Assembly: GCA_014324115.1 (NCBI GenBank) | Contig: JACOMS010000001.1 | Coordinates: 23,089 to 87,088 of the forward strand | Direction of reading: 5' to 3' | Length of the DNA stretch: 64,000 nt | Origin: Hyphomonadaceae bacterium | GTDB lineage: Bacteria; Pseudomonadota; Alphaproteobacteria; Caulobacterales; Maricaulaceae | In this document: one piece after another, positions 1 to 64,000 of the stretch | How the letters are laid out: each line of letters starts with the position of its first letter | Position numbering within the stretch: position 1 is the stretch's first letter | The notes under the pieces: generated by a model | Seen by the model: only the letters and a program-made list of their open reading frames with translations | The model's database searches: none | Told to the model about the DNA's origin: nothing | Position numbers and translations under genes: made by a program

Positions 1-42
1 TCCTAACATAGCCGTCGGGGCATTTTATATTAAATATGGATT

Positions 43-504
43 ATGTTACGCATGCTGGGCATATGGTCATGTTTGTGGCTCGCTCCCTATGCTTGGGCGC
101 AGAGCCAGAGCACGGATATTCGACCCAAGGCCAATCGCATCCTCGGCGAAGCGCTGCTCGAGGAGTTCCTCAACACCACCCACAACGGGGCGTATAATTT
201 CACCGATGACGGACAGCCCCAGCGGTTTTATACCGAGACGCATCATGATGACGGGCGCGTCACCTACCGCGAGGATGGTGTGGATTATGACGGGGTCTGG
301 ATCATTTCGAAGGAGCGGCTCTGTTTTGTTTATGCCGATGAAGAGATGAACGGCGGCTGTTTCCGCGTTTACAAGATCGGGAACTGTTTTTACTATTACA
401 GTGATTTGATCACGGAATTCGACGATGAGCTTGACCGCGACTACTGGACGGCCCGAAGTGTGAAAGACGGCGAAACCCCGAATTGCGAGCCGGGCCTGTC
501 ATAA
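43..504 (+). CDS. small secreted hypothetical protein
   Basis: 153-aa ORF with N-terminal signal peptide (LGIWSCLWLAPYAWAQ) and several Cys; no family recognised with certainty. Confidence 0.65.
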   Translation: MLRMLGIWSCLWLAPYAWAQSQSTDIRPKANRILGEALLEEFLNTTHNGAYNFTDDGQPQRFYTETHHDDGRVTYREDGVDYDGVWIISKERLCFVYADEEMNGGCFRVYKIGNCFYYYSDLITEFDDELDRDYWTARSVKDGETPNCEPGLS

Positions 505-679
505 GGGCCTTCGTCTCAGGGAATTATGTACCTGACACCTTCTGGCCAGTCGCACCGGTTCCGGCGCGGGCAGCGGGTCGCGCCTTTACTATCGGTTGGC
601 GGAGACTTTCATCCGATGCATCTTAGCGGACTTTCTGCGCCGCTTTTGATAGACACGCATTTTGACATGGACGGCAATC

Positions 680-1615
680 ATGGCTTTGACACCGCCGAAA
701 CATTTTCTTTCACTCTCCGATATTCCCGCATCCGAGCTGCGGGCTATTCTGGATGAAGCCCGTCGGCGAAAAAAAGCGCGGGCTGGACTGGCCAAAGGTA
801 TGCCGGATATTGACGCCCCCTTTCTCGGTGAATGTCTGGCCATGATATTTGAGAAAAACTCGACCCGGACACGGTTTTCCTTTGATATGGCGATGCGGCA
901 GTTAGGCGGGCAAACGATTGTCGCCGGAGTGGGAGATATGCAACTGGGGCGTGGCGAAACCGTTGAAGATACGGCCAAAGTCCTGTCGCGTTTGGTCGAT
1001 GTTATCATGATACGCGCGAAATCGCATTATGATGTGGTCACACTGGCTCGGAACGCAACCGTGCCTATCATAAACGGCCTTACGAATTACAATCACCCGT
1101 GCCAGATCATGGCCGATTTACAGACCCTTGAGGAACGCGGCAAAAATCTTTCCGATATGACCCTGACCTGGGTTGGGGACGGGAACAATGTGTCCGTGTC
1201 CTTTCTGCATGCGGCCGCCAAATTCGGCTATCATCTGCGCATGTCAACACCCACTAGTTACGGTCTGTCCGGACAGGTTCTTTCAGCGGCTGAGATGGCC
1301 GGGGCGAAAGTCTCTCTCATAGCCGATCCGGTAGATGCCTGCCGCGATACGGATGTTGTGATCACCGACACATTTGTATCCATGGGCGACGCAGATGCCG
1401 GGCGACGGCTAAGGGACCTCATGCCGTGGCAGGTCACAGACCGGTTGATGGAAGCCGCGAAACCGGATGCGCTGTTCCTGCATTGCCTGCCCGCCCATCG
1501 CGGCGAGGAAGTCTCTGCAAGTGTCATTGACGGGCCGCAATCTGTGGTTTTTGACGAGGCCGAAAACCGCCTCCATACACAAAAGGCCATCCTGACCTGG
1601 TGCCTTGACGCCTGA
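680..1615 (+). CDS. argF: ornithine carbamoyltransferase
   Basis: [13 protein letters not shown] carbamoyl-phosphate motif, [11 protein letters not shown], and [13 protein letters not shown] near the C-terminus; ATG at 680 preferred over TTG at 662. Confidence 0.96.
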
Positions 1616-1696
1616 GCCTGTCGTCTCACTCATGCGCAGTTTGACGGCATCAAAATGCCTGACCGTGGCACAGGATTACCATTTTATTGCATGAGT

Positions 1697-2813
1697 AAGA
1701 CTGTTGCGAGCACATGCTGAGGGTATTTTGTTGTTGTTTAATGAAGTATGATTGGCTTCAGCGATGGCATTTAACTGGAGGCTTGCATGGACCTCTTTAT
1801 GGGTTTGCTTTTGGAGCGGGTTGCATTGGACAATGTGCTGCGCAAGGTTGGGGCATTGATTGGCGGCACGTTGGCTGGAAGGTGGGCAAGGTTCGTTTGC
1901 AGCTTGGCCGGTCGGGTTATGACGTGGATTTGATGCTGCGTGTTCTTTTGCCCGGCCAAAGGCATTCTCTGTCGGATCGGAAACTGGAAGAGGCTTTGCG
2001 TGTGCGTTTGGATTTCATGTTATTTTGTGGTGCGTCGCTTTTTGAGAACGTCCCGGATCACAGGACGCTCTGCGGTTTCCGTTGTGCGCTGGTGCGGTTG
2101 GGTTTGTTTGAGGCTGTTCCGGGTGAGGTCAACCGCCATTTGTGCGCGCATGGGCTGAAAGTAGAGCATGCGGCGATGGCAGTGTGGTGACGGAGTGCCT
2201 GTGGGCGGACCCTGATGGGTGCTGGTTGAAGAAAGGTAACACATTGTACTTCGGCCACAAGGGCTTTTGGCGCAGGGATGGCTATGTGGAGGTTGTGCCT
2301 GTCCGTCCCGCGAACGCAGTTGAAGCGCCCCATCTGCCGCACCAGCTCAAGGGATGCAGGGCGGTGCGTGTTCTGGCGGACAAGGCCTGTTCCAGTGAGA
2401 CGAACGGCGCAGCGCTTGCCCGACAGGGCTTGAAATCTGGCGATCATGTACCGGGCGGGACGGAACCATCCGCCAAGCGCCTGGCAGAGGAAGTTCAACC
2501 GGCTGGTGGCGAAGCGACGCTGGATCATCGGGCGAACGCTCAAGGGTCTCTTCCATGGGGGGCGTGCCCGCTACATCACGGGGGAGAAAGTCGAGGCGGA
2601 GTTGACCTTCAAGGCAGAGGCGATGAATCTGCTCAAGGCGGCCAACCGCATTGACCTGGTGGCTGCGTGAGGGGGAGTCTGTCCAAAATTATCTGATACC
2701 GCAAATGTCAGAGCGGAAAGTGCACGCGTCAGCACCAGACACGCGCGCGCCGGGCCCGAAAACGGCGAGAATCCCAAAGTGCTGGCGAATCTGAATAAAT
2801 TCGCAACAGTCTT
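1697..2813 (+). mobile_element. IS5-family-like insertion sequence relic
   Basis: Terminal inverted repeat AAGACTGTTGCGA at 1697-1709 and its complement TCGCAACAGTCTT at 2801-2813 bracket a broken transposase; about 1.1 kb total. Confidence 0.75.
1714..2670 (+). pseudogene. frameshifted IS5-family-like transposase
   Basis: Transposase segments split over ORFs 1714-2190, 2142-2654 and 2446-2670 (GRSGYDVDLMLRVLL..LSDRKLEEALRVRLDFMLFCG; AWQRKFNRLVAKRRWIIGRTLKGLFHGGRARYITGEKVEAEL). Confidence 0.75.
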
Positions 2814-3107
2814 GCCTTTCATGCCAACAAACCTCACAAGCATGACATCCTGTCAACGGCGCTTTGGCCCGTTGCTGCGACACTCCGCAACAGCGGCTTC
2901 GCTAACTGCGCCATGCATTTACCTCCATGTCCGACATCGCCGGATCAGATTTAGCGCATATGTGCTCCATCCCGGATGATTATACAGGCCCTTGGCGGCC
3001 ATACTGCCCCACGGGATGTAACATTGGGCAAATTCCGCAAAATACGGACCCGGGTTCCAGGTTTAATGACCCTTGACCTGAAACAGCGGGATATTAAATC
3101 CCCGCCC

Positions 3108-4019
3108 ATGACCTGTTGTGTGGCGGCTCTTTACTGTTTTACGCACCTGCCGGACTTTGAAACACTCAAGGCTCCGTTACTTGGTCTGTGCAACTCATTC
3201 CAAATGAAGGGCACGCTCCTGCTGGCGCGGGAGGGAATTAACGGGACTGTAGCGGGAACGGACACGGCCATTGCGGAGCTTTTGTCATTCCTGCGTATGG
3301 ATCCGCGCCTGGCCGATCTTGATTGCAAGGAAAGCCGGGCTGCCGGAATACCGTTTTACCGCATGAAAGTCCGCCTCAGGAAGGAAATTGTGAGCATGGG
3401 GGTGGACGGCATTGACCCAAATAGAATTGTCGGCACCTATGTGGAACCCGAACACTGGAACGCACTTATATCTGATCCCCATGTGGTGCTGATCGATACC
3501 CGCAATGATTACGAGGTTGAAATCGGCACCTTTGAGGGCGCGATCAACCCGCAAACCCGGACCTTCCGCGAATTCCCGCAATGGGTCAGGGACAATCGCG
3601 AACGGCTGAACAAGCCCAAAGTCGCCATGTTCTGTACGGGCGGGATACGCTGCGAAAAGGCGAGTTCCTATATGAAACAACAGGGTTTTGATGAGGTTTA
3701 TCACCTCAAGGGCGGCATCCTGAAATATCTTGAACACATAAAGGAAGACAACAGCTTGTGGAATGGCGACTGTTTCGTCTTCGATCAGCGAGTCGCCGTA
3801 GGGCATGGTTTGAACGAGAGCGACTATGATCAATGCTTCGCCTGTCGCTATCCTGTCACGGAAGGAGACAAACAACATCCGCTTTACATTGAGGGGGTCT
3901 CCTGCCCCCGCTGCCACAACCGGATGAGCCTGGACCGGCGGGAGCGGTTTGCCGAACGGCAAAAGCAGATCAAACTCGCAACAAAGCGGGGTGAGGTTCA
4001 TATAGGGCGGGCGGGATAG
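3108..4019 (+). CDS. trhO: tRNA uridine(34) hydroxylase, rhodanese-related
   Basis: [34 protein letters not shown] rhodanese site typical of YceA/TrhO; start moved to ATG 3108 ([11 protein letters not shown]). Confidence 0.93.
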
Positions 4020-4093
4020 GCCCCCTTAAAAAACCGGCCAAGCCCTGTCAGGGCCGACAAATTCGGAAAAACAGCACAAGTACCTTTATGCGC

Positions 4094-4396
4094 TTATCGA
4101 AAATTGTCCAATCTGACAATTTTCGCCGCAGGCCCGCCACCGGATGCCCGGGGCGCGTCCGGTGGCGGCCCGGGCTTTTTATTTGCCTGCGTCACATCTG
4201 TTTGTTCCGGCATTGCGTCACCATATTGAATGCTATCTGCACAAACCCGATCCGGATACGGCTCCATACCCGCGGCCAGTTCTTCGGCCAAATCAGCGAA
4301 TTTCCTGAGTTTGTGGAATGTCCAGGGGGACTCCTCCTCTGAAGCCACCCGGGTCCGCGCCCACTCTCCCACCAGTAATAAAGTCGTTTTATCCAT
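4094..4396 (-). CDS. hypothetical protein
   Basis: 100-aa ORF in an otherwise empty gap with a plausible start and end; no family recognised. Confidence 0.4.
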   Translation of the reverse strand: MDKTTLLLVGEWARTRVASEEESPWTFHKLRKFADLAEELAAGMEPYPDRVCADSIQYGDAMPEQTDVTQANKKPGPPPDAPRASGGGPAAKIVRLDNFR

Positions 4397-4538
4397 CGGC
4401 GGGCAGGTAACACGGCAAACTTAAGACAAGGTTGCACCGGAATTAACAAACAGTGCACCTGTATTGACGCCGCGTTAAGTATATCTCTGTGCGGGCGGGG
4501 GAAGATTTACCGCATTCCCTCTCCGTAAGGGATGATTG

Positions 4539-5054
4539 TCAGTGTCGTCCCGTAAATCCCGACAAAATCGGAAAGTTACGCGACACACCATGGGGTACAA
4601 CCATCAACGTCGTCCCGTCAACGGACACCACACGCAACTCGTCCCCGGCTTTGGCATCACCGTCCCGCATGGCCGCGCGCCATTGCGTATCACCGACTCG
4701 CACACGTCCCTGCCCCGCATCAAAATCGGCAACGGCACGGACGCGCCTGCCGACCATGGAACGAGCGCGGTCATTCAGATCGGACGGTTCGCCGCCTTTC
4801 ATACGCGGACGGATATACTTGTGGCCGATCCACATCAGGGATGTTGAGAGGATAAAAAACAGCAGAAACTGCATCTGCAAACTCAAAGGCAGGAAGAAAA
4901 CCACTATGCCGACAAACAATGCAGAAAACGCAGGCCAGAGGATATAGGTCGTACCCGTTATAACTTCGAGAATGAGCAAAACAACACCGAGGATAACCCA
5001 CTTGGTGCCGTCTATCGAGGTCAGCATCGCCACCAGAAAGTTATCATCCGCCAT
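4539..5054 (-). CDS. NfeD family protein
   Basis: N-terminal TM segments then OB-like domain (GRRVRAVADFDAGQGRVRVGDTQWRA); adjacent to SPFH protein. Confidence 0.88.
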   Translation of the reverse strand: MADDNFLVAMLTSIDGTKWVILGVVLLILEVITGTTYILWPAFSALFVGIVVFFLPLSLQMQFLLFFILSTSLMWIGHKYIRPRMKGGEPSDLNDRARSMVGRRVRAVADFDAGQGRVRVGDTQWRAAMRDGDAKAGDELRVVSVDGTTLMVVPHGVSRNFPILSGFTGRH

Positions 5055-5059
5055 ACCGG

Positions 5060-5983
5060 CTATGCCTGTTTACCGGACTTGAGCAGAGCCTCAACACCGC
5101 CGACAGTCGCAGCGAGGCTTGATAATTCCGCCGGTACGATCAATGTCTTCTGGTTCGACGACGTGGCCAGTTTTTCAAAGGCCTGCACATACTCCCGCGC
5201 CACGAAATAGTTCACCGCATTGACGTTGCCCTCGGCAATCGCTTCCGACACCATAGTTGTGGCTGCCGCTTCGGCCTGAGCCTCGCGCTCGCGGGCTTCG
5301 GCATCCAGAAACGCAGCCTCGCGGCGCCCCTCGGCTTGGCGGATGGCCGCCTCCTTTTCGCCTTCCGCATGCAGTATCTCGCTTTGCTTTTGCCCCTCCG
5401 CCATCAGGATTTCAGCCCGTTTTTCACGCTCGGCCTTCATTTGTTTATTCATGGCCTGGGTAATATCATGGGGCGGGGACAGATCCTTGATCTCAATCCG
5501 GGTAACCTTCGTTCCCCACGGATCGGTTGCCGCATCAATAACCTTCAACAGCCTTGCATTGATATCGTCACGACGGGACAGAACCTCGTCCAGATCCATG
5601 GATCCAACCACAGTGCGCACATTGGTCAGACTCAGATTCAGAATTGCATTTTCGAGATTGTTGACCTCATAGGCGGCCCTGCGGGCATCCACGACCTGAA
5701 TGAACACCACGGCATCCGCGGTAACCATGGCGTTATCCTTGGTAATGACATCCTGTGACGGAACATCAACCACCCTCTCACGCATATTCATTTTATAGCC
5801 GACCGCCTGCGTGACCGGATTGATGAAGTTCAGACCCGGTTTCAGGGTTTTGATGTAGCGCCCGAATTGCTCAACCGTATATTCCATGCCCTGCGGCACG
5901 GTCTTGAATGAGCGCAGGAGCATGACAAGCCCCAGAATCGCTAAAACGACAAACAGAAACATCTCCAGGTTAATCCCTTCCAT
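5060..5983 (-). CDS. SPFH/band 7 (stomatin/prohibitin-like, QmcA-type) protein
   Basis: TVPQGMEYTVEQFGRYIKTLKPGLNFINP; DPWGTKVTRIEIKDLSPP; Ala/Glu-rich coiled coil. Confidence 0.93.
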   Translation of the reverse strand: MEGINLEMFLFVVLAILGLVMLLRSFKTVPQGMEYTVEQFGRYIKTLKPGLNFINPVTQAVGYKMNMRERVVDVPSQDVITKDNAMVTADAVVFIQVVDARRAAYEVNNLENAILNLSLTNVRTVVGSMDLDEVLSRRDDINARLLKVIDAATDPWGTKVTRIEIKDLSPPHDITQAMNKQMKAEREKRAEILMAEGQKQSEILHAEGEKEAAIRQAEGRREAAFLDAEAREREAQAEAAATTMVSEAIAEGNVNAVNYFVAREYVQAFEKLATSSNQKTLIVPAELSSLAATVGGVEALLKSGKQA

Positions 5984-5997
5984 AAAATTATGCTTTC

Positions 5998-6477
5998 CTA
6001 GAGGCGCTCAAGCATATAGTCTGCCGATGAGACCTTGAATTCGCCGCTTTCCTCAATGTTGAGCTGTTCGACCACGCCGTCATTGACGACCATGGAATAA
6101 CGCTGTGATCTCTGACCCATGCCGAAACCCGTAGCATCCATTACCAAACCGACGGCCTTGGCGAAATCGCCATTTCCGTCGGCCAGCATCCGGATACCGC
6201 CGACACCGGAGTGCTCCGCCCATGCCCCCATAACGAACACGTCGTTGACGGACGTGCAGGCGACGGCATCTATCCCTTTGGAGGATAACTCGGCCGCTTT
6301 TGCCTTGAAGCCGGGCAGATGTTTGGCCGAGCAGGTCGGGGTGAAAGCCCCGGGCACCGCAAACAATGCGACACGCCTGCCGTTGAAAACATCGCCGGTA
6401 GTGACGGGCTCGGGTCCATCTGCGCCGGTCGTCATGAAGTTCGCCTCCGGCAGTTTGTCGCCGACTTTAATACTCAT
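5998..6477 (-). CDS. peroxiredoxin (Prx5-like)
   Basis: VALFAVPGAFTPTCSAKHLPGF active site; start MSIKVGDKLPEANF at 6477. Confidence 0.93.
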   Translation of the reverse strand: MSIKVGDKLPEANFMTTGADGPEPVTTGDVFNGRRVALFAVPGAFTPTCSAKHLPGFKAKAAELSSKGIDAVACTSVNDVFVMGAWAEHSGVGGIRMLADGNGDFAKAVGLVMDATGFGMGQRSQRYSMVVNDGVVEQLNIEESGEFKVSSADYMLERL

Positions 6478-6715
6478 GGGAATCTCCCTAGTCCGGAGCG
6501 TACATAGGACAGTTGCCGCAACATTGCAAGCCGGATTCAGGCTAAAAATGTGACGGGGCAAGCCCTTGAAACTTTTCTGTCGCGTCAGTATTGCATCTTG
6601 ACCATGGACATGTATGCAGATTACCACAGCTTGGAGGCTGTGCGGAAAGAAAACTGCTACACATACATGATGTACGCATACATGATGGGATAGCTGCGTA
6701 AATTTTAATGCGCAG

Positions 6716-6785
6716 GGCCGCGCTTGATATCCCACTTGGCGCGGCCGGGGCTCCCGGGGTTTTACTTCTTTTCTCCGGGGGCCCC
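6716..6785. other. two adjacent GC-rich hairpins
   Basis: GGCCGCGC(6716-6723)/GCGCGGCC(6739-6746) and GGGGCTCCCGG(6747-6757)/CCGGGGGCCCC(6775-6785). Confidence 0.6.
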
Positions 6786-7353
6786 TTCGTTTTGAATGCA
6801 GTCCAGTGTAGTACTGTCAGTGATTTGTGATGGTAGATGGAATAGGAAGTCATGTGTCATGTTACCTTGGTCCCTGACGCGCCCCGGGCCGCTTCGGACG
6901 GACAAGGGACTAGGGTCGGGACTCATTAAATCCGGTATGTGACGATGGCCATGGGCGGCATGATAGCCCGAAGCCGTGATCTGACCCTCAAACGCTGCAA
7001 ACAGATCATCCATCACCCCTGCCTTTTTCAGATGCTCGCGAAAGGTCCAGATCGTGTTCCGATCCGCAAGCCCTGCCTTCCAAGCCCGGAAAGCGCCCAT
7101 AGCTCAACCGATCCGTAATCAGAAACTCCGCACGTTCATCGGCAAAGATCATTCAGGGCCTGCAGGATCAGTACTTGAACATCAGAACCGGATCAAACGG
7201 GGGACGACCGCCCTTGCGCCGATCCGGAACCGGGCGAAAGACTTCAAAATCAATGATGTCATTCATCACCTCAAGGGTGTCCCCCAAATCGCCAACCCGC
7301 TCAAGTCGTTCGCCCAGGTCGAATAGGTCGTGTTGTGCCATACAAAACAGCAA
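6762..7353 (-). pseudogene. degraded IS5-family transposase, different subgroup from the 1.7-kb copy
   Basis: N-terminal part (7168-7353: RRKGGRPPFDPVLMFKY) and middle part (6762-7100: LADRNTIWTFREHLKKAGVMDDLFAAFEGQI) separated by stops/frameshift. Confidence 0.75.
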
Positions 7354-7481
7354 TCACACTTCACACCAAAAACCCAAGGGTCTTGGAAGTGTCCGGTTGT
7401 ATATGGGTGCCGTGGAAGAGTAGCGCCTTCGGGAGGGGTATGCGGGTCGGGCGGAAAGGAGACCCGCCCGGACAAAACAGA

Positions 7482-7721
7482 CTAATTTCCTCCCAGCGCC
7501 TCAACCTGCGCTTTCAGGGATGCATTTTCGACCTGTAATTGATCAACGCGGAGCTTCAGCGCTTCAAACTCGTCCCGGCCAACCAGATCCATCCCAGATA
7601 TCAGCTTTTCGGCTTGGGACCGACCAACGGCAAGTACCTCATCGCCGACGCCTTTCACCGCACCGGCTGCGTTGGTCAATAGATTGGTCAGGTCATCAAA
7701 GGGTTTTGAACGGCTTTGCAT
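7482..7721 (-). CDS. ubiK: accessory factor UbiK family protein
   Basis: DDLTNLLTNAAGAVKGVGDE...VGRDEFEALKLRVDQLQVENASLKAQV, BMFP/UbiK pattern. Confidence 0.85.
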   Translation of the reverse strand: MQSRSKPFDDLTNLLTNAAGAVKGVGDEVLAVGRSQAEKLISGMDLVGRDEFEALKLRVDQLQVENASLKAQVEALGGN

Positions 7722-7825
7722 ACGAGCTCCCATAGCGTGGTGCCTTGATTTCACTTGCATATATGTAGGACGCCACTAGGAGAAATCCAGAGTTACATCC
7801 GAGTTTCAGAGGAGTCGTTCCCGTC

Positions 7826-8728
7826 ATGCTGATAGACCTGACCCTGAACGCAATCACTTTCCCGGACTGGATCAGCGAGACGGCTGTGACGATACCTCTG
7901 CCGGGTGGTCGGTCTCTACCCATTCGCTGGTACGGTCTTGCCTATATTTTCGGGGTTATTCTGGCTTTCCTCCATGCTTTGCGAATAACGCACATCAGGG
8001 AGCTCTGGGTGCCGGACGGCGTGACGCGCGGGGTGGACACCGTTCCCGGCAGGCAGATGCTTGAGGACTTCGCGTTTTACTGTTTGCTCGGCATCCTGAT
8101 TGGCGGGCGTGCGGGTTCCCTGATTCTTTACGATTCGCCGGATACTTTCTGGGATATTTTCAAGGTTTGGGAAGGTGGCATGGCCTTCCACGGTGGATTT
8201 CTGGGTGTGTGCGTCGCCATTTGGTTTACGTCACGGAAGTACAAGATCTCAATCTGGCGCTGGGCCGACATGGTTGCTATCGGTGCCCCATTGGGTCTGT
8301 TTCTCGGGCGCATCGCCAATTTCGTGAATCAGGAGCTCTGGGGCCGCCCGACAGAAGTGCCTTGGGCGGTTGTTTTTCCCAAAAAGGACTGGACGCCGCG
8401 CCATCCGAGCCAGATTTACGAAGCTGTGCTGGAAGGTCTGGTGATATTTCTGATTCTCTGGTATATGACGCGGAAGACGAAGGCACTGACCAGACCGGGT
8501 ATCTGCGCGGGACTGTTTGTTTTTCTCTATGGGGTTTTCCGCACTTTTGTGGAGTTTTTCCGCGAGCCGGACAATATCCCGCAAATCCACGAATACTTCA
8601 CCCGCGGCATGCTCTATTCCCTGCCGATGATCGTGGCCGGATCCCTTATCACCTTGTGGGCCTGTCGCCGCCAGCCTGTCGCCCCCCACTTTGCGAAGGG
8701 GGAGACCAAAGGGGCTGATGTCACTTAG
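7826..8728 (+). CDS. lgt: prolipoprotein diacylglyceryl transferase
   Basis: RWYGLAYIFG; GGRAGSLILYD; GGMAFHGGFLG; GLFLGRIANFVNQELWGRPT. Confidence 0.96.
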   Translation: MLIDLTLNAITFPDWISETAVTIPLPGGRSLPIRWYGLAYIFGVILAFLHALRITHIRELWVPDGVTRGVDTVPGRQMLEDFAFYCLLGILIGGRAGSLILYDSPDTFWDIFKVWEGGMAFHGGFLGVCVAIWFTSRKYKISIWRWADMVAIGAPLGLFLGRIANFVNQELWGRPTEVPWAVVFPKKDWTPRHPSQIYEAVLEGLVIFLILWYMTRKTKALTRPGICAGLFVFLYGVFRTFVEFFREPDNIPQIHEYFTRGMLYSLPMIVAGSLITLWACRRQPVAPHFAKGETKGADVT

Positions 8729-9803
8729 GTCCCGCATTATTGAACGCATTCGCTCCCGAGGCCCAATGACGGTGGCGGAATATATGACGGTCTGTCTGCT
8801 TGATCCTGTGGATGGATATTACCCGACAAAAAATCCGCTGGGCGCAGACGGGGATTTTGTTACCGCCCCGGAAATCAGTCAGATGTTTGGGGAAATGCTG
8901 GGCCTGTGGGTTGTGCAGGGCTGGGAAGACATGGGCCAGCCGACCCGGCTCAATCTTGTCGAATACGGTCCCGGTCGCGGTGTGATGATGGATGATATTC
9001 TTCGGGCCGTGCGTGTAAAACCGGACTGTTCAGATGCGCTGAACGTCTATCTGATAGAAGTCGGCGCGGCTTTGGAAGCGGCACAGGTCAGGGCACTGTC
9101 AAACGCACCTGCACCCGTGAACTGGATAAAAACTCTCAATGATGTGCCTGATGAGCCGATACTGATTATCGGGAATGAGTATCTTGACTGCCTGCCTGTC
9201 CGGCAATTTATCCTGCGGGGTGAAAACTGGCATGAGCGCGTCGTTGTTGAAAAGAATGACGACTTGCAATTCGCGATCTCGCCGGAGCCTGTCAGTCAGG
9301 TCGTTCGGAGTGGTTTTTCGACAATGGGTCAGCAGGCCAGAGACGGCGACCTGCTCGAAGTCGGCGTTGCAGTACAGCAAGTCATTGATGATATATCTGC
9401 GCGCCTCAAATACGGAACAGGCCGTGCGCTGTTTATGGATTACGGGCCGAAACAAACCGAATTTGTGGATACGTTGCAGGCGCTGAAAAAGCATAAAAAA
9501 GTCGATGTGTTTTCCGACCCGGGAAATATGGATTTGACAGTGCGGGTCAATTTCGGGGCTTTGACAGAATTTGCCAAATCGCGGGGTCTTCACATTCACG
9601 GTCCTGTAACACAGGCTGAGTTTCTCTCACGTCTCGGCATTGAAACGCGCGCTGTCATGCTGGCGAGAGCCAGACCGGATGCCGAACCTGAACTCGCGCG
9701 GCAGCTGGCCCGGCTTATGATGCCGGATCAAATGGGAGAAATTTTCAAGTTTGTGAGTTTGCAATCGGCGAGATTACAGGTACCGCTTGGTTTTGAAGAT
9801 TGA
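8718..9803 (+). CDS. SAM-dependent methyltransferase, MidA/NDUFAF7 family
   Basis: GPMTVAEYM..GYYPTKNPLGADGDFVTAPEISQMFGEMLGLW; VEYGPGRGVMMDDILRA. Confidence 0.92.
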   Translation: MSLRSRIIERIRSRGPMTVAEYMTVCLLDPVDGYYPTKNPLGADGDFVTAPEISQMFGEMLGLWVVQGWEDMGQPTRLNLVEYGPGRGVMMDDILRAVRVKPDCSDALNVYLIEVGAALEAAQVRALSNAPAPVNWIKTLNDVPDEPILIIGNEYLDCLPVRQFILRGENWHERVVVEKNDDLQFAISPEPVSQVVRSGFSTMGQQARDGDLLEVGVAVQQVIDDISARLKYGTGRALFMDYGPKQTEFVDTLQALKKHKKVDVFSDPGNMDLTVRVNFGALTEFAKSRGLHIHGPVTQAEFLSRLGIETRAVMLARARPDAEPELARQLARLMMPDQMGEIFKFVSLQSARLQVPLGFED

Positions 9804-9807
9804 GAGC

Positions 9808-10584
9808 ATGAGAGTTCTTTCCCACCCGTACCTTGATCATCCCGGAGTTGAACACGGCTTTTTCACGCGCAAAGGCGGGGTCTCGGAAGACGTTTATGCC
9901 AGCCTGAATGTCGGAGCAGGGTCGAAAGACAGGCCCGAAAATATCGCAGAAAATCGTCGGCGGGTGGCCGCACATATGGGGACAGAGCCTACACATCTTC
10001 TGAGCCTGTATCAGGCCCATTCGACTGAAGTCATCATTGTTGACAGGCCGTTTGCCGGGCGCCCGAAAGCAGACGGGCTTGTCACCAGAACACCCGGATT
10101 GGCCCTGTCAACCTTGGCGGCGGATTGCGGCCCGGTTCTGTTCTGTGAGCCGCGGGCCGGGGTTATCGGGGCCTGCCACGCGGGGTGGCGCGGATCCTTT
10201 TCCGGTATCATCGACAGCACGATTGATGCCATGGAGTCTATTGGCGCGAGACGCGAAGATACCTACGGGGTTCTCGGTCCTTCCATCAGCCAGGCTAATT
10301 ACGAAGTCGGCCATGATTACCGCAACAGCCTTATGGCTCTTGATGAGTCCTGTGACAGGTTTTTCCGTCCGGGGCCGGAAAAAGAGGATGGTTCACGCAA
10401 ACCGCATTTCGACCTGAAAGGCTTTATCCTGTATCGGTTGCGCACTGCAGGTCTCGGACATGTAAACATGCTTCCCAACTGCACCTATGGTGAGCCGGAC
10501 CTGTTTTTTTCCTATCGTTACAATATCCACCAGGGTGTGAACGATTATGGTCGAAATATTTCAGCCATAATGCTTACGAAATGA
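9808..10584 (+). CDS. pgeF: PgeF/YfiH multicopper-oxidase (laccase) domain protein
   Basis: HGFFTRKGGVS; ADCGPVLFCEPRAGVIGACHAGWRG. Confidence 0.93.
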   Translation: MRVLSHPYLDHPGVEHGFFTRKGGVSEDVYASLNVGAGSKDRPENIAENRRRVAAHMGTEPTHLLSLYQAHSTEVIIVDRPFAGRPKADGLVTRTPGLALSTLAADCGPVLFCEPRAGVIGACHAGWRGSFSGIIDSTIDAMESIGARREDTYGVLGPSISQANYEVGHDYRNSLMALDESCDRFFRPGPEKEDGSRKPHFDLKGFILYRLRTAGLGHVNMLPNCTYGEPDLFFSYRYNIHQGVNDYGRNISAIMLTK

Positions 10585-10654
10585 TTTACATTGTTCGACG
10601 TGCCGAGTAAGAGCAATGCAGAATGTGACAGATTCCTGAGGGTGGGACAATCTC

Positions 10655-11596
10655 ATGAAAGTTATCAGCGGTACGGCCAACGTGCCTCTCACGACTGCAA
10701 TCGCCAATGTGCTTGATTTGCCTCAAACCCATGTGGATATCAAGCGCTTTCGAGATCAGGAAATTTTTGTCCGGATCAATGAAAATGTTCGCGGCGAGGA
10801 CATTTTTTTAGTGCAACCCACTTCGGCCCCGGCCAATGATCATTTAATGGAACTTCTCATCATGATTGACGCGCTTGTGCGTGCTTCCGCCAAGCGCATC
10901 ACGGCAGTCGTACCTTATTTCGGTTATGCAAGACAGGATAGAAAAACCGGAGGTCGCACGCCGATTTCAGCCAAACTTGTGGCCAATCTGATTTCGGAGG
11001 CCGGAGCCCATCGCGTTCTGACCATGGATTTGCATGCCGGACAAATACAGGGCTTTTTTGATATCCCGACAGATAACCTGTTTTCCCAGCCTGTCTTTGA
11101 AGCCGACATCCATGAGAAAATACCGCCCAAGCGCCATGATAACCTTCTCTTCGTATCACCGGATACAGGCGGTGTTGTGCGCACCCGCAGCCTCGCCAAA
11201 CAGTTTAACAGCGATATCGCTATTGTCGACAAACGCCGTCCGGTTGTTGGCGAATCCGAGGTGATGAATATCATCGGCGACGTGAAAGGTCGGGACTGCA
11301 TCCTGTTTGATGACATCATTGATTCCGGTAGCACGCTCTGTAGCGCCAGCGAAGCCTTGCTCAATCATGGGGCTACCTCCGTCTCAGCCTATATTACACA
11401 CGGGGTTCTGTCCAACCCTGCGGTGGAGCGCATTACAAAATCCATGCTGGACGAAGTGGTCATCACGGACACCATTGCCCAGCCGGACAAAGTCAAATCC
11501 TGCGAAAAAATCCGTGAAGCCAGCGTCGCGACACTGCTTGGCAAGGCCATCAAACGCATTGCCAATGATGAAAGCGTGTCCAAATTGTTTGAATGA
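10655..11596 (+). CDS. prs: ribose-phosphate pyrophosphokinase
   Basis: [48 protein letters not shown]-binding motif. Confidence 0.97.
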
Positions 11597-11655
11597 TATG
11601 TCACATCGGGAGCGATGATCGAAATACCATCCCGCACACCCAACGGGATAGACAC

Positions 11656-11687
11656 CCGGACACTTCCAAGCCCCTGGAGGTGTCCGG
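11656..11687. other. 13-bp stem / 6-nt loop hairpin between prs and rplY
   Basis: CCGGACACTTCCA-AGCCCC-TGGAGGTGTCCGG, one G.T pair; not followed by a T-run. Confidence 0.65.
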
Positions 11688-11690
11688 CTG

Positions 11691-11758
11691 CGTAAATTTC
11701 CACAGAGGGGACTTGCGTTTTCTGATGCAGTCCTCTAACAGCGCCGCTGGAATTTACG
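11691..11758. other. long-range imperfect inverted repeat upstream of rplY
   Basis: CGTAAATTTCCA (11691-11702) pairs with TGGAATTTACG (11748-11758); possible inner AGAGG/CCTCT pairing. Confidence 0.55.
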
Positions 11759-11844
11759 GGACTTTCTTCATGGTCGCCTTGCGGGCGATTGTTTTACTGG
11801 AGACTTGTCGGGTTTAACCCGGTCCCAGGCTGAGGAACGGGACA

Positions 11845-12486
11845 ATGACCTATATCTGCCTTGAAGTGGCTGTCAGAGAAAATACAGGTACAGGCTTGGC
11901 GCGTGCCGCTCGTCGCGATGGCGAGGTTCCCGGCATCCTTTATGGCGGGGGTCAGAACCCGGTGGCCATTGCCCTGCGTCGGAATGAGGTGCTGCGCGCG
12001 ATCAACTCGGGCCGGTTTCTTGCGAATATGATTGAGATTTCACACGAGGGGAAAAAGCAGAAGGTCATCACCAAGGAAGTACAGTTCCACCCCGTCAATG
12101 ACATGCCGGTTCATATTGATTTGTACCGTGTGAAAGAAACCACAGTCATTGAAGTGGAGATTTCTGTGAACTTCGTCGGTGATGATTCGGCTCCGGGTAT
12201 CAAGCGCGGCGGTATCCTCAATGTCGTGCGCTATGCTGTGGAAGTTAAATGTCCGGCAGGCTCCATTCCGGATACCATTGAAGCCGATGTGTCTCATATG
12301 GACATCGGGGACAGTCTTCACATTTCCGACGTCACATTGCCCGAGGGTGTAACTCCCGCCATAAGTGACCGTGACTTCACCATCGCGACAATCGTCAGCT
12401 CCCGTGTATCCAGGGGAGCCGGTACGGTTGAGGATGGAGAGGAAAGTACAGCTGTTGATGGAAAGGGCGAAGGTGCAGAAGCATAA
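11845..12486 (+). CDS. rplY: 50S ribosomal protein L25/CTC
   Basis: GLARAARRDGEVPGILYGGG; KEVQFHPVNDMPVHIDLYRV; C-terminal CTC extension. Confidence 0.95.
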   Translation: MTYICLEVAVRENTGTGLARAARRDGEVPGILYGGGQNPVAIALRRNEVLRAINSGRFLANMIEISHEGKKQKVITKEVQFHPVNDMPVHIDLYRVKETTVIEVEISVNFVGDDSAPGIKRGGILNVVRYAVEVKCPAGSIPDTIEADVSHMDIGDSLHISDVTLPEGVTPAISDRDFTIATIVSSRVSRGAGTVEDGEESTAVDGKGEGAEA

Positions 12487-12533
12487 TTCCGGCGCGTTTG
12501 CATCGGCTTTTAGCCCCGCGAAAAATTGAACCC

Positions 12534-13142
12534 ATGCTGCTGTGGGTTGGGTTGGGAAACCCCGGCGCCAAGTATGCTGGAAACCGTCATAATGTCGGCT
12601 TTATGGCGATTGATGCTGTCGCGGGTTATTATCATTTTGACTCTGAAAAATCCAGATTTAACAGCCTTGTCCGCGACGGCGTGATCGACTTTAATGGTCA
12701 GGCGCAAAGGGTGCTGGCGCTGAAGCCGCAGACTTTCATGAACGATTCCGGTCCGGCTGTGCAAAAGTTCATGCAATTCTACAAGATTCCGCCAGGCCGG
12801 CTGACCGTATTTTATGACGAAATTGACCTCATACCCGGGAAGGTGCGCCATAAATCCGGTGGCGGCATTGCCGGCCACAACGGTTTGCGGTCAATCCGCC
12901 AACATGTGGGTGAAGGCTTTCACCGTATCCGTATCGGCATCGGTCACCCCGGACACAAAGAAAAGGTTCCAGGTCATGTTCTTTCCGATTTTGCAAAATC
13001 AGAACAGGTCTGGGTTAATGATGTATTGAATGCCTTGGCACGATCTGCGGACTTGTTGGCGGCAGGCGAGGCCGATAAATATCAGACCAGGGTTAATTTG
13101 ATGGCTCCACCACCGGGGAAAACGCGGCGGAATGACAGGTGA
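12534..13142 (+). CDS. pth: peptidyl-tRNA hydrolase
   Basis: VGLGNPGAKYAGNRHNVGFMAID; ALKPQTFMNDSG; GGIAGHNGLRSI. Confidence 0.96.
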   Translation: MLLWVGLGNPGAKYAGNRHNVGFMAIDAVAGYYHFDSEKSRFNSLVRDGVIDFNGQAQRVLALKPQTFMNDSGPAVQKFMQFYKIPPGRLTVFYDEIDLIPGKVRHKSGGGIAGHNGLRSIRQHVGEGFHRIRIGIGHPGHKEKVPGHVLSDFAKSEQVWVNDVLNALARSADLLAAGEADKYQTRVNLMAPPPGKTRRNDR

Positions 13143-13223
13143 GCCCCCGGAGAATTTCGCTTTTGATCGACCACCCCCAGGCGTGTGTCTTGGGTTTCAG
13201 TGCGTAAATCTCCGCCGTTTCAG

Positions 13224-13263
13224 TGCGGATCAAGCAGTGTGAATGCGGATCAAGCAGTGTGAA
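13224..13263. repeat. perfect 20-bp tandem duplication
   Basis: TGCGGATCAAGCAGTGTGAA twice in succession in the pth-sucC gap. Confidence 0.9.
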
Positions 13264-13489
13264 ACTGGATTCGCCGCTGATCAATGATATGATACAGGGG
13301 TGAGCGCATTTCACGAAGAAGCAGGGGCTGGCTTGACAGGACAAGATGTTTTTATGAAACGCAGCACTCATGCCTGACGAAAGTGCAGTTTCGTCATGTG
13401 GTTTCATGTTGGTGGTTGCGACTCTGCTACGGGGCTTCTATACAGGGCGTTCAAACCCGATTTATCAGTCAGAACGGACGGGAATTTCC

Positions 13490-14734
13490 ATGAACATACA
13501 TGAATACCAAGGCAAAGCTGTCCTCAAAGACATTGGTGCACCGGTCTCCAGAGGTATCGCCATTTTCGATGCATCTGAAGCAAGGGGGGCCGCAGAAGAG
13601 CTGGGCGGTCCACTCTGGGTGGTAAAATCACAAATTCATGCGGGTGGACGCGGCAAGGGGAAATTCAGGGAAGAGAAAGCCGGTGATAAAGGCGGTGTGC
13701 GCCTTACGCGGTCCGTGGAAGAAGTGGTCGAAAATGCCAAACAGATGCTCGGTAGTACTCTGGTTACGGCACAGACAGGTGATGAGGGCAAAGTTGTCAA
13801 CCGGCTCTACATTGAGGATGGCTCCGATATTGACAGGGAATTTTATATTTCGCTCCTGGTTGACCGGGCGACGTCCCGCGTCTCATTCATTGCTTCAACC
13901 GAGGGCGGGATGGATATTGAACGGGTTGCTCACGATACGCCCGAAAAAATCGTCACATTTGATATTGATCCGGCGACGGGTTTCATGCCCCACCACGGGC
14001 GTACACTGGCCAAGGCGCTTGATCTGTCCGGCGATCTGGCCAAACAGGCGCACAAGCTGGGCAAAATACTTTATGACGGCTTCCTCGCCAAGGATATGAG
14101 CCTGCTTGAGATTAATCCGCTTATTGTGACCGAAGACCAGTGTCTGCACTGTCTCGACGCGAAAGTCTCTTTCGACAATAACGCTTTGTTTCGTCATCCC
14201 GACATTGAGGAGATGCGAGACGGGACCGAGGAAGACGAAAAAGAAGTGGAAGCCGGCAGGTATGACCTGTCCTATGTGGCGCTGGATGGCAATATCGGGT
14301 GCATGGTCAACGGTGCCGGATTAGCCATGAGTACGATGGACATCATCAAACTCTACGGCAGGGAGCCTGCCAACTTCCTGGATGTCGGTGGCGGTGCGAC
14401 GACCGGGAAGGTCGCCGCGGCCTTCAAAATCATTACGTCAGATCCCGGCGTCGAAGGTATCCTGGTCAATATTTTCGGTGGTATCATGAAATGCGACGTT
14501 ATCGCAAACGGTGTGGTTCAGGCGGTAAAAGATGTTGGCCTTGAGGTTCCCCTCGTCGTCCGCCTCGAGGGCACCAATGTCGGGAGAGGCAAAGAGATCA
14601 TCAACAATTCCGGCCTCAACGTTATCGCAGCCGATGATCTGGACGACGCGGCGCAAAAGATTGTTGCGGCTTTGGATGATACCAAAACCTGCACAGGAAC
14701 CGGTCTCGACAAAATCCTCAATCAACAGAGTTAA
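13490..14734 (+). CDS. sucC: succinyl-CoA synthetase subunit beta
   Basis: [50 protein letters not shown]. Confidence 0.97.
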
Positions 14735-14737
14735 ATC

Positions 14738-15622
14738 ATGTCAGTACTTGTAGACAAACATACCAAGGTTATCACACAGGGGATGACAGGCAAGACAGGG
14801 ACCTTCCACACGGAACAGGCGCTCGCTTACGGTACGCAGGTAGTGGCAGGGGTAACGCCTGGTCGCGCCGGGCAGGAGCACATCGGCCTGCCGGTTTATG
14901 ACACGGTGGCCGAAGCCAAACATGCGACAGGTGCAACGGCTTCTGTCATCTATGTGCCGCCGCCCTTTGCTGCCGACTCAATCCTTGAAGCCATTGCCGC
15001 CGAAATGGAATTGATTGTTGCGATTACTGAAGGCATTCCTGTGCGCGATATGATCACTGTCAAGCGTGCGCTGGAGGGTTCCAAATCCCGTCTCATCGGG
15101 CCGAACTGCCCGGGTGTGTTGACGCCTGAAGAATGCAAAATCGGTATTATGCCCGGCAATATTTTCACAAAAGGCACGTGCGGTGTCGTCTCCCGCTCCG
15201 GCACACTGACCTATGAGGCCGTGTTCCAGACAACGCAGGTCGGTCTCGGTCAATCAACGGCTATCGGGATCGGCGGTGACCCGATCAACGGGACAAACTT
15301 CATTGACTGTCTTGAACTGTTCCTGTACGATGATGGCACAGATCAGATTATCATCATAGGTGAAATCGGCGGATCTGCCGAGGAAGAAGCCGCGGAATAT
15401 ATCGCTCATATGGCCAGGAAGGGCACGAAAAAACCTGTGGTGGGATTTATTGCCGGGCGTACCGCGCCTCCGGGCCGGATGATGGGCCACGCGGGTGCGA
15501 TCGTGTCCGGCGGTAAAGGTGGTGCCGAGGACAAAATCGCCGCTATGAAAGCCGCAGGTATTCGCGTATCACAGAGTCCGGCCCAACTCGGTACGACGAT
15601 GATGGATCTGCTGAAAGGGTAG
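14738..15622 (+). CDS. sucD: succinyl-CoA synthetase subunit alpha
   Basis: [48 protein letters not shown]. Confidence 0.97.
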
Positions 15623-15636
15623 AAAGGTTGAATCAC

Positions 15637-18594
15637 ATGGAAAACCAGAGATCTGAGAAAAACCGGAACTTTCTCGACACACTTTTCCTGGACGGAGGTA
15701 ACGCTGCCTATCTTGAGCAGATGCTCGCCTGTTACATGGAAAGCCCGGACAGTGTTGACAAAAGTTGGCAGGACTATTTCGGCGCGCTCGGCGAGGATGC
15801 CGTCAATGTACGCAAAAACGCGGACGGACCCGCATGGAAAGACAAAAACTGGCCGGTGGAGTCCAACGGGGAGTGGGTAAGTGCTCTGACGGGAGATTGG
15901 GAATCTGATACGGAGGAGCGGGTCTCCGGAAAGCTCGAAAACCGCATGCCTGGCGCTTCTGCGGAACAGGTTCGTCAAGCCACGAAAGATTCCCTGCGCG
16001 CTCTGATGCTGATCCGCGCCTATCGTGTCCGGGGCCACATGATTGGCGATCTTGATCCACTGGGCCTGCGGGAGAAAAGGCGCCATCCCGAGCTGGAATA
16101 CTCAAGCTATGGTTTTACCGATGATGATCTTGAACGGCCCATATTTATTGATGGTGTTATGGGTCTTGAGACGGCGACACTGGCGCAAATAATCGAAATT
16201 ATGGAGCGCACCTATTGCTCCACTTTCGGTGTACAGTTCATGCACGTTTCCAATCCGGGTGAAAAAGCCTGGATACAGCAGCGGATCGAAGGTCCGGATA
16301 AGGAGATTTCCTTTACGCCAAAAGGCCGCAGATACATTCTCAGGAAACTGATTGAAGCTGAGGAATTCGAACAGCTCATCCACAAGCGTTATCCCGGAAC
16401 GAAACGCTTTGGCATAGACGGGGCGGAGAGCCTTTTGCCGGCGCTGGAACAGATTATCAAACGCGGCGGGCAGCTTGGCCTCAAGGATATTAACTTCGGT
16501 ATGCCGCATCGCGGCCGGCTTAACGTGATGGCCTCTGTCATGCAAAAACCCTATTCTGCCATCTTTCACGAGTTTCTCGGTGGTGTTGCGACCGGGGCGG
16601 AGGATTTTGGTTCCGGAGATGTGAAGTATCACTTGGGTGTGTCCGATGATCGTGAATTTGACGGCAATGAGGTTCACTTGTCACTCGCCCCGAATCCGTC
16701 TCACCTTGAGGTTGTTGCCCCCGTTGTAATGGGGAAAACCCGCGCAAAACAGCAAATGGTGTCCGATACGCACAGCTCTTCCGATCCGAAACAGGTTGTG
16801 GCGGTTATCATGCACGGGGATAGTGCTTTCGCCGGGCAGGGCATCGTCATGGAAAGTTTCCAGATGTCCCAACTCGCCGGGTATGGTACAGGTGGAACGA
16901 TCCACATTATCGTCAATAACCAGATCGGCTTTACGACAACACCGGAAGAGTACAGCTCCGGTCGTTATTGTTCCGATGTCGCCTTTATGGTTGAGGCGCC
17001 GGTTTTTCACGTGAACGGCAATGATCCTGAGGCTGTGGTTTACGCCGCCCGCGTGGCCACGGAATATCGCCAGAAATTCGGCAAGGATGTGGTGATTGAT
17101 ATTATCTGCTATCGCCGTTACGGCCATAATGAGGGTGATGATCCGTCATTTACACAACCGATAATGTATAGGACCATCCGTGATCTGCCTTCGGCGGCCA
17201 TGATTTACGGTGACCGTCTCGTTGCTAACGGCACTATCAAAAAAGACGAGTTACGGGCCATGGTCGATGAATTTTACGCCCATCTCGACAGCGAGTTTGA
17301 AAAAGCCAAGACCTATGAAACCAAAGAACCGGACTGGTTACAGGGCGTATGGCAGGGTATTACACTACCGCCGGAAGGTAAACGCAAGGGTGATACCTCT
17401 GTAACGGTCGACACACTTCGGAATTTGGGTCGCAAATTTACAACCGTGCCGGACGGATTCAATATTCACCCCACATTGAAACGGATTATTCAGGCCCGTG
17501 CCGGGAAAGTGGAAAGCGGTACCGACATAGACTGGGGTTTGGCTGAGCACCTTGCTTTTGCAACATTCGTCACGGAAGGTCATCCGGTGCGCCTGTCCGG
17601 GCAGGACAGTGAACGCGGGACATTCTCCCAGCGCCAATCCTGTTTTTTCGATCAGGAAGACGGATCAAAATATACACCGCTCAATAATCTGTCGGCGAGT
17701 CAGAAGTATTATCAGGTGTTGAATTCGCAACTGTCAGAAGAAGCTATACTGGGCTTTGAGTACGGGTTCTCCGGTGCAGCCCCGCACGTGCTCACAATTT
17801 GGGAAGCGCAATTTGGGGATTTCGCAAACGGTGCGCAAGTCATGGTTGATCAGTTCATCAGCTCGGCTGAGCAGAAATGGCTGCGCATGTCCGGTCTCGT
17901 GATGCTGCTACCGCACGGCTATGAGGGGCAGGGGCCGGAGCACTCCTCCGCGCGTCTTGAGCGCTACCTGCAAATTTGCGCCGAAGACAATATGCAGGTG
18001 GCAAATATTTCGACCCCCGCCAACTATTTTCATGCCTTGCGTCGGCAAATCCACCGCAAATTCCGCAAACCTCTCATTGTGATGAGTCCGAAGAGCCTGT
18101 TGCGGCACAAGCTCTGCGTCTCGACGCTCGAAGAAATGGGCGAAGGCGGTGAGTTCCGCCGCGTGCTCTGGGATGATGCTGAATACAAACCTGAAACCAG
18201 TGGCGTAAAACTGGTCGGAGACTCCGGGATCAGGCGCGTCGTCCTGTGCTCGGGAAAGGTTTACTATGATCTGTTCGAGGCTCGTGAGGCCGCCGGGCGT
18301 GACGATATTTATCTGCTGCGTGTAGAACAGCTCTATCCATATCCTGATGACGCTTTGGCTCTCGAACTCAAACGGTTCAAAAATGCGGACATGGTCTGGT
18401 GCCAGGAAGAGCCGAAAAATATGGGTGCCTGGACTTTCATCAATCCGCTTATTGAAGAAACGCTTGTCGATATCGGTGCGAAAAACTCCCGTGCTCAATA
18501 TGTGGGTCGACCCGCAAGCGCCTCGACAGCCACCGGCATTGCGTCTAAACACAAAAAGGAACAACAGGCTTTGATTAACGAAGCCTTGGCTTAG
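15637..18594 (+). CDS. sucA: 2-oxoglutarate dehydrogenase E1 component
   Basis: NFGMPHRGRLNVMASVMQKPY; YRRYGHNEGDDPSFTQP; LMLLPHGYEGQGPEHSSARLERYLQ-type segment. Confidence 0.97.
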   Translation: MENQRSEKNRNFLDTLFLDGGNAAYLEQMLACYMESPDSVDKSWQDYFGALGEDAVNVRKNADGPAWKDKNWPVESNGEWVSALTGDWESDTEERVSGKLENRMPGASAEQVRQATKDSLRALMLIRAYRVRGHMIGDLDPLGLREKRRHPELEYSSYGFTDDDLERPIFIDGVMGLETATLAQIIEIMERTYCSTFGVQFMHVSNPGEKAWIQQRIEGPDKEISFTPKGRRYILRKLIEAEEFEQLIHKRYPGTKRFGIDGAESLLPALEQIIKRGGQLGLKDINFGMPHRGRLNVMASVMQKPYSAIFHEFLGGVATGAEDFGSGDVKYHLGVSDDREFDGNEVHLSLAPNPSHLEVVAPVVMGKTRAKQQMVSDTHSSSDPKQVVAVIMHGDSAFAGQGIVMESFQMSQLAGYGTGGTIHIIVNNQIGFTTTPEEYSSGRYCSDVAFMVEAPVFHVNGNDPEAVVYAARVATEYRQKFGKDVVIDIICYRRYGHNEGDDPSFTQPIMYRTIRDLPSAAMIYGDRLVANGTIKKDELRAMVDEFYAHLDSEFEKAKTYETKEPDWLQGVWQGITLPPEGKRKGDTSVTVDTLRNLGRKFTTVPDGFNIHPTLKRIIQARAGKVESGTDIDWGLAEHLAFATFVTEGHPVRLSGQDSERGTFSQRQSCFFDQEDGSKYTPLNNLSASQKYYQVLNSQLSEEAILGFEYGFSGAAPHVLTIWEAQFGDFANGAQVMVDQFISSAEQKWLRMSGLVMLLPHGYEGQGPEHSSARLERYLQICAEDNMQVANISTPANYFHALRRQIHRKFRKPLIVMSPKSLLRHKLCVSTLEEMGEGGEFRRVLWDDAEYKPETSGVKLVGDSGIRRVVLCSGKVYYDLFEAREAAGRDDIYLLRVEQLYPYPDDALALELKRFKNADMVWCQEEPKNMGAWTFINPLIEETLVDIGAKNSRAQYVGRPASASTATGIASKHKKEQQALINEALA

Positions 18595-18609
18595 GAGCGG
18601 GAGACCAAA

Positions 18610-20190
18610 ATGACAGATATTAGAGTTCCGAATGTAGGCGAAAGCGTTGCCGAGGTTACAATTGCAACCTGGTTCAAACAAGTCGGTGACAGTGTCAGGA
18701 AGGACGAGGCGATTGTTGAGCTGGAAACAGATAAGGCCGCGCAGGAACTGGTTGCGCCCGAAGACGGCATCCTGGAAGAGATTGTCGTGCCGGAGGGCGA
18801 AAGCGCAGAGGTCGGTGCACTGATTGCGCGTCTGGGTAACGGCACAGGGGCTGCGAAATCCACGAACAGGTCCCCAGGTGAAGAGGTCCAGGAAAAAGAG
18901 CAGATTGATGCTGCCCCGGCGGCGTCATCGGGGGGGGGCGCAAGGCTTGATATCAATGTGCCGAATGTCGGTGAAAGCGTTGCCGAGGTTACAATTGCAA
19001 CCTGGTTCAAACAAGTCGGTGACAGTGTCGGGAAGGACGAGGCGATCGTTGAGCTGGAAACAGATAAAGCCGCGCAGGAACTGGTTGCGCCGGAGCCCGG
19101 CGTGATGGGTGAAATTTTTGTCCCCGCAGGCGAAATCGCAGTCATTGGACAAACAATCTGTACCCTGATGGTGGGCGAATCTGCGGGGGCCGGTGACGAA
19201 GGTGGCAAGGCGTCCGGTTATCAGGGATATGCCGATCGCGACTCTGACCGGAAGGTCATGCCGTCGGCTCAACGTGTGATTGAAGAAAACAGTTTGGATG
19301 CTTCGGCGATTCAGGGCACGGGTAAAGGTGGTCGTGTCCGCAAGGGTGACGCGCTGGAGGCCAGAACCGGTCCGCCTGCAAAAGCACCGGCTCCCCCACC
19401 CGTATCGCCTGTGCCGCCCGTATCGCCCGTGCCGCCCGCATCGCCCGTGCCGCCCGCATCGCCCGTGCCGATGGTGCCGCGCGTGGATCATCCTCGTGAG
19501 GAAAAGGTGCGCATGACACGGATCCGGCAAACCATCGCCCGGCGCCTGAAGGATGCGCAGGATACAGCCGCCATGCTCACAACCTATAATGAGGCGGATA
19601 TGAGCGGGGTTATGGCGTTGCGCTCAAAATACAAGGAACTTTTCCTCAGAAAACACGGCGTCAAACTCGGCTTTATGAGCTTTTTCGTCAAAGCCTGTGT
19701 TCAGTCGCTCAAAGACGTACCGGCCGTGAATGCGGAAATTGACGGCGCGGATATAATCTACAAGAATTATTACGATATCAGTATTGCCGTCGGCACGGAT
19801 AAGGGTTTGGTCGTACCTGTGCTGCGTGATTGCGATGAGCTCTCCCTCGGCAGTATCGAAAAAGGCATTGCGGATCTGGGTCAGAAAGCCCGTGATGGAG
19901 ATTTGTCCATTGCTGACATGTCCGGCGGCACATTTACCATCTCCAACGGTGGGGTCTACGGTTCCCTGATGAGTTCACCCATCCTTAACCCGCCGCAATC
20001 CGGTATTCTGGGCATGCACAAAATCGAGAAACGCCCGGTCGTGATTGATGATGAAATCGTCATCCGTCCGATGATGTACCTGGCGCTGTCCTATGATCAC
20101 CGCATTGTTGACGGCAAGGAGGCCGTGACCTTCCTCGTGCGCGTGAAAGAATGTCTCGAAGATCCGGAACGGGTACTGCTCGACCTCTAG
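18610..20190 (+). CDS. sucB: 2-oxoglutarate dehydrogenase E2 (dihydrolipoamide succinyltransferase) with two lipoyl domains
   Basis: Two copies of [46 protein letters not shown]; Pro/Ala/Val hinge; catalytic [16 protein letters not shown]. Confidence 0.96.
19399..19470 (+). repeat. 18-bp tandem repeats encoding the E2 hinge ([12 protein letters not shown]), about four units
   Basis: CCCGTATCGCCTGTGCCG, CCCGTATCGCCCGTGCCG, CCCGCATCGCCCGTGCCG x2. Confidence 0.85.
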
Positions 20191-20235
20191 GCCGCTTCAT
20201 ATGGCAAATGTCCCTCTGAATTTGGGGAGAGGTAT

Positions 20236-20670
20236 ATGTCATCTGATATCAAACCAGCCGTGATATTCTGGATATTGGGATGCTTTTTTGTAATCTGGAA
20301 TCTCGTCGGCTGCGCCAGCTATCTTTTTGATACAATAGCATCCGGGAAACAATATGCCAATGTGTATGGAGAGGAGATGGCGGCTTTGCGGGATGTCTAC
20401 CCGGCGTGGGCCATGGCGGGGTATGCGATAGGTGTTTGGGGTGGCTTGCTTGCGGCTGTTTTATTTCTGATACGTAAAAGGCTGGCCGTGACCATGTTCA
20501 TGATCTCTATTATCGGGGCTTTGGTTAGCAATGCCTGGACGGTGACCTCACCTGTCCTGCAGGAAGTCGCAGGCGATACCCGCTGGATTATGCCGATGGT
20601 GATTGTTGCTATCGGCCTCTTCGAAATCTGGTATTCCCGCAAACAGGTGTCCCGTGGTATCCTGACTTGA
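20236..20670 (+). CDS. small multi-spanning membrane protein, hypothetical
   Basis: 144 aa with about four hydrophobic segments; lies between sucB and lpdA on the same strand. Confidence 0.75.
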   Translation: MSSDIKPAVIFWILGCFFVIWNLVGCASYLFDTIASGKQYANVYGEEMAALRDVYPAWAMAGYAIGVWGGLLAAVLFLIRKRLAVTMFMISIIGALVSNAWTVTSPVLQEVAGDTRWIMPMVIVAIGLFEIWYSRKQVSRGILT

Positions 20671-20835
20671 TTCGGTGAGCGTTGGCTATAATTATTCCGG
20701 GGTTGCGAATACGATGAATGTGCCAAAGTCGGCCGGTCGTCCATCACCTGCCCGGCTTCCGATGGAATGATTACAGGTTAAAGTTGACCCCGGGTTTGGG
20801 CCCCTCTAAACAACCCTGCGTAACAGGAGTCTGGC

Positions 20836-22221
20836 ATGGCAGATCAGTATGACGTAATAATTATCGGCGGCGGACCGGGAGGCTATAACGGGGCCATTCG
20901 CGCCGGGCAGCTGGGCCTGAAGGTCGCTTGTGTCGAGAAACGCAAAACCCTCGGCGGCACCTGCCTGAATGTCGGCTGCATCCCGTCCAAGGCGCTACTC
21001 CACGCCACTGAACTCTATGAAACCGCTGAAAAAGATTTCGGGGGTATGGGAATGAAGGCGTCAGTTACATTCGACCTGCCGAAAATGATGGAAGCCAAGT
21101 CCAGGACCGTATCCGGACTCACGGATGGCGTGAAGTTTCTGTTCAGGAAAAACAAAGTCGACCATATGGAAGGCACCGGCAGAATTGTTGATGCCAATAC
21201 GGTCGATGTTGACGGCAAACAGCTCAAAACCGGAAACATTGTCATCGCAACAGGCTCGGAGGTCGCCCCGCTACCCGGTGTAGAGATCGATGAAGAGCGT
21301 ATTGTCTCGTCCACAGGTGCGCTGGAACTCCATGAGGTTCCCGGCAAAATGATTGTGATTGGCGGCGGTGTTATCGGACTTGAGCTCGGCTCCGTCTGGC
21401 GACGCTTGGGGGCCGAGGTGACGGTCGTGGAATTCCTCGACCATATTCTGCCGGGTATGGATGGCGAAGTGCAGAAACAGGCCATGCGTATCTTCAGGAA
21501 GCAGGGCATGAAGTTCAAGGTTGGCCATAAAGTGACAGGTATTGAGAAGCTGAACACCGGTCTGAAAGTTTTTTGCGAACCGTCCGGAGGCGGCAGGGCG
21601 GATACGATGGACGCCGATGTTGTGCTGGTCTGTATCGGCCGTCGCCCCTACACGAACGGCCTGGGTCTGGATGCAATCGGCGTGAAAACCGACAAACGCG
21701 GCTTTATCGAAACCGATCATTTCAAGACCAATATCGACGGTATCTACGCCATTGGTGATTGCACTCACGGTCCCATGCTGGCGCACAAGGCCGAGGATGA
21801 AGGGGTGGCTGTGATGGAAATCATCGCGGGAAAAGCCGGGCATGTGAACTACGGTGTCATTCCGGGCGTAGTCTATACCAAGCCTGAAATCGCGTTTGTG
21901 GGTAAGACCGAGGAAGAACTAAAGCAGGCTGGAATTAAATACAAATCGGGGAAATTCCCTTTTACGGCCAATTCCCGGGCGCGTGTCAATCACGAAATGG
22001 ACGGCTTTTTCAAAATTCTGGCCCATGCCGAAACGGATGAAATCCTCGGTGCGCATATGGTCGCGGTCGGGGCCGGAGATATGATTCACGAAGTTTGTGT
22101 TGCCATGGAATTCCGCGCCGCCAGTGAGGATATTGCCCGCACCTGCCACGCCCACCCGACGATGAGTGAAGCTGTCCGCCAGGCCTCCATGGGCGTTGAA
22201 GGTTGGACCATGCAAATGTAA
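20836..22221 (+). CDS. lpdA: dihydrolipoyl dehydrogenase
   Basis: GGGPGGYNGAIRAGQLG; GGTCLNVGCIPSKALLHATE; CHAHPTMSEAVRQA. Confidence 0.97.
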   Translation: MADQYDVIIIGGGPGGYNGAIRAGQLGLKVACVEKRKTLGGTCLNVGCIPSKALLHATELYETAEKDFGGMGMKASVTFDLPKMMEAKSRTVSGLTDGVKFLFRKNKVDHMEGTGRIVDANTVDVDGKQLKTGNIVIATGSEVAPLPGVEIDEERIVSSTGALELHEVPGKMIVIGGGVIGLELGSVWRRLGAEVTVVEFLDHILPGMDGEVQKQAMRIFRKQGMKFKVGHKVTGIEKLNTGLKVFCEPSGGGRADTMDADVVLVCIGRRPYTNGLGLDAIGVKTDKRGFIETDHFKTNIDGIYAIGDCTHGPMLAHKAEDEGVAVMEIIAGKAGHVNYGVIPGVVYTKPEIAFVGKTEEELKQAGIKYKSGKFPFTANSRARVNHEMDGFFKILAHAETDEILGAHMVAVGAGDMIHEVCVAMEFRAASEDIARTCHAHPTMSEAVRQASMGVEGWTMQM

Positions 22222-22314
22222 TTTGGGCGGAGGTTCGAAAACGACATCGTGAGCCCGCAGTGTGCCGACGCGGTTGGCGCAATCGCGGTCCTTGCAGCCC
22301 ATCTGGTCGTGCGA

Positions 22315-23244
22315 CTAGCCTCGCGGGTGTGCCGCCTTGTGCACACGGCGCAGGGTGCCCGCATCGACGTCCGTATATCTCTGCGTCGTTGACAGGCTTT
22401 CGTGACCGAGGAGTTGCTGGATTGTACGCAGGTCACCTCCACCCGAGAGGAGATGTGTGGCAAAACTGTGCCGGAGCGCATGCGGTGTCGCACTGTCCGG
22501 CAGGCCGAGATAGTCGCGCATGATCTGCATGTCTTTTTGCACGTGTCGGGCTGATAATTCACCGCCGCGGATGGCGCGGAAGATACTTTCACCGTCCGCA
22601 ATAACATGAGGATTGAGGGATAAATAATGCTCAACCGCCTGCCTGACCTGCGGCAGGACAGGAACAAGACGGGATTTGTTACCTTTACCCGTAATCACGA
22701 GGCGATCCGACAGGGGCATATCGTCGGTGGTCAGGGATAATGCTTCCGAAATGCGCAAACCTGCCCCGTAGAGCAGCATCATGACCGCCCTGTTTCGAGC
22801 AAGTACCCATGGCCGTTCATCTGTCGCTGAACCTGCCGCCACCATTTCCGTGGCGCCGGAGATTGATAGCGGTTTCGGGATGGGCGCTTTGGCTTTGGGG
22901 GCCCGAATCTGCGCAAGGACCGGATTGTTGACGTCCCAGCGTCTGTCCATATAACGAAAAAATGTCCGCAAAGCCGAGAGGGTTCGGGCTATGGATGCGT
23001 TAGACAGAGACGAGTCCCGCCGCCGCAAATGGGCCAGAAATGCTCGAAAATCCCTGACTTGGAGGGTTTGAAAGTCGATCAGTTTCGGCGGTTTTCCGAT
23101 ATGCTCGCCTGTAAACGTGATAAAGCCGCGGATATCCCGTCCGTAAGCCTCAACGGTTCGTTCCGATAAACGCCGTTCACCGGACAGGTGTTCACAAAAC
23201 ATGCAAAGCGCATCCTTTGCCAAGGGTTGATCACTGCAGGACAT
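22315..23244 (-). CDS. xerC: tyrosine recombinase XerC
   Basis: LLYGAGLRISEALSL; TPHALRHSFATHLLSGGGDLRTIQQLLGHESLSTTQRYTDVD; start MSCSDQPLAK at 23244 preferred. Confidence 0.92.
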   Translation of the reverse strand: MSCSDQPLAKDALCMFCEHLSGERRLSERTVEAYGRDIRGFITFTGEHIGKPPKLIDFQTLQVRDFRAFLAHLRRRDSSLSNASIARTLSALRTFFRYMDRRWDVNNPVLAQIRAPKAKAPIPKPLSISGATEMVAAGSATDERPWVLARNRAVMMLLYGAGLRISEALSLTTDDMPLSDRLVITGKGNKSRLVPVLPQVRQAVEHYLSLNPHVIADGESIFRAIRGGELSARHVQKDMQIMRDYLGLPDSATPHALRHSFATHLLSGGGDLRTIQQLLGHESLSTTQRYTDVDAGTLRRVHKAAHPRG

Positions 23245-23267
23245 GGATGAAATCTGGCAGCCCATTG

Positions 23268-23297
23268 TTAAGAAAGTCTTGATTAAGAAAGTCTTGG
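23268..23297. repeat. 15-bp tandem duplication upstream of xerC
   Basis: TTAAGAAAGTCTTGA / TTAAGAAAGTCTTGG. Confidence 0.85.
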
Positions 23298-23435
23298 CAG
23301 TGTCTAGCCGGTGTCTGCGTAAAATTATGCACATGCTCTGACTTCAGAATCCCGATGAATGCGTCGTGCTCTTCCTTTTGTAATTTTAACGCGGCATCAC
23401 TGGCAAATGTGTGCGTTGATGTATAACTGACCCGT

Positions 23436-23996
23436 ATGAAAGACTGGCTTTTTTATCCCGTGTGTACGCTTGTTGTCGGGGCGATAATCGTCTTTGCCAT
23501 GTCCTTTTCCACAGAGTATGATGTCGACCCTTCGGGCGGTTTGGTGGTTGAAGGTGAAGCGCTGCGAAACCTGACAGCGGCGCCGGGTACATTGATTGAG
23601 CTTGATAGCGACCTGTCGGGTTCTGATGTGTATGCCGTCATGTCGGCCAATGCGCGCAAGGAAGATGCCCCCTCCGCCGGAATATTTGTGGCTTTGTCAC
23701 CGGGTTACCAAAAGGTGTTTTTTGGCCATCCTGTGCGGTTTTCCGTTGAGGCGCGGTCGGGAACCGACAATGGATCGGACAGTTTCGAATTCGCATTTTT
23801 CTCCCCGAAATCCGCATCGGGCTGGCGCAAATTTGAGCTTACAGATGAGTTCAAGCGTTACGGGTTCGAATTTACCCCCGAAAATATTCAAATTGATTAT
23901 CGCGGGGCCTATTTCGGCATCTGGCCGGATGAAACCGGGGACGGCCGCACGGTTCACGTCCGGCGCATGTGGATTGAGCGGATTAATCCTGAATAG
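23436..23996 (+). CDS. membrane-anchored hypothetical protein
   Basis: N-terminal TM (WLFYPVCTLVVGAIIVFAMSF) plus soluble domain, possibly beta-rich. Confidence 0.75.
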   Translation: MKDWLFYPVCTLVVGAIIVFAMSFSTEYDVDPSGGLVVEGEALRNLTAAPGTLIELDSDLSGSDVYAVMSANARKEDAPSAGIFVALSPGYQKVFFGHPVRFSVEARSGTDNGSDSFEFAFFSPKSASGWRKFELTDEFKRYGFEFTPENIQIDYRGAYFGIWPDETGDGRTVHVRRMWIERINPE

Positions 23997-25101
23997 TGGC
24001 GATGCGGTCGACCTCGGCAATCATGCAGATGATGTGATAGAGCGTGCTGGTCGGAATTGTTGTAGCGATATTTGCGTTGCAGGCATCAAGCTGATCATTC
24101 CAGCAGCCTCCCGGCATCAGGTAGTGGGCCATCAGACCGTCGATTAATGCTGCCGCAGCGTCAACGGCTCCCTTGATCCCGCGTTCGCCCTGCGCCAGAT
24201 GGGCTTTGACGAGTTCCGTCTGGCACCACAATCGACGTGTCCGCCGTCGAACTTCACCGGATACACCCTCCTCGTCATACAGGAAAAAATCCGGACCCTT
24301 GAGGACGCGGTCATATAGGGTGTTGGCATAAAAAGATGTGTCTGTTCCGGTCTGTCGCTCATATTGCCACAGCAGCCAGACCCATTCCGCCATATGGCCC
24401 GGCTCGACCGTGTCGCCTTTTTCGCCATCGGCAATGGTCCAGTCATCACCAAAGAATTCACGGATAATGTGGTGTCTGGCGTCAAAGAAACAGTTTTGAA
24501 AAAGCCCGAACACGTGATCGGCCATGTTTCGCCAGATACGAGTCTCCGGGATTTTCATCCATACCAGCGAGGTTTCGAACAGGTGCATATGCGGGTTTTG
24601 CCGCCGGGGAAGGGTAACAGGCCGCCCCTCGACCCAGCCTCCGTATGGAGACGCCCATTTATTGAGCAAGGTCAAAATATCACTTGATACGGGTTCTGCA
24701 TCATCCACATGCTCTTTTGCAAAGGCCGCGGACAACAGGTAAAAGGCATGGTCGTAGAGATCGCGGCGTTCATCATTGACGCTGTAATCCGGGTTCAGGA
24801 GATGAATAAACCCGTCCTCGCCGTCCGGCATATACCCGATCCGAAGCATGGCGTCCCATGTTTTGCGGACAATATCCGCCGCGTCATACCAGCCTAGTTG
24901 TGTCGCAAGACCATAAGTGTAGATCTGACGCGCTTGAACCCGTAACCTGCGAACGGCGTTAACGGCAGGTGTGCAATCATGGTTGAGATATTCGTAAAAC
25001 AGTCCTTGATCATCGCGAGCGTTTTCAGCCCAAAACGGCAGCGCCGCATCAATCAACCAGGATTTCAGGTGTTGGGCCTGTGATGTCAGAGGGTGTGGCA
25101 T
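23983..25101 (-). CDS. AGE family epimerase/isomerase (N-acylglucosamine 2-epimerase or mannose isomerase type)
   Basis: QARQIYTYGLATQLGW; PHMHLFETSLVW; FFGDDWTIADGEKGDTVEPGHMAEWVWLLW. Confidence 0.9.
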   Translation of the reverse strand: MPHPLTSQAQHLKSWLIDAALPFWAENARDDQGLFYEYLNHDCTPAVNAVRRLRVQARQIYTYGLATQLGWYDAADIVRKTWDAMLRIGYMPDGEDGFIHLLNPDYSVNDERRDLYDHAFYLLSAAFAKEHVDDAEPVSSDILTLLNKWASPYGGWVEGRPVTLPRRQNPHMHLFETSLVWMKIPETRIWRNMADHVFGLFQNCFFDARHHIIREFFGDDWTIADGEKGDTVEPGHMAEWVWLLWQYERQTGTDTSFYANTLYDRVLKGPDFFLYDEEGVSGEVRRRTRRLWCQTELVKAHLAQGERGIKGAVDAAAALIDGLMAHYLMPGGCWNDQLDACNANIATTIPTSTLYHIICMIAEVDRIATIQD

Positions 25102-25111
25102 GACGCCTCTA

Positions 25112-25987
25112 TCAGGCCTGTTGGAGGCGTTTCAAAAGCGCACGGGCTTCCTCGCCGATTTCCGGATGGTCAATGGCGAAGGCGACATTGGCTTCAAAAT
25201 AGCCATATTTCGACCCGCAGTCATAATCCTGCCCGTCATACTTCAAAGCGTGGAAAGTCTGTTGTTTCATCAGGCGGGTCATGGCGTCTGTAAGTTGAAT
25301 TTCTCCACTGGCCCCTGCGGCCTGGTCAGAGAGAAGCTTCATCACCTCGGGTTGTAGAATATAGCGCCCCGTGATTTTCAGGTTGGAAGGGGCCCTGTCA
25401 GTGGGCGGCTTCTCAACCATGGCGGACATTTCAACAAGATTGCCGTCGGCCCGTCCCTTCGGCGCAATCACGCCGTAGGACGAGATTCGCTCCATCGGCA
25501 CTTCGTCCACGGCAACGATGTTACCGCCGACTCTCTCATAAGCCTCAACCATCTGCGCAAGGCAGCTTTTCTCGGCTTTTACGAGGACATCCGGCAACAA
25601 AATCGCGAATGGCTCATTCCCGATTACGTCACGGGCACACCAGATCGCATGTCCCAATCCCAGCGGGCTTTGCTGGCGCACAAAGCTGGTTGACCCGGCT
25701 TCGGGGAGTTCCGAGGTGATACGATCAAGAAGCCCGGTCTTATTCCTGTCGCGAAGTGTCGCCTCAAGCTCGTAGGCCCGGTCAAAATAATCCTCAATCG
25801 AGCCTTTATTTCGACCTGTAACAAAGACAATATGCTCAATCCCGGCTTCGCAGGCCTCATCAACCACATATTGCAGAGCGGGGCGATCAACCACCGGCAT
25901 CATTTCTTTCGGGGTGGATTTTGTGGCCGGCAGGACGCGCGTGCCAAGTCCGGCAACAGGGAGTACAGCTTTACGGATTTTCTTCAT
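25112..25987 (-). CDS. galU: UTP-glucose-1-phosphate uridylyltransferase
   Basis: KAVLPVAGLGTRVLPATKSTPKEMMPVVDRPALQYVVDEA; ATLRDRNKTGLL. Confidence 0.96.
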   Translation of the reverse strand: MKKIRKAVLPVAGLGTRVLPATKSTPKEMMPVVDRPALQYVVDEACEAGIEHIVFVTGRNKGSIEDYFDRAYELEATLRDRNKTGLLDRITSELPEAGSTSFVRQQSPLGLGHAIWCARDVIGNEPFAILLPDVLVKAEKSCLAQMVEAYERVGGNIVAVDEVPMERISSYGVIAPKGRADGNLVEMSAMVEKPPTDRAPSNLKITGRYILQPEVMKLLSDQAAGASGEIQLTDAMTRLMKQQTFHALKYDGQDYDCGSKYGYFEANVAFAIDHPEIGEEARALLKRLQQA

Positions 25988-26117
25988 CGTTTTTTCGGAT
26001 GTATTCGACCTTAACGGGCTAGACTTGGACCGGTCACCACTCTCCGCTATTTTGCAGGTTTTGTAAAGGGTCAGGGGTTGGGTGGATGACTCTGACAGGT
26101 AATACCCGTCAATTAGT

Positions 26118-26337
26118 TACGGCGAGCAACCTCTGAAACTGTCTTGAGGATCAGTTCCGCCTCGACTTTCTCCCGCGTGATGTAAACGCACTGCCAATCA
26201 ATCAGCACCCGCTCCGGGAGCAAATTCATAAACAAAGTCCATGTAAGCCTCCGGTCCGGTGCCATTTCTGAAGCCGGTCACACTCCATATAAACAGGAAC
26301 AGAAAATTCCCATCTCCGCGTTTTTGCAACGGTTTTG
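26118..26337 (-). mobile_element. internally deleted relic of the same IS as the 1.7-kb element
   Basis: On the minus strand, transposase 5' sequence (TGGCACCGGACCGGAGGCTTACATGGACTTTGTTTATG) joins transposase 3' sequence (TACATCACGCGGGAGAAAGTCGAGGCGGAACTGATCCTCAAG); TIR-like end AAAACCGTTGCAAAAACGCGG. Confidence 0.7.
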
Positions 26338-26510
26338 CCAACAGGCTTGCGCGGCGGTTTTATGTTCCATGAAAAAAAATCCATATATTTTGAAAATAGG
26401 TGTTGACCGCGCACGCTGCATGTCCGATATGGCGACGGTCAGCGGCTTGAGTCGGCGAGGTTTGTGTTGCTGCGAACAGAAACATTATTCCATACAGTGA
26501 GGGAAACCTG

Positions 26511-29500
26511 ATGAAAAAAGTAATTCGGAACATTATGGCGGCATCGGTTGCCGGTTTGGCCCTGGCCGCCTGTAGCGACAGTGACGACGACGTCGTTACG
26601 CCACCGCCTCCCCCGCCGCCTCCCCCGGCCGATACGGCTATGCCTGCGGTGAGCTTCAGTCCGGCGACGCTGACCGTAGATTCCGGCGGTACGGGGTCAT
26701 CAACCCTCGCCGCGACGGATAATGTGGGTGTTACAACCGGACCCACGGTGACATGTGATCAGGGTACCTTTGCTGACGATACCTACACCGCGCCTGTGGT
26801 CAGTGCCGATACCATGGCGACGTGTACCGCGACGGCTTCCGATGCTGCCAACAATGAAGGTACCGGCACGCTCACAATTTCCATCACCAGGGAAATGACA
26901 GCGCCGGTTGTCGCCTTCAGCCCGGATGCCCTTGTTGACGTGGCCTCCGGCGCGACGGTGGAATTGACAGTCACCGCCATGGATGATGTGGATGGTGACC
27001 TCGTCCCCGAGGTGACGTGTAAGTACGGTTCCTTTGACAGTGATAACAACACCTACACTGCGCCTGTGTTAAGTGCTGATACCGATGATGTGACGTGTAC
27101 CGCGACGGCAACTGACGCGGCCGGCAATGCAGGCACCGCCACAATCACGATTTCCGTTGCCGCGGAAACAGAACCGCCGGTTATCACCTTCACTCCTGCG
27201 ACTCTTGACGTGGCCTCCGGCGCGACGGGTATGTCAACCCTCGCTGCGACGGATAATCTGGATGATACGGTCGCCCCCGAGGTGACGTGTGATGCGGGTT
27301 CTTTTGCCGACAACACTTACACCGCGCCTGTGGTCAGTGTGGATACCGAGGCAACGTGTACCGCGATGGCAACTGACGCGGCCGGGAATGAAGGCGAAGC
27401 CGAACTCACAATTTCCGTCGCCAGGGAGATGACAGCGCCGGAAGTCGCCTTCGAACCGAACAGTGTTCCCGTGCAATCCGGCGAGACGGTTTCGGTGACA
27501 CTCACCGCGACGGATGATGTGGATGGTACGGTTGTCCCCACGGTGACGTGTACGAACGGTTCGTTTGATGTGGATGCCGGTACCTACACCGCACCTGACC
27601 TCAGTGCTGTTACCACGGCGACGTGTACCGCGACGGCCACTGACGCGGCCGGGAATGAAAGCGCCGCCGCCACGCTCTCGGTTATCATTGCCGCGGAAAC
27701 AACACCGCCGGTTATCACCTTCAGCCGGGATACTCTCGGCAGTGTGGCCTCCGGCGCGACGGCGGCGTTGACAGTCACCGCGACGGATAATGTGGATGGT
27801 GAGCTCGTCCCCGTGGTGACGTGTGATGCGGGTTCCTTTAATCTGGAGACCAACACCTACACTGCGCCTGTCGTCAGTGTGGATACCGAGGTGACCTGTA
27901 CCGCGACGGCAACTGACGCGGTCGGCAATGAAGGCACCGGGACACTCACATTTACTGTCGCCGCGGAAACGACGCAACCGGTCGTCACCTTCGAAGAACC
28001 GGTCCTTGTCCTGGCTTCCGGTGGAACGGATGTGTCGGTGGTCACGGTAACGGATAATGTGGATGGTATGATCGTCCCCGTGGTGACGTGTGATGGGGGC
28101 GGTTCCTTTAACGTGGAGACCAACACCTACACCGCACCTGACCTCAGTGCCGATTCCACGTTGACGTGTACCGCGACGGCAACTGACGCGGCCGGCAATG
28201 CAGGCACCGCCACGCTTAGAATTACCGTTGCCAGGGAACTGGTACGGCCGGTTGTATCCTTCGCCCCGGCGACCCTTGAAGTGGCCTCCGGCGCGACGGC
28301 TACGTCAATCCTTGCAGTGCAGGATAATGTGTCTATTGTTCCGGGAAGCGCCGCTGTGACGTGTGATCGGGGTCGCGTTGAACGGAGTGACTTTAGTCCG
28401 GATCCGGATAACGATAATCCGGATGTCGAAGCCTACGTCGCCACCATCACCTACAGCGCGCCCGTATTGAGTGCTGATGCCATGGCCACGTGTACCGCGA
28501 CGGTTTCTGATGGTGCCGGGAATACGGGCACCGGAACGCTCGCGATTTCCATCGCCAGGGAGACAGAGCCGCCGACGGTCACTTTCAGCCCGGATACCCT
28601 GACTGTGGATTCGGGCGGGGCGGTTGTGTCAACCCTCACCGCGATGGATAATCTGGATAGTGTGGTCGTCCCCGTGGTGACGTGTACGGATGGCGGTTCC
28701 TTTGCGAACGGCACCTATACCGCACCTCTCGTCAATGCTGATACGGAGGTGACGTGTACCGCGACGGCGACTGACGCGGCCGGGAATGAGGGCACCGCCA
28801 CACTCACAGTTTCCGTCGCCAGGGAAACAATGCCGCCGGTTATCACCTTCAGCCCGGACCTCCTTGAGGTGCTGTCGGGCATGACGGTGGAGAATGTGAC
28901 GGTCACGGCGAGAGACCCTGACGGCACGGAGGATGGTGACAAGGGGGTTGTGGAAACAGGAGCGGGCCGCCTCACGGTGGAATGTGATCAGGAGGGTTTC
29001 CTCAACACCAATACCAACACCTACACAGCGCCTGTCGTCAATGCTCCTACCACGGCGACGTGTACGGCGACGGTAACTGATCTTGCCGGGAATGAGGGCA
29101 CAGCCACACTCACAGTTCTCATCACGCTGACCTCTCCTCCCACTCCTCCCACTCCTCCCTCTCCCGACTCCTATGTTCGGAACATTTCTCCAGATCCGGT
29201 GTATTTCTTTGTCAGGGGTAGCGTGGTCTCCTCTGGTTTTTACGACGAGTTGAGACCAGGACAGACCTTGACCCCGGTGCAGGTCAGTGCGAGTAGAGAT
29301 GATCTTGTGCTGATCCGTGGTGCTGATGGGGCGGTTGCTCCCCCGCAGGTTGAGTGCACCAATGGCGGCAGGTTTCGGGGAACCACTTTTATTGCGCCGA
29401 GAGTCACTGAAACCACATACAGTGTCTGTACTGCGACGACTCCCGCAATTGGCGGTGTTTCCCGTGAGGCTACGCTTGTATTTGAGATCACTCCCGCCCC

Positions 29501-32180
29501 ACGGACGCCAACCTGCCCCGCCGGCTTTAGTAGAAATGCCGACTTGTCAGGAGAATTGTCAGATATAAATGATCCGAAGGTGGTCTGCACAATCAGGGCA
29601 CCCGGGGGTGTGCTGACTGGAACAACGGAGCTTAGGTATATTGAGGGTGTTGTTTATGAGCTGGACGGCCGTGTTGACGTGGGCGCAGCGGATGCCGATA
29701 GCGCTACTTGCGCAGGCGTGACGTCGGCCAGGCTGGTTATCCGGCCCGGTGTCACGGTTGTGGCTGATCAAAGGCGGGACCTTCTGGTCGTGAACCGCTG
29801 TCACCGGATTGAAGCTGTGGGAACGCAGGACCGTCCGATCCGCTTCTGGTCGAACGGGTCCGACACATGGGGCGGTATTGTTATCCTGGGTAATGCCGGG
29901 ATCGGTGTCTGTAATGTTGAGGATGCAACCCCTGGAACTGCCGGATGTCAGAATGCTGTCAGTGGCGTAACCGCAGCCGCAGGGGGAGCGTTGTGGTATG
30001 GCGGTGCCGGTGAGATGTCCAACAGCGGGATGCTTCAGTATGTGACCGTAAGCGGGGCCACGGGTCGTTTCGATAGGCGTAACGAGCAAGACGAGGCTGT
30101 TTCCTTCACCCCGGGCGGCGTTATATTCGCCGGTGTCGGTAACGGTACGACGGTGGACCGCATGCAGGTTGAACTCGAATGGAGTGGCGATAACGCCTCC
30201 AACGTCGCGGGTATGACGCTCCTCGGTGGGAATGTAAACATGAGTCGCGTTGTTCTCGCGGGGACCAGCAGTTCATACGAATACCTTGACGCAGAGGACA
30301 ACATGACTAGAACTGGTGCATATCTGGACATACGCAACGGTTACAGTGGTCGGATTCAGCGTCTGTTGATTGACGGGAGGGGCTCTTCGCAGGGCCAGTC
30401 CATCAGGGTCAACGCTTCCAATCCTGTCATCCGTAACTTCACCTTGGTGGAAGACGCCCGTGACAATACTCGCTGGATTGGTGGGGTAGGTACGTACCGG
30501 GACGGTGTTGTGATCAACACCTCCACGGATGGTGGCGACGCTTGTGTGGGGGGACCGGAAGAAGCCACGCTTGTCATCAGCTCCGTGCATTTTTACTGCA
30601 ATAATATGACTCCGCCAAGTATACTGACTGAGCGAGATGTGACTACTGGTATTGCTAACGGCGTCAATGGTAATGTTGTTAGTAGCACCATTCCGGACTT
30701 TGTAGACCCCCCCTCTCCGTACGCGGTATTCCTCCCGGTTCCGGAGACCATCAGTGTTTCCGCTGGTCGTTACCCTGGTGCTTTCAATCCGGACACGGAA
30801 ACGCTGACCGGGAACTGGACGACCGGTTGGGTGCGGTCATCGGGGACGAATTATCTGTCGCCGCGGATTGAGTGCCCGATGGGTACCAGTGAAGCCCCTT
30901 ATGATATTTTCGACCACAATGTCTGTGTGGTCAGCGCTACTTCCGTCCGTTCTAATTCTGGAGTCAACGAAATCAGCGACGCGGATGCTCTTGTGCGACT
31001 GACCCGCGGTAATCTGTACCGTCTTGACGGTCGTGTCGACATCGGTGTTGATGGCGGCGATACAGCTGAGCTTGTCATCGAACCGGGTGTTACAGTCTTC
31101 GGTCGCAACAATACGGATTACCTTGTGGTGAATGGCGGCTCTACAATCACAGCCAATGGTACGGCAGCCAACCCGATCATCTTTACGTCTGAAGAGGACG
31201 TCACAGGTGCCCGGGGTGGTCGCGATACGGCCGCCGGTGACTGGGGCGGTCTGGTCATTCTGGGCTCTGCGCCCATCACCAACTGTGATCTTGATGGCGT
31301 AACTCCCCGCACTGTCGGCTGCCAAAGCAGTATCTATGCGTCTGGTTACGGCGGCGGTGACGTTGACGACGATTCGGGTTCCTTAAGCTATGTCCAGGTC
31401 AGGTATGCCGGTTTTGGACCTTTCGACAGCGGTATCACCTTGGCCGGTGTCGGTAGGGGTACGACGGTTAAGAGCGTTCAGGTTCACAACACCGAAGGGA
31501 ACGGTATCCGCTACCTTGGCGGTACAGTGGACCCGGAGCGGATTGTTTTAACCGGTAATACCGGCCGGCAGCTTCACATTGACGGTGGTTATCTGGGCGG
31601 TATTCAACGCCTTGTCGGTGTTCAGAACGGGGTCGGGGTCGGCGGTATAGAGGTCGGCGGCAATCTCTCCAATCCGTATATCGCTAACTTCACTCTCGTC
31701 GGTACGGGCGACGAAGGTCCCGGTATCCGCGTGCGCGATGGTGCAATCGGAACCTGGCTGAATGGTGTTGTCACCAGTGATGGCGCCTGCCTTGACTATC
31801 AGCCGACAGCCGGTGACGGTATTGAGGGCCTTGAATCGAGGTCTGATCCGGAGTTCTGGTCTGTGCTGTTTGACTGTGCAGGCGGGCTGTTGACGCCGGG
31901 CAGTGACAGAACAACGGCTCTGGCCGCTGTTAATTCCGCCAGTGCCAATAATGAGACCGAGGAGGCCAACACCCTTGTCAACGGGTTTTTCAGAGGCAGG
32001 GCCGAGAGGGGAGTTCGTGCAACTCCGATTCCGCTTCCTCCCCCGCCTGCAAACGCTCCTGCTTCTCCTCCTGACGCAGCTTTGGAGGGAGGACTTGACT
32101 ACATCGGTGCTGTCGAGAATGCCTCTGATACCTGGTGGCAGGGATGGACGTATGGTCTGGAAAATTCAGACTCTGAATAA
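26511..32180 (+). CDS. very large repetitive lipoprotein: nine Ig/HYR-like repeats plus two beta-helix-like regions
   Basis: Lipobox LALAAC; poly-Pro linker; nine repeats ending CTATATDAAGNxGTATLTISVA; C-terminal RLVIRPGVTVV..DTWGGIVILGNA and ELVIEPGVTVF..GDWGGLVILGSAPI blocks; ends DYIGAVENASDTWWQGWTYGLE. Confidence 0.85.
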   Translation: MKKVIRNIMAASVAGLALAACSDSDDDVVTPPPPPPPPPADTAMPAVSFSPATLTVDSGGTGSSTLAATDNVGVTTGPTVTCDQGTFADDTYTAPVVSADTMATCTATASDAANNEGTGTLTISITREMTAPVVAFSPDALVDVASGATVELTVTAMDDVDGDLVPEVTCKYGSFDSDNNTYTAPVLSADTDDVTCTATATDAAGNAGTATITISVAAETEPPVITFTPATLDVASGATGMSTLAATDNLDDTVAPEVTCDAGSFADNTYTAPVVSVDTEATCTAMATDAAGNEGEAELTISVAREMTAPEVAFEPNSVPVQSGETVSVTLTATDDVDGTVVPTVTCTNGSFDVDAGTYTAPDLSAVTTATCTATATDAAGNESAAATLSVIIAAETTPPVITFSRDTLGSVASGATAALTVTATDNVDGELVPVVTCDAGSFNLETNTYTAPVVSVDTEVTCTATATDAVGNEGTGTLTFTVAAETTQPVVTFEEPVLVLASGGTDVSVVTVTDNVDGMIVPVVTCDGGGSFNVETNTYTAPDLSADSTLTCTATATDAAGNAGTATLRITVARELVRPVVSFAPATLEVASGATATSILAVQDNVSIVPGSAAVTCDRGRVERSDFSPDPDNDNPDVEAYVATITYSAPVLSADAMATCTATVSDGAGNTGTGTLAISIARETEPPTVTFSPDTLTVDSGGAVVSTLTAMDNLDSVVVPVVTCTDGGSFANGTYTAPLVNADTEVTCTATATDAAGNEGTATLTVSVARETMPPVITFSPDLLEVLSGMTVENVTVTARDPDGTEDGDKGVVETGAGRLTVECDQEGFLNTNTNTYTAPVVNAPTTATCTATVTDLAGNEGTATLTVLITLTSPPTPPTPPSPDSYVRNISPDPVYFFVRGSVVSSGFYDELRPGQTLTPVQVSASRDDLVLIRGADGAVAPPQVECTNGGRFRGTTFIAPRVTETTYSVCTATTPAIGGVSREATLVFEITPAPRTPTCPAGFSRNADLSGELSDINDPKVVCTIRAPGGVLTGTTELRYIEGVVYELDGRVDVGAADADSATCAGVTSARLVIRPGVTVVADQRRDLLVVNRCHRIEAVGTQDRPIRFWSNGSDTWGGIVILGNAGIGVCNVEDATPGTAGCQNAVSGVTAAAGGALWYGGAGEMSNSGMLQYVTVSGATGRFDRRNEQDEAVSFTPGGVIFAGVGNGTTVDRMQVELEWSGDNASNVAGMTLLGGNVNMSRVVLAGTSSSYEYLDAEDNMTRTGAYLDIRNGYSGRIQRLLIDGRGSSQGQSIRVNASNPVIRNFTLVEDARDNTRWIGGVGTYRDGVVINTSTDGGDACVGGPEEATLVISSVHFYCNNMTPPSILTERDVTTGIANGVNGNVVSSTIPDFVDPPSPYAVFLPVPETISVSAGRYPGAFNPDTETLTGNWTTGWVRSSGTNYLSPRIECPMGTSEAPYDIFDHNVCVVSATSVRSNSGVNEISDADALVRLTRGNLYRLDGRVDIGVDGGDTAELVIEPGVTVFGRNNTDYLVVNGGSTITANGTAANPIIFTSEEDVTGARGGRDTAAGDWGGLVILGSAPITNCDLDGVTPRTVGCQSSIYASGYGGGDVDDDSGSLSYVQVRYAGFGPFDSGITLAGVGRGTTVKSVQVHNTEGNGIRYLGGTVDPERIVLTGNTGRQLHIDGGYLGGIQRLVGVQNGVGVGGIEVGGNLSNPYIANFTLVGTGDEGPGIRVRDGAIGTWLNGVVTSDGACLDYQPTAGDGIEGLESRSDPEFWSVLFDCAGGLLTPGSDRTTALAAVNSASANNETEEANTLVNGFFRGRAERGVRATPIPLPPPPANAPASPPDAALEGGLDYIGAVENASDTWWQGWTYGLENSDSE

Positions 32181-32201
32181 CCCTGATCACATCAACACAC
32201 G

Positions 32202-32235
32202 CAGGGCCGCGCAAACTGCGCGGCCCTGTCGTTTT
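32202..32235 (+). terminator. Rho-independent terminator
   Basis: CAGGGCCGCGCA-AAC-TGCGCGGCCCTG perfect 12-bp stem followed by TCGTTTT. Confidence 0.85.
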
Positions 32236-32725
32236 AGCTCCTACAAATCTGAATAAAACGTCGCCCCGTATCAGCCTCGACAGGGCATCGGCCCCGGCAG
32301 GCCGACCGGAGGAAGACCGGGTACACAGCAACCCCTCCCTCCAAACGGGACATAAACGGTCGTTTTCCGAACAAAAACCCAAACACAGGCCCCGATGCGG
32401 AACGTTGAGGATATATGCTGCGTGCCCGGCGTGGGTGTCTGCAGCCCGCGCACCGGTTGTCCGGACAAGGCCGGAACCCGCCGCGTCATCCCGTTGCCTC
32501 ATCCCCTTGCGTTCGGGGCCTCACCCAAGGGCACGTGTGAATTCCCGTATGTATGTTTTGTGACAAAAAAGACCCATTTTCGTCATGAAAAAATCAGAAT
32601 TCCGACATCCAAAAATAAAAATTCTGTCACAACTCTCTGTCACAAGAACGGCCAAATCAGGCGGGAAAGACGAGCCCCTCGTCCTGTTCGCCAAAACAGA
32701 TCGTTCCTGTTGATGGAGGAAACCC

Positions 32726-34717
32726 GTGAGACCAACTCTCCGCCACATGGCGTCAGCATCAGCTGTCGGCCTGGCCTTGGCCGCCTGCAGCCAGGGCAGT
32801 GAAATCATATCACCGGGTCTGACCGAAGTTACACGGGATACGATCCGCCCCGCAGTGAGCTTCAGTCCGGCGGTTATTACCGTAAATTCGGCCTCCACGG
32901 GTGTATCAACACTTACCGCGACGGATAATGTGGGTGTCACGGGCGGGCCTGACGTGACATGCACGCGGGGGTCTTTTGCGGGCAACACCTACACCGCCCC
33001 CGCAGTCAGTGTTAATACGGATATTGTGTGCACCGCGACGGCAACTGACGCGGCCGGGAATGCAGGCAGCGCCACACTCACGGTGTCCATCATCGCCCCG
33101 GACGAAACGGCCCCTGTTGTATCCTTCAATCCTGTGTCACTCACCCTGCCGTCCGGCGACACCGGAATGTCACAGGTTTCGGCAACCGACGCCGTTGACG
33201 GTGCGGTGACGCCGACCGTGTCCTGCACCAATGGCGGCAGCTATAACGTCGGTACAGGTGTGTTTACGGCGCCGACGGTCCCTGACAGCACAACCAGTGT
33301 GTGTACCGCGACAGCCACAGATTCAGAAGGCAACTCCGGTTCAGGTACGCTGACGGTCAACATCACATCCGCCACGGCGGCATCCTGCCCCGGGGATGGT
33401 GCGGGCTCTGCACTGGGTGAGCAGACACTCTGCAGTGTGCCACTCGGCAACCTTTCGGAATTCAGGGGTGTTTTGACCCAATCGGCAACGATTCCCTTTG
33501 TGGAGGGTGTTGTCTATGAATTGAGCGGTCGTCTTGACGTCGGCCGGGATGGCGGCAGTACCTGCGCGGATGTGACACCGGTTGTGCTGACCATAGAGCC
33601 CGGTGTCACGATTGCCGGTGATGCGGGCTCGGACTATCTGGTTGTCAACCGCTGTCACCGGATTGAAGCTTCGGGGACGCGGGAGGCTCCGATCATGTTC
33701 ACCAGCCGGAATGACATTGCCGGGGCCGGTGCACGCGAAAACGCCATCGGTGAATGGGGCGGTGTTGTTATTCTCGGCAATGCCCCGATTAATCGCTGTA
33801 ATGTTCCGGGTCGAACCGGCGGAACAACCGGATGTGAAAACATCATTGAAGGCGTGACTGAGCCGGATGCGCTGTATGGCGGTGCCGACGGGAATTCCAA
33901 TAGCGGGACCCTTCGATATGTGACTGTGCGCCATGCCGGTAATGAAGTTGCAACAGACGTTGAGCTGAACGGCATCACCTTCGGTGGTGTCGGTGACGGC
34001 ACAACGGTTGCGTACATTCAGGTTCACAACAGTTCTGACGATGGTATGGAATTCTTCGGTGGGACTGTAGACGCGCGTTACGTCGTTCTTACAGGTAACG
34101 ACGACGAGCAACTGGACACAGACAGCGGTTATCAGGGCAGCATTCAATATGTTATCGGTCTTCAGCGCGGCGGCGACACGTCTGACAACAGTATTGAGGC
34201 CAGTTCTGTTGCACCGGGCGTAACACCGGCGTCCGATGCGACCATTGCCAACTTCACGCTCATCGGTGCGGGCAACACGGACAGTCACGGTATCCGCGTC
34301 AACTCGGGCACAATCGGAACATACCTGAATGGTGTGTTGACTGACGGAAATGCCTGTCTTGACTATGAGGACGACGCCGGGGACGGTATTGAGGGCTTCA
34401 CGGCGGGGTCTGATCCGGCATTCCGGTCTGTGCTGTTTGACTGTGCAGGCGGGGTTTTGACAACAGATACGGATGATGACGCTGATCCGGTAACCGGCCA
34501 GGCCGCCGTTGACGCCGATGCAAACAATGTGACTGACGTAGACAACACGCTTGACGGGTTCGTCAACGGCACGGTCGAGGCTGCCGTGATTGCCGCCGCG
34601 GTTCCCCAAGGCAACACCTTCCTTGAGAGTGTTGATTACATCGGTGCTGTCAGGGATGCGTCCGATACCTGGTGGCAGGGCTGGACATGCGGTCTGGAAA
34701 CCTCCGATCCCTGTTGA
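32726..34717 (+). CDS. repetitive lipoprotein paralogue: two Ig/HYR-like repeats plus one beta-helix-like domain
   Basis: GTG start; lipobox LALAAC; repeats as in the 1889-aa protein; LTIEPGVTIAGDAGSDYLVVNRCHRIEASGTREAPIMFTS..GEWGGVVILGNAPINRC; ends DYIGAVRDASDTWWQGWTCGLETSDPC. Confidence 0.87.
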   Translation: MRPTLRHMASASAVGLALAACSQGSEIISPGLTEVTRDTIRPAVSFSPAVITVNSASTGVSTLTATDNVGVTGGPDVTCTRGSFAGNTYTAPAVSVNTDIVCTATATDAAGNAGSATLTVSIIAPDETAPVVSFNPVSLTLPSGDTGMSQVSATDAVDGAVTPTVSCTNGGSYNVGTGVFTAPTVPDSTTSVCTATATDSEGNSGSGTLTVNITSATAASCPGDGAGSALGEQTLCSVPLGNLSEFRGVLTQSATIPFVEGVVYELSGRLDVGRDGGSTCADVTPVVLTIEPGVTIAGDAGSDYLVVNRCHRIEASGTREAPIMFTSRNDIAGAGARENAIGEWGGVVILGNAPINRCNVPGRTGGTTGCENIIEGVTEPDALYGGADGNSNSGTLRYVTVRHAGNEVATDVELNGITFGGVGDGTTVAYIQVHNSSDDGMEFFGGTVDARYVVLTGNDDEQLDTDSGYQGSIQYVIGLQRGGDTSDNSIEASSVAPGVTPASDATIANFTLIGAGNTDSHGIRVNSGTIGTYLNGVLTDGNACLDYEDDAGDGIEGFTAGSDPAFRSVLFDCAGGVLTTDTDDDADPVTGQAAVDADANNVTDVDNTLDGFVNGTVEAAVIAAAVPQGNTFLESVDYIGAVRDASDTWWQGWTCGLETSDPC

Positions 34718-34803
34718 TCACATATGACTGGAGCGGGCCGCGCACGGGTGCGACCCCGTCGTTTCAAATCCTGTCGGCACAGACATGACCCGGGGTTTTA
34801 TCC

Positions 34804-37395
34804 ATGAACAACAGCACATCACTCAAAACATCATTCAGGGCCGCATTGGCTGTGTCGGTCGCCGTTTCGGGTTTGGGCACGGGGGCTCAGGCACAGGACG
34901 GCGCAGCAGCAATCCCCGGGGATGAGGTCATTGCCACCGGCCGTTTCATTCCCGATCCACAGCGTGCGACATCACAGATTGCCTCCTTTCTGCGTCCGGA
35001 AGATCTGGTCAGACAGGGTGACGCAAATGCCGCTCTGGCCCTGACCCGTGTGAGCGGTCTGAGTGTCATCGGTGGACGTTTTGCCTATGTCCGCGGTTTG
35101 GGGGATCGCTATTCATCCGCCCTGCTGAACGGCTCGCCGTTGCCCAGTCCGCAACCCCTGCGCCGGACAGTGCCGCTGGATCTGTTCCCGTCCGCCATTC
35201 TGAACAACATAACGGTTCAGAAAACTTTCTCACCCGACTACCCGGGTGAATTCGGTGGCGGTATCATTGATCTGCGCACGCTGAAGTCACCTCCGGAAGA
35301 CTTTTTGAAATTCAGGATTGGAACGGGTGTAAATACCGAAACCACAGGGAAGCAGAGCATTTTCGTCCGCGGCGGTGATCATGACACAACGGGGTTTGAC
35401 GACGGTACCCGTGACATCCCCGCTCCGCTTCTGGCTGTATTGGAAGCGGGTCAGGCGCTCAATGTACAAACGGATTTCGACAGGGAAGTTATCGGTGAGT
35501 TTCTGGCTGATCCGAACCTTATGGTCATTCAGTCGGATGACGACACACGGCCGGACCTGGATATTTCGGTTGATGCGGGTAAAATTATCCCTACCCGTTT
35601 TGGAGACATAGGTTTTGTCGGAACCGTCGGTTTTGAAAACGGCTGGTCCACGAAACAAAAGATCCGGCAGAAACAGGCCAACGGCCGGGTCGTGGGCGCC
35701 TTGGATACACTGGAATCGACGTTTGAGACGACATTGAACGCGCTGGCGTCAACTTCGGTCACGTTTGACTCCGGTGAATCTGTCCAGGGGACGGTCTTTT
35801 ATGTTCACGACACATCAAAGGAAGCCCAGATTGATGAAGGCCGCAGCGTTAATGAAGAAATTCTCGTCGAGAAAAACGGGTACTATGAAAGAGAGCTCTT
35901 TTTCGCGCAACTCAACGGTGAGCATTTCTTCGGTGATCTGACAGCAAACTGGCGCGGCGCCTATTCTGTCGCGACACGCGACGCCCCGTTCGAGAGAGAA
36001 TTTGAACGGGAAAGGAATGACGCCTCGGGACAATTCCTGTTCCCGGGTGATAATGCGCACCGAATCAGGTTTACCGAAGTTGAAGATGAGGTCCGTAGCG
36101 GCGGGATAGACTTCAATTACTTCACACTGCTGCGCGGATCGTGGGAAACCGACTTTTCCATTGGTGTGGATTATGCCGGGACGGACCGCGAGTTTGCTGT
36201 CCTGAATCTGAAGTATGACGCCCTGACCCAACTGGATCCTCATATTGCGGCGACCCGCGTTGATGTCCTCTTTGATGCTGCAACCATCGGTCCCCTGTTT
36301 CAAATTCAGGAAGAACAGATCAGAACCACCGATAACTATAGCGGCGAGCTCAATGTCCTGGGGGTTTACGGCAAGGTCGACATTGAGTTCTCCCCGACTG
36401 TCCGGGCCGATGTCGGTGTACGTTACGAGGAATCCAGACTGGATGTGATCGCTTTTGACCGGTTCAGCCGGACGAACGCGCAGGGGCTTGGCCGGGCCTC
36501 ACTGGAGAATGATTACCTTCTGCCTTCAGCATCGTTTACGTGGAATTTCATGCCTGATACACAGCTGCGCCTGGGCTATTCGAACACGATTACACGTCCC
36601 CAGTTCCGTGAGCTTGCCCTGTCACGGTTTCTGGATCCGGAAAATGATCGTCTCTATAACGGGAACCCCAATCTGGTGGATTCCGGGTTCACGAATCTGG
36701 ATGCACGTATTGAGCATTATTTCGGGCGCGACCAGTTTTTTGCCTTTGCCGGTTTTTACAAGGACATTGAAAACCCGATTGAGGAATCAACATTTGAAAC
36801 GTCCGCGAACAATTTCGAAACCTCCTTTATTAACGCGCCCGCTGCCGTGCTGTCCGGTTTTGAAGCCGAGTTCAGAACGAATTTTGACATGCCGTTCGGC
36901 GGAGAGTTTTTCGACGTGCGCGACTGGTTCTTCACCGTAAACTATACCTATACGGATGCAACCGTGAAGGCGGGGCCAGATGACACAATCACTGATGCAC
37001 GCGGCAAGCGTACGCCTGCGAATCTGTTTGGTATTGACGGTCAGCCCCTGCAGGGCACCCCTGAAAATATCGCGAACGGCCAGTTCGGCTGGGAGACAGA
37101 CAATGAGCAGTTTACAATACTCGCAGGTTGGGTGGATGATCGCGTGTCTCGCCGGGGTATACGCGGCAGCAGCGCTGTTCCGGACGTGATTGAAAGTCCG
37201 GGCGTGCAACTGGATCTGGTTTATCGCCGTAAATTCAGGCTGCACAACCGGCGCTTCAGTTTGGGGTTGAGTGCCAGAAACTTTTTGAATATGGATTTTG
37301 AAGAGTTTCAGACGAGTGAAGAGGCGGGCCGCACCGAGTTTAATACCTACAGGCGCGGCGTGTCTTTCTCGGTTTCCCTGTCAACCGGGTTGTGA
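34804..37395 (+). CDS. TonB-dependent outer-membrane receptor
   Basis: Signal peptide; plug FAYVRGLGDRYSSALLNGSPLPSPQPLRRTVPLDLFPSAILNNITVQKTFSPDYPGEFGGGIIDLRT; C-terminal strand ending VSFSVSLSTGL. Confidence 0.92.
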   Translation: MNNSTSLKTSFRAALAVSVAVSGLGTGAQAQDGAAAIPGDEVIATGRFIPDPQRATSQIASFLRPEDLVRQGDANAALALTRVSGLSVIGGRFAYVRGLGDRYSSALLNGSPLPSPQPLRRTVPLDLFPSAILNNITVQKTFSPDYPGEFGGGIIDLRTLKSPPEDFLKFRIGTGVNTETTGKQSIFVRGGDHDTTGFDDGTRDIPAPLLAVLEAGQALNVQTDFDREVIGEFLADPNLMVIQSDDDTRPDLDISVDAGKIIPTRFGDIGFVGTVGFENGWSTKQKIRQKQANGRVVGALDTLESTFETTLNALASTSVTFDSGESVQGTVFYVHDTSKEAQIDEGRSVNEEILVEKNGYYERELFFAQLNGEHFFGDLTANWRGAYSVATRDAPFEREFERERNDASGQFLFPGDNAHRIRFTEVEDEVRSGGIDFNYFTLLRGSWETDFSIGVDYAGTDREFAVLNLKYDALTQLDPHIAATRVDVLFDAATIGPLFQIQEEQIRTTDNYSGELNVLGVYGKVDIEFSPTVRADVGVRYEESRLDVIAFDRFSRTNAQGLGRASLENDYLLPSASFTWNFMPDTQLRLGYSNTITRPQFRELALSRFLDPENDRLYNGNPNLVDSGFTNLDARIEHYFGRDQFFAFAGFYKDIENPIEESTFETSANNFETSFINAPAAVLSGFEAEFRTNFDMPFGGEFFDVRDWFFTVNYTYTDATVKAGPDDTITDARGKRTPANLFGIDGQPLQGTPENIANGQFGWETDNEQFTILAGWVDDRVSRRGIRGSSAVPDVIESPGVQLDLVYRRKFRLHNRRFSLGLSARNFLNMDFEEFQTSEEAGRTEFNTYRRGVSFSVSLSTGL

Positions 37396-37497
37396 TACGC
37401 CTTTGTGACAAATGGGAAAGGTTGGAAATTCGGTCTTTCTCTTTTTGCGTGGCCTGTGTTACACGGCGAAAAATATATAATGTGAGCCAGGAAATCC

Positions 37498-38337
37498 ATG
37501 AACAGGCGTGTCAACATTCCCGTAATCCCTTATGCACTGACGGTCGTGCAGGCAGTCGCGCTGTTTGCACTTGGATTTTTTATATTTCGCAGCGTTGTCG
37601 GGGCCATATCGCCTGACAGTCTCTGGCAGGATGTGCAGATCCGGCAGGTGAACCAGACGGGTTCCCGGCCGGGGCAGGACAGCCGACCGGAAGCATTTGA
37701 ACATGATCCGTTTCACCGCGAGGAGGTGGTTGCTGTCGCTGAGGATGCACAACCCGAGGCAAATGCACCGGAAACGACACTCAACCTTAAACTTACAGGT
37801 CGCCGATCTGTAAATGGAAGAGGAACAGCCGTTATCCGGACACCCGACGGCACGGAAAAAACCTATGTGACCGGTGACGAAATCCTCAACGGTGTCAGGT
37901 TGAGGTCCGTGTTTCCGGCCTATGTAGTATTGTCCCGTGCCGACGGTACGTCTGAACGTCTGACATTTGCCGAAAATGATCGCCAGTCGGTCATCCGGAC
38001 GATCGAAAGACCGGCCCCCCAGCTCCAGCAGACCTCCCGCCCGTCCGCCCCGGATACACAGGTGGAGGCGTCTTTGCTGGATTTTCTGAATGAGGCCGGT
38101 TTGCGTCGAAAAGTGACCGACGGCAGAGTCGAAGGGTATGAAATTACCAGGGAATTGGAAAAGTTCAAAGCCACGGGGTTGAATTCCGGCGACATACTCA
38201 CACATATTAACGGCACGGATTTGCGCCAGGGTATCCCGGATTTTGCTGCGATGTCCGGGGTCGGTGCGGATGCAGGGTCCATGTCTGTCCAGTTAATCCG
38301 GAACGGTCAATCTCAAACACTTGAAGTTGGATTATGA
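37498..38337 (+). CDS. gspC: type II secretion system protein GspC (PDZ)
   Basis: N-terminal TM, homology region and C-terminal PDZ-like (TGLNSGDILTHINGTDLRQG); first gene of gsp operon. Confidence 0.88.
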   Translation: MNRRVNIPVIPYALTVVQAVALFALGFFIFRSVVGAISPDSLWQDVQIRQVNQTGSRPGQDSRPEAFEHDPFHREEVVAVAEDAQPEANAPETTLNLKLTGRRSVNGRGTAVIRTPDGTEKTYVTGDEILNGVRLRSVFPAYVVLSRADGTSERLTFAENDRQSVIRTIERPAPQLQQTSRPSAPDTQVEASLLDFLNEAGLRRKVTDGRVEGYEITRELEKFKATGLNSGDILTHINGTDLRQGIPDFAAMSGVGADAGSMSVQLIRNGQSQTLEVGL

Positions 38338-40253
38338 AAAAATCAGTAGCAGCGCTTCTGGCCGGAGCCGCCATGTGTCTTGCGGCTCCGCTTACCGCCA
38401 GCGCCCAGGGCGATCATATTATCACGATGCAGGGAGCCAATATCCGCGCCTTTATTGACGATGTCTCCAAAGTCACAGGCCGCACCTTCCTCGTCGATCC
38501 GCGGGTGCGGGGCGAGGTGACCATATCATCTGAACAGGGGTTGTCTCCGGAGGAGGTTTTCGATGTCTTCGCGAATGTCATGCGTGTACACGGTTATACG
38601 GTGATTCCCACACCAACGGGTGAGTACCGGATCACCCTTATCCAAGGTGCGGCACAGGAGTCCCCCTTTGTTACGGGTTCGGGGCCGGAGGGACAGTTTG
38701 CCACGGCCATTATCACGCTCGAACACGTTGATGCAGCTGAGGCGGCCAAGCTCATCAAGCCTGCAATGCATGCGCAGGGTGTCCTGACGGGCAATCCCGG
38801 GGGCAGGATTATTGTGGTTTCGGATTTTCCGGAAAATCTGCGCAAGGCCCGGGAAATTGTTGCGGCCATGGATGTCAGGAAGGCTGTCATTGAAGTCGTT
38901 CGGCTCGAAAATCTTGATCCGGCCGAGGTTGAGGGCGCCATCAGGTCCCTGGCCGGTTCGCGTCCGCCCTATCGCATCGCCGCTGTTCCCGGCACAAAGA
39001 ACCTGATGCTGGAAGGTGAACCTGCCGAGCTTGAGCGGGTACGCAAGGTGATTGTCCAAATTGATGCCCAGGGCGTTATGCAGCGCGGACCGGTCACAAT
39101 TGTCCCTTTGCGCCATTCAAACGGAGAGAACCTGATCGGGCTTCTTAACACGCTTTTACCGAATTATGAGCGGGAAGGGGAGCCTGCTCCGACCGTGGCC
39201 CATGAGCCCGGGAGCAATACGATCGTCATCAGTGCCACACCGGAAACACAGCGGGCGCTGGAACAGACTATTCGTCAAATTGATGTCCGCCGCCCCCAGG
39301 TTCTGGTCGAAGCCATTATTGTTGAAGTCAGCGATATGGCCGCACGGGATCTCGGTGTCCAATTCGCACTCAGCGGTGCACAGGGAAGTTCCGTTCCGTT
39401 TATAGGAACAAATTTCACGGGTCAGGGCCGCCCCAACCTGTTGGCTTTGACCGGTGCCGTAGTCGGATCACAGGGTACTGCGGGCGATTCGGGGGGTGAA
39501 AATGGTACTGCGGGGAGGCTCCTGAGCGGTGAGCAACTTGGTGAACTTCGGACACAGGCGATTAATTCGTTGACGGGAACGAGGGGTATCGGCATTGGTG
39601 GTGTGGGTCGACAGGGTGATGTTGTGTTCGGCGCCATTGTTAATGCGCTGGAAAGCGACACGGACTCCAATGTCCTCTCAACACCCTTTGTGACGACCCT
39701 CGACAATGTCCCGGCCAGTTTTCTTGTGGGCCAGGACATTCCGATCAGGACAGGGTCTTCCCTCGGCTCGGCTAATCAAAACCCGTTCCAGACTTTTGAG
39801 CGCAGGGAGGTCGGTATCAAGCTGGAAGTGCTGCCGCAAATCAGCACGGACGACGTCATCCGCCTTGAAATTAAACAGGAAGTCTCTTCACTTAACACGA
39901 CCGCCAGTGCCGGCTTCAATGATACCATTACCAACCAGCGCACCATAGAGGCGACCGTTCTGGTTGATGACGGCGAGATTATTGTTTTAGGCGGCCTGAT
40001 ACAGGATGATGAAGAGATTACTGTGGACAGAGTCCCCGTTCTGGGCGACGTTCCCCTGATCGGAAATCTCTTCAAGAGCGAAAATAAATCCCGCGACAAA
40101 ACCAATCTGATGGTTTTTCTGCGCCCGACAATTATCCGTGACAAGGATGATGCCATGCACCTGACGCAGGATAGGCTTGATCAAATGCGCCAGCATGACA
40201 TGCTCCAGTCCGGGCGAGATTATTCAAAAATCGACACACTTGTGAAGCCCTGA
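38334..40253 (+). CDS. gspD: type II secretion system secretin GspD
   Basis: N-domains, VLVEAIIVEVSD, VPVLGDVPLIGNLFKS, TNLMVFLRPTII. Confidence 0.95.
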   Translation: MKKSVAALLAGAAMCLAAPLTASAQGDHIITMQGANIRAFIDDVSKVTGRTFLVDPRVRGEVTISSEQGLSPEEVFDVFANVMRVHGYTVIPTPTGEYRITLIQGAAQESPFVTGSGPEGQFATAIITLEHVDAAEAAKLIKPAMHAQGVLTGNPGGRIIVVSDFPENLRKAREIVAAMDVRKAVIEVVRLENLDPAEVEGAIRSLAGSRPPYRIAAVPGTKNLMLEGEPAELERVRKVIVQIDAQGVMQRGPVTIVPLRHSNGENLIGLLNTLLPNYEREGEPAPTVAHEPGSNTIVISATPETQRALEQTIRQIDVRRPQVLVEAIIVEVSDMAARDLGVQFALSGAQGSSVPFIGTNFTGQGRPNLLALTGAVVGSQGTAGDSGGENGTAGRLLSGEQLGELRTQAINSLTGTRGIGIGGVGRQGDVVFGAIVNALESDTDSNVLSTPFVTTLDNVPASFLVGQDIPIRTGSSLGSANQNPFQTFERREVGIKLEVLPQISTDDVIRLEIKQEVSSLNTTASAGFNDTITNQRTIEATVLVDDGEIIVLGGLIQDDEEITVDRVPVLGDVPLIGNLFKSENKSRDKTNLMVFLRPTIIRDKDDAMHLTQDRLDQMRQHDMLQSGRDYSKIDTLVKP

Positions 40254-40256
40254 TCC

Positions 40257-41753
40257 GTGAGTGACACTGATACGATAACCCTGCCGCGTCTGTCTTACAG
40301 TTTTGCGCGAAAATTCGGCCTTGTTGCCTTTGAGCACGCGGGCGAAGCCGTTTTGGCCCGGCGTCCCGGTGTGCCCTTGTCGGCGTTGCTGGAAGCCCGT
40401 CGCGTTATTGATCGGCCGGTAACCTGCAGGGACATTGACGGCTCCGAATTTGAAAGCCTGATGGCACAGGTTTATGCCAATGCCGATCTGTCACAGACGG
40501 CCGAGACGGCCCTGGGGGGTGACGATGATCTGAGTACGCTGGCCGACAATCTGCCGCACTCATCCGACCTTTTGGACAGTGATGACGATGCGCCGGTGAT
40601 CAAGCTGATCAACGGTATTTTGCAGGAAGCCATCAAGATGCGTGCCTCTGATATTCACATTGAATCTTATGAGAAACGCCTCGCCATCCGGTTCAGAATT
40701 GACGGGGCCCTGCGTGACACATTGATGCTTTCGGCGCGTTTGTCACCGGTTCTCGTCAGTCGCGTGAAAGTTATGGCGCAGCTTGACATTGCTAAAAAAC
40801 GTGTGCCGCAGGACGGGCGCTTCTCGCTCAATCTCGGCGAGCGGGCCGTCGATGTCCGTGTATCAACCCTGCCGTCTCAGCACGGTGAACGGGTTGTGAT
40901 GCGGATTTTGGAAAAAACCAGCTCGCTGTTAAACCTCTCCGACCTCGGAATGGACACCGGTGAGCTGGCGGCGTTTGAGAATTCTCTCAAATGTCCCAAC
41001 GGAATCATTCTGGTCACAGGTCCGACGGGTTCGGGCAAGACGACGACACTCTATGCGTCCCTGACCGGGCTTAATAACGGCTCCCGCAATATTCTGACCG
41101 TCGAGGATCCGGTGGAATACGCACTTGACGGCATCGGCCAGACCCAAGTCAATAACCGTGTCGGGATGAGCTTTGCCGCAGGGCTGCGAGCGATCCTGCG
41201 TCAGGATCCGGACGTGGTTATGGTCGGGGAAATCCGTGACCCGGAAACGGCTGAAATCGCGGTGCAGGCCTCGCTCACGGGTCACCTCGTATTGTCCACC
41301 GTTCACACCAATTCCGCCATCGCTGCGATTACGCGGCTGCGGGATATGGGTGTGGAACCGTTTCTTCTGGCTTCAACGGTCACATCTATTGTGGCTCAAC
41401 GTCTGGTCCGTCGCCTGTGTCCCCATTGCCGTGAACCCTACACCTTGACGGCCGGGGAGTGCGAGGAACTGGGCCTGTCGCAGCCTGACACCCCTGTGTT
41501 CAGGTCCAAAGGCTGTCAAATCTGCCACCATATAGGCTACACCGGACGCCTCGGGCTTTACGAAATTGTGGTGATGGATGACACACTTCGCGCCATGATT
41601 CACGATGGCGCCCGTGAGATAGACATGGCCGCCCATGCTTTTATCCATCGTGATACACTGCTTCAGAGCGGTGCAAGTCATGTTTTGGCCGGTAATACGT
41701 CCGTGGAGGAAGTGCTGCGGGTCTGCCGGACCGGCGCAGGCGAAGGTGGCTAG
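40257..41753 (+). CDS. gspE: type II secretion ATPase GspE
   Basis: GPTGSGKTTTLYASL Walker A; CPHC..CQIC zinc site. Confidence 0.97.
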   Translation: MSDTDTITLPRLSYSFARKFGLVAFEHAGEAVLARRPGVPLSALLEARRVIDRPVTCRDIDGSEFESLMAQVYANADLSQTAETALGGDDDLSTLADNLPHSSDLLDSDDDAPVIKLINGILQEAIKMRASDIHIESYEKRLAIRFRIDGALRDTLMLSARLSPVLVSRVKVMAQLDIAKKRVPQDGRFSLNLGERAVDVRVSTLPSQHGERVVMRILEKTSSLLNLSDLGMDTGELAAFENSLKCPNGIILVTGPTGSGKTTTLYASLTGLNNGSRNILTVEDPVEYALDGIGQTQVNNRVGMSFAAGLRAILRQDPDVVMVGEIRDPETAEIAVQASLTGHLVLSTVHTNSAIAAITRLRDMGVEPFLLASTVTSIVAQRLVRRLCPHCREPYTLTAGECEELGLSQPDTPVFRSKGCQICHHIGYTGRLGLYEIVVMDDTLRAMIHDGAREIDMAAHAFIHRDTLLQSGASHVLAGNTSVEEVLRVCRTGAGEGG

Positions 41754-42959
41754 ATGGAGACGTTTGATTACGCTGCTTTCGACGCGGACGGCAATCGTTT
41801 GCGGGGGTCTGTTCCGGCCAATAATGCACGTGAAGCGCGCGATATACTGCGCGCCCGCCGCCTGACGCCGATTGATCTCAAGGCTTCAAAGGCCGGGGCG
41901 GGACAATCCTTTACCCTTGAACGCAAGGCGAGCCACAAGGACCTGACCCAGGCGACACGCCAGTTGAGCATATTGATTGATGCAGCCACGCCGGTCGAAC
42001 AATCGCTCAAAATTGTGGCTGTCCAGTTTGACCGCTCCGCCATGCGGCAAATCCTCCTGGACGTGCAGGCCCAGGTCCTGGAGGGGGCGCGGCTTTCCGA
42101 TGCCATGGGCAGACATTCCAAAACCTTTTCAAGTCTTTATACGGGCATGGTGGCGTCCGGGGAAACATCGGGCCGTCTCGCCGAGGTTCTTGATCGCCTC
42201 GCCACGGACCTTGAGGCCGCGCAAAAGGTGCGCCGCAGAATCCTTGCCGCTACCGTCTATCCCATGGTTCTCTTTGTGGTTGCATTGGTTGTTACCACAA
42301 TTTTGATGATTTTTGTTGTTCCCAAGGTTGTCGAGCAGTTTGACACATTCGGGCAGGAACTACCCGGCTTGACCAGGTTCGTGATAGGTATGTCCGAATG
42401 GATGCAGAATTATGGGCTGATTTTTCTGATTATGGTTTTGGCCTTTATGTTCGGTTTCAGCCGTGCGTTGAAAAAACCGGCAATGAGGCTGTGGTGGCAC
42501 GAACGGCTGTTATCCCTGCCGCTTGTCGGGCGCCTGATCCGTGATCTGAATGCGGCCCGATTCGCCCGCACCATGGCCGGGCTGATTGACAGCGGCACGC
42601 CGGCCCTGACGGCCATGGAAACGTCCAGACATACCCTTCGCAACCGGGTTATATATGATGCGGTTTCAGGCGCCGCTGCAAAGGTACGGGAAGGAGCCAC
42701 GGTCAGCGCCTCCCTGCGCCAGACAGGTGTTTTCCCGCCAATGGTGACACAGATGGTGGCGGGGGGCGAAGCCAGTGGTGATATCGGTAAAATGTTCAGC
42801 AAGTCGGCGGATTATCTTGAGGGCGAGTTTGATGCGGCGACCTCTATCTTTCTTTCACTTCTCGAACCTTTAATTATCATAATGATGTCGATTGTTGTAT
42901 TATTGATTATTGGTGCTATATTCATGCCGATCCTGCAAATGAACACACTGGCACTTTAG
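41754..42959 (+). CDS. gspF: type II secretion inner-membrane protein GspF
   Basis: METFDYAAFDADGNRLRGSV; GLIDSGTPALTAM; VAGGEASGDIGKM. Confidence 0.96.
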   Translation: METFDYAAFDADGNRLRGSVPANNAREARDILRARRLTPIDLKASKAGAGQSFTLERKASHKDLTQATRQLSILIDAATPVEQSLKIVAVQFDRSAMRQILLDVQAQVLEGARLSDAMGRHSKTFSSLYTGMVASGETSGRLAEVLDRLATDLEAAQKVRRRILAATVYPMVLFVVALVVTTILMIFVVPKVVEQFDTFGQELPGLTRFVIGMSEWMQNYGLIFLIMVLAFMFGFSRALKKPAMRLWWHERLLSLPLVGRLIRDLNAARFARTMAGLIDSGTPALTAMETSRHTLRNRVIYDAVSGAAAKVREGATVSASLRQTGVFPPMVTQMVAGGEASGDIGKMFSKSADYLEGEFDAATSIFLSLLEPLIIIMMSIVVLLIIGAIFMPILQMNTLAL

Positions 42960-42962
42960 GAG

Positions 42963-43466
42963 ATGACTATGGTTGCAGAATGCGAAAATACCCAACCCGC
43001 GAATGAAAGGCCGGGTGCCAGAAAACCTGCAGCTAGAAAACGAAGCGGGGAAGCAGGTTTTACACTTGTCGAGATCATGATCGTCATGGTCATTATCTCC
43101 CTGCTCGCAACCGCCGTTGTTTTAAACCTCGGCGGCGTATTACCCGATGCCCAGGCCAAAAAGGCGAGAGCCGATATAAGCACCATTGATATGGCCCTTG
43201 AGCTGTATCGCCTTGACATGTATGATTACCCGGATGAAAGTTACGGCCTGAGGGCGCTCACGGAAGTACCGGCAGGTGCACCGAACGAGCAGAATTATTC
43301 TAAAGATGGATACATCAAAGGCGGTCTCCCGAATGATCCATGGGGCCGTCCCTATGTTTACCGTTATCCCGGTGAGTATGGTGTTTATGACATAATGTCC
43401 TACGGAGCGGACGGTGCTCCCGGTGGCGAGGGTAGGGATGCCGATATTACCAACTGGAACAAGTAG
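42963..43466 (+). CDS. gspG: major pseudopilin GspG
   Basis: GEAGFTLVEIMIVMVIISLLA prepilin motif; DPWGRPYVYRYPGEYGVYDIMSYGADGAPGGEGRDADI. Confidence 0.97.
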   Translation: MTMVAECENTQPANERPGARKPAARKRSGEAGFTLVEIMIVMVIISLLATAVVLNLGGVLPDAQAKKARADISTIDMALELYRLDMYDYPDESYGLRALTEVPAGAPNEQNYSKDGYIKGGLPNDPWGRPYVYRYPGEYGVYDIMSYGADGAPGGEGRDADITNWNK

Positions 43467-43483
43467 GTCTTGTCACCTCCGCC

Positions 43484-43957
43484 ATGGGTGGCCATCGGAA
43501 ATCTGAGGCAGGGTTCACGCTCATAGAGCTTCTGGCGGTTCTGGTCATTATCGGCCTTGTGTCCGGCACTGTGGTCCTGAGCCTGTCGGGGCCAAAGGCC
43601 GCGGCCCGGACGGAAACGGAAGAACTGGTCCGGCAGTTTCGCCTGGCGGCAGAGGAAGCCATTATCACAGGCCGCCCCCACGCCTGGGGCCTGTCGGGTA
43701 CGGAGCACGTCTTTTTCCGGTTTCATGACACGGAATGGGTGCCTCTCTCCGAGCCTAGATTGAATCCCGGTTCACGTATTAAACTGACCCGCGAGGCCCG
43801 GAACGTCAAACTGACCGAGGAGATCATTCCGCTGGTGATATTCGAACCCATCGGCATGACAACGCGGTTTTCCCTGCGGATTGAAGCGGACGACCGGACG
43901 GTCACGATTGAAGGGCCGGGAGATGGACGCATTGAGCGCACGGAGACGGCCAAATGA
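43484..43957 (+). CDS. gspH: pseudopilin GspH
   Basis: ESEAGFTLIELLAVLVIIGL-type motif (KSEAGFTLIELLAVLVIIGL); position in operon. Confidence 0.9.
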   Translation: MGGHRKSEAGFTLIELLAVLVIIGLVSGTVVLSLSGPKAAARTETEELVRQFRLAAEEAIITGRPHAWGLSGTEHVFFRFHDTEWVPLSEPRLNPGSRIKLTREARNVKLTEEIIPLVIFEPIGMTTRFSLRIEADDRTVTIEGPGDGRIERTETAK

Positions 43958-44373
43958 CAAAATCGCCAAAGAAGGATAGGGGCTTTACCCTTATTGAAGT
44001 CCTGGCGGCACTGATCGTGTTCAGCATTGCGATATTGGGCCTGTCGCAGGCCGGTTCGCAAAGCGTGCGTTCCGTCGGTGTTTTGGAAAACCGGATGCTC
44101 GCCGGCATTGTGGCGGATAATGTATTGGTCCTGGCGCGCACGCGCGAGCCGGTACTGGGCCGCCAAGACGGCGAACAGACCCAGATGGGTCGCAAATTTG
44201 ACTGGGAGCTCGATATTGAGCGCACAGATGTGCCGGGGTTTTTGGAACTGACAGTGAACGTGCGTGCACAAGACACGTCGCAAGTGCTCATAACCCGAAC
44301 AGCCTATCTGTCACAGCAAAGGCGCACCGCACCCGCTAGCGGGACCTCGCCGGGTCAAGGGGCTAAACCATGA
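43954..44373 (+). CDS. gspI: pseudopilin GspI
   Basis: DRGFTLIEVLAALIVFSIAILGL; ATGA overlap with gspH. Confidence 0.92.
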   Translation: MTKSPKKDRGFTLIEVLAALIVFSIAILGLSQAGSQSVRSVGVLENRMLAGIVADNVLVLARTREPVLGRQDGEQTQMGRKFDWELDIERTDVPGFLELTVNVRAQDTSQVLITRTAYLSQQRRTAPASGTSPGQGAKP

Positions 44374-44984
44374 CCGCAGAATCGAGTGTTTTACGTCACG
44401 ATGCCGGGTTCACGCTGGTTGAGGTGCTTGTCGCGATGTTTATTTTTTCCCTGATTTCCGTCGGCACATTTTACGCCATGACATCGGCCGTTGACAGTCA
44501 TGACCGCGTAAAAGCGGCCAATCAGCGTCTGGCCGGGATTGAAACCGCCCGCACCCTGATCAAATCCGATCTCGCCAATGTTGTTCTGACACCAACCCGT
44601 GATCCCTACGGCACACAAAGCCTGTATGTCTTTTCGGGCGGTGTGGATGATCTGTTCAACCTGACCCGCACGTCACGGGACAATCCCGGCGGTCTTGACA
44701 GGCGCGGAGACCTGCAACGGGTCGTTTACCGGGTCGAGGATGCCGCGTTGATCCGCGAAGTCCTGGCCCAGACCAACCCGGCCCCCCGGACGGATACAAT
44801 CCGGCAAACCCTGTTATCCGGCGTTGAACGCGCTGTTGTCGAGTTCTTCGAAAACGATCTATCCTACAACCAGCTTTATATTGGGAATGATCCGGATGCG
44901 ACTTTCTCTCATAACCGCGTCCGGCTGACACTGACCTTCACAGACGGTGATCAGCTGTCACAGGATTTCGAGCTCGCCCCATGA
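44370..44984 (+). CDS. gspJ: pseudopilin GspJ
   Basis: DAGFTLVEVLVAMFIFSLISV; ATGA overlap. Confidence 0.92.
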   Translation: MTAESSVLRHDAGFTLVEVLVAMFIFSLISVGTFYAMTSAVDSHDRVKAANQRLAGIETARTLIKSDLANVVLTPTRDPYGTQSLYVFSGGVDDLFNLTRTSRDNPGGLDRRGDLQRVVYRVEDAALIREVLAQTNPAPRTDTIRQTLLSGVERAVVEFFENDLSYNQLYIGNDPDATFSHNRVRLTLTFTDGDQLSQDFELAP

Positions 44985-46000
44985 GGCGGCCGGGCAAAGA
45001 TCGCGGTGCTGTTCTGCTGACCACATTACTGGTCATGACCGTTATGGCATCCCTGGCCGTATTGGTACTGGATGACATCCGGGTCTCGGTGAGGCGGGCG
45101 ACGAACATGTCCGATTATGCCCAGGCTGATTGGTATGTTCGCGCCTCCGAGGATTATGCCTCGTCCCATCTGGTCCAGAAAATGGCAGGTCAATCCGAAG
45201 CCGCCCTGAATGCCGCCCTTCTCCGCCCGCAGAACCTGTCCTTCCCCATCAAAGGCGGGGTTATCAGTTTCAACGCTCGTGACGGCAGTCACTGTCTGGT
45301 CGTCTCGACCATCGGCGAGGGGTCCGGGCCTGAACATTTGCGCAGGCTTCTGGAATATCTCGGTTGGGATCGTTCTGAAGCCATCAGTTTTGTCTCGGCC
45401 CTGCGCGACTGGCAGGACGTGGACTCGACGACTTTGCCGGGTGGGGCGGAGGATTTTGTCTATCTCGGCCTGGATCCGGCCTATCGTACCCCCAACCGTC
45501 CGATCATCTCCCTGACAGAGCTTCGCGCCATTGTCGGCATGACCGAAGACCGGTTTCAGGCATTACGCCCGTTTTTATGTGTCGGCGACGGGGTTGCCAA
45601 GACCCGGTTCAATATCAACACGGCCCATATGGGACATGCAATTCTCGTCGCCGCACTGCTGGGAGACGGTCGGCTTTTGACGGCGCAAAAGCTCATTGAG
45701 AATCGCCCCGGCGGCGGCTATGACGAAGAGAGCCTCCGTGAGGCGGCCAGCACTCTCGCTCCGGACGAACAGAAAGAAGACACGACCAGGAATATGGATT
45801 TGCAGGATTTCAGTTTTGCACCGGATACTGTCTGGATCGAAGCAAATATTTTCTACCGCAAGGCCCATCGTGCCGCCGTTTTTGAATTCCGGATTGACAA
45901 GAATCGGGTTTTACGCACCTATCGCCGCCTGTCGGCGGAGGCTAGGCGCCCTGACATAGCCGATCCCGGGCTGGAAACTGATACGGTGCTGACACAATGA
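44981..46000 (+). CDS. gspK: minor pseudopilin GspK
   Basis: DRGAVLLTTLLVMTVMASLAVLVLDDIR; LRDWQDVDS; FNINTA. Confidence 0.93.
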   Translation: MRRPGKDRGAVLLTTLLVMTVMASLAVLVLDDIRVSVRRATNMSDYAQADWYVRASEDYASSHLVQKMAGQSEAALNAALLRPQNLSFPIKGGVISFNARDGSHCLVVSTIGEGSGPEHLRRLLEYLGWDRSEAISFVSALRDWQDVDSTTLPGGAEDFVYLGLDPAYRTPNRPIISLTELRAIVGMTEDRFQALRPFLCVGDGVAKTRFNINTAHMGHAILVAALLGDGRLLTAQKLIENRPGGGYDEESLREAASTLAPDEQKEDTTRNMDLQDFSFAPDTVWIEANIFYRKAHRAAVFEFRIDKNRVLRTYRRLSAEARRPDIADPGLETDTVLTQ

Positions 46001-47046
46001 GTTCGACGCCTTTCATATGGATGCCGGAGCGTCCCGATGCTGCGTGGGCGTGGCTTGACGACACGGGACAGCACGGCTGGGCCGTGACCCGCGAGGATAA
46101 GCAGGGCCTGGCAACCCGTCTCGGCCCGACTGCGAACATTGTCATTCCCGGCCAATGGGTACGCATATTCGCCCATGACCTTCCGAAAATGCGAAGTTCG
46201 GATCGCCTGAGTGCTGCCGGATTCAGCGTTGAGGATGATCTGGCCGCACCGGTCGCCGGTCAGCATGTCATCCTTGGCAAGGGTGAGGATAAACGTATCG
46301 GTGTTATCGCCGAAAACAAGATGGAGGCCGTCTGGACAGATGTGTCCGCGGCTAACATAGTTCCTTTGGCAATATACGCGGATTTCGATATCCTGCGCGG
46401 TGAAAAAGCCGTCGAGGTCATGGACCGTACGATCCAGCCCGGCCCCACAGGATATACAACTGACAACAGGGACGTGAAAGAGGTTCATCCAGTCGCGCTT
46501 GCGGAGCTTGTGGATATATCCTCTGCACTGAATTTCGGGCAGGGTGCCTACGCCTCGCGCCGAACTTTATCACTGGCCGACGGTCCGTGGCTTCGAATCG
46601 CGGCCATGCTGGTTGTGACCGCCTTGGCATGGTTGACCTGGCAGGGGGTTCAGGCCCGGGGGGTCAGTGCACAGGCGGAAGCGCTTCGAAATGAAATGAA
46701 CACCATGTATACACAGGCTACAGGTGAACCGGCCCCGGCCAATCTGGCGGCGACAGTGACTCGCGCCGCGCGTTCCGGTCAGGTCGGCGAAAGAGATTTT
46801 TTGTCTTTGTCGCGCGCCCTGTTTGAGGGCCTGTCCACCACCGATGAAGTTGTCATTGACACCCTGCGTTATGACAGCCGCCGCAACGAAATCTCGCTAC
46901 GTCTGATCTATTCGGATTTTGAAACTGCGGGGCAAATCGAGACCACATTCAGGGAACGCGGGGAGCGTTTTGTCTCCGGTGCGGTACGCGAACAGGGTGG
47001 CGCTCTCCTGGGTGAGGCTGTCTTTTCCAGTGGAGGCGAGTCATGA
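45997..47046 (+). CDS. gspL: type II secretion protein GspL
   Basis: Actin-like cytoplasmic half, single TM (LRIAAMLVVTALAWLTW), position in operon. Confidence 0.88.
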   Translation: MSSTPFIWMPERPDAAWAWLDDTGQHGWAVTREDKQGLATRLGPTANIVIPGQWVRIFAHDLPKMRSSDRLSAAGFSVEDDLAAPVAGQHVILGKGEDKRIGVIAENKMEAVWTDVSAANIVPLAIYADFDILRGEKAVEVMDRTIQPGPTGYTTDNRDVKEVHPVALAELVDISSALNFGQGAYASRRTLSLADGPWLRIAAMLVVTALAWLTWQGVQARGVSAQAEALRNEMNTMYTQATGEPAPANLAATVTRAARSGQVGERDFLSLSRALFEGLSTTDEVVIDTLRYDSRRNEISLRLIYSDFETAGQIETTFRERGERFVSGAVREQGGALLGEAVFSSGGES

Positions 47047-47495
47047 AGTTTCTGGCCGACCGCTCACCCCGCGAACGTCTCCTGATCCTCATTATGCTGG
47101 TCCTGTTGGGGACATTCCTGATCTGGCAATTCCTGGTTTCACCGGTTCTGGGGATGCGTGCTGTTGCCGAAAGTGACCGGCAGGCTGCGATCCGGGATTA
47201 TGAAATCGTTGCGCAGAATCTGTCCGCCATGGAAGTCGACGGGTCTGAGAAAGCCGCGTTTACACGCAACATCCTTATTCAGGAAGCGCGGGCGGCGGGC
47301 ATCAGGATTTCCCGTGTCCAGCCACAAGGCGAAGATGCTATCAAGGTCTGGTTTGAGGATGCTCCTGCGTTGCAGGTTTTTACCTTTCTCGACGACCTCT
47401 CCGGGCGCTTTGATGTATCTGTCACCAACGCCCAGATCAATCGTCGCGACGGCGGAACCGTTGGCGCACAATTCACCTTGCTTGTCAGTGAATGA
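47043..47495 (+). CDS. gspM: type II secretion protein GspM
   Basis: DRSPRERLLILIMLVLLGTFLIWQF; position in operon. Confidence 0.9.
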   Translation: MKFLADRSPRERLLILIMLVLLGTFLIWQFLVSPVLGMRAVAESDRQAAIRDYEIVAQNLSAMEVDGSEKAAFTRNILIQEARAAGIRISRVQPQGEDAIKVWFEDAPALQVFTFLDDLSGRFDVSVTNAQINRRDGGTVGAQFTLLVSE

Positions 47496-48196
47496 AAACC
47501 ATCCTGATCATCACTGTTTTTGTCATTGGCGGGCTGACAGGCCTGTTGACCCAACTGCCTTTATCGTGGGTGGCGGGGTCTGCACTCAGATGGGGGCCGA
47601 CACAGCCGGTCGCCTCCGGCACGGTCTGGAAAGGACAGATTACCAACCTGCCGAGCCTGCAAACCCTCAGGATCACAACCCGTCCACTTAGTATATTGAC
47701 CCCGCAGAGCCTGTTTATTTTTGATGGGCAGGGGGTAGGTGTGTCCCTGAAAGGCGAAGCGGGACTGCGGCACATCAGGGATGTGGTCTATAGTGCCAAA
47801 CTGTCATCCATTCCCATAACCGATGGTCGCCTGCGTGAGTTGGCGGGCGACGTGCGTCTGACCGTGCGCTCGGCGACATTCGGTAAGCAATGTAAAACTT
47901 TGGGCGGCCGTGTCTGGACGAATTTGCTTGCATCCAATACGGCGCGCCTGAATTGGCGCGGTCCCGAATTATCCGGGCCGGTAACATGCGAGGACGGCAC
48001 CATCAGGGTAACCGTTTCCGGGCGTGATGATCAAACGGATGTCAATGCGACTATTGATCTGTTGCCGGAAGGAAACTATCAGTCCGATATTACTGTCAAT
48101 AGTCGTGATCCCGCGGCAGCGCTTGTTCTGCCCCTGTACGGTTTCGATGAAACGTCACAAGGTTTTCGCCTTGCCGAGCGGGGGCGGTGGCTATGA
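47492..48196 (+). CDS. gspN: type II secretion protein GspN
   Basis: N-terminal TM, LTQLPLSWV, SGTVWKGQI pattern; ATGA overlap. Confidence 0.87.
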   Translation: MKTILIITVFVIGGLTGLLTQLPLSWVAGSALRWGPTQPVASGTVWKGQITNLPSLQTLRITTRPLSILTPQSLFIFDGQGVGVSLKGEAGLRHIRDVVYSAKLSSIPITDGRLRELAGDVRLTVRSATFGKQCKTLGGRVWTNLLASNTARLNWRGPELSGPVTCEDGTIRVTVSGRDDQTDVNATIDLLPEGNYQSDITVNSRDPAAALVLPLYGFDETSQGFRLAERGRWL

Positions 48197-48684
48197 GATG
48201 GATGAAGCTGCTCCTGGCTTTTTCGTTGTCGGCCTGTGCCACAGCGGACGATGCGCCCCCGTCCCAAAGTTCTGTGCCCTCGTCCCAAAGTTCTGCGCCG
48301 TCGGTTTCGTCCCGGCAGCCGGGACAATTAGGCCCGCGCGAGCTTGCTTCCGGTCAGTGCGGCCTGTTTGTCTGGACAGGAGATGCAAGACGGCGGTTTA
48401 TTCTGTTTTCGGATAGCCAGCGCAGTCAGGCCGCCCTTGCGACCGCATCCGGAGAAATCCCCTTGCAAATCACGTCCGAAACCGGTTCCGACGCCTATTT
48501 TCAATATCCGGTAACATCCTACCGGACTGAAACGGGCGAAACGGTCAATCTGGCTCTTGGGGATTATCGGGACACTACCTCCGGACGAAGCTACAGATCC
48601 GGTACCCTCAAAACTACGCGCGGTGACGGCTGGGAACAGGTCACGCCGGTCATTGGCCTTGCCGTCTGTCAGCCACCTGCATAA
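48193..48684 (+). CDS. hypothetical small lipoprotein, last gene of the gsp operon
   Basis: MRWMKLLLAFSLSAC lipobox; ATG at 48193 overlaps gspN stop as ATGA; no recognised family. Confidence 0.8.
   Translation: MRWMKLLLAFSLSACATADDAPPSQSSVPSSQSSAPSVSSRQPGQLGPRELASGQCGLFVWTGDARRRFILFSDSQRSQAALATASGEIPLQITSETGSDAYFQYPVTSYRTETGETVNLALGDYRDTTSGRSYRSGTLKTTRGDGWEQVTPVIGLAVCQPPA
48260..48301 (+). repeat. 21-bp tandem duplication encoding SQSSxPS twice
   Basis: CGTCCCAAAGTTCTGTGCCCT / CGTCCCAAAGTTCTGCGCCGT. Confidence 0.85.
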
Positions 48685-48688
48685 GCCA

Positions 48689-49138
48689 TCATCTCCTGGC
48701 AAAATGTCCTGCCGCCCAGACGATAAAAATTGCCAGGGCCAGAAACGGGCCGAAAGGAATATGCCCCGACCCGGTCCGGTTGCGCATGGAAGGGAACATT
48801 GCTGCTATCAGTCCCAGACTGCTGCCGATCATCACGATAAAGGGTAGAAACATCCAGCCGACCCAGGCCCCGCCTGCGGCCAGTAATTTCGCATCGCCGC
48901 GCCCCAGTCCGTCTTTTTTGCGGATGCGTTTGAATAATAGTTCAATGCCGACAAAAACAGAATACCCCGCTACCGCGCCAATCAGGCCTGCCAGAAAGAA
49001 TCCGCCTGAATATGCCTGCACCAAGCCTGCGGCGATCAGGGGTAATGTCAGAATATCCGGCAGGCGACAGGTGCGAAAATCAACCCATGACAGACAGGTC
49101 AATAAAGCCAGCAGAATAAGTCCAAACACAACAACCAT
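48689..49138 (-). CDS. A24 family prepilin peptidase, short form
   Basis: SWVDFRTCRLPD and GLGRGDAKLLAAGGAWVG (GxGD aspartyl protease) in about 149 aa; upstream part of the 369-aa ORF is antisense to mgtE. Confidence 0.88.
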   Translation of the reverse strand: MVVVFGLILLALLTCLSWVDFRTCRLPDILTLPLIAAGLVQAYSGGFFLAGLIGAVAGYSVFVGIELLFKRIRKKDGLGRGDAKLLAAGGAWVGWMFLPFIVMIGSSLGLIAAMFPSMRNRTGSGHIPFGPFLALAIFIVWAAGHFARR

Positions 49139-49213
49139 GCCGTGCCATACATGGGGCGCCCATTTTTCTCTACACAAATCCCGCCCGCCCGTGTATAAGC
49201 GCACCCACACAAA

Positions 49214-50602
49214 ATGGCGTTGAAGGGTGGTATGACCGACAGCATAGATGTACAGCCGCCTGCGGAGGGTCTTTCGCCTGACAATTACAACCTGCTTGTC
49301 GATGTGTTGGCCCTGGATGATGCGGGTTTGCGGCATCTGGCCGCTGATATTCACCCCGCGGATTTCTCCGATTATTTCGAACAGCTCTCTCCGGAACAGC
49401 GCCATGAGCTGATCGAACGCGCAGGCGATCTTATAACTGCCGATGTCCTGGCCGAAATGGAAGACGAGGTCGTTGAGGAGACACTGCCGCTTCTTCCATG
49501 CCCCCAGATTGTCGAGGCCATTACCGCGCTTGATAATAATGACGCTACCCAGATTGTCGAGGAAATGGAGGCGAACCAGCGCGAGGAAGTCCTTGAAGAG
49601 CTCAGGCCCGAGGATCGCGCTACGCTTGAAGCCAGTTTTGCCTGTGATGAGGAGACTATCGGCCGTCTCATGCAGCGCGAATTCGTTGCCGCACCACCGT
49701 TCTGGACGGTCGGCGACACGATTGACCATATGCGCAACACGGGCGGGGATCTTCCGGATCTGTTCTACGATATCTGGATTGTCGATACGGCCTTCCACCC
49801 CGTCGGGTATGTCCCGGTTTCCTACCTGATGCGCAATCCGCCAGATGCGAAACTGGAAACCCTTGCTTATGAGAAGCTAACCGTCATCACGCAGGATATG
49901 GATCAGGAAGAGGCCGCCTATCTGTTCGAGAAATATAACCTCATATCCGCCCCCGTGGTGGACGCGGAAGGCCGCCTGACCGGGATGATGGCGGTGGATG
50001 ATATTATCGAGATTATTCAGGACGAGAACAAGGAAGACATCCTTGCCCTTGCCTGCGTGTCGGAGGCCGGCCTGACGGACACAGCCGTGTCGACGGTCAA
50101 GGCCCGTGCGCCGTGGTTGTTTATCAATCTTTTGACAGCCATTCTGGCCTCCCTTGTCATCGCATGGTTTGACTATGTGATTTCTGAATTTGTGCAGCTC
50201 GCTATCCTCATGCCGATTGTGGCTTCAATGGGTGGGAATGCAGGGACCCAGGCCTTGGCAGTGGCCGTACGCGGTATTGCCGAACGCGATCTTACGGGGC
50301 AGAACGCGCGCCGTGCCGTTGTACGCGAAGGTCTGGCTGCGCTGATTAACGGGATCATTTTTGCCGTTGTGCTTGCCCTCGTCACCTACGTCTGGTTCGG
50401 GCGACAGGACATTGCCATGGTTGCCTTCGTTGCCATGATCATCAATCATTTTTTTGCCGGGTTGGCGGGTATCCTGGTTCCCCTTGCTCTCAAAAAGTCC
50501 GGTGCCGACCCGGCCGTGTCATCTGCGGTTTTTGTCACAACTGTCACGGATGTTGTCGGGTTTTTCGCCTTCCTGGGGTTTGCTGCGGTGATGCTGTTAT
50601 AG
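49214..50602 (+). CDS. mgtE: magnesium transporter MgtE
   Basis: MgtE N domain, two CBS-like regions, PIVASMGGNAGTQALAVAVRGIA. Confidence 0.96.
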   Translation: MALKGGMTDSIDVQPPAEGLSPDNYNLLVDVLALDDAGLRHLAADIHPADFSDYFEQLSPEQRHELIERAGDLITADVLAEMEDEVVEETLPLLPCPQIVEAITALDNNDATQIVEEMEANQREEVLEELRPEDRATLEASFACDEETIGRLMQREFVAAPPFWTVGDTIDHMRNTGGDLPDLFYDIWIVDTAFHPVGYVPVSYLMRNPPDAKLETLAYEKLTVITQDMDQEEAAYLFEKYNLISAPVVDAEGRLTGMMAVDDIIEIIQDENKEDILALACVSEAGLTDTAVSTVKARAPWLFINLLTAILASLVIAWFDYVISEFVQLAILMPIVASMGGNAGTQALAVAVRGIAERDLTGQNARRAVVREGLAALINGIIFAVVLALVTYVWFGRQDIAMVAFVAMIINHFFAGLAGILVPLALKKSGADPAVSSAVFVTTVTDVVGFFAFLGFAAVMLL

Positions 50603-50691
50603 GTAACACGGGGCCTTGCACATTCCCTGTGCGTGGAAAGCCGGATATCCTCCATTGGAAATCTGTTCCAAAAGGGTTACATCGCCGAACC

Positions 50692-51423
50692 ATGTCCAAT
50701 GTCATTGACAGCTCTCCCTGGACGGCCACGGTCCTGACCCTGTTTCCGGAAGCCTTTGCGGGAGTACTGGATACATCTGTAATCGGAACGGCAAAAAAGA
50801 ATCATATCTGGGCACTGGAAACGGTAGACATACGAAAATTTGCTGATAATAGACGCCGGAATGTTGACGGCACCCCTGCGGGCGGCGGGCCGGGTATGGT
50901 GCTCCGGGCCGACATCGCGGCCAGGGCCGTCGACAGTGTGATTGATGACCACCGCCCGCTGATTTATCTCACCCCGCGCGGAATGCCTTTAACACAAAAA
51001 CGTGTCAGTGAGTTGGCGGCCGGACAGGGAGCTGTCTTGGTGTGTGGACGGTTTGAAGGCTTGGATCAACGGGTTATAGACGCCCGCCAGATGGAGGAAA
51101 TATCCATTGGCGACTTCGTTTTGGCCGGGGGCGAGGTGGCGGCTCAGGCCCTGATAGAAGCCTGTGTGAGACTGCTGCCCGGTGTTTTGGGAGCGACGGA
51201 GAGCACAGCAGAGGAAAGTTTTGAGAACGGTCTGCTGGAGTATCCGCTCTATACGCAGCCGAGGGAATGGGAAGGCCGGAGGATTCCGGAGGTCCTGCTG
51301 GTCGGCAATCACGGCAGGGTCGCGGATTGGCGCCGGGCCCGACAGATAGAGATAACAAAGTCCCGACGGCCTGAGTTGTATGAGGCTTGGCTGGCAAATG
51401 GAGGCGACCATGAATGTGATTGA
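50692..51423 (+). CDS. trmD: tRNA (guanine-N1)-methyltransferase
   Basis: [48 protein letters not shown]. Confidence 0.97.
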
Positions 51424-51820
51424 AATATTAAACAGGGAAGAAGAAACCCGCCTGATTGAGGCCGGGAAGGTCGTGCCCGAATTTTCACCCGGCGACACAC
51501 TGGTAGTGCAGGTGCGAATTTCCGAGGGAACCCGCACGCGGTTGCAAGCTTTTGAAGGCGTATGTATCGGCCGCTCCGGGTCCGGCCTGAATGAAAGCTT
51601 CACAGTTCGGAAGATTTCCTACGGTGAGGGCGTTGAGCGTGTCTTCCCCGTCTATTCCCCGCTGGTCGAAGCCATCGAGGTCAAGCGCAGGGGTAAGGTC
51701 CGTCGCGCCAAATTGTATTATCTGCGCGAGCGTCGCGGAAAATCCGCTCGTATCGCCGAGCGCAACACAGGTCGGGGTATTGACGCCCCCCGTAAAAAAA
51801 AGGAAGCCGGAAAGACGTAG
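51410..51820 (+). CDS. rplS: 50S ribosomal protein L19
   Basis: [69 protein letters not shown]. Confidence 0.97.
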
Positions 51821-52002
51821 GTCCTCCGGACTCCTGCAGGTTTCAAGGAGCTCTGGTTCTTTGAGTGGGCCCGGTTGCATTGCGCCCCCCGCAATCGGGC
51901 CCTCCCGCGCCGGAATGTTCGTGTTTGCACGAGGGCTTGACGTTCGCCTTGCGAATCCGTGTTTTCACTCCTATGTCCGTATGGCAGATTTACGGGACTC
52001 GT

Positions 52003-52971
52003 ATGGCAGGAACGATCCATCACAAGGTCACGATTATTGGTTCGGGGCCGGCCGGATATGCTGCGGCCGTCTACGGGGCTCGGGCCATGCTCGAACCGGC
52101 CATTATCGCCGGGTTACAGCCCGGCGGGCAGTTGACGATTACGACCGAAGTCGAAAACTATCCCGGTTTTCCCATGATTATGGGGCCGGAACTGATGGAA
52201 CATTTCAAGGAACATGCCCTGAAATTCGGAACCGGATTTTACGAGGATGTCATCATTGATGTCGACTTTTCCCGTCACCCATTCCTCATGAAAGGTTCCG
52301 GCGGCGTTGCATATACGGCGGATTCCGTGATTATCGCGACAGGCGCACAGGCTAGGTGGTTGGGACTGCCGTCAGAGGCGCGGTTCAAGGGCTTTGGTGT
52401 TTCGGCTTGTGCCACCTGTGACGGATTTTTCTATCGCGGCAAACAGGTCATGGTTGTCGGCGGTGGCAATACGGCTGTCGAGGAGGCGTTGTTCCTGACC
52501 AAATTTGCCTCCAAAGTCATACTCGTGCATCGCCGGGACAGCTTGCGGGCTGAAAAAATTCTGCAGCGGCGTTTATTTGACAATGAAAAAGTCGACATTC
52601 TCTGGGACACAACCCTGGAGGAAGTGCTGGGCACAGACAGCCCGACCGCGGTGACGGCTGCGCGACTCAAAAATGTGAAAACCGGCGAAATCTCCGACCG
52701 GGACGTTCAGGGTATTTTCATCGCGGTTGGGCATAAACCGGCCACGGAAGTCTTCAGGGGTCACGTTAAAATGAACGAGGGCGGTTATATTGAAACCGCC
52801 CACGACAGTACGGCAACCAGCGTCCCCGGCGTATTCGCGGCGGGAGATGTGTCAGATGAGACCTACCGACAGGCGGTAACGGCTGCAGGTTTGGGCTGCA
52901 TGAGTGCCCTTGAGGCTGAGCGCTGGCTTGCGGAGCAGGCGGCGGAAATGTCTGTATCCGACGCAGCATGA
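52003..52971 (+). CDS. trxB: thioredoxin-disulfide reductase
   Basis: IIGSGPAGYAAAVYGARAML; CATCDGFFYRGKQVMVVGGGNTAVEEALFL. Confidence 0.96.
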   Translation: MAGTIHHKVTIIGSGPAGYAAAVYGARAMLEPAIIAGLQPGGQLTITTEVENYPGFPMIMGPELMEHFKEHALKFGTGFYEDVIIDVDFSRHPFLMKGSGGVAYTADSVIIATGAQARWLGLPSEARFKGFGVSACATCDGFFYRGKQVMVVGGGNTAVEEALFLTKFASKVILVHRRDSLRAEKILQRRLFDNEKVDILWDTTLEEVLGTDSPTAVTAARLKNVKTGEISDRDVQGIFIAVGHKPATEVFRGHVKMNEGGYIETAHDSTATSVPGVFAAGDVSDETYRQAVTAAGLGCMSALEAERWLAEQAAEMSVSDAA

Positions 52972-52981
52972 TTTTTGATGT

Positions 52982-53881
52982 ATGGCCGACAATCTCGACT
53001 GGGATAAACTCAAGACCTTTCACGCCGCCGCCGATGCCGGGTCACTTACGGCGGCGGCGGAACATTTGAAAATATCCCAATCCGCGGCCAGCCGCCAGAT
53101 TACGGCATTGGAGGAGCAGCTTGATACGCCGCTGTTTCGCCGCCATACCCGGGGCCTGACACTCACCGAGGAGGGGCATATTTTGTTCAGTGCTGCGCGA
53201 GATATGGCCCTGCGCATTGCTCTGGCCGAATCAAGTGTCCTGGACAGTCGCGGCAAGCCGCAGGGGAAGCTCCGCGTTTCGGCCCCTATTTCCCTGGGCT
53301 CCAACTGGCTGATGGCGGTTTTGCCACCTTTTCTGGCCGAATATCCAAAAGTCAATCTGCAACTTATTCTGGAAGATCGGGAACATGACCTCTCGGCCAT
53401 GGATATTGACTGTGCCTTGCGTCCCAACCCCTCGACGCAGGGCGATGTCATTGAGCGGCGTCTCGGGACGATCTCCCAAGGCCTGTATGCGTCAAATACC
53501 TACCTCACCCGGCATGGTGCCCCGCAATCACTTGAGGACCTGGATCACCATGACATTGTCGCCTTCGGCGAGTTGATACCGATGCGTCTGCATAGTACAA
53601 ACTGGGTCCTGACAGCCGGGCGGAAGGATGACAATCCCCGCGCGCCGGTTCTGGAGATCAATAATCTGCACGGAATTATGCGGGCGGCAGAGGCAGGTCT
53701 CGGCATTGTCGGCCTTCCCGACTACATGATTTCCATGTCCCGTCGTCTGGTCAGGGTGTTGCCGAAAATCACCGGAGAGCCGTTCGATCTCTATCTGGCT
53801 TATCCAACCGAGATGCGCGGTTCTGTCCGGGTGCGCATATTTCGTGATTATTTACAAAGAGTTACGCAGAATTGGGGCTGA
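52982..53881 (+). CDS. LysR-family transcriptional regulator
   Basis: N-terminal HTH (LKTFHAAADAGSLTAAAEHLKISQSAASRQITALEEQLDTPLFRRHTRGLTLTEEG). Confidence 0.95.
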   Translation: MADNLDWDKLKTFHAAADAGSLTAAAEHLKISQSAASRQITALEEQLDTPLFRRHTRGLTLTEEGHILFSAARDMALRIALAESSVLDSRGKPQGKLRVSAPISLGSNWLMAVLPPFLAEYPKVNLQLILEDREHDLSAMDIDCALRPNPSTQGDVIERRLGTISQGLYASNTYLTRHGAPQSLEDLDHHDIVAFGELIPMRLHSTNWVLTAGRKDDNPRAPVLEINNLHGIMRAAEAGLGIVGLPDYMISMSRRLVRVLPKITGEPFDLYLAYPTEMRGSVRVRIFRDYLQRVTQNWG

Positions 53882-54194
53882 AATTATACAGGGTTCGCCT
53901 TAGTGAGTTATGCGTTTGTGCATAGGTACAATGCGTAATAGTCACTACCAATCCCGGTTTTAAGGTTTACATTGATAGTGACACGCAGCGGTTGTCCTCC
54001 CTTTTTTCCGCGCGTGTTGCATAGCGTGCGATCTTATCCCCAAGTGCACGCGAAAACTCCGCGCCGGGGCCGCTTTTGCGGCCTCGGCCTTTCTTCCTGC
54101 CCCGGGGTGGCAAAATGTTTCGACCGGTTGACTTCGGGCGGTCAGAGGCGCCGTTGCAGCGCCCTTGGCTCGAAAGCGGGTCATCGCCGCCGGT

Positions 54195-55385
54195 TCAGGG
54201 TCGCGCAACCCGGCTAAAAAACGCGTCCATACGATTCATGGCACATTCCAATATCTCTATGTCGGCTGCATAGGACAGGCGAAACGCATCTGGTCCGTGA
54301 AAGGCGGATCCGGGCACGACGGAGACATGTGCCTCTGTCAAAAGTCGGTCGCATAGCTGGATGTCAGATTGAATGCCGAGGTGTTTCATGGCCTCACAGG
54401 CAGGGATAAAGGCATAAAAGGCGCCGTCCGGCGTTTCACACCTGAGACCCTCCAGCGCCACCAGCCTTTCCACGACGAAATCACGTCTTTGTCTGAACGC
54501 CGCCCGCCTTTCGATGAGATAATCCTGTGGTCCGTCAAGGGCTTCGACACTCGCCCATTGGCTGATAGAACCAGCATTGGACGTGGTTTGCATCATGACT
54601 TTTGCCATACCCTTGACGAGCCATTCCGGCCCGCCCGCATACCCGATTCGCCAACCGGTCATGGCATAGGCTTTGGAAACACCGTTCATGGTCAGTGTGC
54701 GATCATGGAATTGGGGCAGGGCCTGGGCGAAGCTGATGAAGTTGCCGGAGTAATCCAGATGCTCATAAATCTCGTCACTCAAAATCATCAGATTGGGATA
54801 CGCGGTCATGACATCGGCTAGTGCGGCATAATCCGCCCGTTCATAAACTGTGCCGGTCGGATTCCCCGGCGAGTTCAGAACCAGCCAGCGGGTTTTGTCT
54901 GTGATATGGGCTGCCAGATCTTCCGCCTTCAGACGATATCCATTATTTGCAGGGCAGGGCACCGTTACCGGAGTGCCGCCGAGCAGTCTGACCATTTGCG
55001 GATAGGAAACCCAGCAGGGTGTGGGGATGACCACCTCGTCGCCCGGATCAAGGGTTGCGGCGAGGGCATTGTAAATGACGGCCTTGCCACCCGGTGAGAC
55101 ATTGATCTGTGACGGCGTGTAATCCAGCCGGTTATTGCGCCTGAAACTTTTGGAAATCGCCAGTTTCAATTCCGGAATACCGTCAACCGCGGTGTAACCT
55201 GTTTTTCCCGCGTCGATGGCCGCTATTGCGGCATTTTTGATGTTGTCCGGGGTGTCGAAATTCGGTTCTCCGGCCGCGAGACTTATCACATTGATACCTT
55301 GTGCGCGCATATCCCGCGCTTTTTGACTCATGGCCATCGTCGCGGATGGGGCCATATTTGCAAGTGCTTCAGACAACAGGGTCAT
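54195..55385 (-). CDS. PLP-dependent aspartate/aromatic aminotransferase
   Basis: LAAGEPNFDTPDNIK; LNSPGNPTGTVYERADYAAL; TMNGVSKAYAMTGWRIGYAGG. Confidence 0.95.
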   Translation of the reverse strand: MTLLSEALANMAPSATMAMSQKARDMRAQGINVISLAAGEPNFDTPDNIKNAAIAAIDAGKTGYTAVDGIPELKLAISKSFRRNNRLDYTPSQINVSPGGKAVIYNALAATLDPGDEVVIPTPCWVSYPQMVRLLGGTPVTVPCPANNGYRLKAEDLAAHITDKTRWLVLNSPGNPTGTVYERADYAALADVMTAYPNLMILSDEIYEHLDYSGNFISFAQALPQFHDRTLTMNGVSKAYAMTGWRIGYAGGPEWLVKGMAKVMMQTTSNAGSISQWASVEALDGPQDYLIERRAAFRQRRDFVVERLVALEGLRCETPDGAFYAFIPACEAMKHLGIQSDIQLCDRLLTEAHVSVVPGSAFHGPDAFRLSYAADIEILECAMNRMDAFFSRVARP

Positions 55386-55701
55386 GGGGTGTTCCTGTGG
55401 CCAGGATGTTTTTCAATGGCAAGCCCAAACACTCGTAAAAATGCCCCAATTCGGCCTGCGGCCAACCCTGATGAGCTCCTGTGACGATGTTATTGAAGGA
55501 GAATGAAAATGCGGGGTTATAGTCCCGGGAAATGGATGTTACTCACGCGTCCGTCAGTTCGGGCGGGTTCTGACAACCTTTTCGCAATGTTCACATTCCG
55601 GACGTCACTGTCCCCTTGGCAAGAGCGTTTCAGGGTCTTAATGGATAGAAGTGGTTTAAGCCTCAAACGAAGCCGGATATCCCGGTCAGCCCCGGGGTGA
55701 G

Positions 55702-57225
55702 TTGAGACCGTCTTACGTGAGATCACCGAATCCATTGCACACTGGCGCATTCCGGACCGGATTTTCACCCTATCGGGATCCGGAGCCTTGGGCCGATTTC
55801 TTTGATGACACCTCATCCCGCGGAACCACGGCCATCAGTATTGCCCTTGCCCTGCATTTTGCCATATTCGTTTTTCTGCAACCCTCCCTTCGCCTGCCGG
55901 ATATCATCCCAAGGCCGCCCGAAACCATTCCGGTGCAGATCATCGCCAATGAAAAGGTCACGGAAGCGGAAATTCAGCCTGAGCCTGGACCAGTCCCGCC
56001 CCGCCCCGCGACGTCGCCCCTCGCTCCCCGGCCCGTAGAGGTCGAGCCGGAACCCGAGCCGGAACCCGAGCCGGAACCTGAACCGGAACCGGAACCTGAA
56101 CCGGAACCTGATCCCGAGCCGGAACCTGAACCGGAGCCCGAGCCCGAGCCTGAACCGGAACCTGATCCCGAGCCGGAGCCTGAACCCGAGCCGGAACCTG
56201 AGCCGGAACCTGAGCCGGAGCCCGAGCCGGAACTTGAGCCGGAACCCGATCCCGAGCCTGAACCGGAGCCTAATCCCAAGCCGGAACTTGAACCAGAGCC
56301 TGAGCTAGAGCCCAAACAGGAGCCGGAACCGGAGCCCGAGCCGGAACTTGAACCAGAGCCCAAACAGGAGCCGGAACCAGAGCCCGGGCCGGGACCGCTT
56401 GAGGAGGCGTTACCCTCTGCAACGACTGAGTCTGTTGAAGCCGATCCCTTGTCCGGTGCTGTCACGGAAGAGGAAATTCCGGACCTTGTCATTGAAGAGC
56501 CGGACTTGCCCGCGCCGGTCATACCGCAACCGGAAATGATAGAGCCGGAGTCATTGGGGGAAGTACCGATCATGACAACTGTGCCGACCATTCTGGCATC
56601 CCCTGATGCGCCGACTACGGCGCAAGAGGCCGAACGTGCCGTTCCGCCATCACAGGTCGATACCTCGCTTGATGCCCTGCCCGATCTCTTGCAGGAACCG
56701 GGCGGCTTGAGCGCCAGTAATCCGGCCCTCTCCGGCGGGACGCAGCGATCCAGTCCCGGCGCGAGCGGATGGACGCTGGCCCCCGATGTTCTGGCCGGGC
56801 AGGAGGGCGCGGGTTATGGCGGGCTGATACTTGATATGCGTTGTCGGGAAGCTGGACGCACCCACGGAGACTGCCCGGAATATCTGCGCCGGTTCCGGGG
56901 CCGTAATACTGCCGGGTTCGAAAATTTCAACCCGCATTCCACTGGCAAGGCACCGTCATCAGCCCGGGTGGTCGGTGGTAGCAGCAGTTTGTGGCAATCT
57001 CGCGTGGGGCGTCAGGCTGGCGGTATAGGTAATAACAGCATCAATGCAGGCGGGCCGTCCACGACGGTACTGGATGATGCCGACTTCGGGCGGGAGTTCC
57101 TGAGTACGCCTCTGGGTGACGGATCGCAGCCGAAACGCCTGCGGGATCTGTTGACCGAGCCGGAAAAAGACCCCTGGGAGGAACCTATTGAGCTTGTACC
57201 GCCGCCGGATGAGGACGGGAATTAG
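55702..57225 (+). CDS. membrane-anchored protein with long Glu-Pro repeat (TonB-like spacer), unknown function
   Basis: Single N-terminal TM ([15 protein letters not shown]), [14 protein letters not shown] tract, unique C-terminal domain; TTG start uncertain. Confidence 0.78.
56041..56400 (+). repeat. Glu-Pro coding minisatellite
   Basis: Tandem GAGCCGGAACCC-type units with Asp, Leu, Lys and Gln interruptions. Confidence 0.9.
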
Positions 57226-57307
57226 ATGTCCGATGTGGCTTTGATCTGCGACTTCGGGGATGTCATTGCCTTGTTATGGTATGCCTGGACTCAGGGCAGG
57301 CGGCAGG

Positions 57308-58666
57308 TCAACCCCGCGGGCCGTCATCGGTGAGTTGTGCGACAATTTCAACGAGGGCGCCAACAATATCCTGCACCTGCGCGGCATGTTTGCCTTCGGC
57401 CATGACCCGGATGAGAGGCTCCGTGCCGGAGGCGCGGACAAGAATGCGTCCGTCAACTCCAAGTGCGTCCTGCGCTGCAAGAATGGCGGTGTTGAGCTCC
57501 GGCGTGCCGATCGGGCTGGCACCGGAATAGGGGATATTTTTGAGAATTTGCGGCACCGGTTCGAACACGTTCAGGAACTTGCTCGCCCTGGCATCGGCTT
57601 GAGTCAAGGCAGCCAGTATCCGGAGTGCTGCCAACATCGCATCGCTGGTCGGGCCGAAATCGGTAAGCAGGATGTGTCCGGATTGTTCTCCGCCGACATT
57701 TTGGCCAAACTTGTGCATGTGTGCGGCAACATGTTTGTCCCCGACAGGGGTACGGATGAAATCCAGGCCAAGGGATTTGACATAACGTTCAAGCCCCAGA
57801 TTGGACATGACGGTCGCGACCACCGCACCGCCCTTGAGAGTGTTGTTTTCATACGCCTGCCGGGCTAGAACGGCCATAATCTGGTCGCCGTCGATGAGCT
57901 TACCGGTTTCATCGCAGAACAAAACCCGATCAGCGTCGCCGTCAAGGCCTATGCCCAGATCCGCCTGATGAGATAGCACCGCTGTAATCATGGCATCAGG
58001 GTGGGTGGAGCCGACCCCCGCATTGATGTTGGTGCCGTCGGGTTGGGTGCCGATAAATATGACATCTTTGAGGCCAAGTCTGTCCCCGAGCATTTGTGTC
58101 GTTTCAAATGCCGCACCGTGAGCGCAATCTACAACGATTTTCAGATCGCCCATCAGCATGCCTTGCGGCCATGCGGACACAAGGTGATCCACATAGGCCG
58201 GTTGCGAGTCGCTTAAAATTTGTATGCGTGCAGGCCGCTCGCACAGGGCCGCGTCGGACAAATTCCCTGTGACCGCCGCCTCAATGGCGGCCTGATCCGC
58301 TTCGCCGATCTTGCAACCGTGTTCGTCAAAAAGTTTGATACCGTTGTCGTGGTGCGGATTGTGCGAAGCCGTGATCATTGCCCCCATATCCGCGTGGTGC
58401 CGTTGCGTCATAAAAGACACGCCCGGCGTCGGGAGGGTCCCCGCATCCAGCACCCCCACGCCTGCACCTGTCAGCCCGGCTGTCAGCGCCGCGACCAGCG
58501 CGTCCCCGGATCCTCGCGTATCCCGCCCCAAAACCAGCTTTGGAGCATGGACCCGTTTCCGCAAAACAGTTCCAATAGCCAGTCCCAGCGCCAATACGCG
58601 CTGCGGCGCCAGCTTGCCGACATTGGCGCGCCCGCGAATACCGTCTGTTCCGAAATATCTGGTCAT
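57308..58666 (-). CDS. glmM: phosphoglucosamine mutase
   Basis: YFGTDGIRGRANVG; MITASHNPHHDNGIKLF; DGDADRVLF; RASGTEPLIRVMAEG. Confidence 0.97.
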   Translation of the reverse strand: MTRYFGTDGIRGRANVGKLAPQRVLALGLAIGTVLRKRVHAPKLVLGRDTRGSGDALVAALTAGLTGAGVGVLDAGTLPTPGVSFMTQRHHADMGAMITASHNPHHDNGIKLFDEHGCKIGEADQAAIEAAVTGNLSDAALCERPARIQILSDSQPAYVDHLVSAWPQGMLMGDLKIVVDCAHGAAFETTQMLGDRLGLKDVIFIGTQPDGTNINAGVGSTHPDAMITAVLSHQADLGIGLDGDADRVLFCDETGKLIDGDQIMAVLARQAYENNTLKGGAVVATVMSNLGLERYVKSLGLDFIRTPVGDKHVAAHMHKFGQNVGGEQSGHILLTDFGPTSDAMLAALRILAALTQADARASKFLNVFEPVPQILKNIPYSGASPIGTPELNTAILAAQDALGVDGRILVRASGTEPLIRVMAEGKHAAQVQDIVGALVEIVAQLTDDGPRG

Positions 58667-58729
58667 GCAGCCTCATAAACCTGATTCCCCTACCAATACA
58701 TGAATGAAATGCCTAAGAAATACCGCATG

Positions 58730-59782
58730 ACCAAAACCGCACTTATTACCGGCGTGACAGGGCAGGACGGCGCCTATCTGGCGCGGCTGCTGCTTGACAA
58801 GGGTTATAATGTTCACGGTATCAAACGTCGCTCGTCCAGCTTTAATACGGCCCGCATAAACTCCCTTTATGTGGATCCGCATGTGGAGAATGCGAGGTTT
58901 TTCCTGCATTACGGCGATCTGACCGACGGCCTCAATCTGATTCGTATTATTGAAGAGGTGAAACCGGACGAGATCTATAATCTCGGTGCCCAGAGTCATG
59001 TGCAGGTGAGTTTCGAAACGCCGGAATATACCGCCAATGCCGATGCCGTCGGGACATTGCGCCTGCTTGAGGCCGTTCGCATTCTGGGCATGGAAGGGAC
59101 GTGCCGGTTTTATCAGGCGTCCACATCGGAGATTTACGGCCGGGCCCTGGAAGTTCCGCAGTCGGAAACGACGCCCTTTTACCCGCGCAGTCCCTACGGT
59201 GCCGCCAAGCTCTATGCCTACTGGATCACGGTGAACTACCGCGAAAGTTACGGAATGTTTGCCGCCAATGGCATTCTGTTCAATCATGAAAGCCCGTTGC
59301 GCGGAGAGACCTTTGTGACGCGCAAAATTACCCGCGCCGCCGCACGTATCCACCACGGTTTGGAACAGGTGGTCTATCTCGGCAATCTCGAAGCCCGCCG
59401 CGACTGGGGTCATGCCCGCGATTATGTCGAAGGCATGTGGCGGATTTTACAACAGGACGGACCCGATGATTTTGTATTGGGCACAGGGGAGAGCCATTCT
59501 GTTCGTGAAATGACGCAAAAGGCCTTTTCCCATGCGGGTATCGACATTATCTGGGACGGCAAGGGCGAGGATGAAACCGGCCGGAATGCAAAAACCGGCC
59601 ATGTGCATGTTCGTGTTGATCCGCGCTATTTTCGCCCGGTCGAGGTGGACTGGCTTGTGGCCGACCCAAGTAAAGCGAAGGATATTCTGGGATGGGAAGC
59701 CACAACCGGTTTTGATGACCTGATCCGGGAGATGGTTGTCAGCGATCTGGCTGAGGCCGGAGCGGCGGCCCGTGCCCTATAA
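58730..59782 (+). CDS. gmd: GDP-mannose 4,6-dehydratase
   Basis: [64 protein letters not shown]. Confidence 0.97.
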
Positions 59783-60725
59783 TCTGTCCGGCAAGCGCGT
59801 CTGGGTGGCGGGCCATCGCGGTATGGTCGGGAGCGCCATCGTTCGCAGACTTGAACAGGAAAACCCGGCGGAGATTTTGACCGTTCATCGCCAGGCTCTT
59901 GACCTGGGAAATCAATCTGCCGTGTTTGACTGGATGATGGACACCCGGCCCGACGCGGTATTTATGGCGGCTGCCAGGGTTGGCGGTATTCATGCCAACC
60001 ATACCTGTCCGGCGCAATTTCTCCATGACAATCTGGTCATGGCCACCCACGTTATTGAAGGCGCGCGCCGGGCCGGAGTTGAAAAACTCCTCTTTCTCGG
60101 TTCGTCCTGTATCTATCCCGGACTGGCCGTTCAGCCGATTCGTGAAGACAGCCTGATGACAGGGCCCCTGGAACCGACCAATGCGCCCTACGCTGTGGCC
60201 AAAATTGCCGGAGTCTATCTCTGCGAGGCTTACCGCCGCCAGTATGGATGTGATTTTGTCTCCGCCATGCCGACCAATCTTTACGGCCCCGGAGATAATT
60301 ATCATCCCGACAACTCTCATGTGATCCCCGGCCTCATTCGCCGCGCCCATGAAGCTAAAACCGGCGGGGCGGCGACCCTCACGGTCTGGGGTACAGGAAC
60401 GCCGCGGCGGGAAATTTTGCATGTCAGTGATTGCTCTGATGCACTCGTGCATGTGATGCAGCATTACTCGGACGGTGCGCCAATCAACATAGGGTCAGGT
60501 ACAGATCTGCCGATTGCAGAACTGGCCGGTCTTGTGTGTGAGGTAGTCGGGTTTGAGGGCGATATCGTGTTTGACACATCCAGGCCCGACGGTACACCGC
60601 GCAAGCTGATGAGTGGGGATAAACTCAAGTCGCTGGGATGGAACCCGACAATTGGCTTGCGCGAGGGGTTGGAGAGCACTTACGCGGATTTCCTTGAACA
60701 TCACGTCCGGGGGCGCTGTTTTTGA
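59772..60725 (+). CDS. fcl: GDP-L-fucose synthase
   Basis: [62 protein letters not shown] start overlapping gmd. Confidence 0.95.
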
Positions 60726-61789
60726 TCCGTCTCCCCGAGGCGGGTCACGACCTGTTTTATATCCTGCGCCTTATCCAGATTGAGCACCAGAACCTCACCT
60801 TCATTAACGATGACCCCCACATTATCAAGCCCGAGGACTGTCACATGATGGCTGTCGGATTGAACCAGACAATCCCTCGAATCCTGCACATGCACAGGGC
60901 CCTTGACGGCGTTGCTCTCAGGTCCTGATGCGATGGTGTCGCGCAGGGACTTCCAGGAGCCCACATCCGTCCAGTCCGTATGGACAGGAACGATGGCGGC
61001 CTTGTCCGTGTGTTCCATGACAGCGTGATCAATAGACTCCGCTGGGCAGGTTGCGAAAATATCTGCGTCGAGGTTGAAAACAGAGTCTGTGCGATTGGCT
61101 TTCTCAAAGGCCTGTGAGGCGGCCGTGCCGATTTCAGGCACAAACCGCTCAATTTCGTTCAGGAAAGCCTGCGGTGAAAATAGAAACAGTCCGGTATTCC
61201 AGAAAAAACTGCCCCGCTCCATACAGGCTTTCGCCGTTTCCCGGTCCGGTTTTTCGCGAAAAGAGTTGACGGCGTAGACCCCTTCAAAAATCAGTGCACC
61301 CTGCTCAATATAGGCATAGCCTGTTTGCGGGTGATCCGGTGTGATACCGAATGTGACAATCCTGCCGTTCTTCGCAGCGGGCAGGGCGGTCCGGATCGCG
61401 TCACAAAGGGCCTGCGGTTTTTTCACATGGTGGTCGGCGGGCACCAGCAGGACCGGAGCGTCCCCGTCCGCCGCCATCGCATATCGCGCCGCCACCACGG
61501 CGCAGGCCGCCGTGTCCCGTCCCGCGGGTTCGACAATGATGGCACCGATGTCACGTCCGGTCGCGGCCATTTGCGCCTGTGTCGCCTCAACATGAAATGC
61601 GTTACAAACAAGGACCGGCGCCGTGAAAACCGGCGGATCGAACCGGGCGACGGTCTCCTGCAGCATGGTTTTTTCAGTCACCAACGGTAGCAGCTGTTTC
61701 GGCCGGGTTCGTCGCGAGAGGGGCCATAAACGGCTGCCGGTCCCGCCGCACATGATGACAGGAATGATACGTGTTTCGGTCATGGACAT
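60701..61789 (-). CDS. manC: mannose-1-phosphate guanylyltransferase
   Basis: IPVIMCGGTGSRLWPLSRRTRPKQLLPL; FWNTGLFLF; TDWTDVGSWKSL. Confidence 0.95.
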   Translation of the reverse strand: MSMTETRIIPVIMCGGTGSRLWPLSRRTRPKQLLPLVTEKTMLQETVARFDPPVFTAPVLVCNAFHVEATQAQMAATGRDIGAIIVEPAGRDTAACAVVAARYAMAADGDAPVLLVPADHHVKKPQALCDAIRTALPAAKNGRIVTFGITPDHPQTGYAYIEQGALIFEGVYAVNSFREKPDRETAKACMERGSFFWNTGLFLFSPQAFLNEIERFVPEIGTAASQAFEKANRTDSVFNLDADIFATCPAESIDHAVMEHTDKAAIVPVHTDWTDVGSWKSLRDTIASGPESNAVKGPVHVQDSRDCLVQSDSHHVTVLGLDNVGVIVNEGEVLVLNLDKAQDIKQVVTRLGETDQKQRPRT

Positions 61790-61825
61790 ATTGCGACGAA
61801 TCAGGTTGAAGATCGGGTCAGGCGA

Positions 61826-62794
61826 TCAGTCCGCAGGATTGATCGAAAGCTCAATGGTGTGGATGACATTCTCGCCCTGGAACGCGTAATAACGGGAGAC
61901 CGTGTACCCCTGATCCCGGAGCATATGCTGGATGCTGTCCTCACCGAGCAGGTGTGCGATACCGACAGCGGCCAGGCCCGTGCCGCCGCCTTCGAGGAAT
62001 TTCCGGAATTTCCGGGTCCAGTCCTGATTGCGTTCCCTGATCAGGCTTGAGTAAAGCTGCGGCGATTTCTGCCGGATGGTATCAACCGTGTGGGTCCTGA
62101 CCCTGTCCGTGTCCCCTGCTGCCCAGGCCTCGGCAATGCGGCGCAGGTCCGGGCCCATGGTGTTGAACCGCTCCAGCGCTTCGGTGAGCAGGATCATCTG
62201 CACAAACTCCGGCTGATCGGCGCTGGCCCGGATTTGCCGCTCGGTATCGTCAAGATAAATCACATTTTTACGCAGGCGTTCGGCCCGGTTTTTAAGTGCT
62301 TCATCCGCAGCCAGATCCGGCAAGAGGCCTTCACCGGCCGCCGCTGCGACCGTGAGAAATTCACTGGCCAGCCACGGCGCCATACTGTCCAGCGCGACGT
62401 AAGGAATATTGCCGTTATTCGCCGCCGCTTCGAGGAGTTTCAGCTCATAGGGATCAAGCCGGTCCGAGAGTCGTTGTCCGGGTGACAGCTGCCCCAGATC
62501 CCGGGTCAGGATACCGGCTTCAAGACGGGCATGGGGGCCCGTATCCAGCTCGAAAAATATCGTCCCGGCGCGGTCGAACACCTCGCGCATGTCGTCGCGC
62601 TGCCAGTCCAGTTCCGGCGGCAGGAGATGCACGGTGCCGTAGAGATAGAGCTCGCTGTCAGGATCGCGCACAACCCATATGGGCGGCCCGTCATTGCGTG
62701 TGCGGGCCCCGGACACGCGCTCATCAACGCTGCCGCCGACCCCGCAGGCAGCGGTAAGCAGGTAACACATGGTCAGAAGAGCAAAGCGCCACAT
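61826..62794 (-). CDS. TraB/GumN family lipoprotein
   Basis: Lipobox LLTAAC; PIWVVRDPDSELYLYGTVHLLPP; AVGIAHLLGEDSIQHMLRDQGYTV. Confidence 0.9.
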   Translation of the reverse strand: MWRFALLTMCYLLTAACGVGGSVDERVSGARTRNDGPPIWVVRDPDSELYLYGTVHLLPPELDWQRDDMREVFDRAGTIFFELDTGPHARLEAGILTRDLGQLSPGQRLSDRLDPYELKLLEAAANNGNIPYVALDSMAPWLASEFLTVAAAAGEGLLPDLAADEALKNRAERLRKNVIYLDDTERQIRASADQPEFVQMILLTEALERFNTMGPDLRRIAEAWAAGDTDRVRTHTVDTIRQKSPQLYSSLIRERNQDWTRKFRKFLEGGGTGLAAVGIAHLLGEDSIQHMLRDQGYTVSRYYAFQGENVIHTIELSINPAD

Positions 62795-62943
62795 GTATGC
62801 AGTCTGTGCGATGACGTGATATTATACAATAAAAAACGCATTTGAATAACGGGCGCGGTGCCGATTGTGATATGCACCCGTGTGGATCAGGTTATGATTG
62901 CCGATTCGGAAGAGGTGGTCTATGGGTGTGCTCCGACACCTTG

Positions 62944-63015
62944 GCCCCCGTAGATCAGCCGGGTAGAGCGTCGGCCTCCGGAGCAGGATGTCGAGCGCTG
63001 GTTCAGAAAGTTAGG
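62944..63015 (+). pseudogene. degenerate tRNA-Arg(CCG)-like sequence
   Basis: GCCCCCGTAGATCAGCCGGGTAGAGCGTCGGCCTCCGGAGC keeps the 5' acceptor, D-arm and a CTCCGGA loop; 3' half broken. Confidence 0.6.
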
Positions 63016-63123
63016 GCACGGAAAAAGGAGTTGAGTTTCAGGGGCTTGCCCAAGACCCAAATTTGGATGAAGACTTGAAGAAAATCGCCAGGTATCACAT
63101 AGGTATCACCGTTCTACGGTTGT

Positions 63124-63200
63124 GGTCCCTTAGCTCAGCTGGATAGAGCGCCGCCCTCCGAAGGCGGAGGCCAGAGGTTCGAATCCTCTAGGGACCGCCA
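63124..63200 (+). tRNA. tRNA-Arg (anticodon CCG)
   Basis: GGTCCCT/AGGGACC acceptor, CCGCC-CTCCGAA-GGCGG anticodon arm, AGAGG-TTCGAAT-CCTCT T-arm, encoded CCA. Confidence 0.95.
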
Positions 63201-63408
63201 TTCTTCTCTAAAAAATGCAAAAGCAACCGGTCTTGGACGTACCGATAGCTTAGCGTACTGACATCAAGAGCGTCCCCAACCGTCACTGGCGGTTCAGCAC
63301 CGGTATCCGGGAGCAGACTTTTTCCTGCCTGATTTAATCCGGTAGCATCATGTCCGGTGACACCGCCGCCCCATGGCCATAATGCGTCGTCAATACGATG
63401 GCCTATTG

Positions 63409-63629
63409 AAGACTGTTGCGAATTTATTCGGATTCGCCGGGGGTTCGGGGTTTGCACCGTTTCCGGTCCCGGCGCGCGGGTGTCTTCTGGTGCTGATGAC
63501 CGTATTATCCGGTCCGAAACCTTGCTTAATGATCCAGCATTGCTTCGCGACCGGCCGGTTGAACCTCTTCTGCCAGGCAGTCGGTGCCCCCAACAGAAAA
63601 TCCCACCCCCGCGCTTTCGCAACAATCCT
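63409..63629 (-). mobile_element. about 220-bp internally deleted IS derivative (MITE-like)
   Basis: End AAGACTGTTGCGAA (63409-63422) as in the 1.7-kb IS, opposite end GGATTGTTGCGAAAGCGCGG; retains transposase fragment AWQKRFNRPVAKQCWII. Confidence 0.7.
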
Positions 63630-63835
63630 CCGTTTGATTCTCCCTGATTTCCTGCTATCTGTCAGGTACAGACAGGAAAGCTGCGTGCAGGAATTACCCG
63701 CTGAATTCGACCGCAATTCGGCGTTGTGTTTTATGCCTGAAAGCCGCATCACGGAACATGTGCAGACGACGAGGGAGCCGGAGTTGATGCAGGACCTCAT
63801 CCCGCTTCTGCGCCGCAAGGGGAAACTGGAGGCTT

Positions 63836-64000
63836 ATGAAGAGCGGTGATAACAGGCCCGAGAGGCTGGTCCCGGCCCTGCGCTTTCCCGAGTTCCGGGA
63901 TGCCCCGCCGTGGCAGGTGAAGCGGCTGGGGGAGGTGGTGCAGTGGGTTCGTACAAACAATTTTCCGCGGGCTCGTCTAACCGATTCCGGCGGCGAGGTT
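63836..64000 (+). CDS. hsdS: type I restriction-modification specificity subunit, 5' end only
   Basis: MKSGDNRPERLVPALRFPEFRDAPPWQVKRLGEVVQWVR matches the HsdS start pattern LRFPEF...W..KKLGE; runs off the window. Confidence 0.75.
   Translation, partial: MKSGDNRPERLVPALRFPEFRDAPPWQVKRLGEVVQWVRTNNFPRARLTDSGGEV

Follow-up and report, generated by a model that had tools for sequence, protein, structure and literature searches.

The locus examined here lies in a 2.3-Mb draft genome of a Hyphomonadaceae bacterium (125 contigs, 90% complete), within a window, meaning the whole 64,000-nucleotide stretch of DNA that was analysed, that corresponds to positions 23089–87088 of contig C1. On the plus strand of the window, a lipoprotein gene that we refer to as LP1 (26511–32180, an ORF of 1889 aa) is followed by a second, LP2 (32726–34717, 663 aa, GTG start), a TonB-dependent receptor (TBDR) gene of the Cc0171 type (34804–37395, 863 aa) and a type II secretion system (T2SS) operon with gspC, D, E, F, G, H, I, J, K, L, M and N (37498–48196). 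The prepilin peptidase gene gspO (Peptidase_A24) is antisense to these, on the minus strand at 48689–49798, a placement as in Caulobacter. The ORFs and Pfam matches thereby confirmed the layout reported in the first-pass annotation, namely two lipoproteins with a LALAAC lipobox, then a TBDR, then gspC-N, all on one strand. LP1 and LP2 are separated by 545 nt, and the end of LP2 and the start of the TBDR gene, on the same strand, by 86 nt. Terminator-like hairpins were found on the plus strand 3' of LP1 (32201–32229, 13 pairs) and, by consensus scan only, in the interval between the TBDR gene and gspC (37414–37441). Because of the hairpin and 545-nt gap after LP1 and the hairpin before gspC, the genes do not constitute a single obvious operon; the hairpins suggest separate transcription units, LP1 potentially being its own, bearing in mind that the counts of such hairpins in the region by consensus scan were not above those in shuffled sequence.

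The two lipoproteins share an organization but differ greatly in size. LP1 begins with a signal peptide and LALAAC, continues with an acidic stretch after the cysteine (CSDSDDD) and is then composed of nine Ig-like repeats of ~90 aa each and two tandem ElpS-like cores, located by tblastn at 29607–30827 (core A) and 30987–32171 (core B), both on the plus strand. LP2 has a signal peptide and LALAAC, two Ig-like repeats and a single core (33371–34714, plus strand). The Ig-like repeats had weak matches to Big_13/OmpL47, and no Pfam or NCBIfam family matched the core. The LP2 core is ~40–67% identical to cores of Caulobacterales and Xanthomonadales, and invariant cysteines are present in the core. 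An AlphaFold2 model of the core built from 71 sequences was confident (mean pLDDT 94.5) and beta-rich, and its top matches among PDB structures were nearly all right-handed beta-helix enzymes or tailspikes, the best having an E value of 4e-3 and none being significant. Neither the core nor the TBDR had a match in the PDB by sequence or profile search. The first-pass description of these proteins as "repeat/beta-helix" can be refined: the repeats are Ig-like, and a beta-helix is supported for the core, by a confident AlphaFold2 model whose PDB matches are non-significant.

The TBDR has only a Plug (PF07715) and a barrel (PF00593) domain, and its assignment to the Cc0171 type was based on these, on an AlphaFold2 model and on synteny. 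The model (pLDDT 86) matched solved TonB-dependent transporters with E values down to 6e-26, and is that of an ordinary transporter equally similar to many unrelated ones, which counts against assigning a ligand. The nearest named relative, at 68% identity, is in an uncultured Hyphomonadaceae MAG (L143). To place the gene in context we used 80 named TBDR loci chosen as the best TBDR matches, with ~10 kb on either side, of which those with at least 2 kb upstream were considered informative. In all 73 informative loci a lipoprotein core was encoded directly upstream of the TBDR, a result that supports the coupling of lipoprotein and receptor in the first-pass annotation. These loci span Hyphomonadaceae, Maricaulaceae, Parvularculaceae, Caulobacteraceae and Xanthomonadales, and include Caulobacter spp. 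in which gspD follows the TBDR gene (L198 and L201). The lipoprotein and the TBDR are thus an obligate neighbour pair, in which LP2 occupies the ElpS-type position, immediately upstream of the Cc0171-type TBDR on the same strand.

This layout was published in 2010, and much of its biology is known as well. In C. crescentus, gspC-N is directly preceded by cc0170 (encoding the lipoprotein ElpS) and cc0171 (encoding a TBDR), gspO is oriented the other way, and Hyphomonas, Sphingomonas and Xanthomonas have their genes arranged similarly (Le Blastier et al. 2010, PMC2996285). ElpS was digested by proteinase K on intact Caulobacter cells with or without gspC-N, and its release was T2SS-dependent and blocked by protease inhibitors (PMC2996285). 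The window shares with the elpS locus the lipoprotein–TBDR–gspC-N order, the antisense gspO and the lipobox; the Caulobacter loci L198 and L201 are laid out alike. Based on synteny, the equal layout of the Caulobacter loci and a motif described below, LP2 is likely the ElpS orthologue. There are also differences, as the window has two lipoprotein genes, Ig-like stalks and a tandem-core LP1, whereas Caulobacter has one ~500-aa gene; in addition, its T2SS is of a distinct lineage, it has no recognisable Pho box, and its genome has a large amplification of copies. LP1 is probably a paralogue that arose from lineage-specific amplification of the ElpS-like domain, with Ig-like stalks added. Neither this amplification, nor the post-cysteine motif, nor the switch of T2SS lineage and its phosphate-gene context was found in the papers covered by our limited literature search.

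That motif was evident when the lipoproteins of the 73 loci were compared. By a simple rule, 71 of the 73 have a lipobox, and in 65 of those 71 an SPG tripeptide is positioned 5–15 residues past the cysteine, mostly 7–9; elsewhere, SPG occurs only three times in 42,965 core residues. The motif has the form [D/N/E][I/V]xSPG, as in CSQGSDIASPG and CGGSAEVASPGEG, and is followed by a non-conserved Gly/Pro-rich linker. LP2 carries it (CSQGSEIISPG); LP1 has the lipobox and CSDSDDDVV in place of the SPG motif. The SPG motif, which is conserved in both Caulobacterales and Xanthomonadales and belongs to a protein whose partner receptor is always of a single type, is a candidate signal for sorting or docking.

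The T2SS of the window is complete, as gspC-N and a prepilin peptidase are present. Pfam identified T2SSC, the secretin, G, H, I, J, K, L, M and N, and gspE and gspF were named by tblastn similarity to T2SS loci of congeners and of the taxonomic order. Among the named TBDR loci with enough downstream DNA, gspD or gspE was within the retrieved stretch in 53 of 67. Across 150 genomes of this order, to which Hyphomonas, Caulobacter and Parvularcula belong, we found the TBDR in 113, the core in 115 and gspD in 110. The linkage to gsp envisaged in the first-pass annotation was upheld in part. With the window's own genome left out, TBDR and gspD co-occurred in 101 of 112 TBDR genomes (odds ratio 33, uncorrected for phylogeny and with related genomes not independent), and in 77 (69%) gspD started within 3 kb past the TBDR gene, in the same orientation. 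On the other hand, gspD was within 15 kb in another arrangement in 5 and elsewhere in 19, and 11 had no gspD match at E 1e-60. The T2SS is therefore a frequent partner of a fixed lipoprotein–TBDR pair, and it is the pair that is the real unit, because its adjacency is 73/73 while T2SS linkage is looser.

A gspD ~60–65% identical to that of the window is present throughout the ten genomes of the genus, although the core and the full TBDR were absent from the nine congeners and present within the genus only in the window's genome. In a gspD tree the window is placed with full support in a clade whose 17 rows represent three genera. The other members of this clade are all unlinked to the pair, and the clade is separate from the 53 pair-linked gspDs, to which the window's gspD is 35–44% identical. 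Its T2SS thus belongs to a lineage otherwise unlinked to the lipoprotein–TBDR pair, and the tree fits either one re-formation of the linkage or at least two losses. As a separate observation, in relatives of genus g4 (L225–L230) gspN and gspO come straight after gspD, and gspE-M were not found in the locus, representing a split T2SS operon.

These data bear on the possibility that only the lipoprotein–TBDR pair functions as a unit, the T2SS being a common passenger that is there incidentally or is no more than co-regulated. Invariable pair adjacency (73/73) against an immediate T2SS linkage of 69% that varies between genera is as expected of a passenger, as is the terminator-like hairpin between the TBDR gene and gspC. 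However, TBDR and gspD co-occur far above independence (phylogeny uncorrected), a pair-linked T2SS drawn from an otherwise unlinked lineage hints that the linkage was re-formed, and the release of ElpS is T2SS-dependent (PMC2996285). We regard an incidental T2SS as possible, if rather less than probable.

What the pair acquires is suggested by its phosphate context. ElpS is induced by phosphate starvation in Caulobacter crescentus (PMC2996285), and the T2SS of that species belongs to the PhoB regulon (PMC11208175). Upstream of gspC in the congener locus L141 are genes for a NUDIX protein, phoU, pstB, pstA, pstC, pstS and a porin O/P (L141:10369–17349), the pst names being assigned from Pfam domains and gene order, and parts of this NUDIX/phoU-pstBACS/phosphate-selective porin set also precede the T2SS in L139, L233 and L234. 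This context independently supports a phosphate role for the window's T2SS lineage. In addition, Pho-box-like sites with at most three mismatches were found upstream of the lipoprotein in 24 of 73 relatives versus 2.3% of control windows. Other observations count against a phosphate reading: ElpS did not behave as a phosphatase (PMC2996285), and porin O/P had no match in the window's own genome. PhoB is encoded in that genome. Also counting against a phosphate reading, a scan of the window showed that LP1, LP2, the TBDR gene and gspC all lack a canonical Pho box upstream, the best site having five mismatches, which is at chance level. The direct repeat CTGTCA-N7-CTGTCA upstream of LP2 (32624–32642, plus strand) has a 13-nt spacing versus the 11 nt of the canonical Pho box. 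A phosphate role in the Hyphomonadaceae bacterium itself is one that we infer, and a phosphate-related ligand is the one we favour for the TBDR.

Considered together, these findings make it reasonably probable that LP2 and its neighbouring TBDR represent, in this bacterium, the ElpS/Cc0171 pair for acquisition of a scarce nutrient, with surface display independent of the T2SS and with LP1 derived from the amplification. LP2 would be a lipid-anchored, beta-helix-like surface protein that contacts and works with a dedicated TBDR, plausibly feeding it the ligand, and the nutrient would most likely be phosphate, whether set free from organic molecules or still part of them. Sorting of the lipoprotein to the surface would probably be independent of the neighbouring T2SS, with the [D/N/E][I/V]xSPG sequence after the cysteine as a candidate signal for sorting or docking. 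The T2SS, for its part, would more likely secrete hydrolases or a protease acting in nutrient mobilisation and in release of the lipoprotein. LP1 would be a paralogue produced by an amplification to at least 16 copies, some of which have no lipobox and are candidate soluble T2SS cargo; the functions ascribed here to LP1 and the extra copies are ones we infer. The SPG motif and the fixed receptor partner make the route by which proteobacterial lipoproteins such as ElpS reach the surface without the T2SS directly testable.

A somewhat doubtful variant of this reading is that LP2 and the TBDR are a proteobacterial counterpart of SusC/SusD for phosphorylated ligands, in which SPG sorts or docks the lipoprotein independently of the T2SS and at least 16 lipoprotein variants would serve one receptor. 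The likeness to the Bacteroidota system is that the genes for a TBDR and a surface lipoprotein are obligate neighbours. The differences are that the core is beta-rich and beta-helix-like, not helical, that the TBDR has only a Plug and a barrel, and that no Pfam match to a SusD (TPR) domain was found.

Pullulanase PulA of Klebsiella is a surface lipoprotein encoded beside its own T2SS (Pul). On that model LP1 and LP2 would be T2SS cargo that passes a ligand to the TBDR at the surface, which is in essence what the first-pass annotation proposed. A surface lipoprotein adjacent to a T2SS is the point of resemblance, and the gene order in the window, the strong tendency of genomes of the order to have both TBDR and gspD, and the invariant core cysteines, which fit periplasmic folding before export, all count in its favour. 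However, LP1 and LP2 have no pullulanase or other enzyme domain in Pfam, and the tested homologue, ElpS, stays surface-exposed in Caulobacter without gspC-N, the T2SS being needed only for its protease-dependent release (PMC2996285). The export model was not borne out because ElpS, the apparent orthologue, is displayed independently of gspC-N. Moreover, the situation that the first-pass annotation named as contradicting its idea does occur, since 11 of the 112 TBDR genomes had homologues without a gspD match and 19 had gspD elsewhere, and congeners have a T2SS of the same lineage and neither the lipoprotein nor the full receptor. We consider PulA-like export unlikely, and T2SS-independent display of an ElpS/Cc0171 pair remains the reading we prefer.

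An unusual feature of this genome is the extent to which the ElpS-like domain has been amplified. Its own contigs yielded 32 matches to the LP2 core on ~20 contigs, compared with at most five in each of 149 other genomes of the order, at most four in 136 other genomes of the family (the four being two identical copies in one assembly) and at most five in any of ~250 other genomes overall. Most relatives have one lipoprotein gene with two cores. In the window's genome, B-type 3' ends that differ in their downstream DNA numbered at least 16, as counted from searches and retrieved stretches, and there was one full TBDR of the Cc0171 type. Contamination is unlikely because contigs with copies carry the housekeeping genes recA, alaS, mutL and tyrS (identified by eye from translations) and have compositions like that of the window, except C117 (3 kb) and, in part, C99. 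A small genome in which a surface protein has multiplied beside a receptor that remained single offers a natural setting for asking why this happens.

The copies vary in structure. The lipobox is retained in those on C65 and C10, and those on C99, C2 and C72 have an ordinary signal peptide with no lipobox cysteine; judged by sequence, the latter are candidates for soluble secreted forms that could be T2SS cargo. Lipobox-less ElpS-like paralogues with signal peptides lie at L071:2832–7622, L071:7668–9170, L070:7408–8376 and L073:8800–10527. Copies that have otherwise diverged share DNA blocks of 90–97% identity, an indication that they have exchanged sequence, and the C65 copy, which clusters with A-type cores and has a B-type end, suggests a chimaera. 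Several copies are degraded or ended by contig ends, and IS5-type remnants, of which there are ~40 copies or fragments and in which many contigs end, offer an ordinary route for dispersal and decay. That LP1, LP2 and the dispersed copies are a recombining repertoire shuffled beside a single receptor, varying the surface with respect to phage or ligand range, would account for one full TBDR against at least 16 domain copies, the shared blocks of high identity and the apparent chimaera, but is improbable given the many truncated or degraded copies, the ordinary IS5-like route, and reverse transcriptases that are a Drt3 defence pair with no DGR-like mutation pattern.

A retro-copy or diversity-generating retroelement origin for the 5'-truncated 3' ends was also considered and rejected. 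No such retroelement was encountered, the only reverse transcriptases found in the genome being the two like Drt3a and Drt3b, and no A-restricted changes were seen by eye among the aligned 3' ends. The truncated ends are not evidence of retrotransposition because many are contig ends and the reverse transcriptases are Drt3; nor is an unrelated ~355-nt repeat of the window (7040–7394), whose one fixed end had prompted the idea, because its minus-strand translation resembles an IS5-type transposase remnant, one of the ~40 in this genome. The adjacent Drt3a- and Drt3b-matching genes (L236:6913–10438, contig C20) are a predicted DRT3 anti-phage defence system. Lastly, at the end of contig C27 (L134:9348–9567) the tail of an ElpS-like core is fused in frame to ankyrin-like repeats, and an ankyrin-like ORF is also present at L073:1783–2883.
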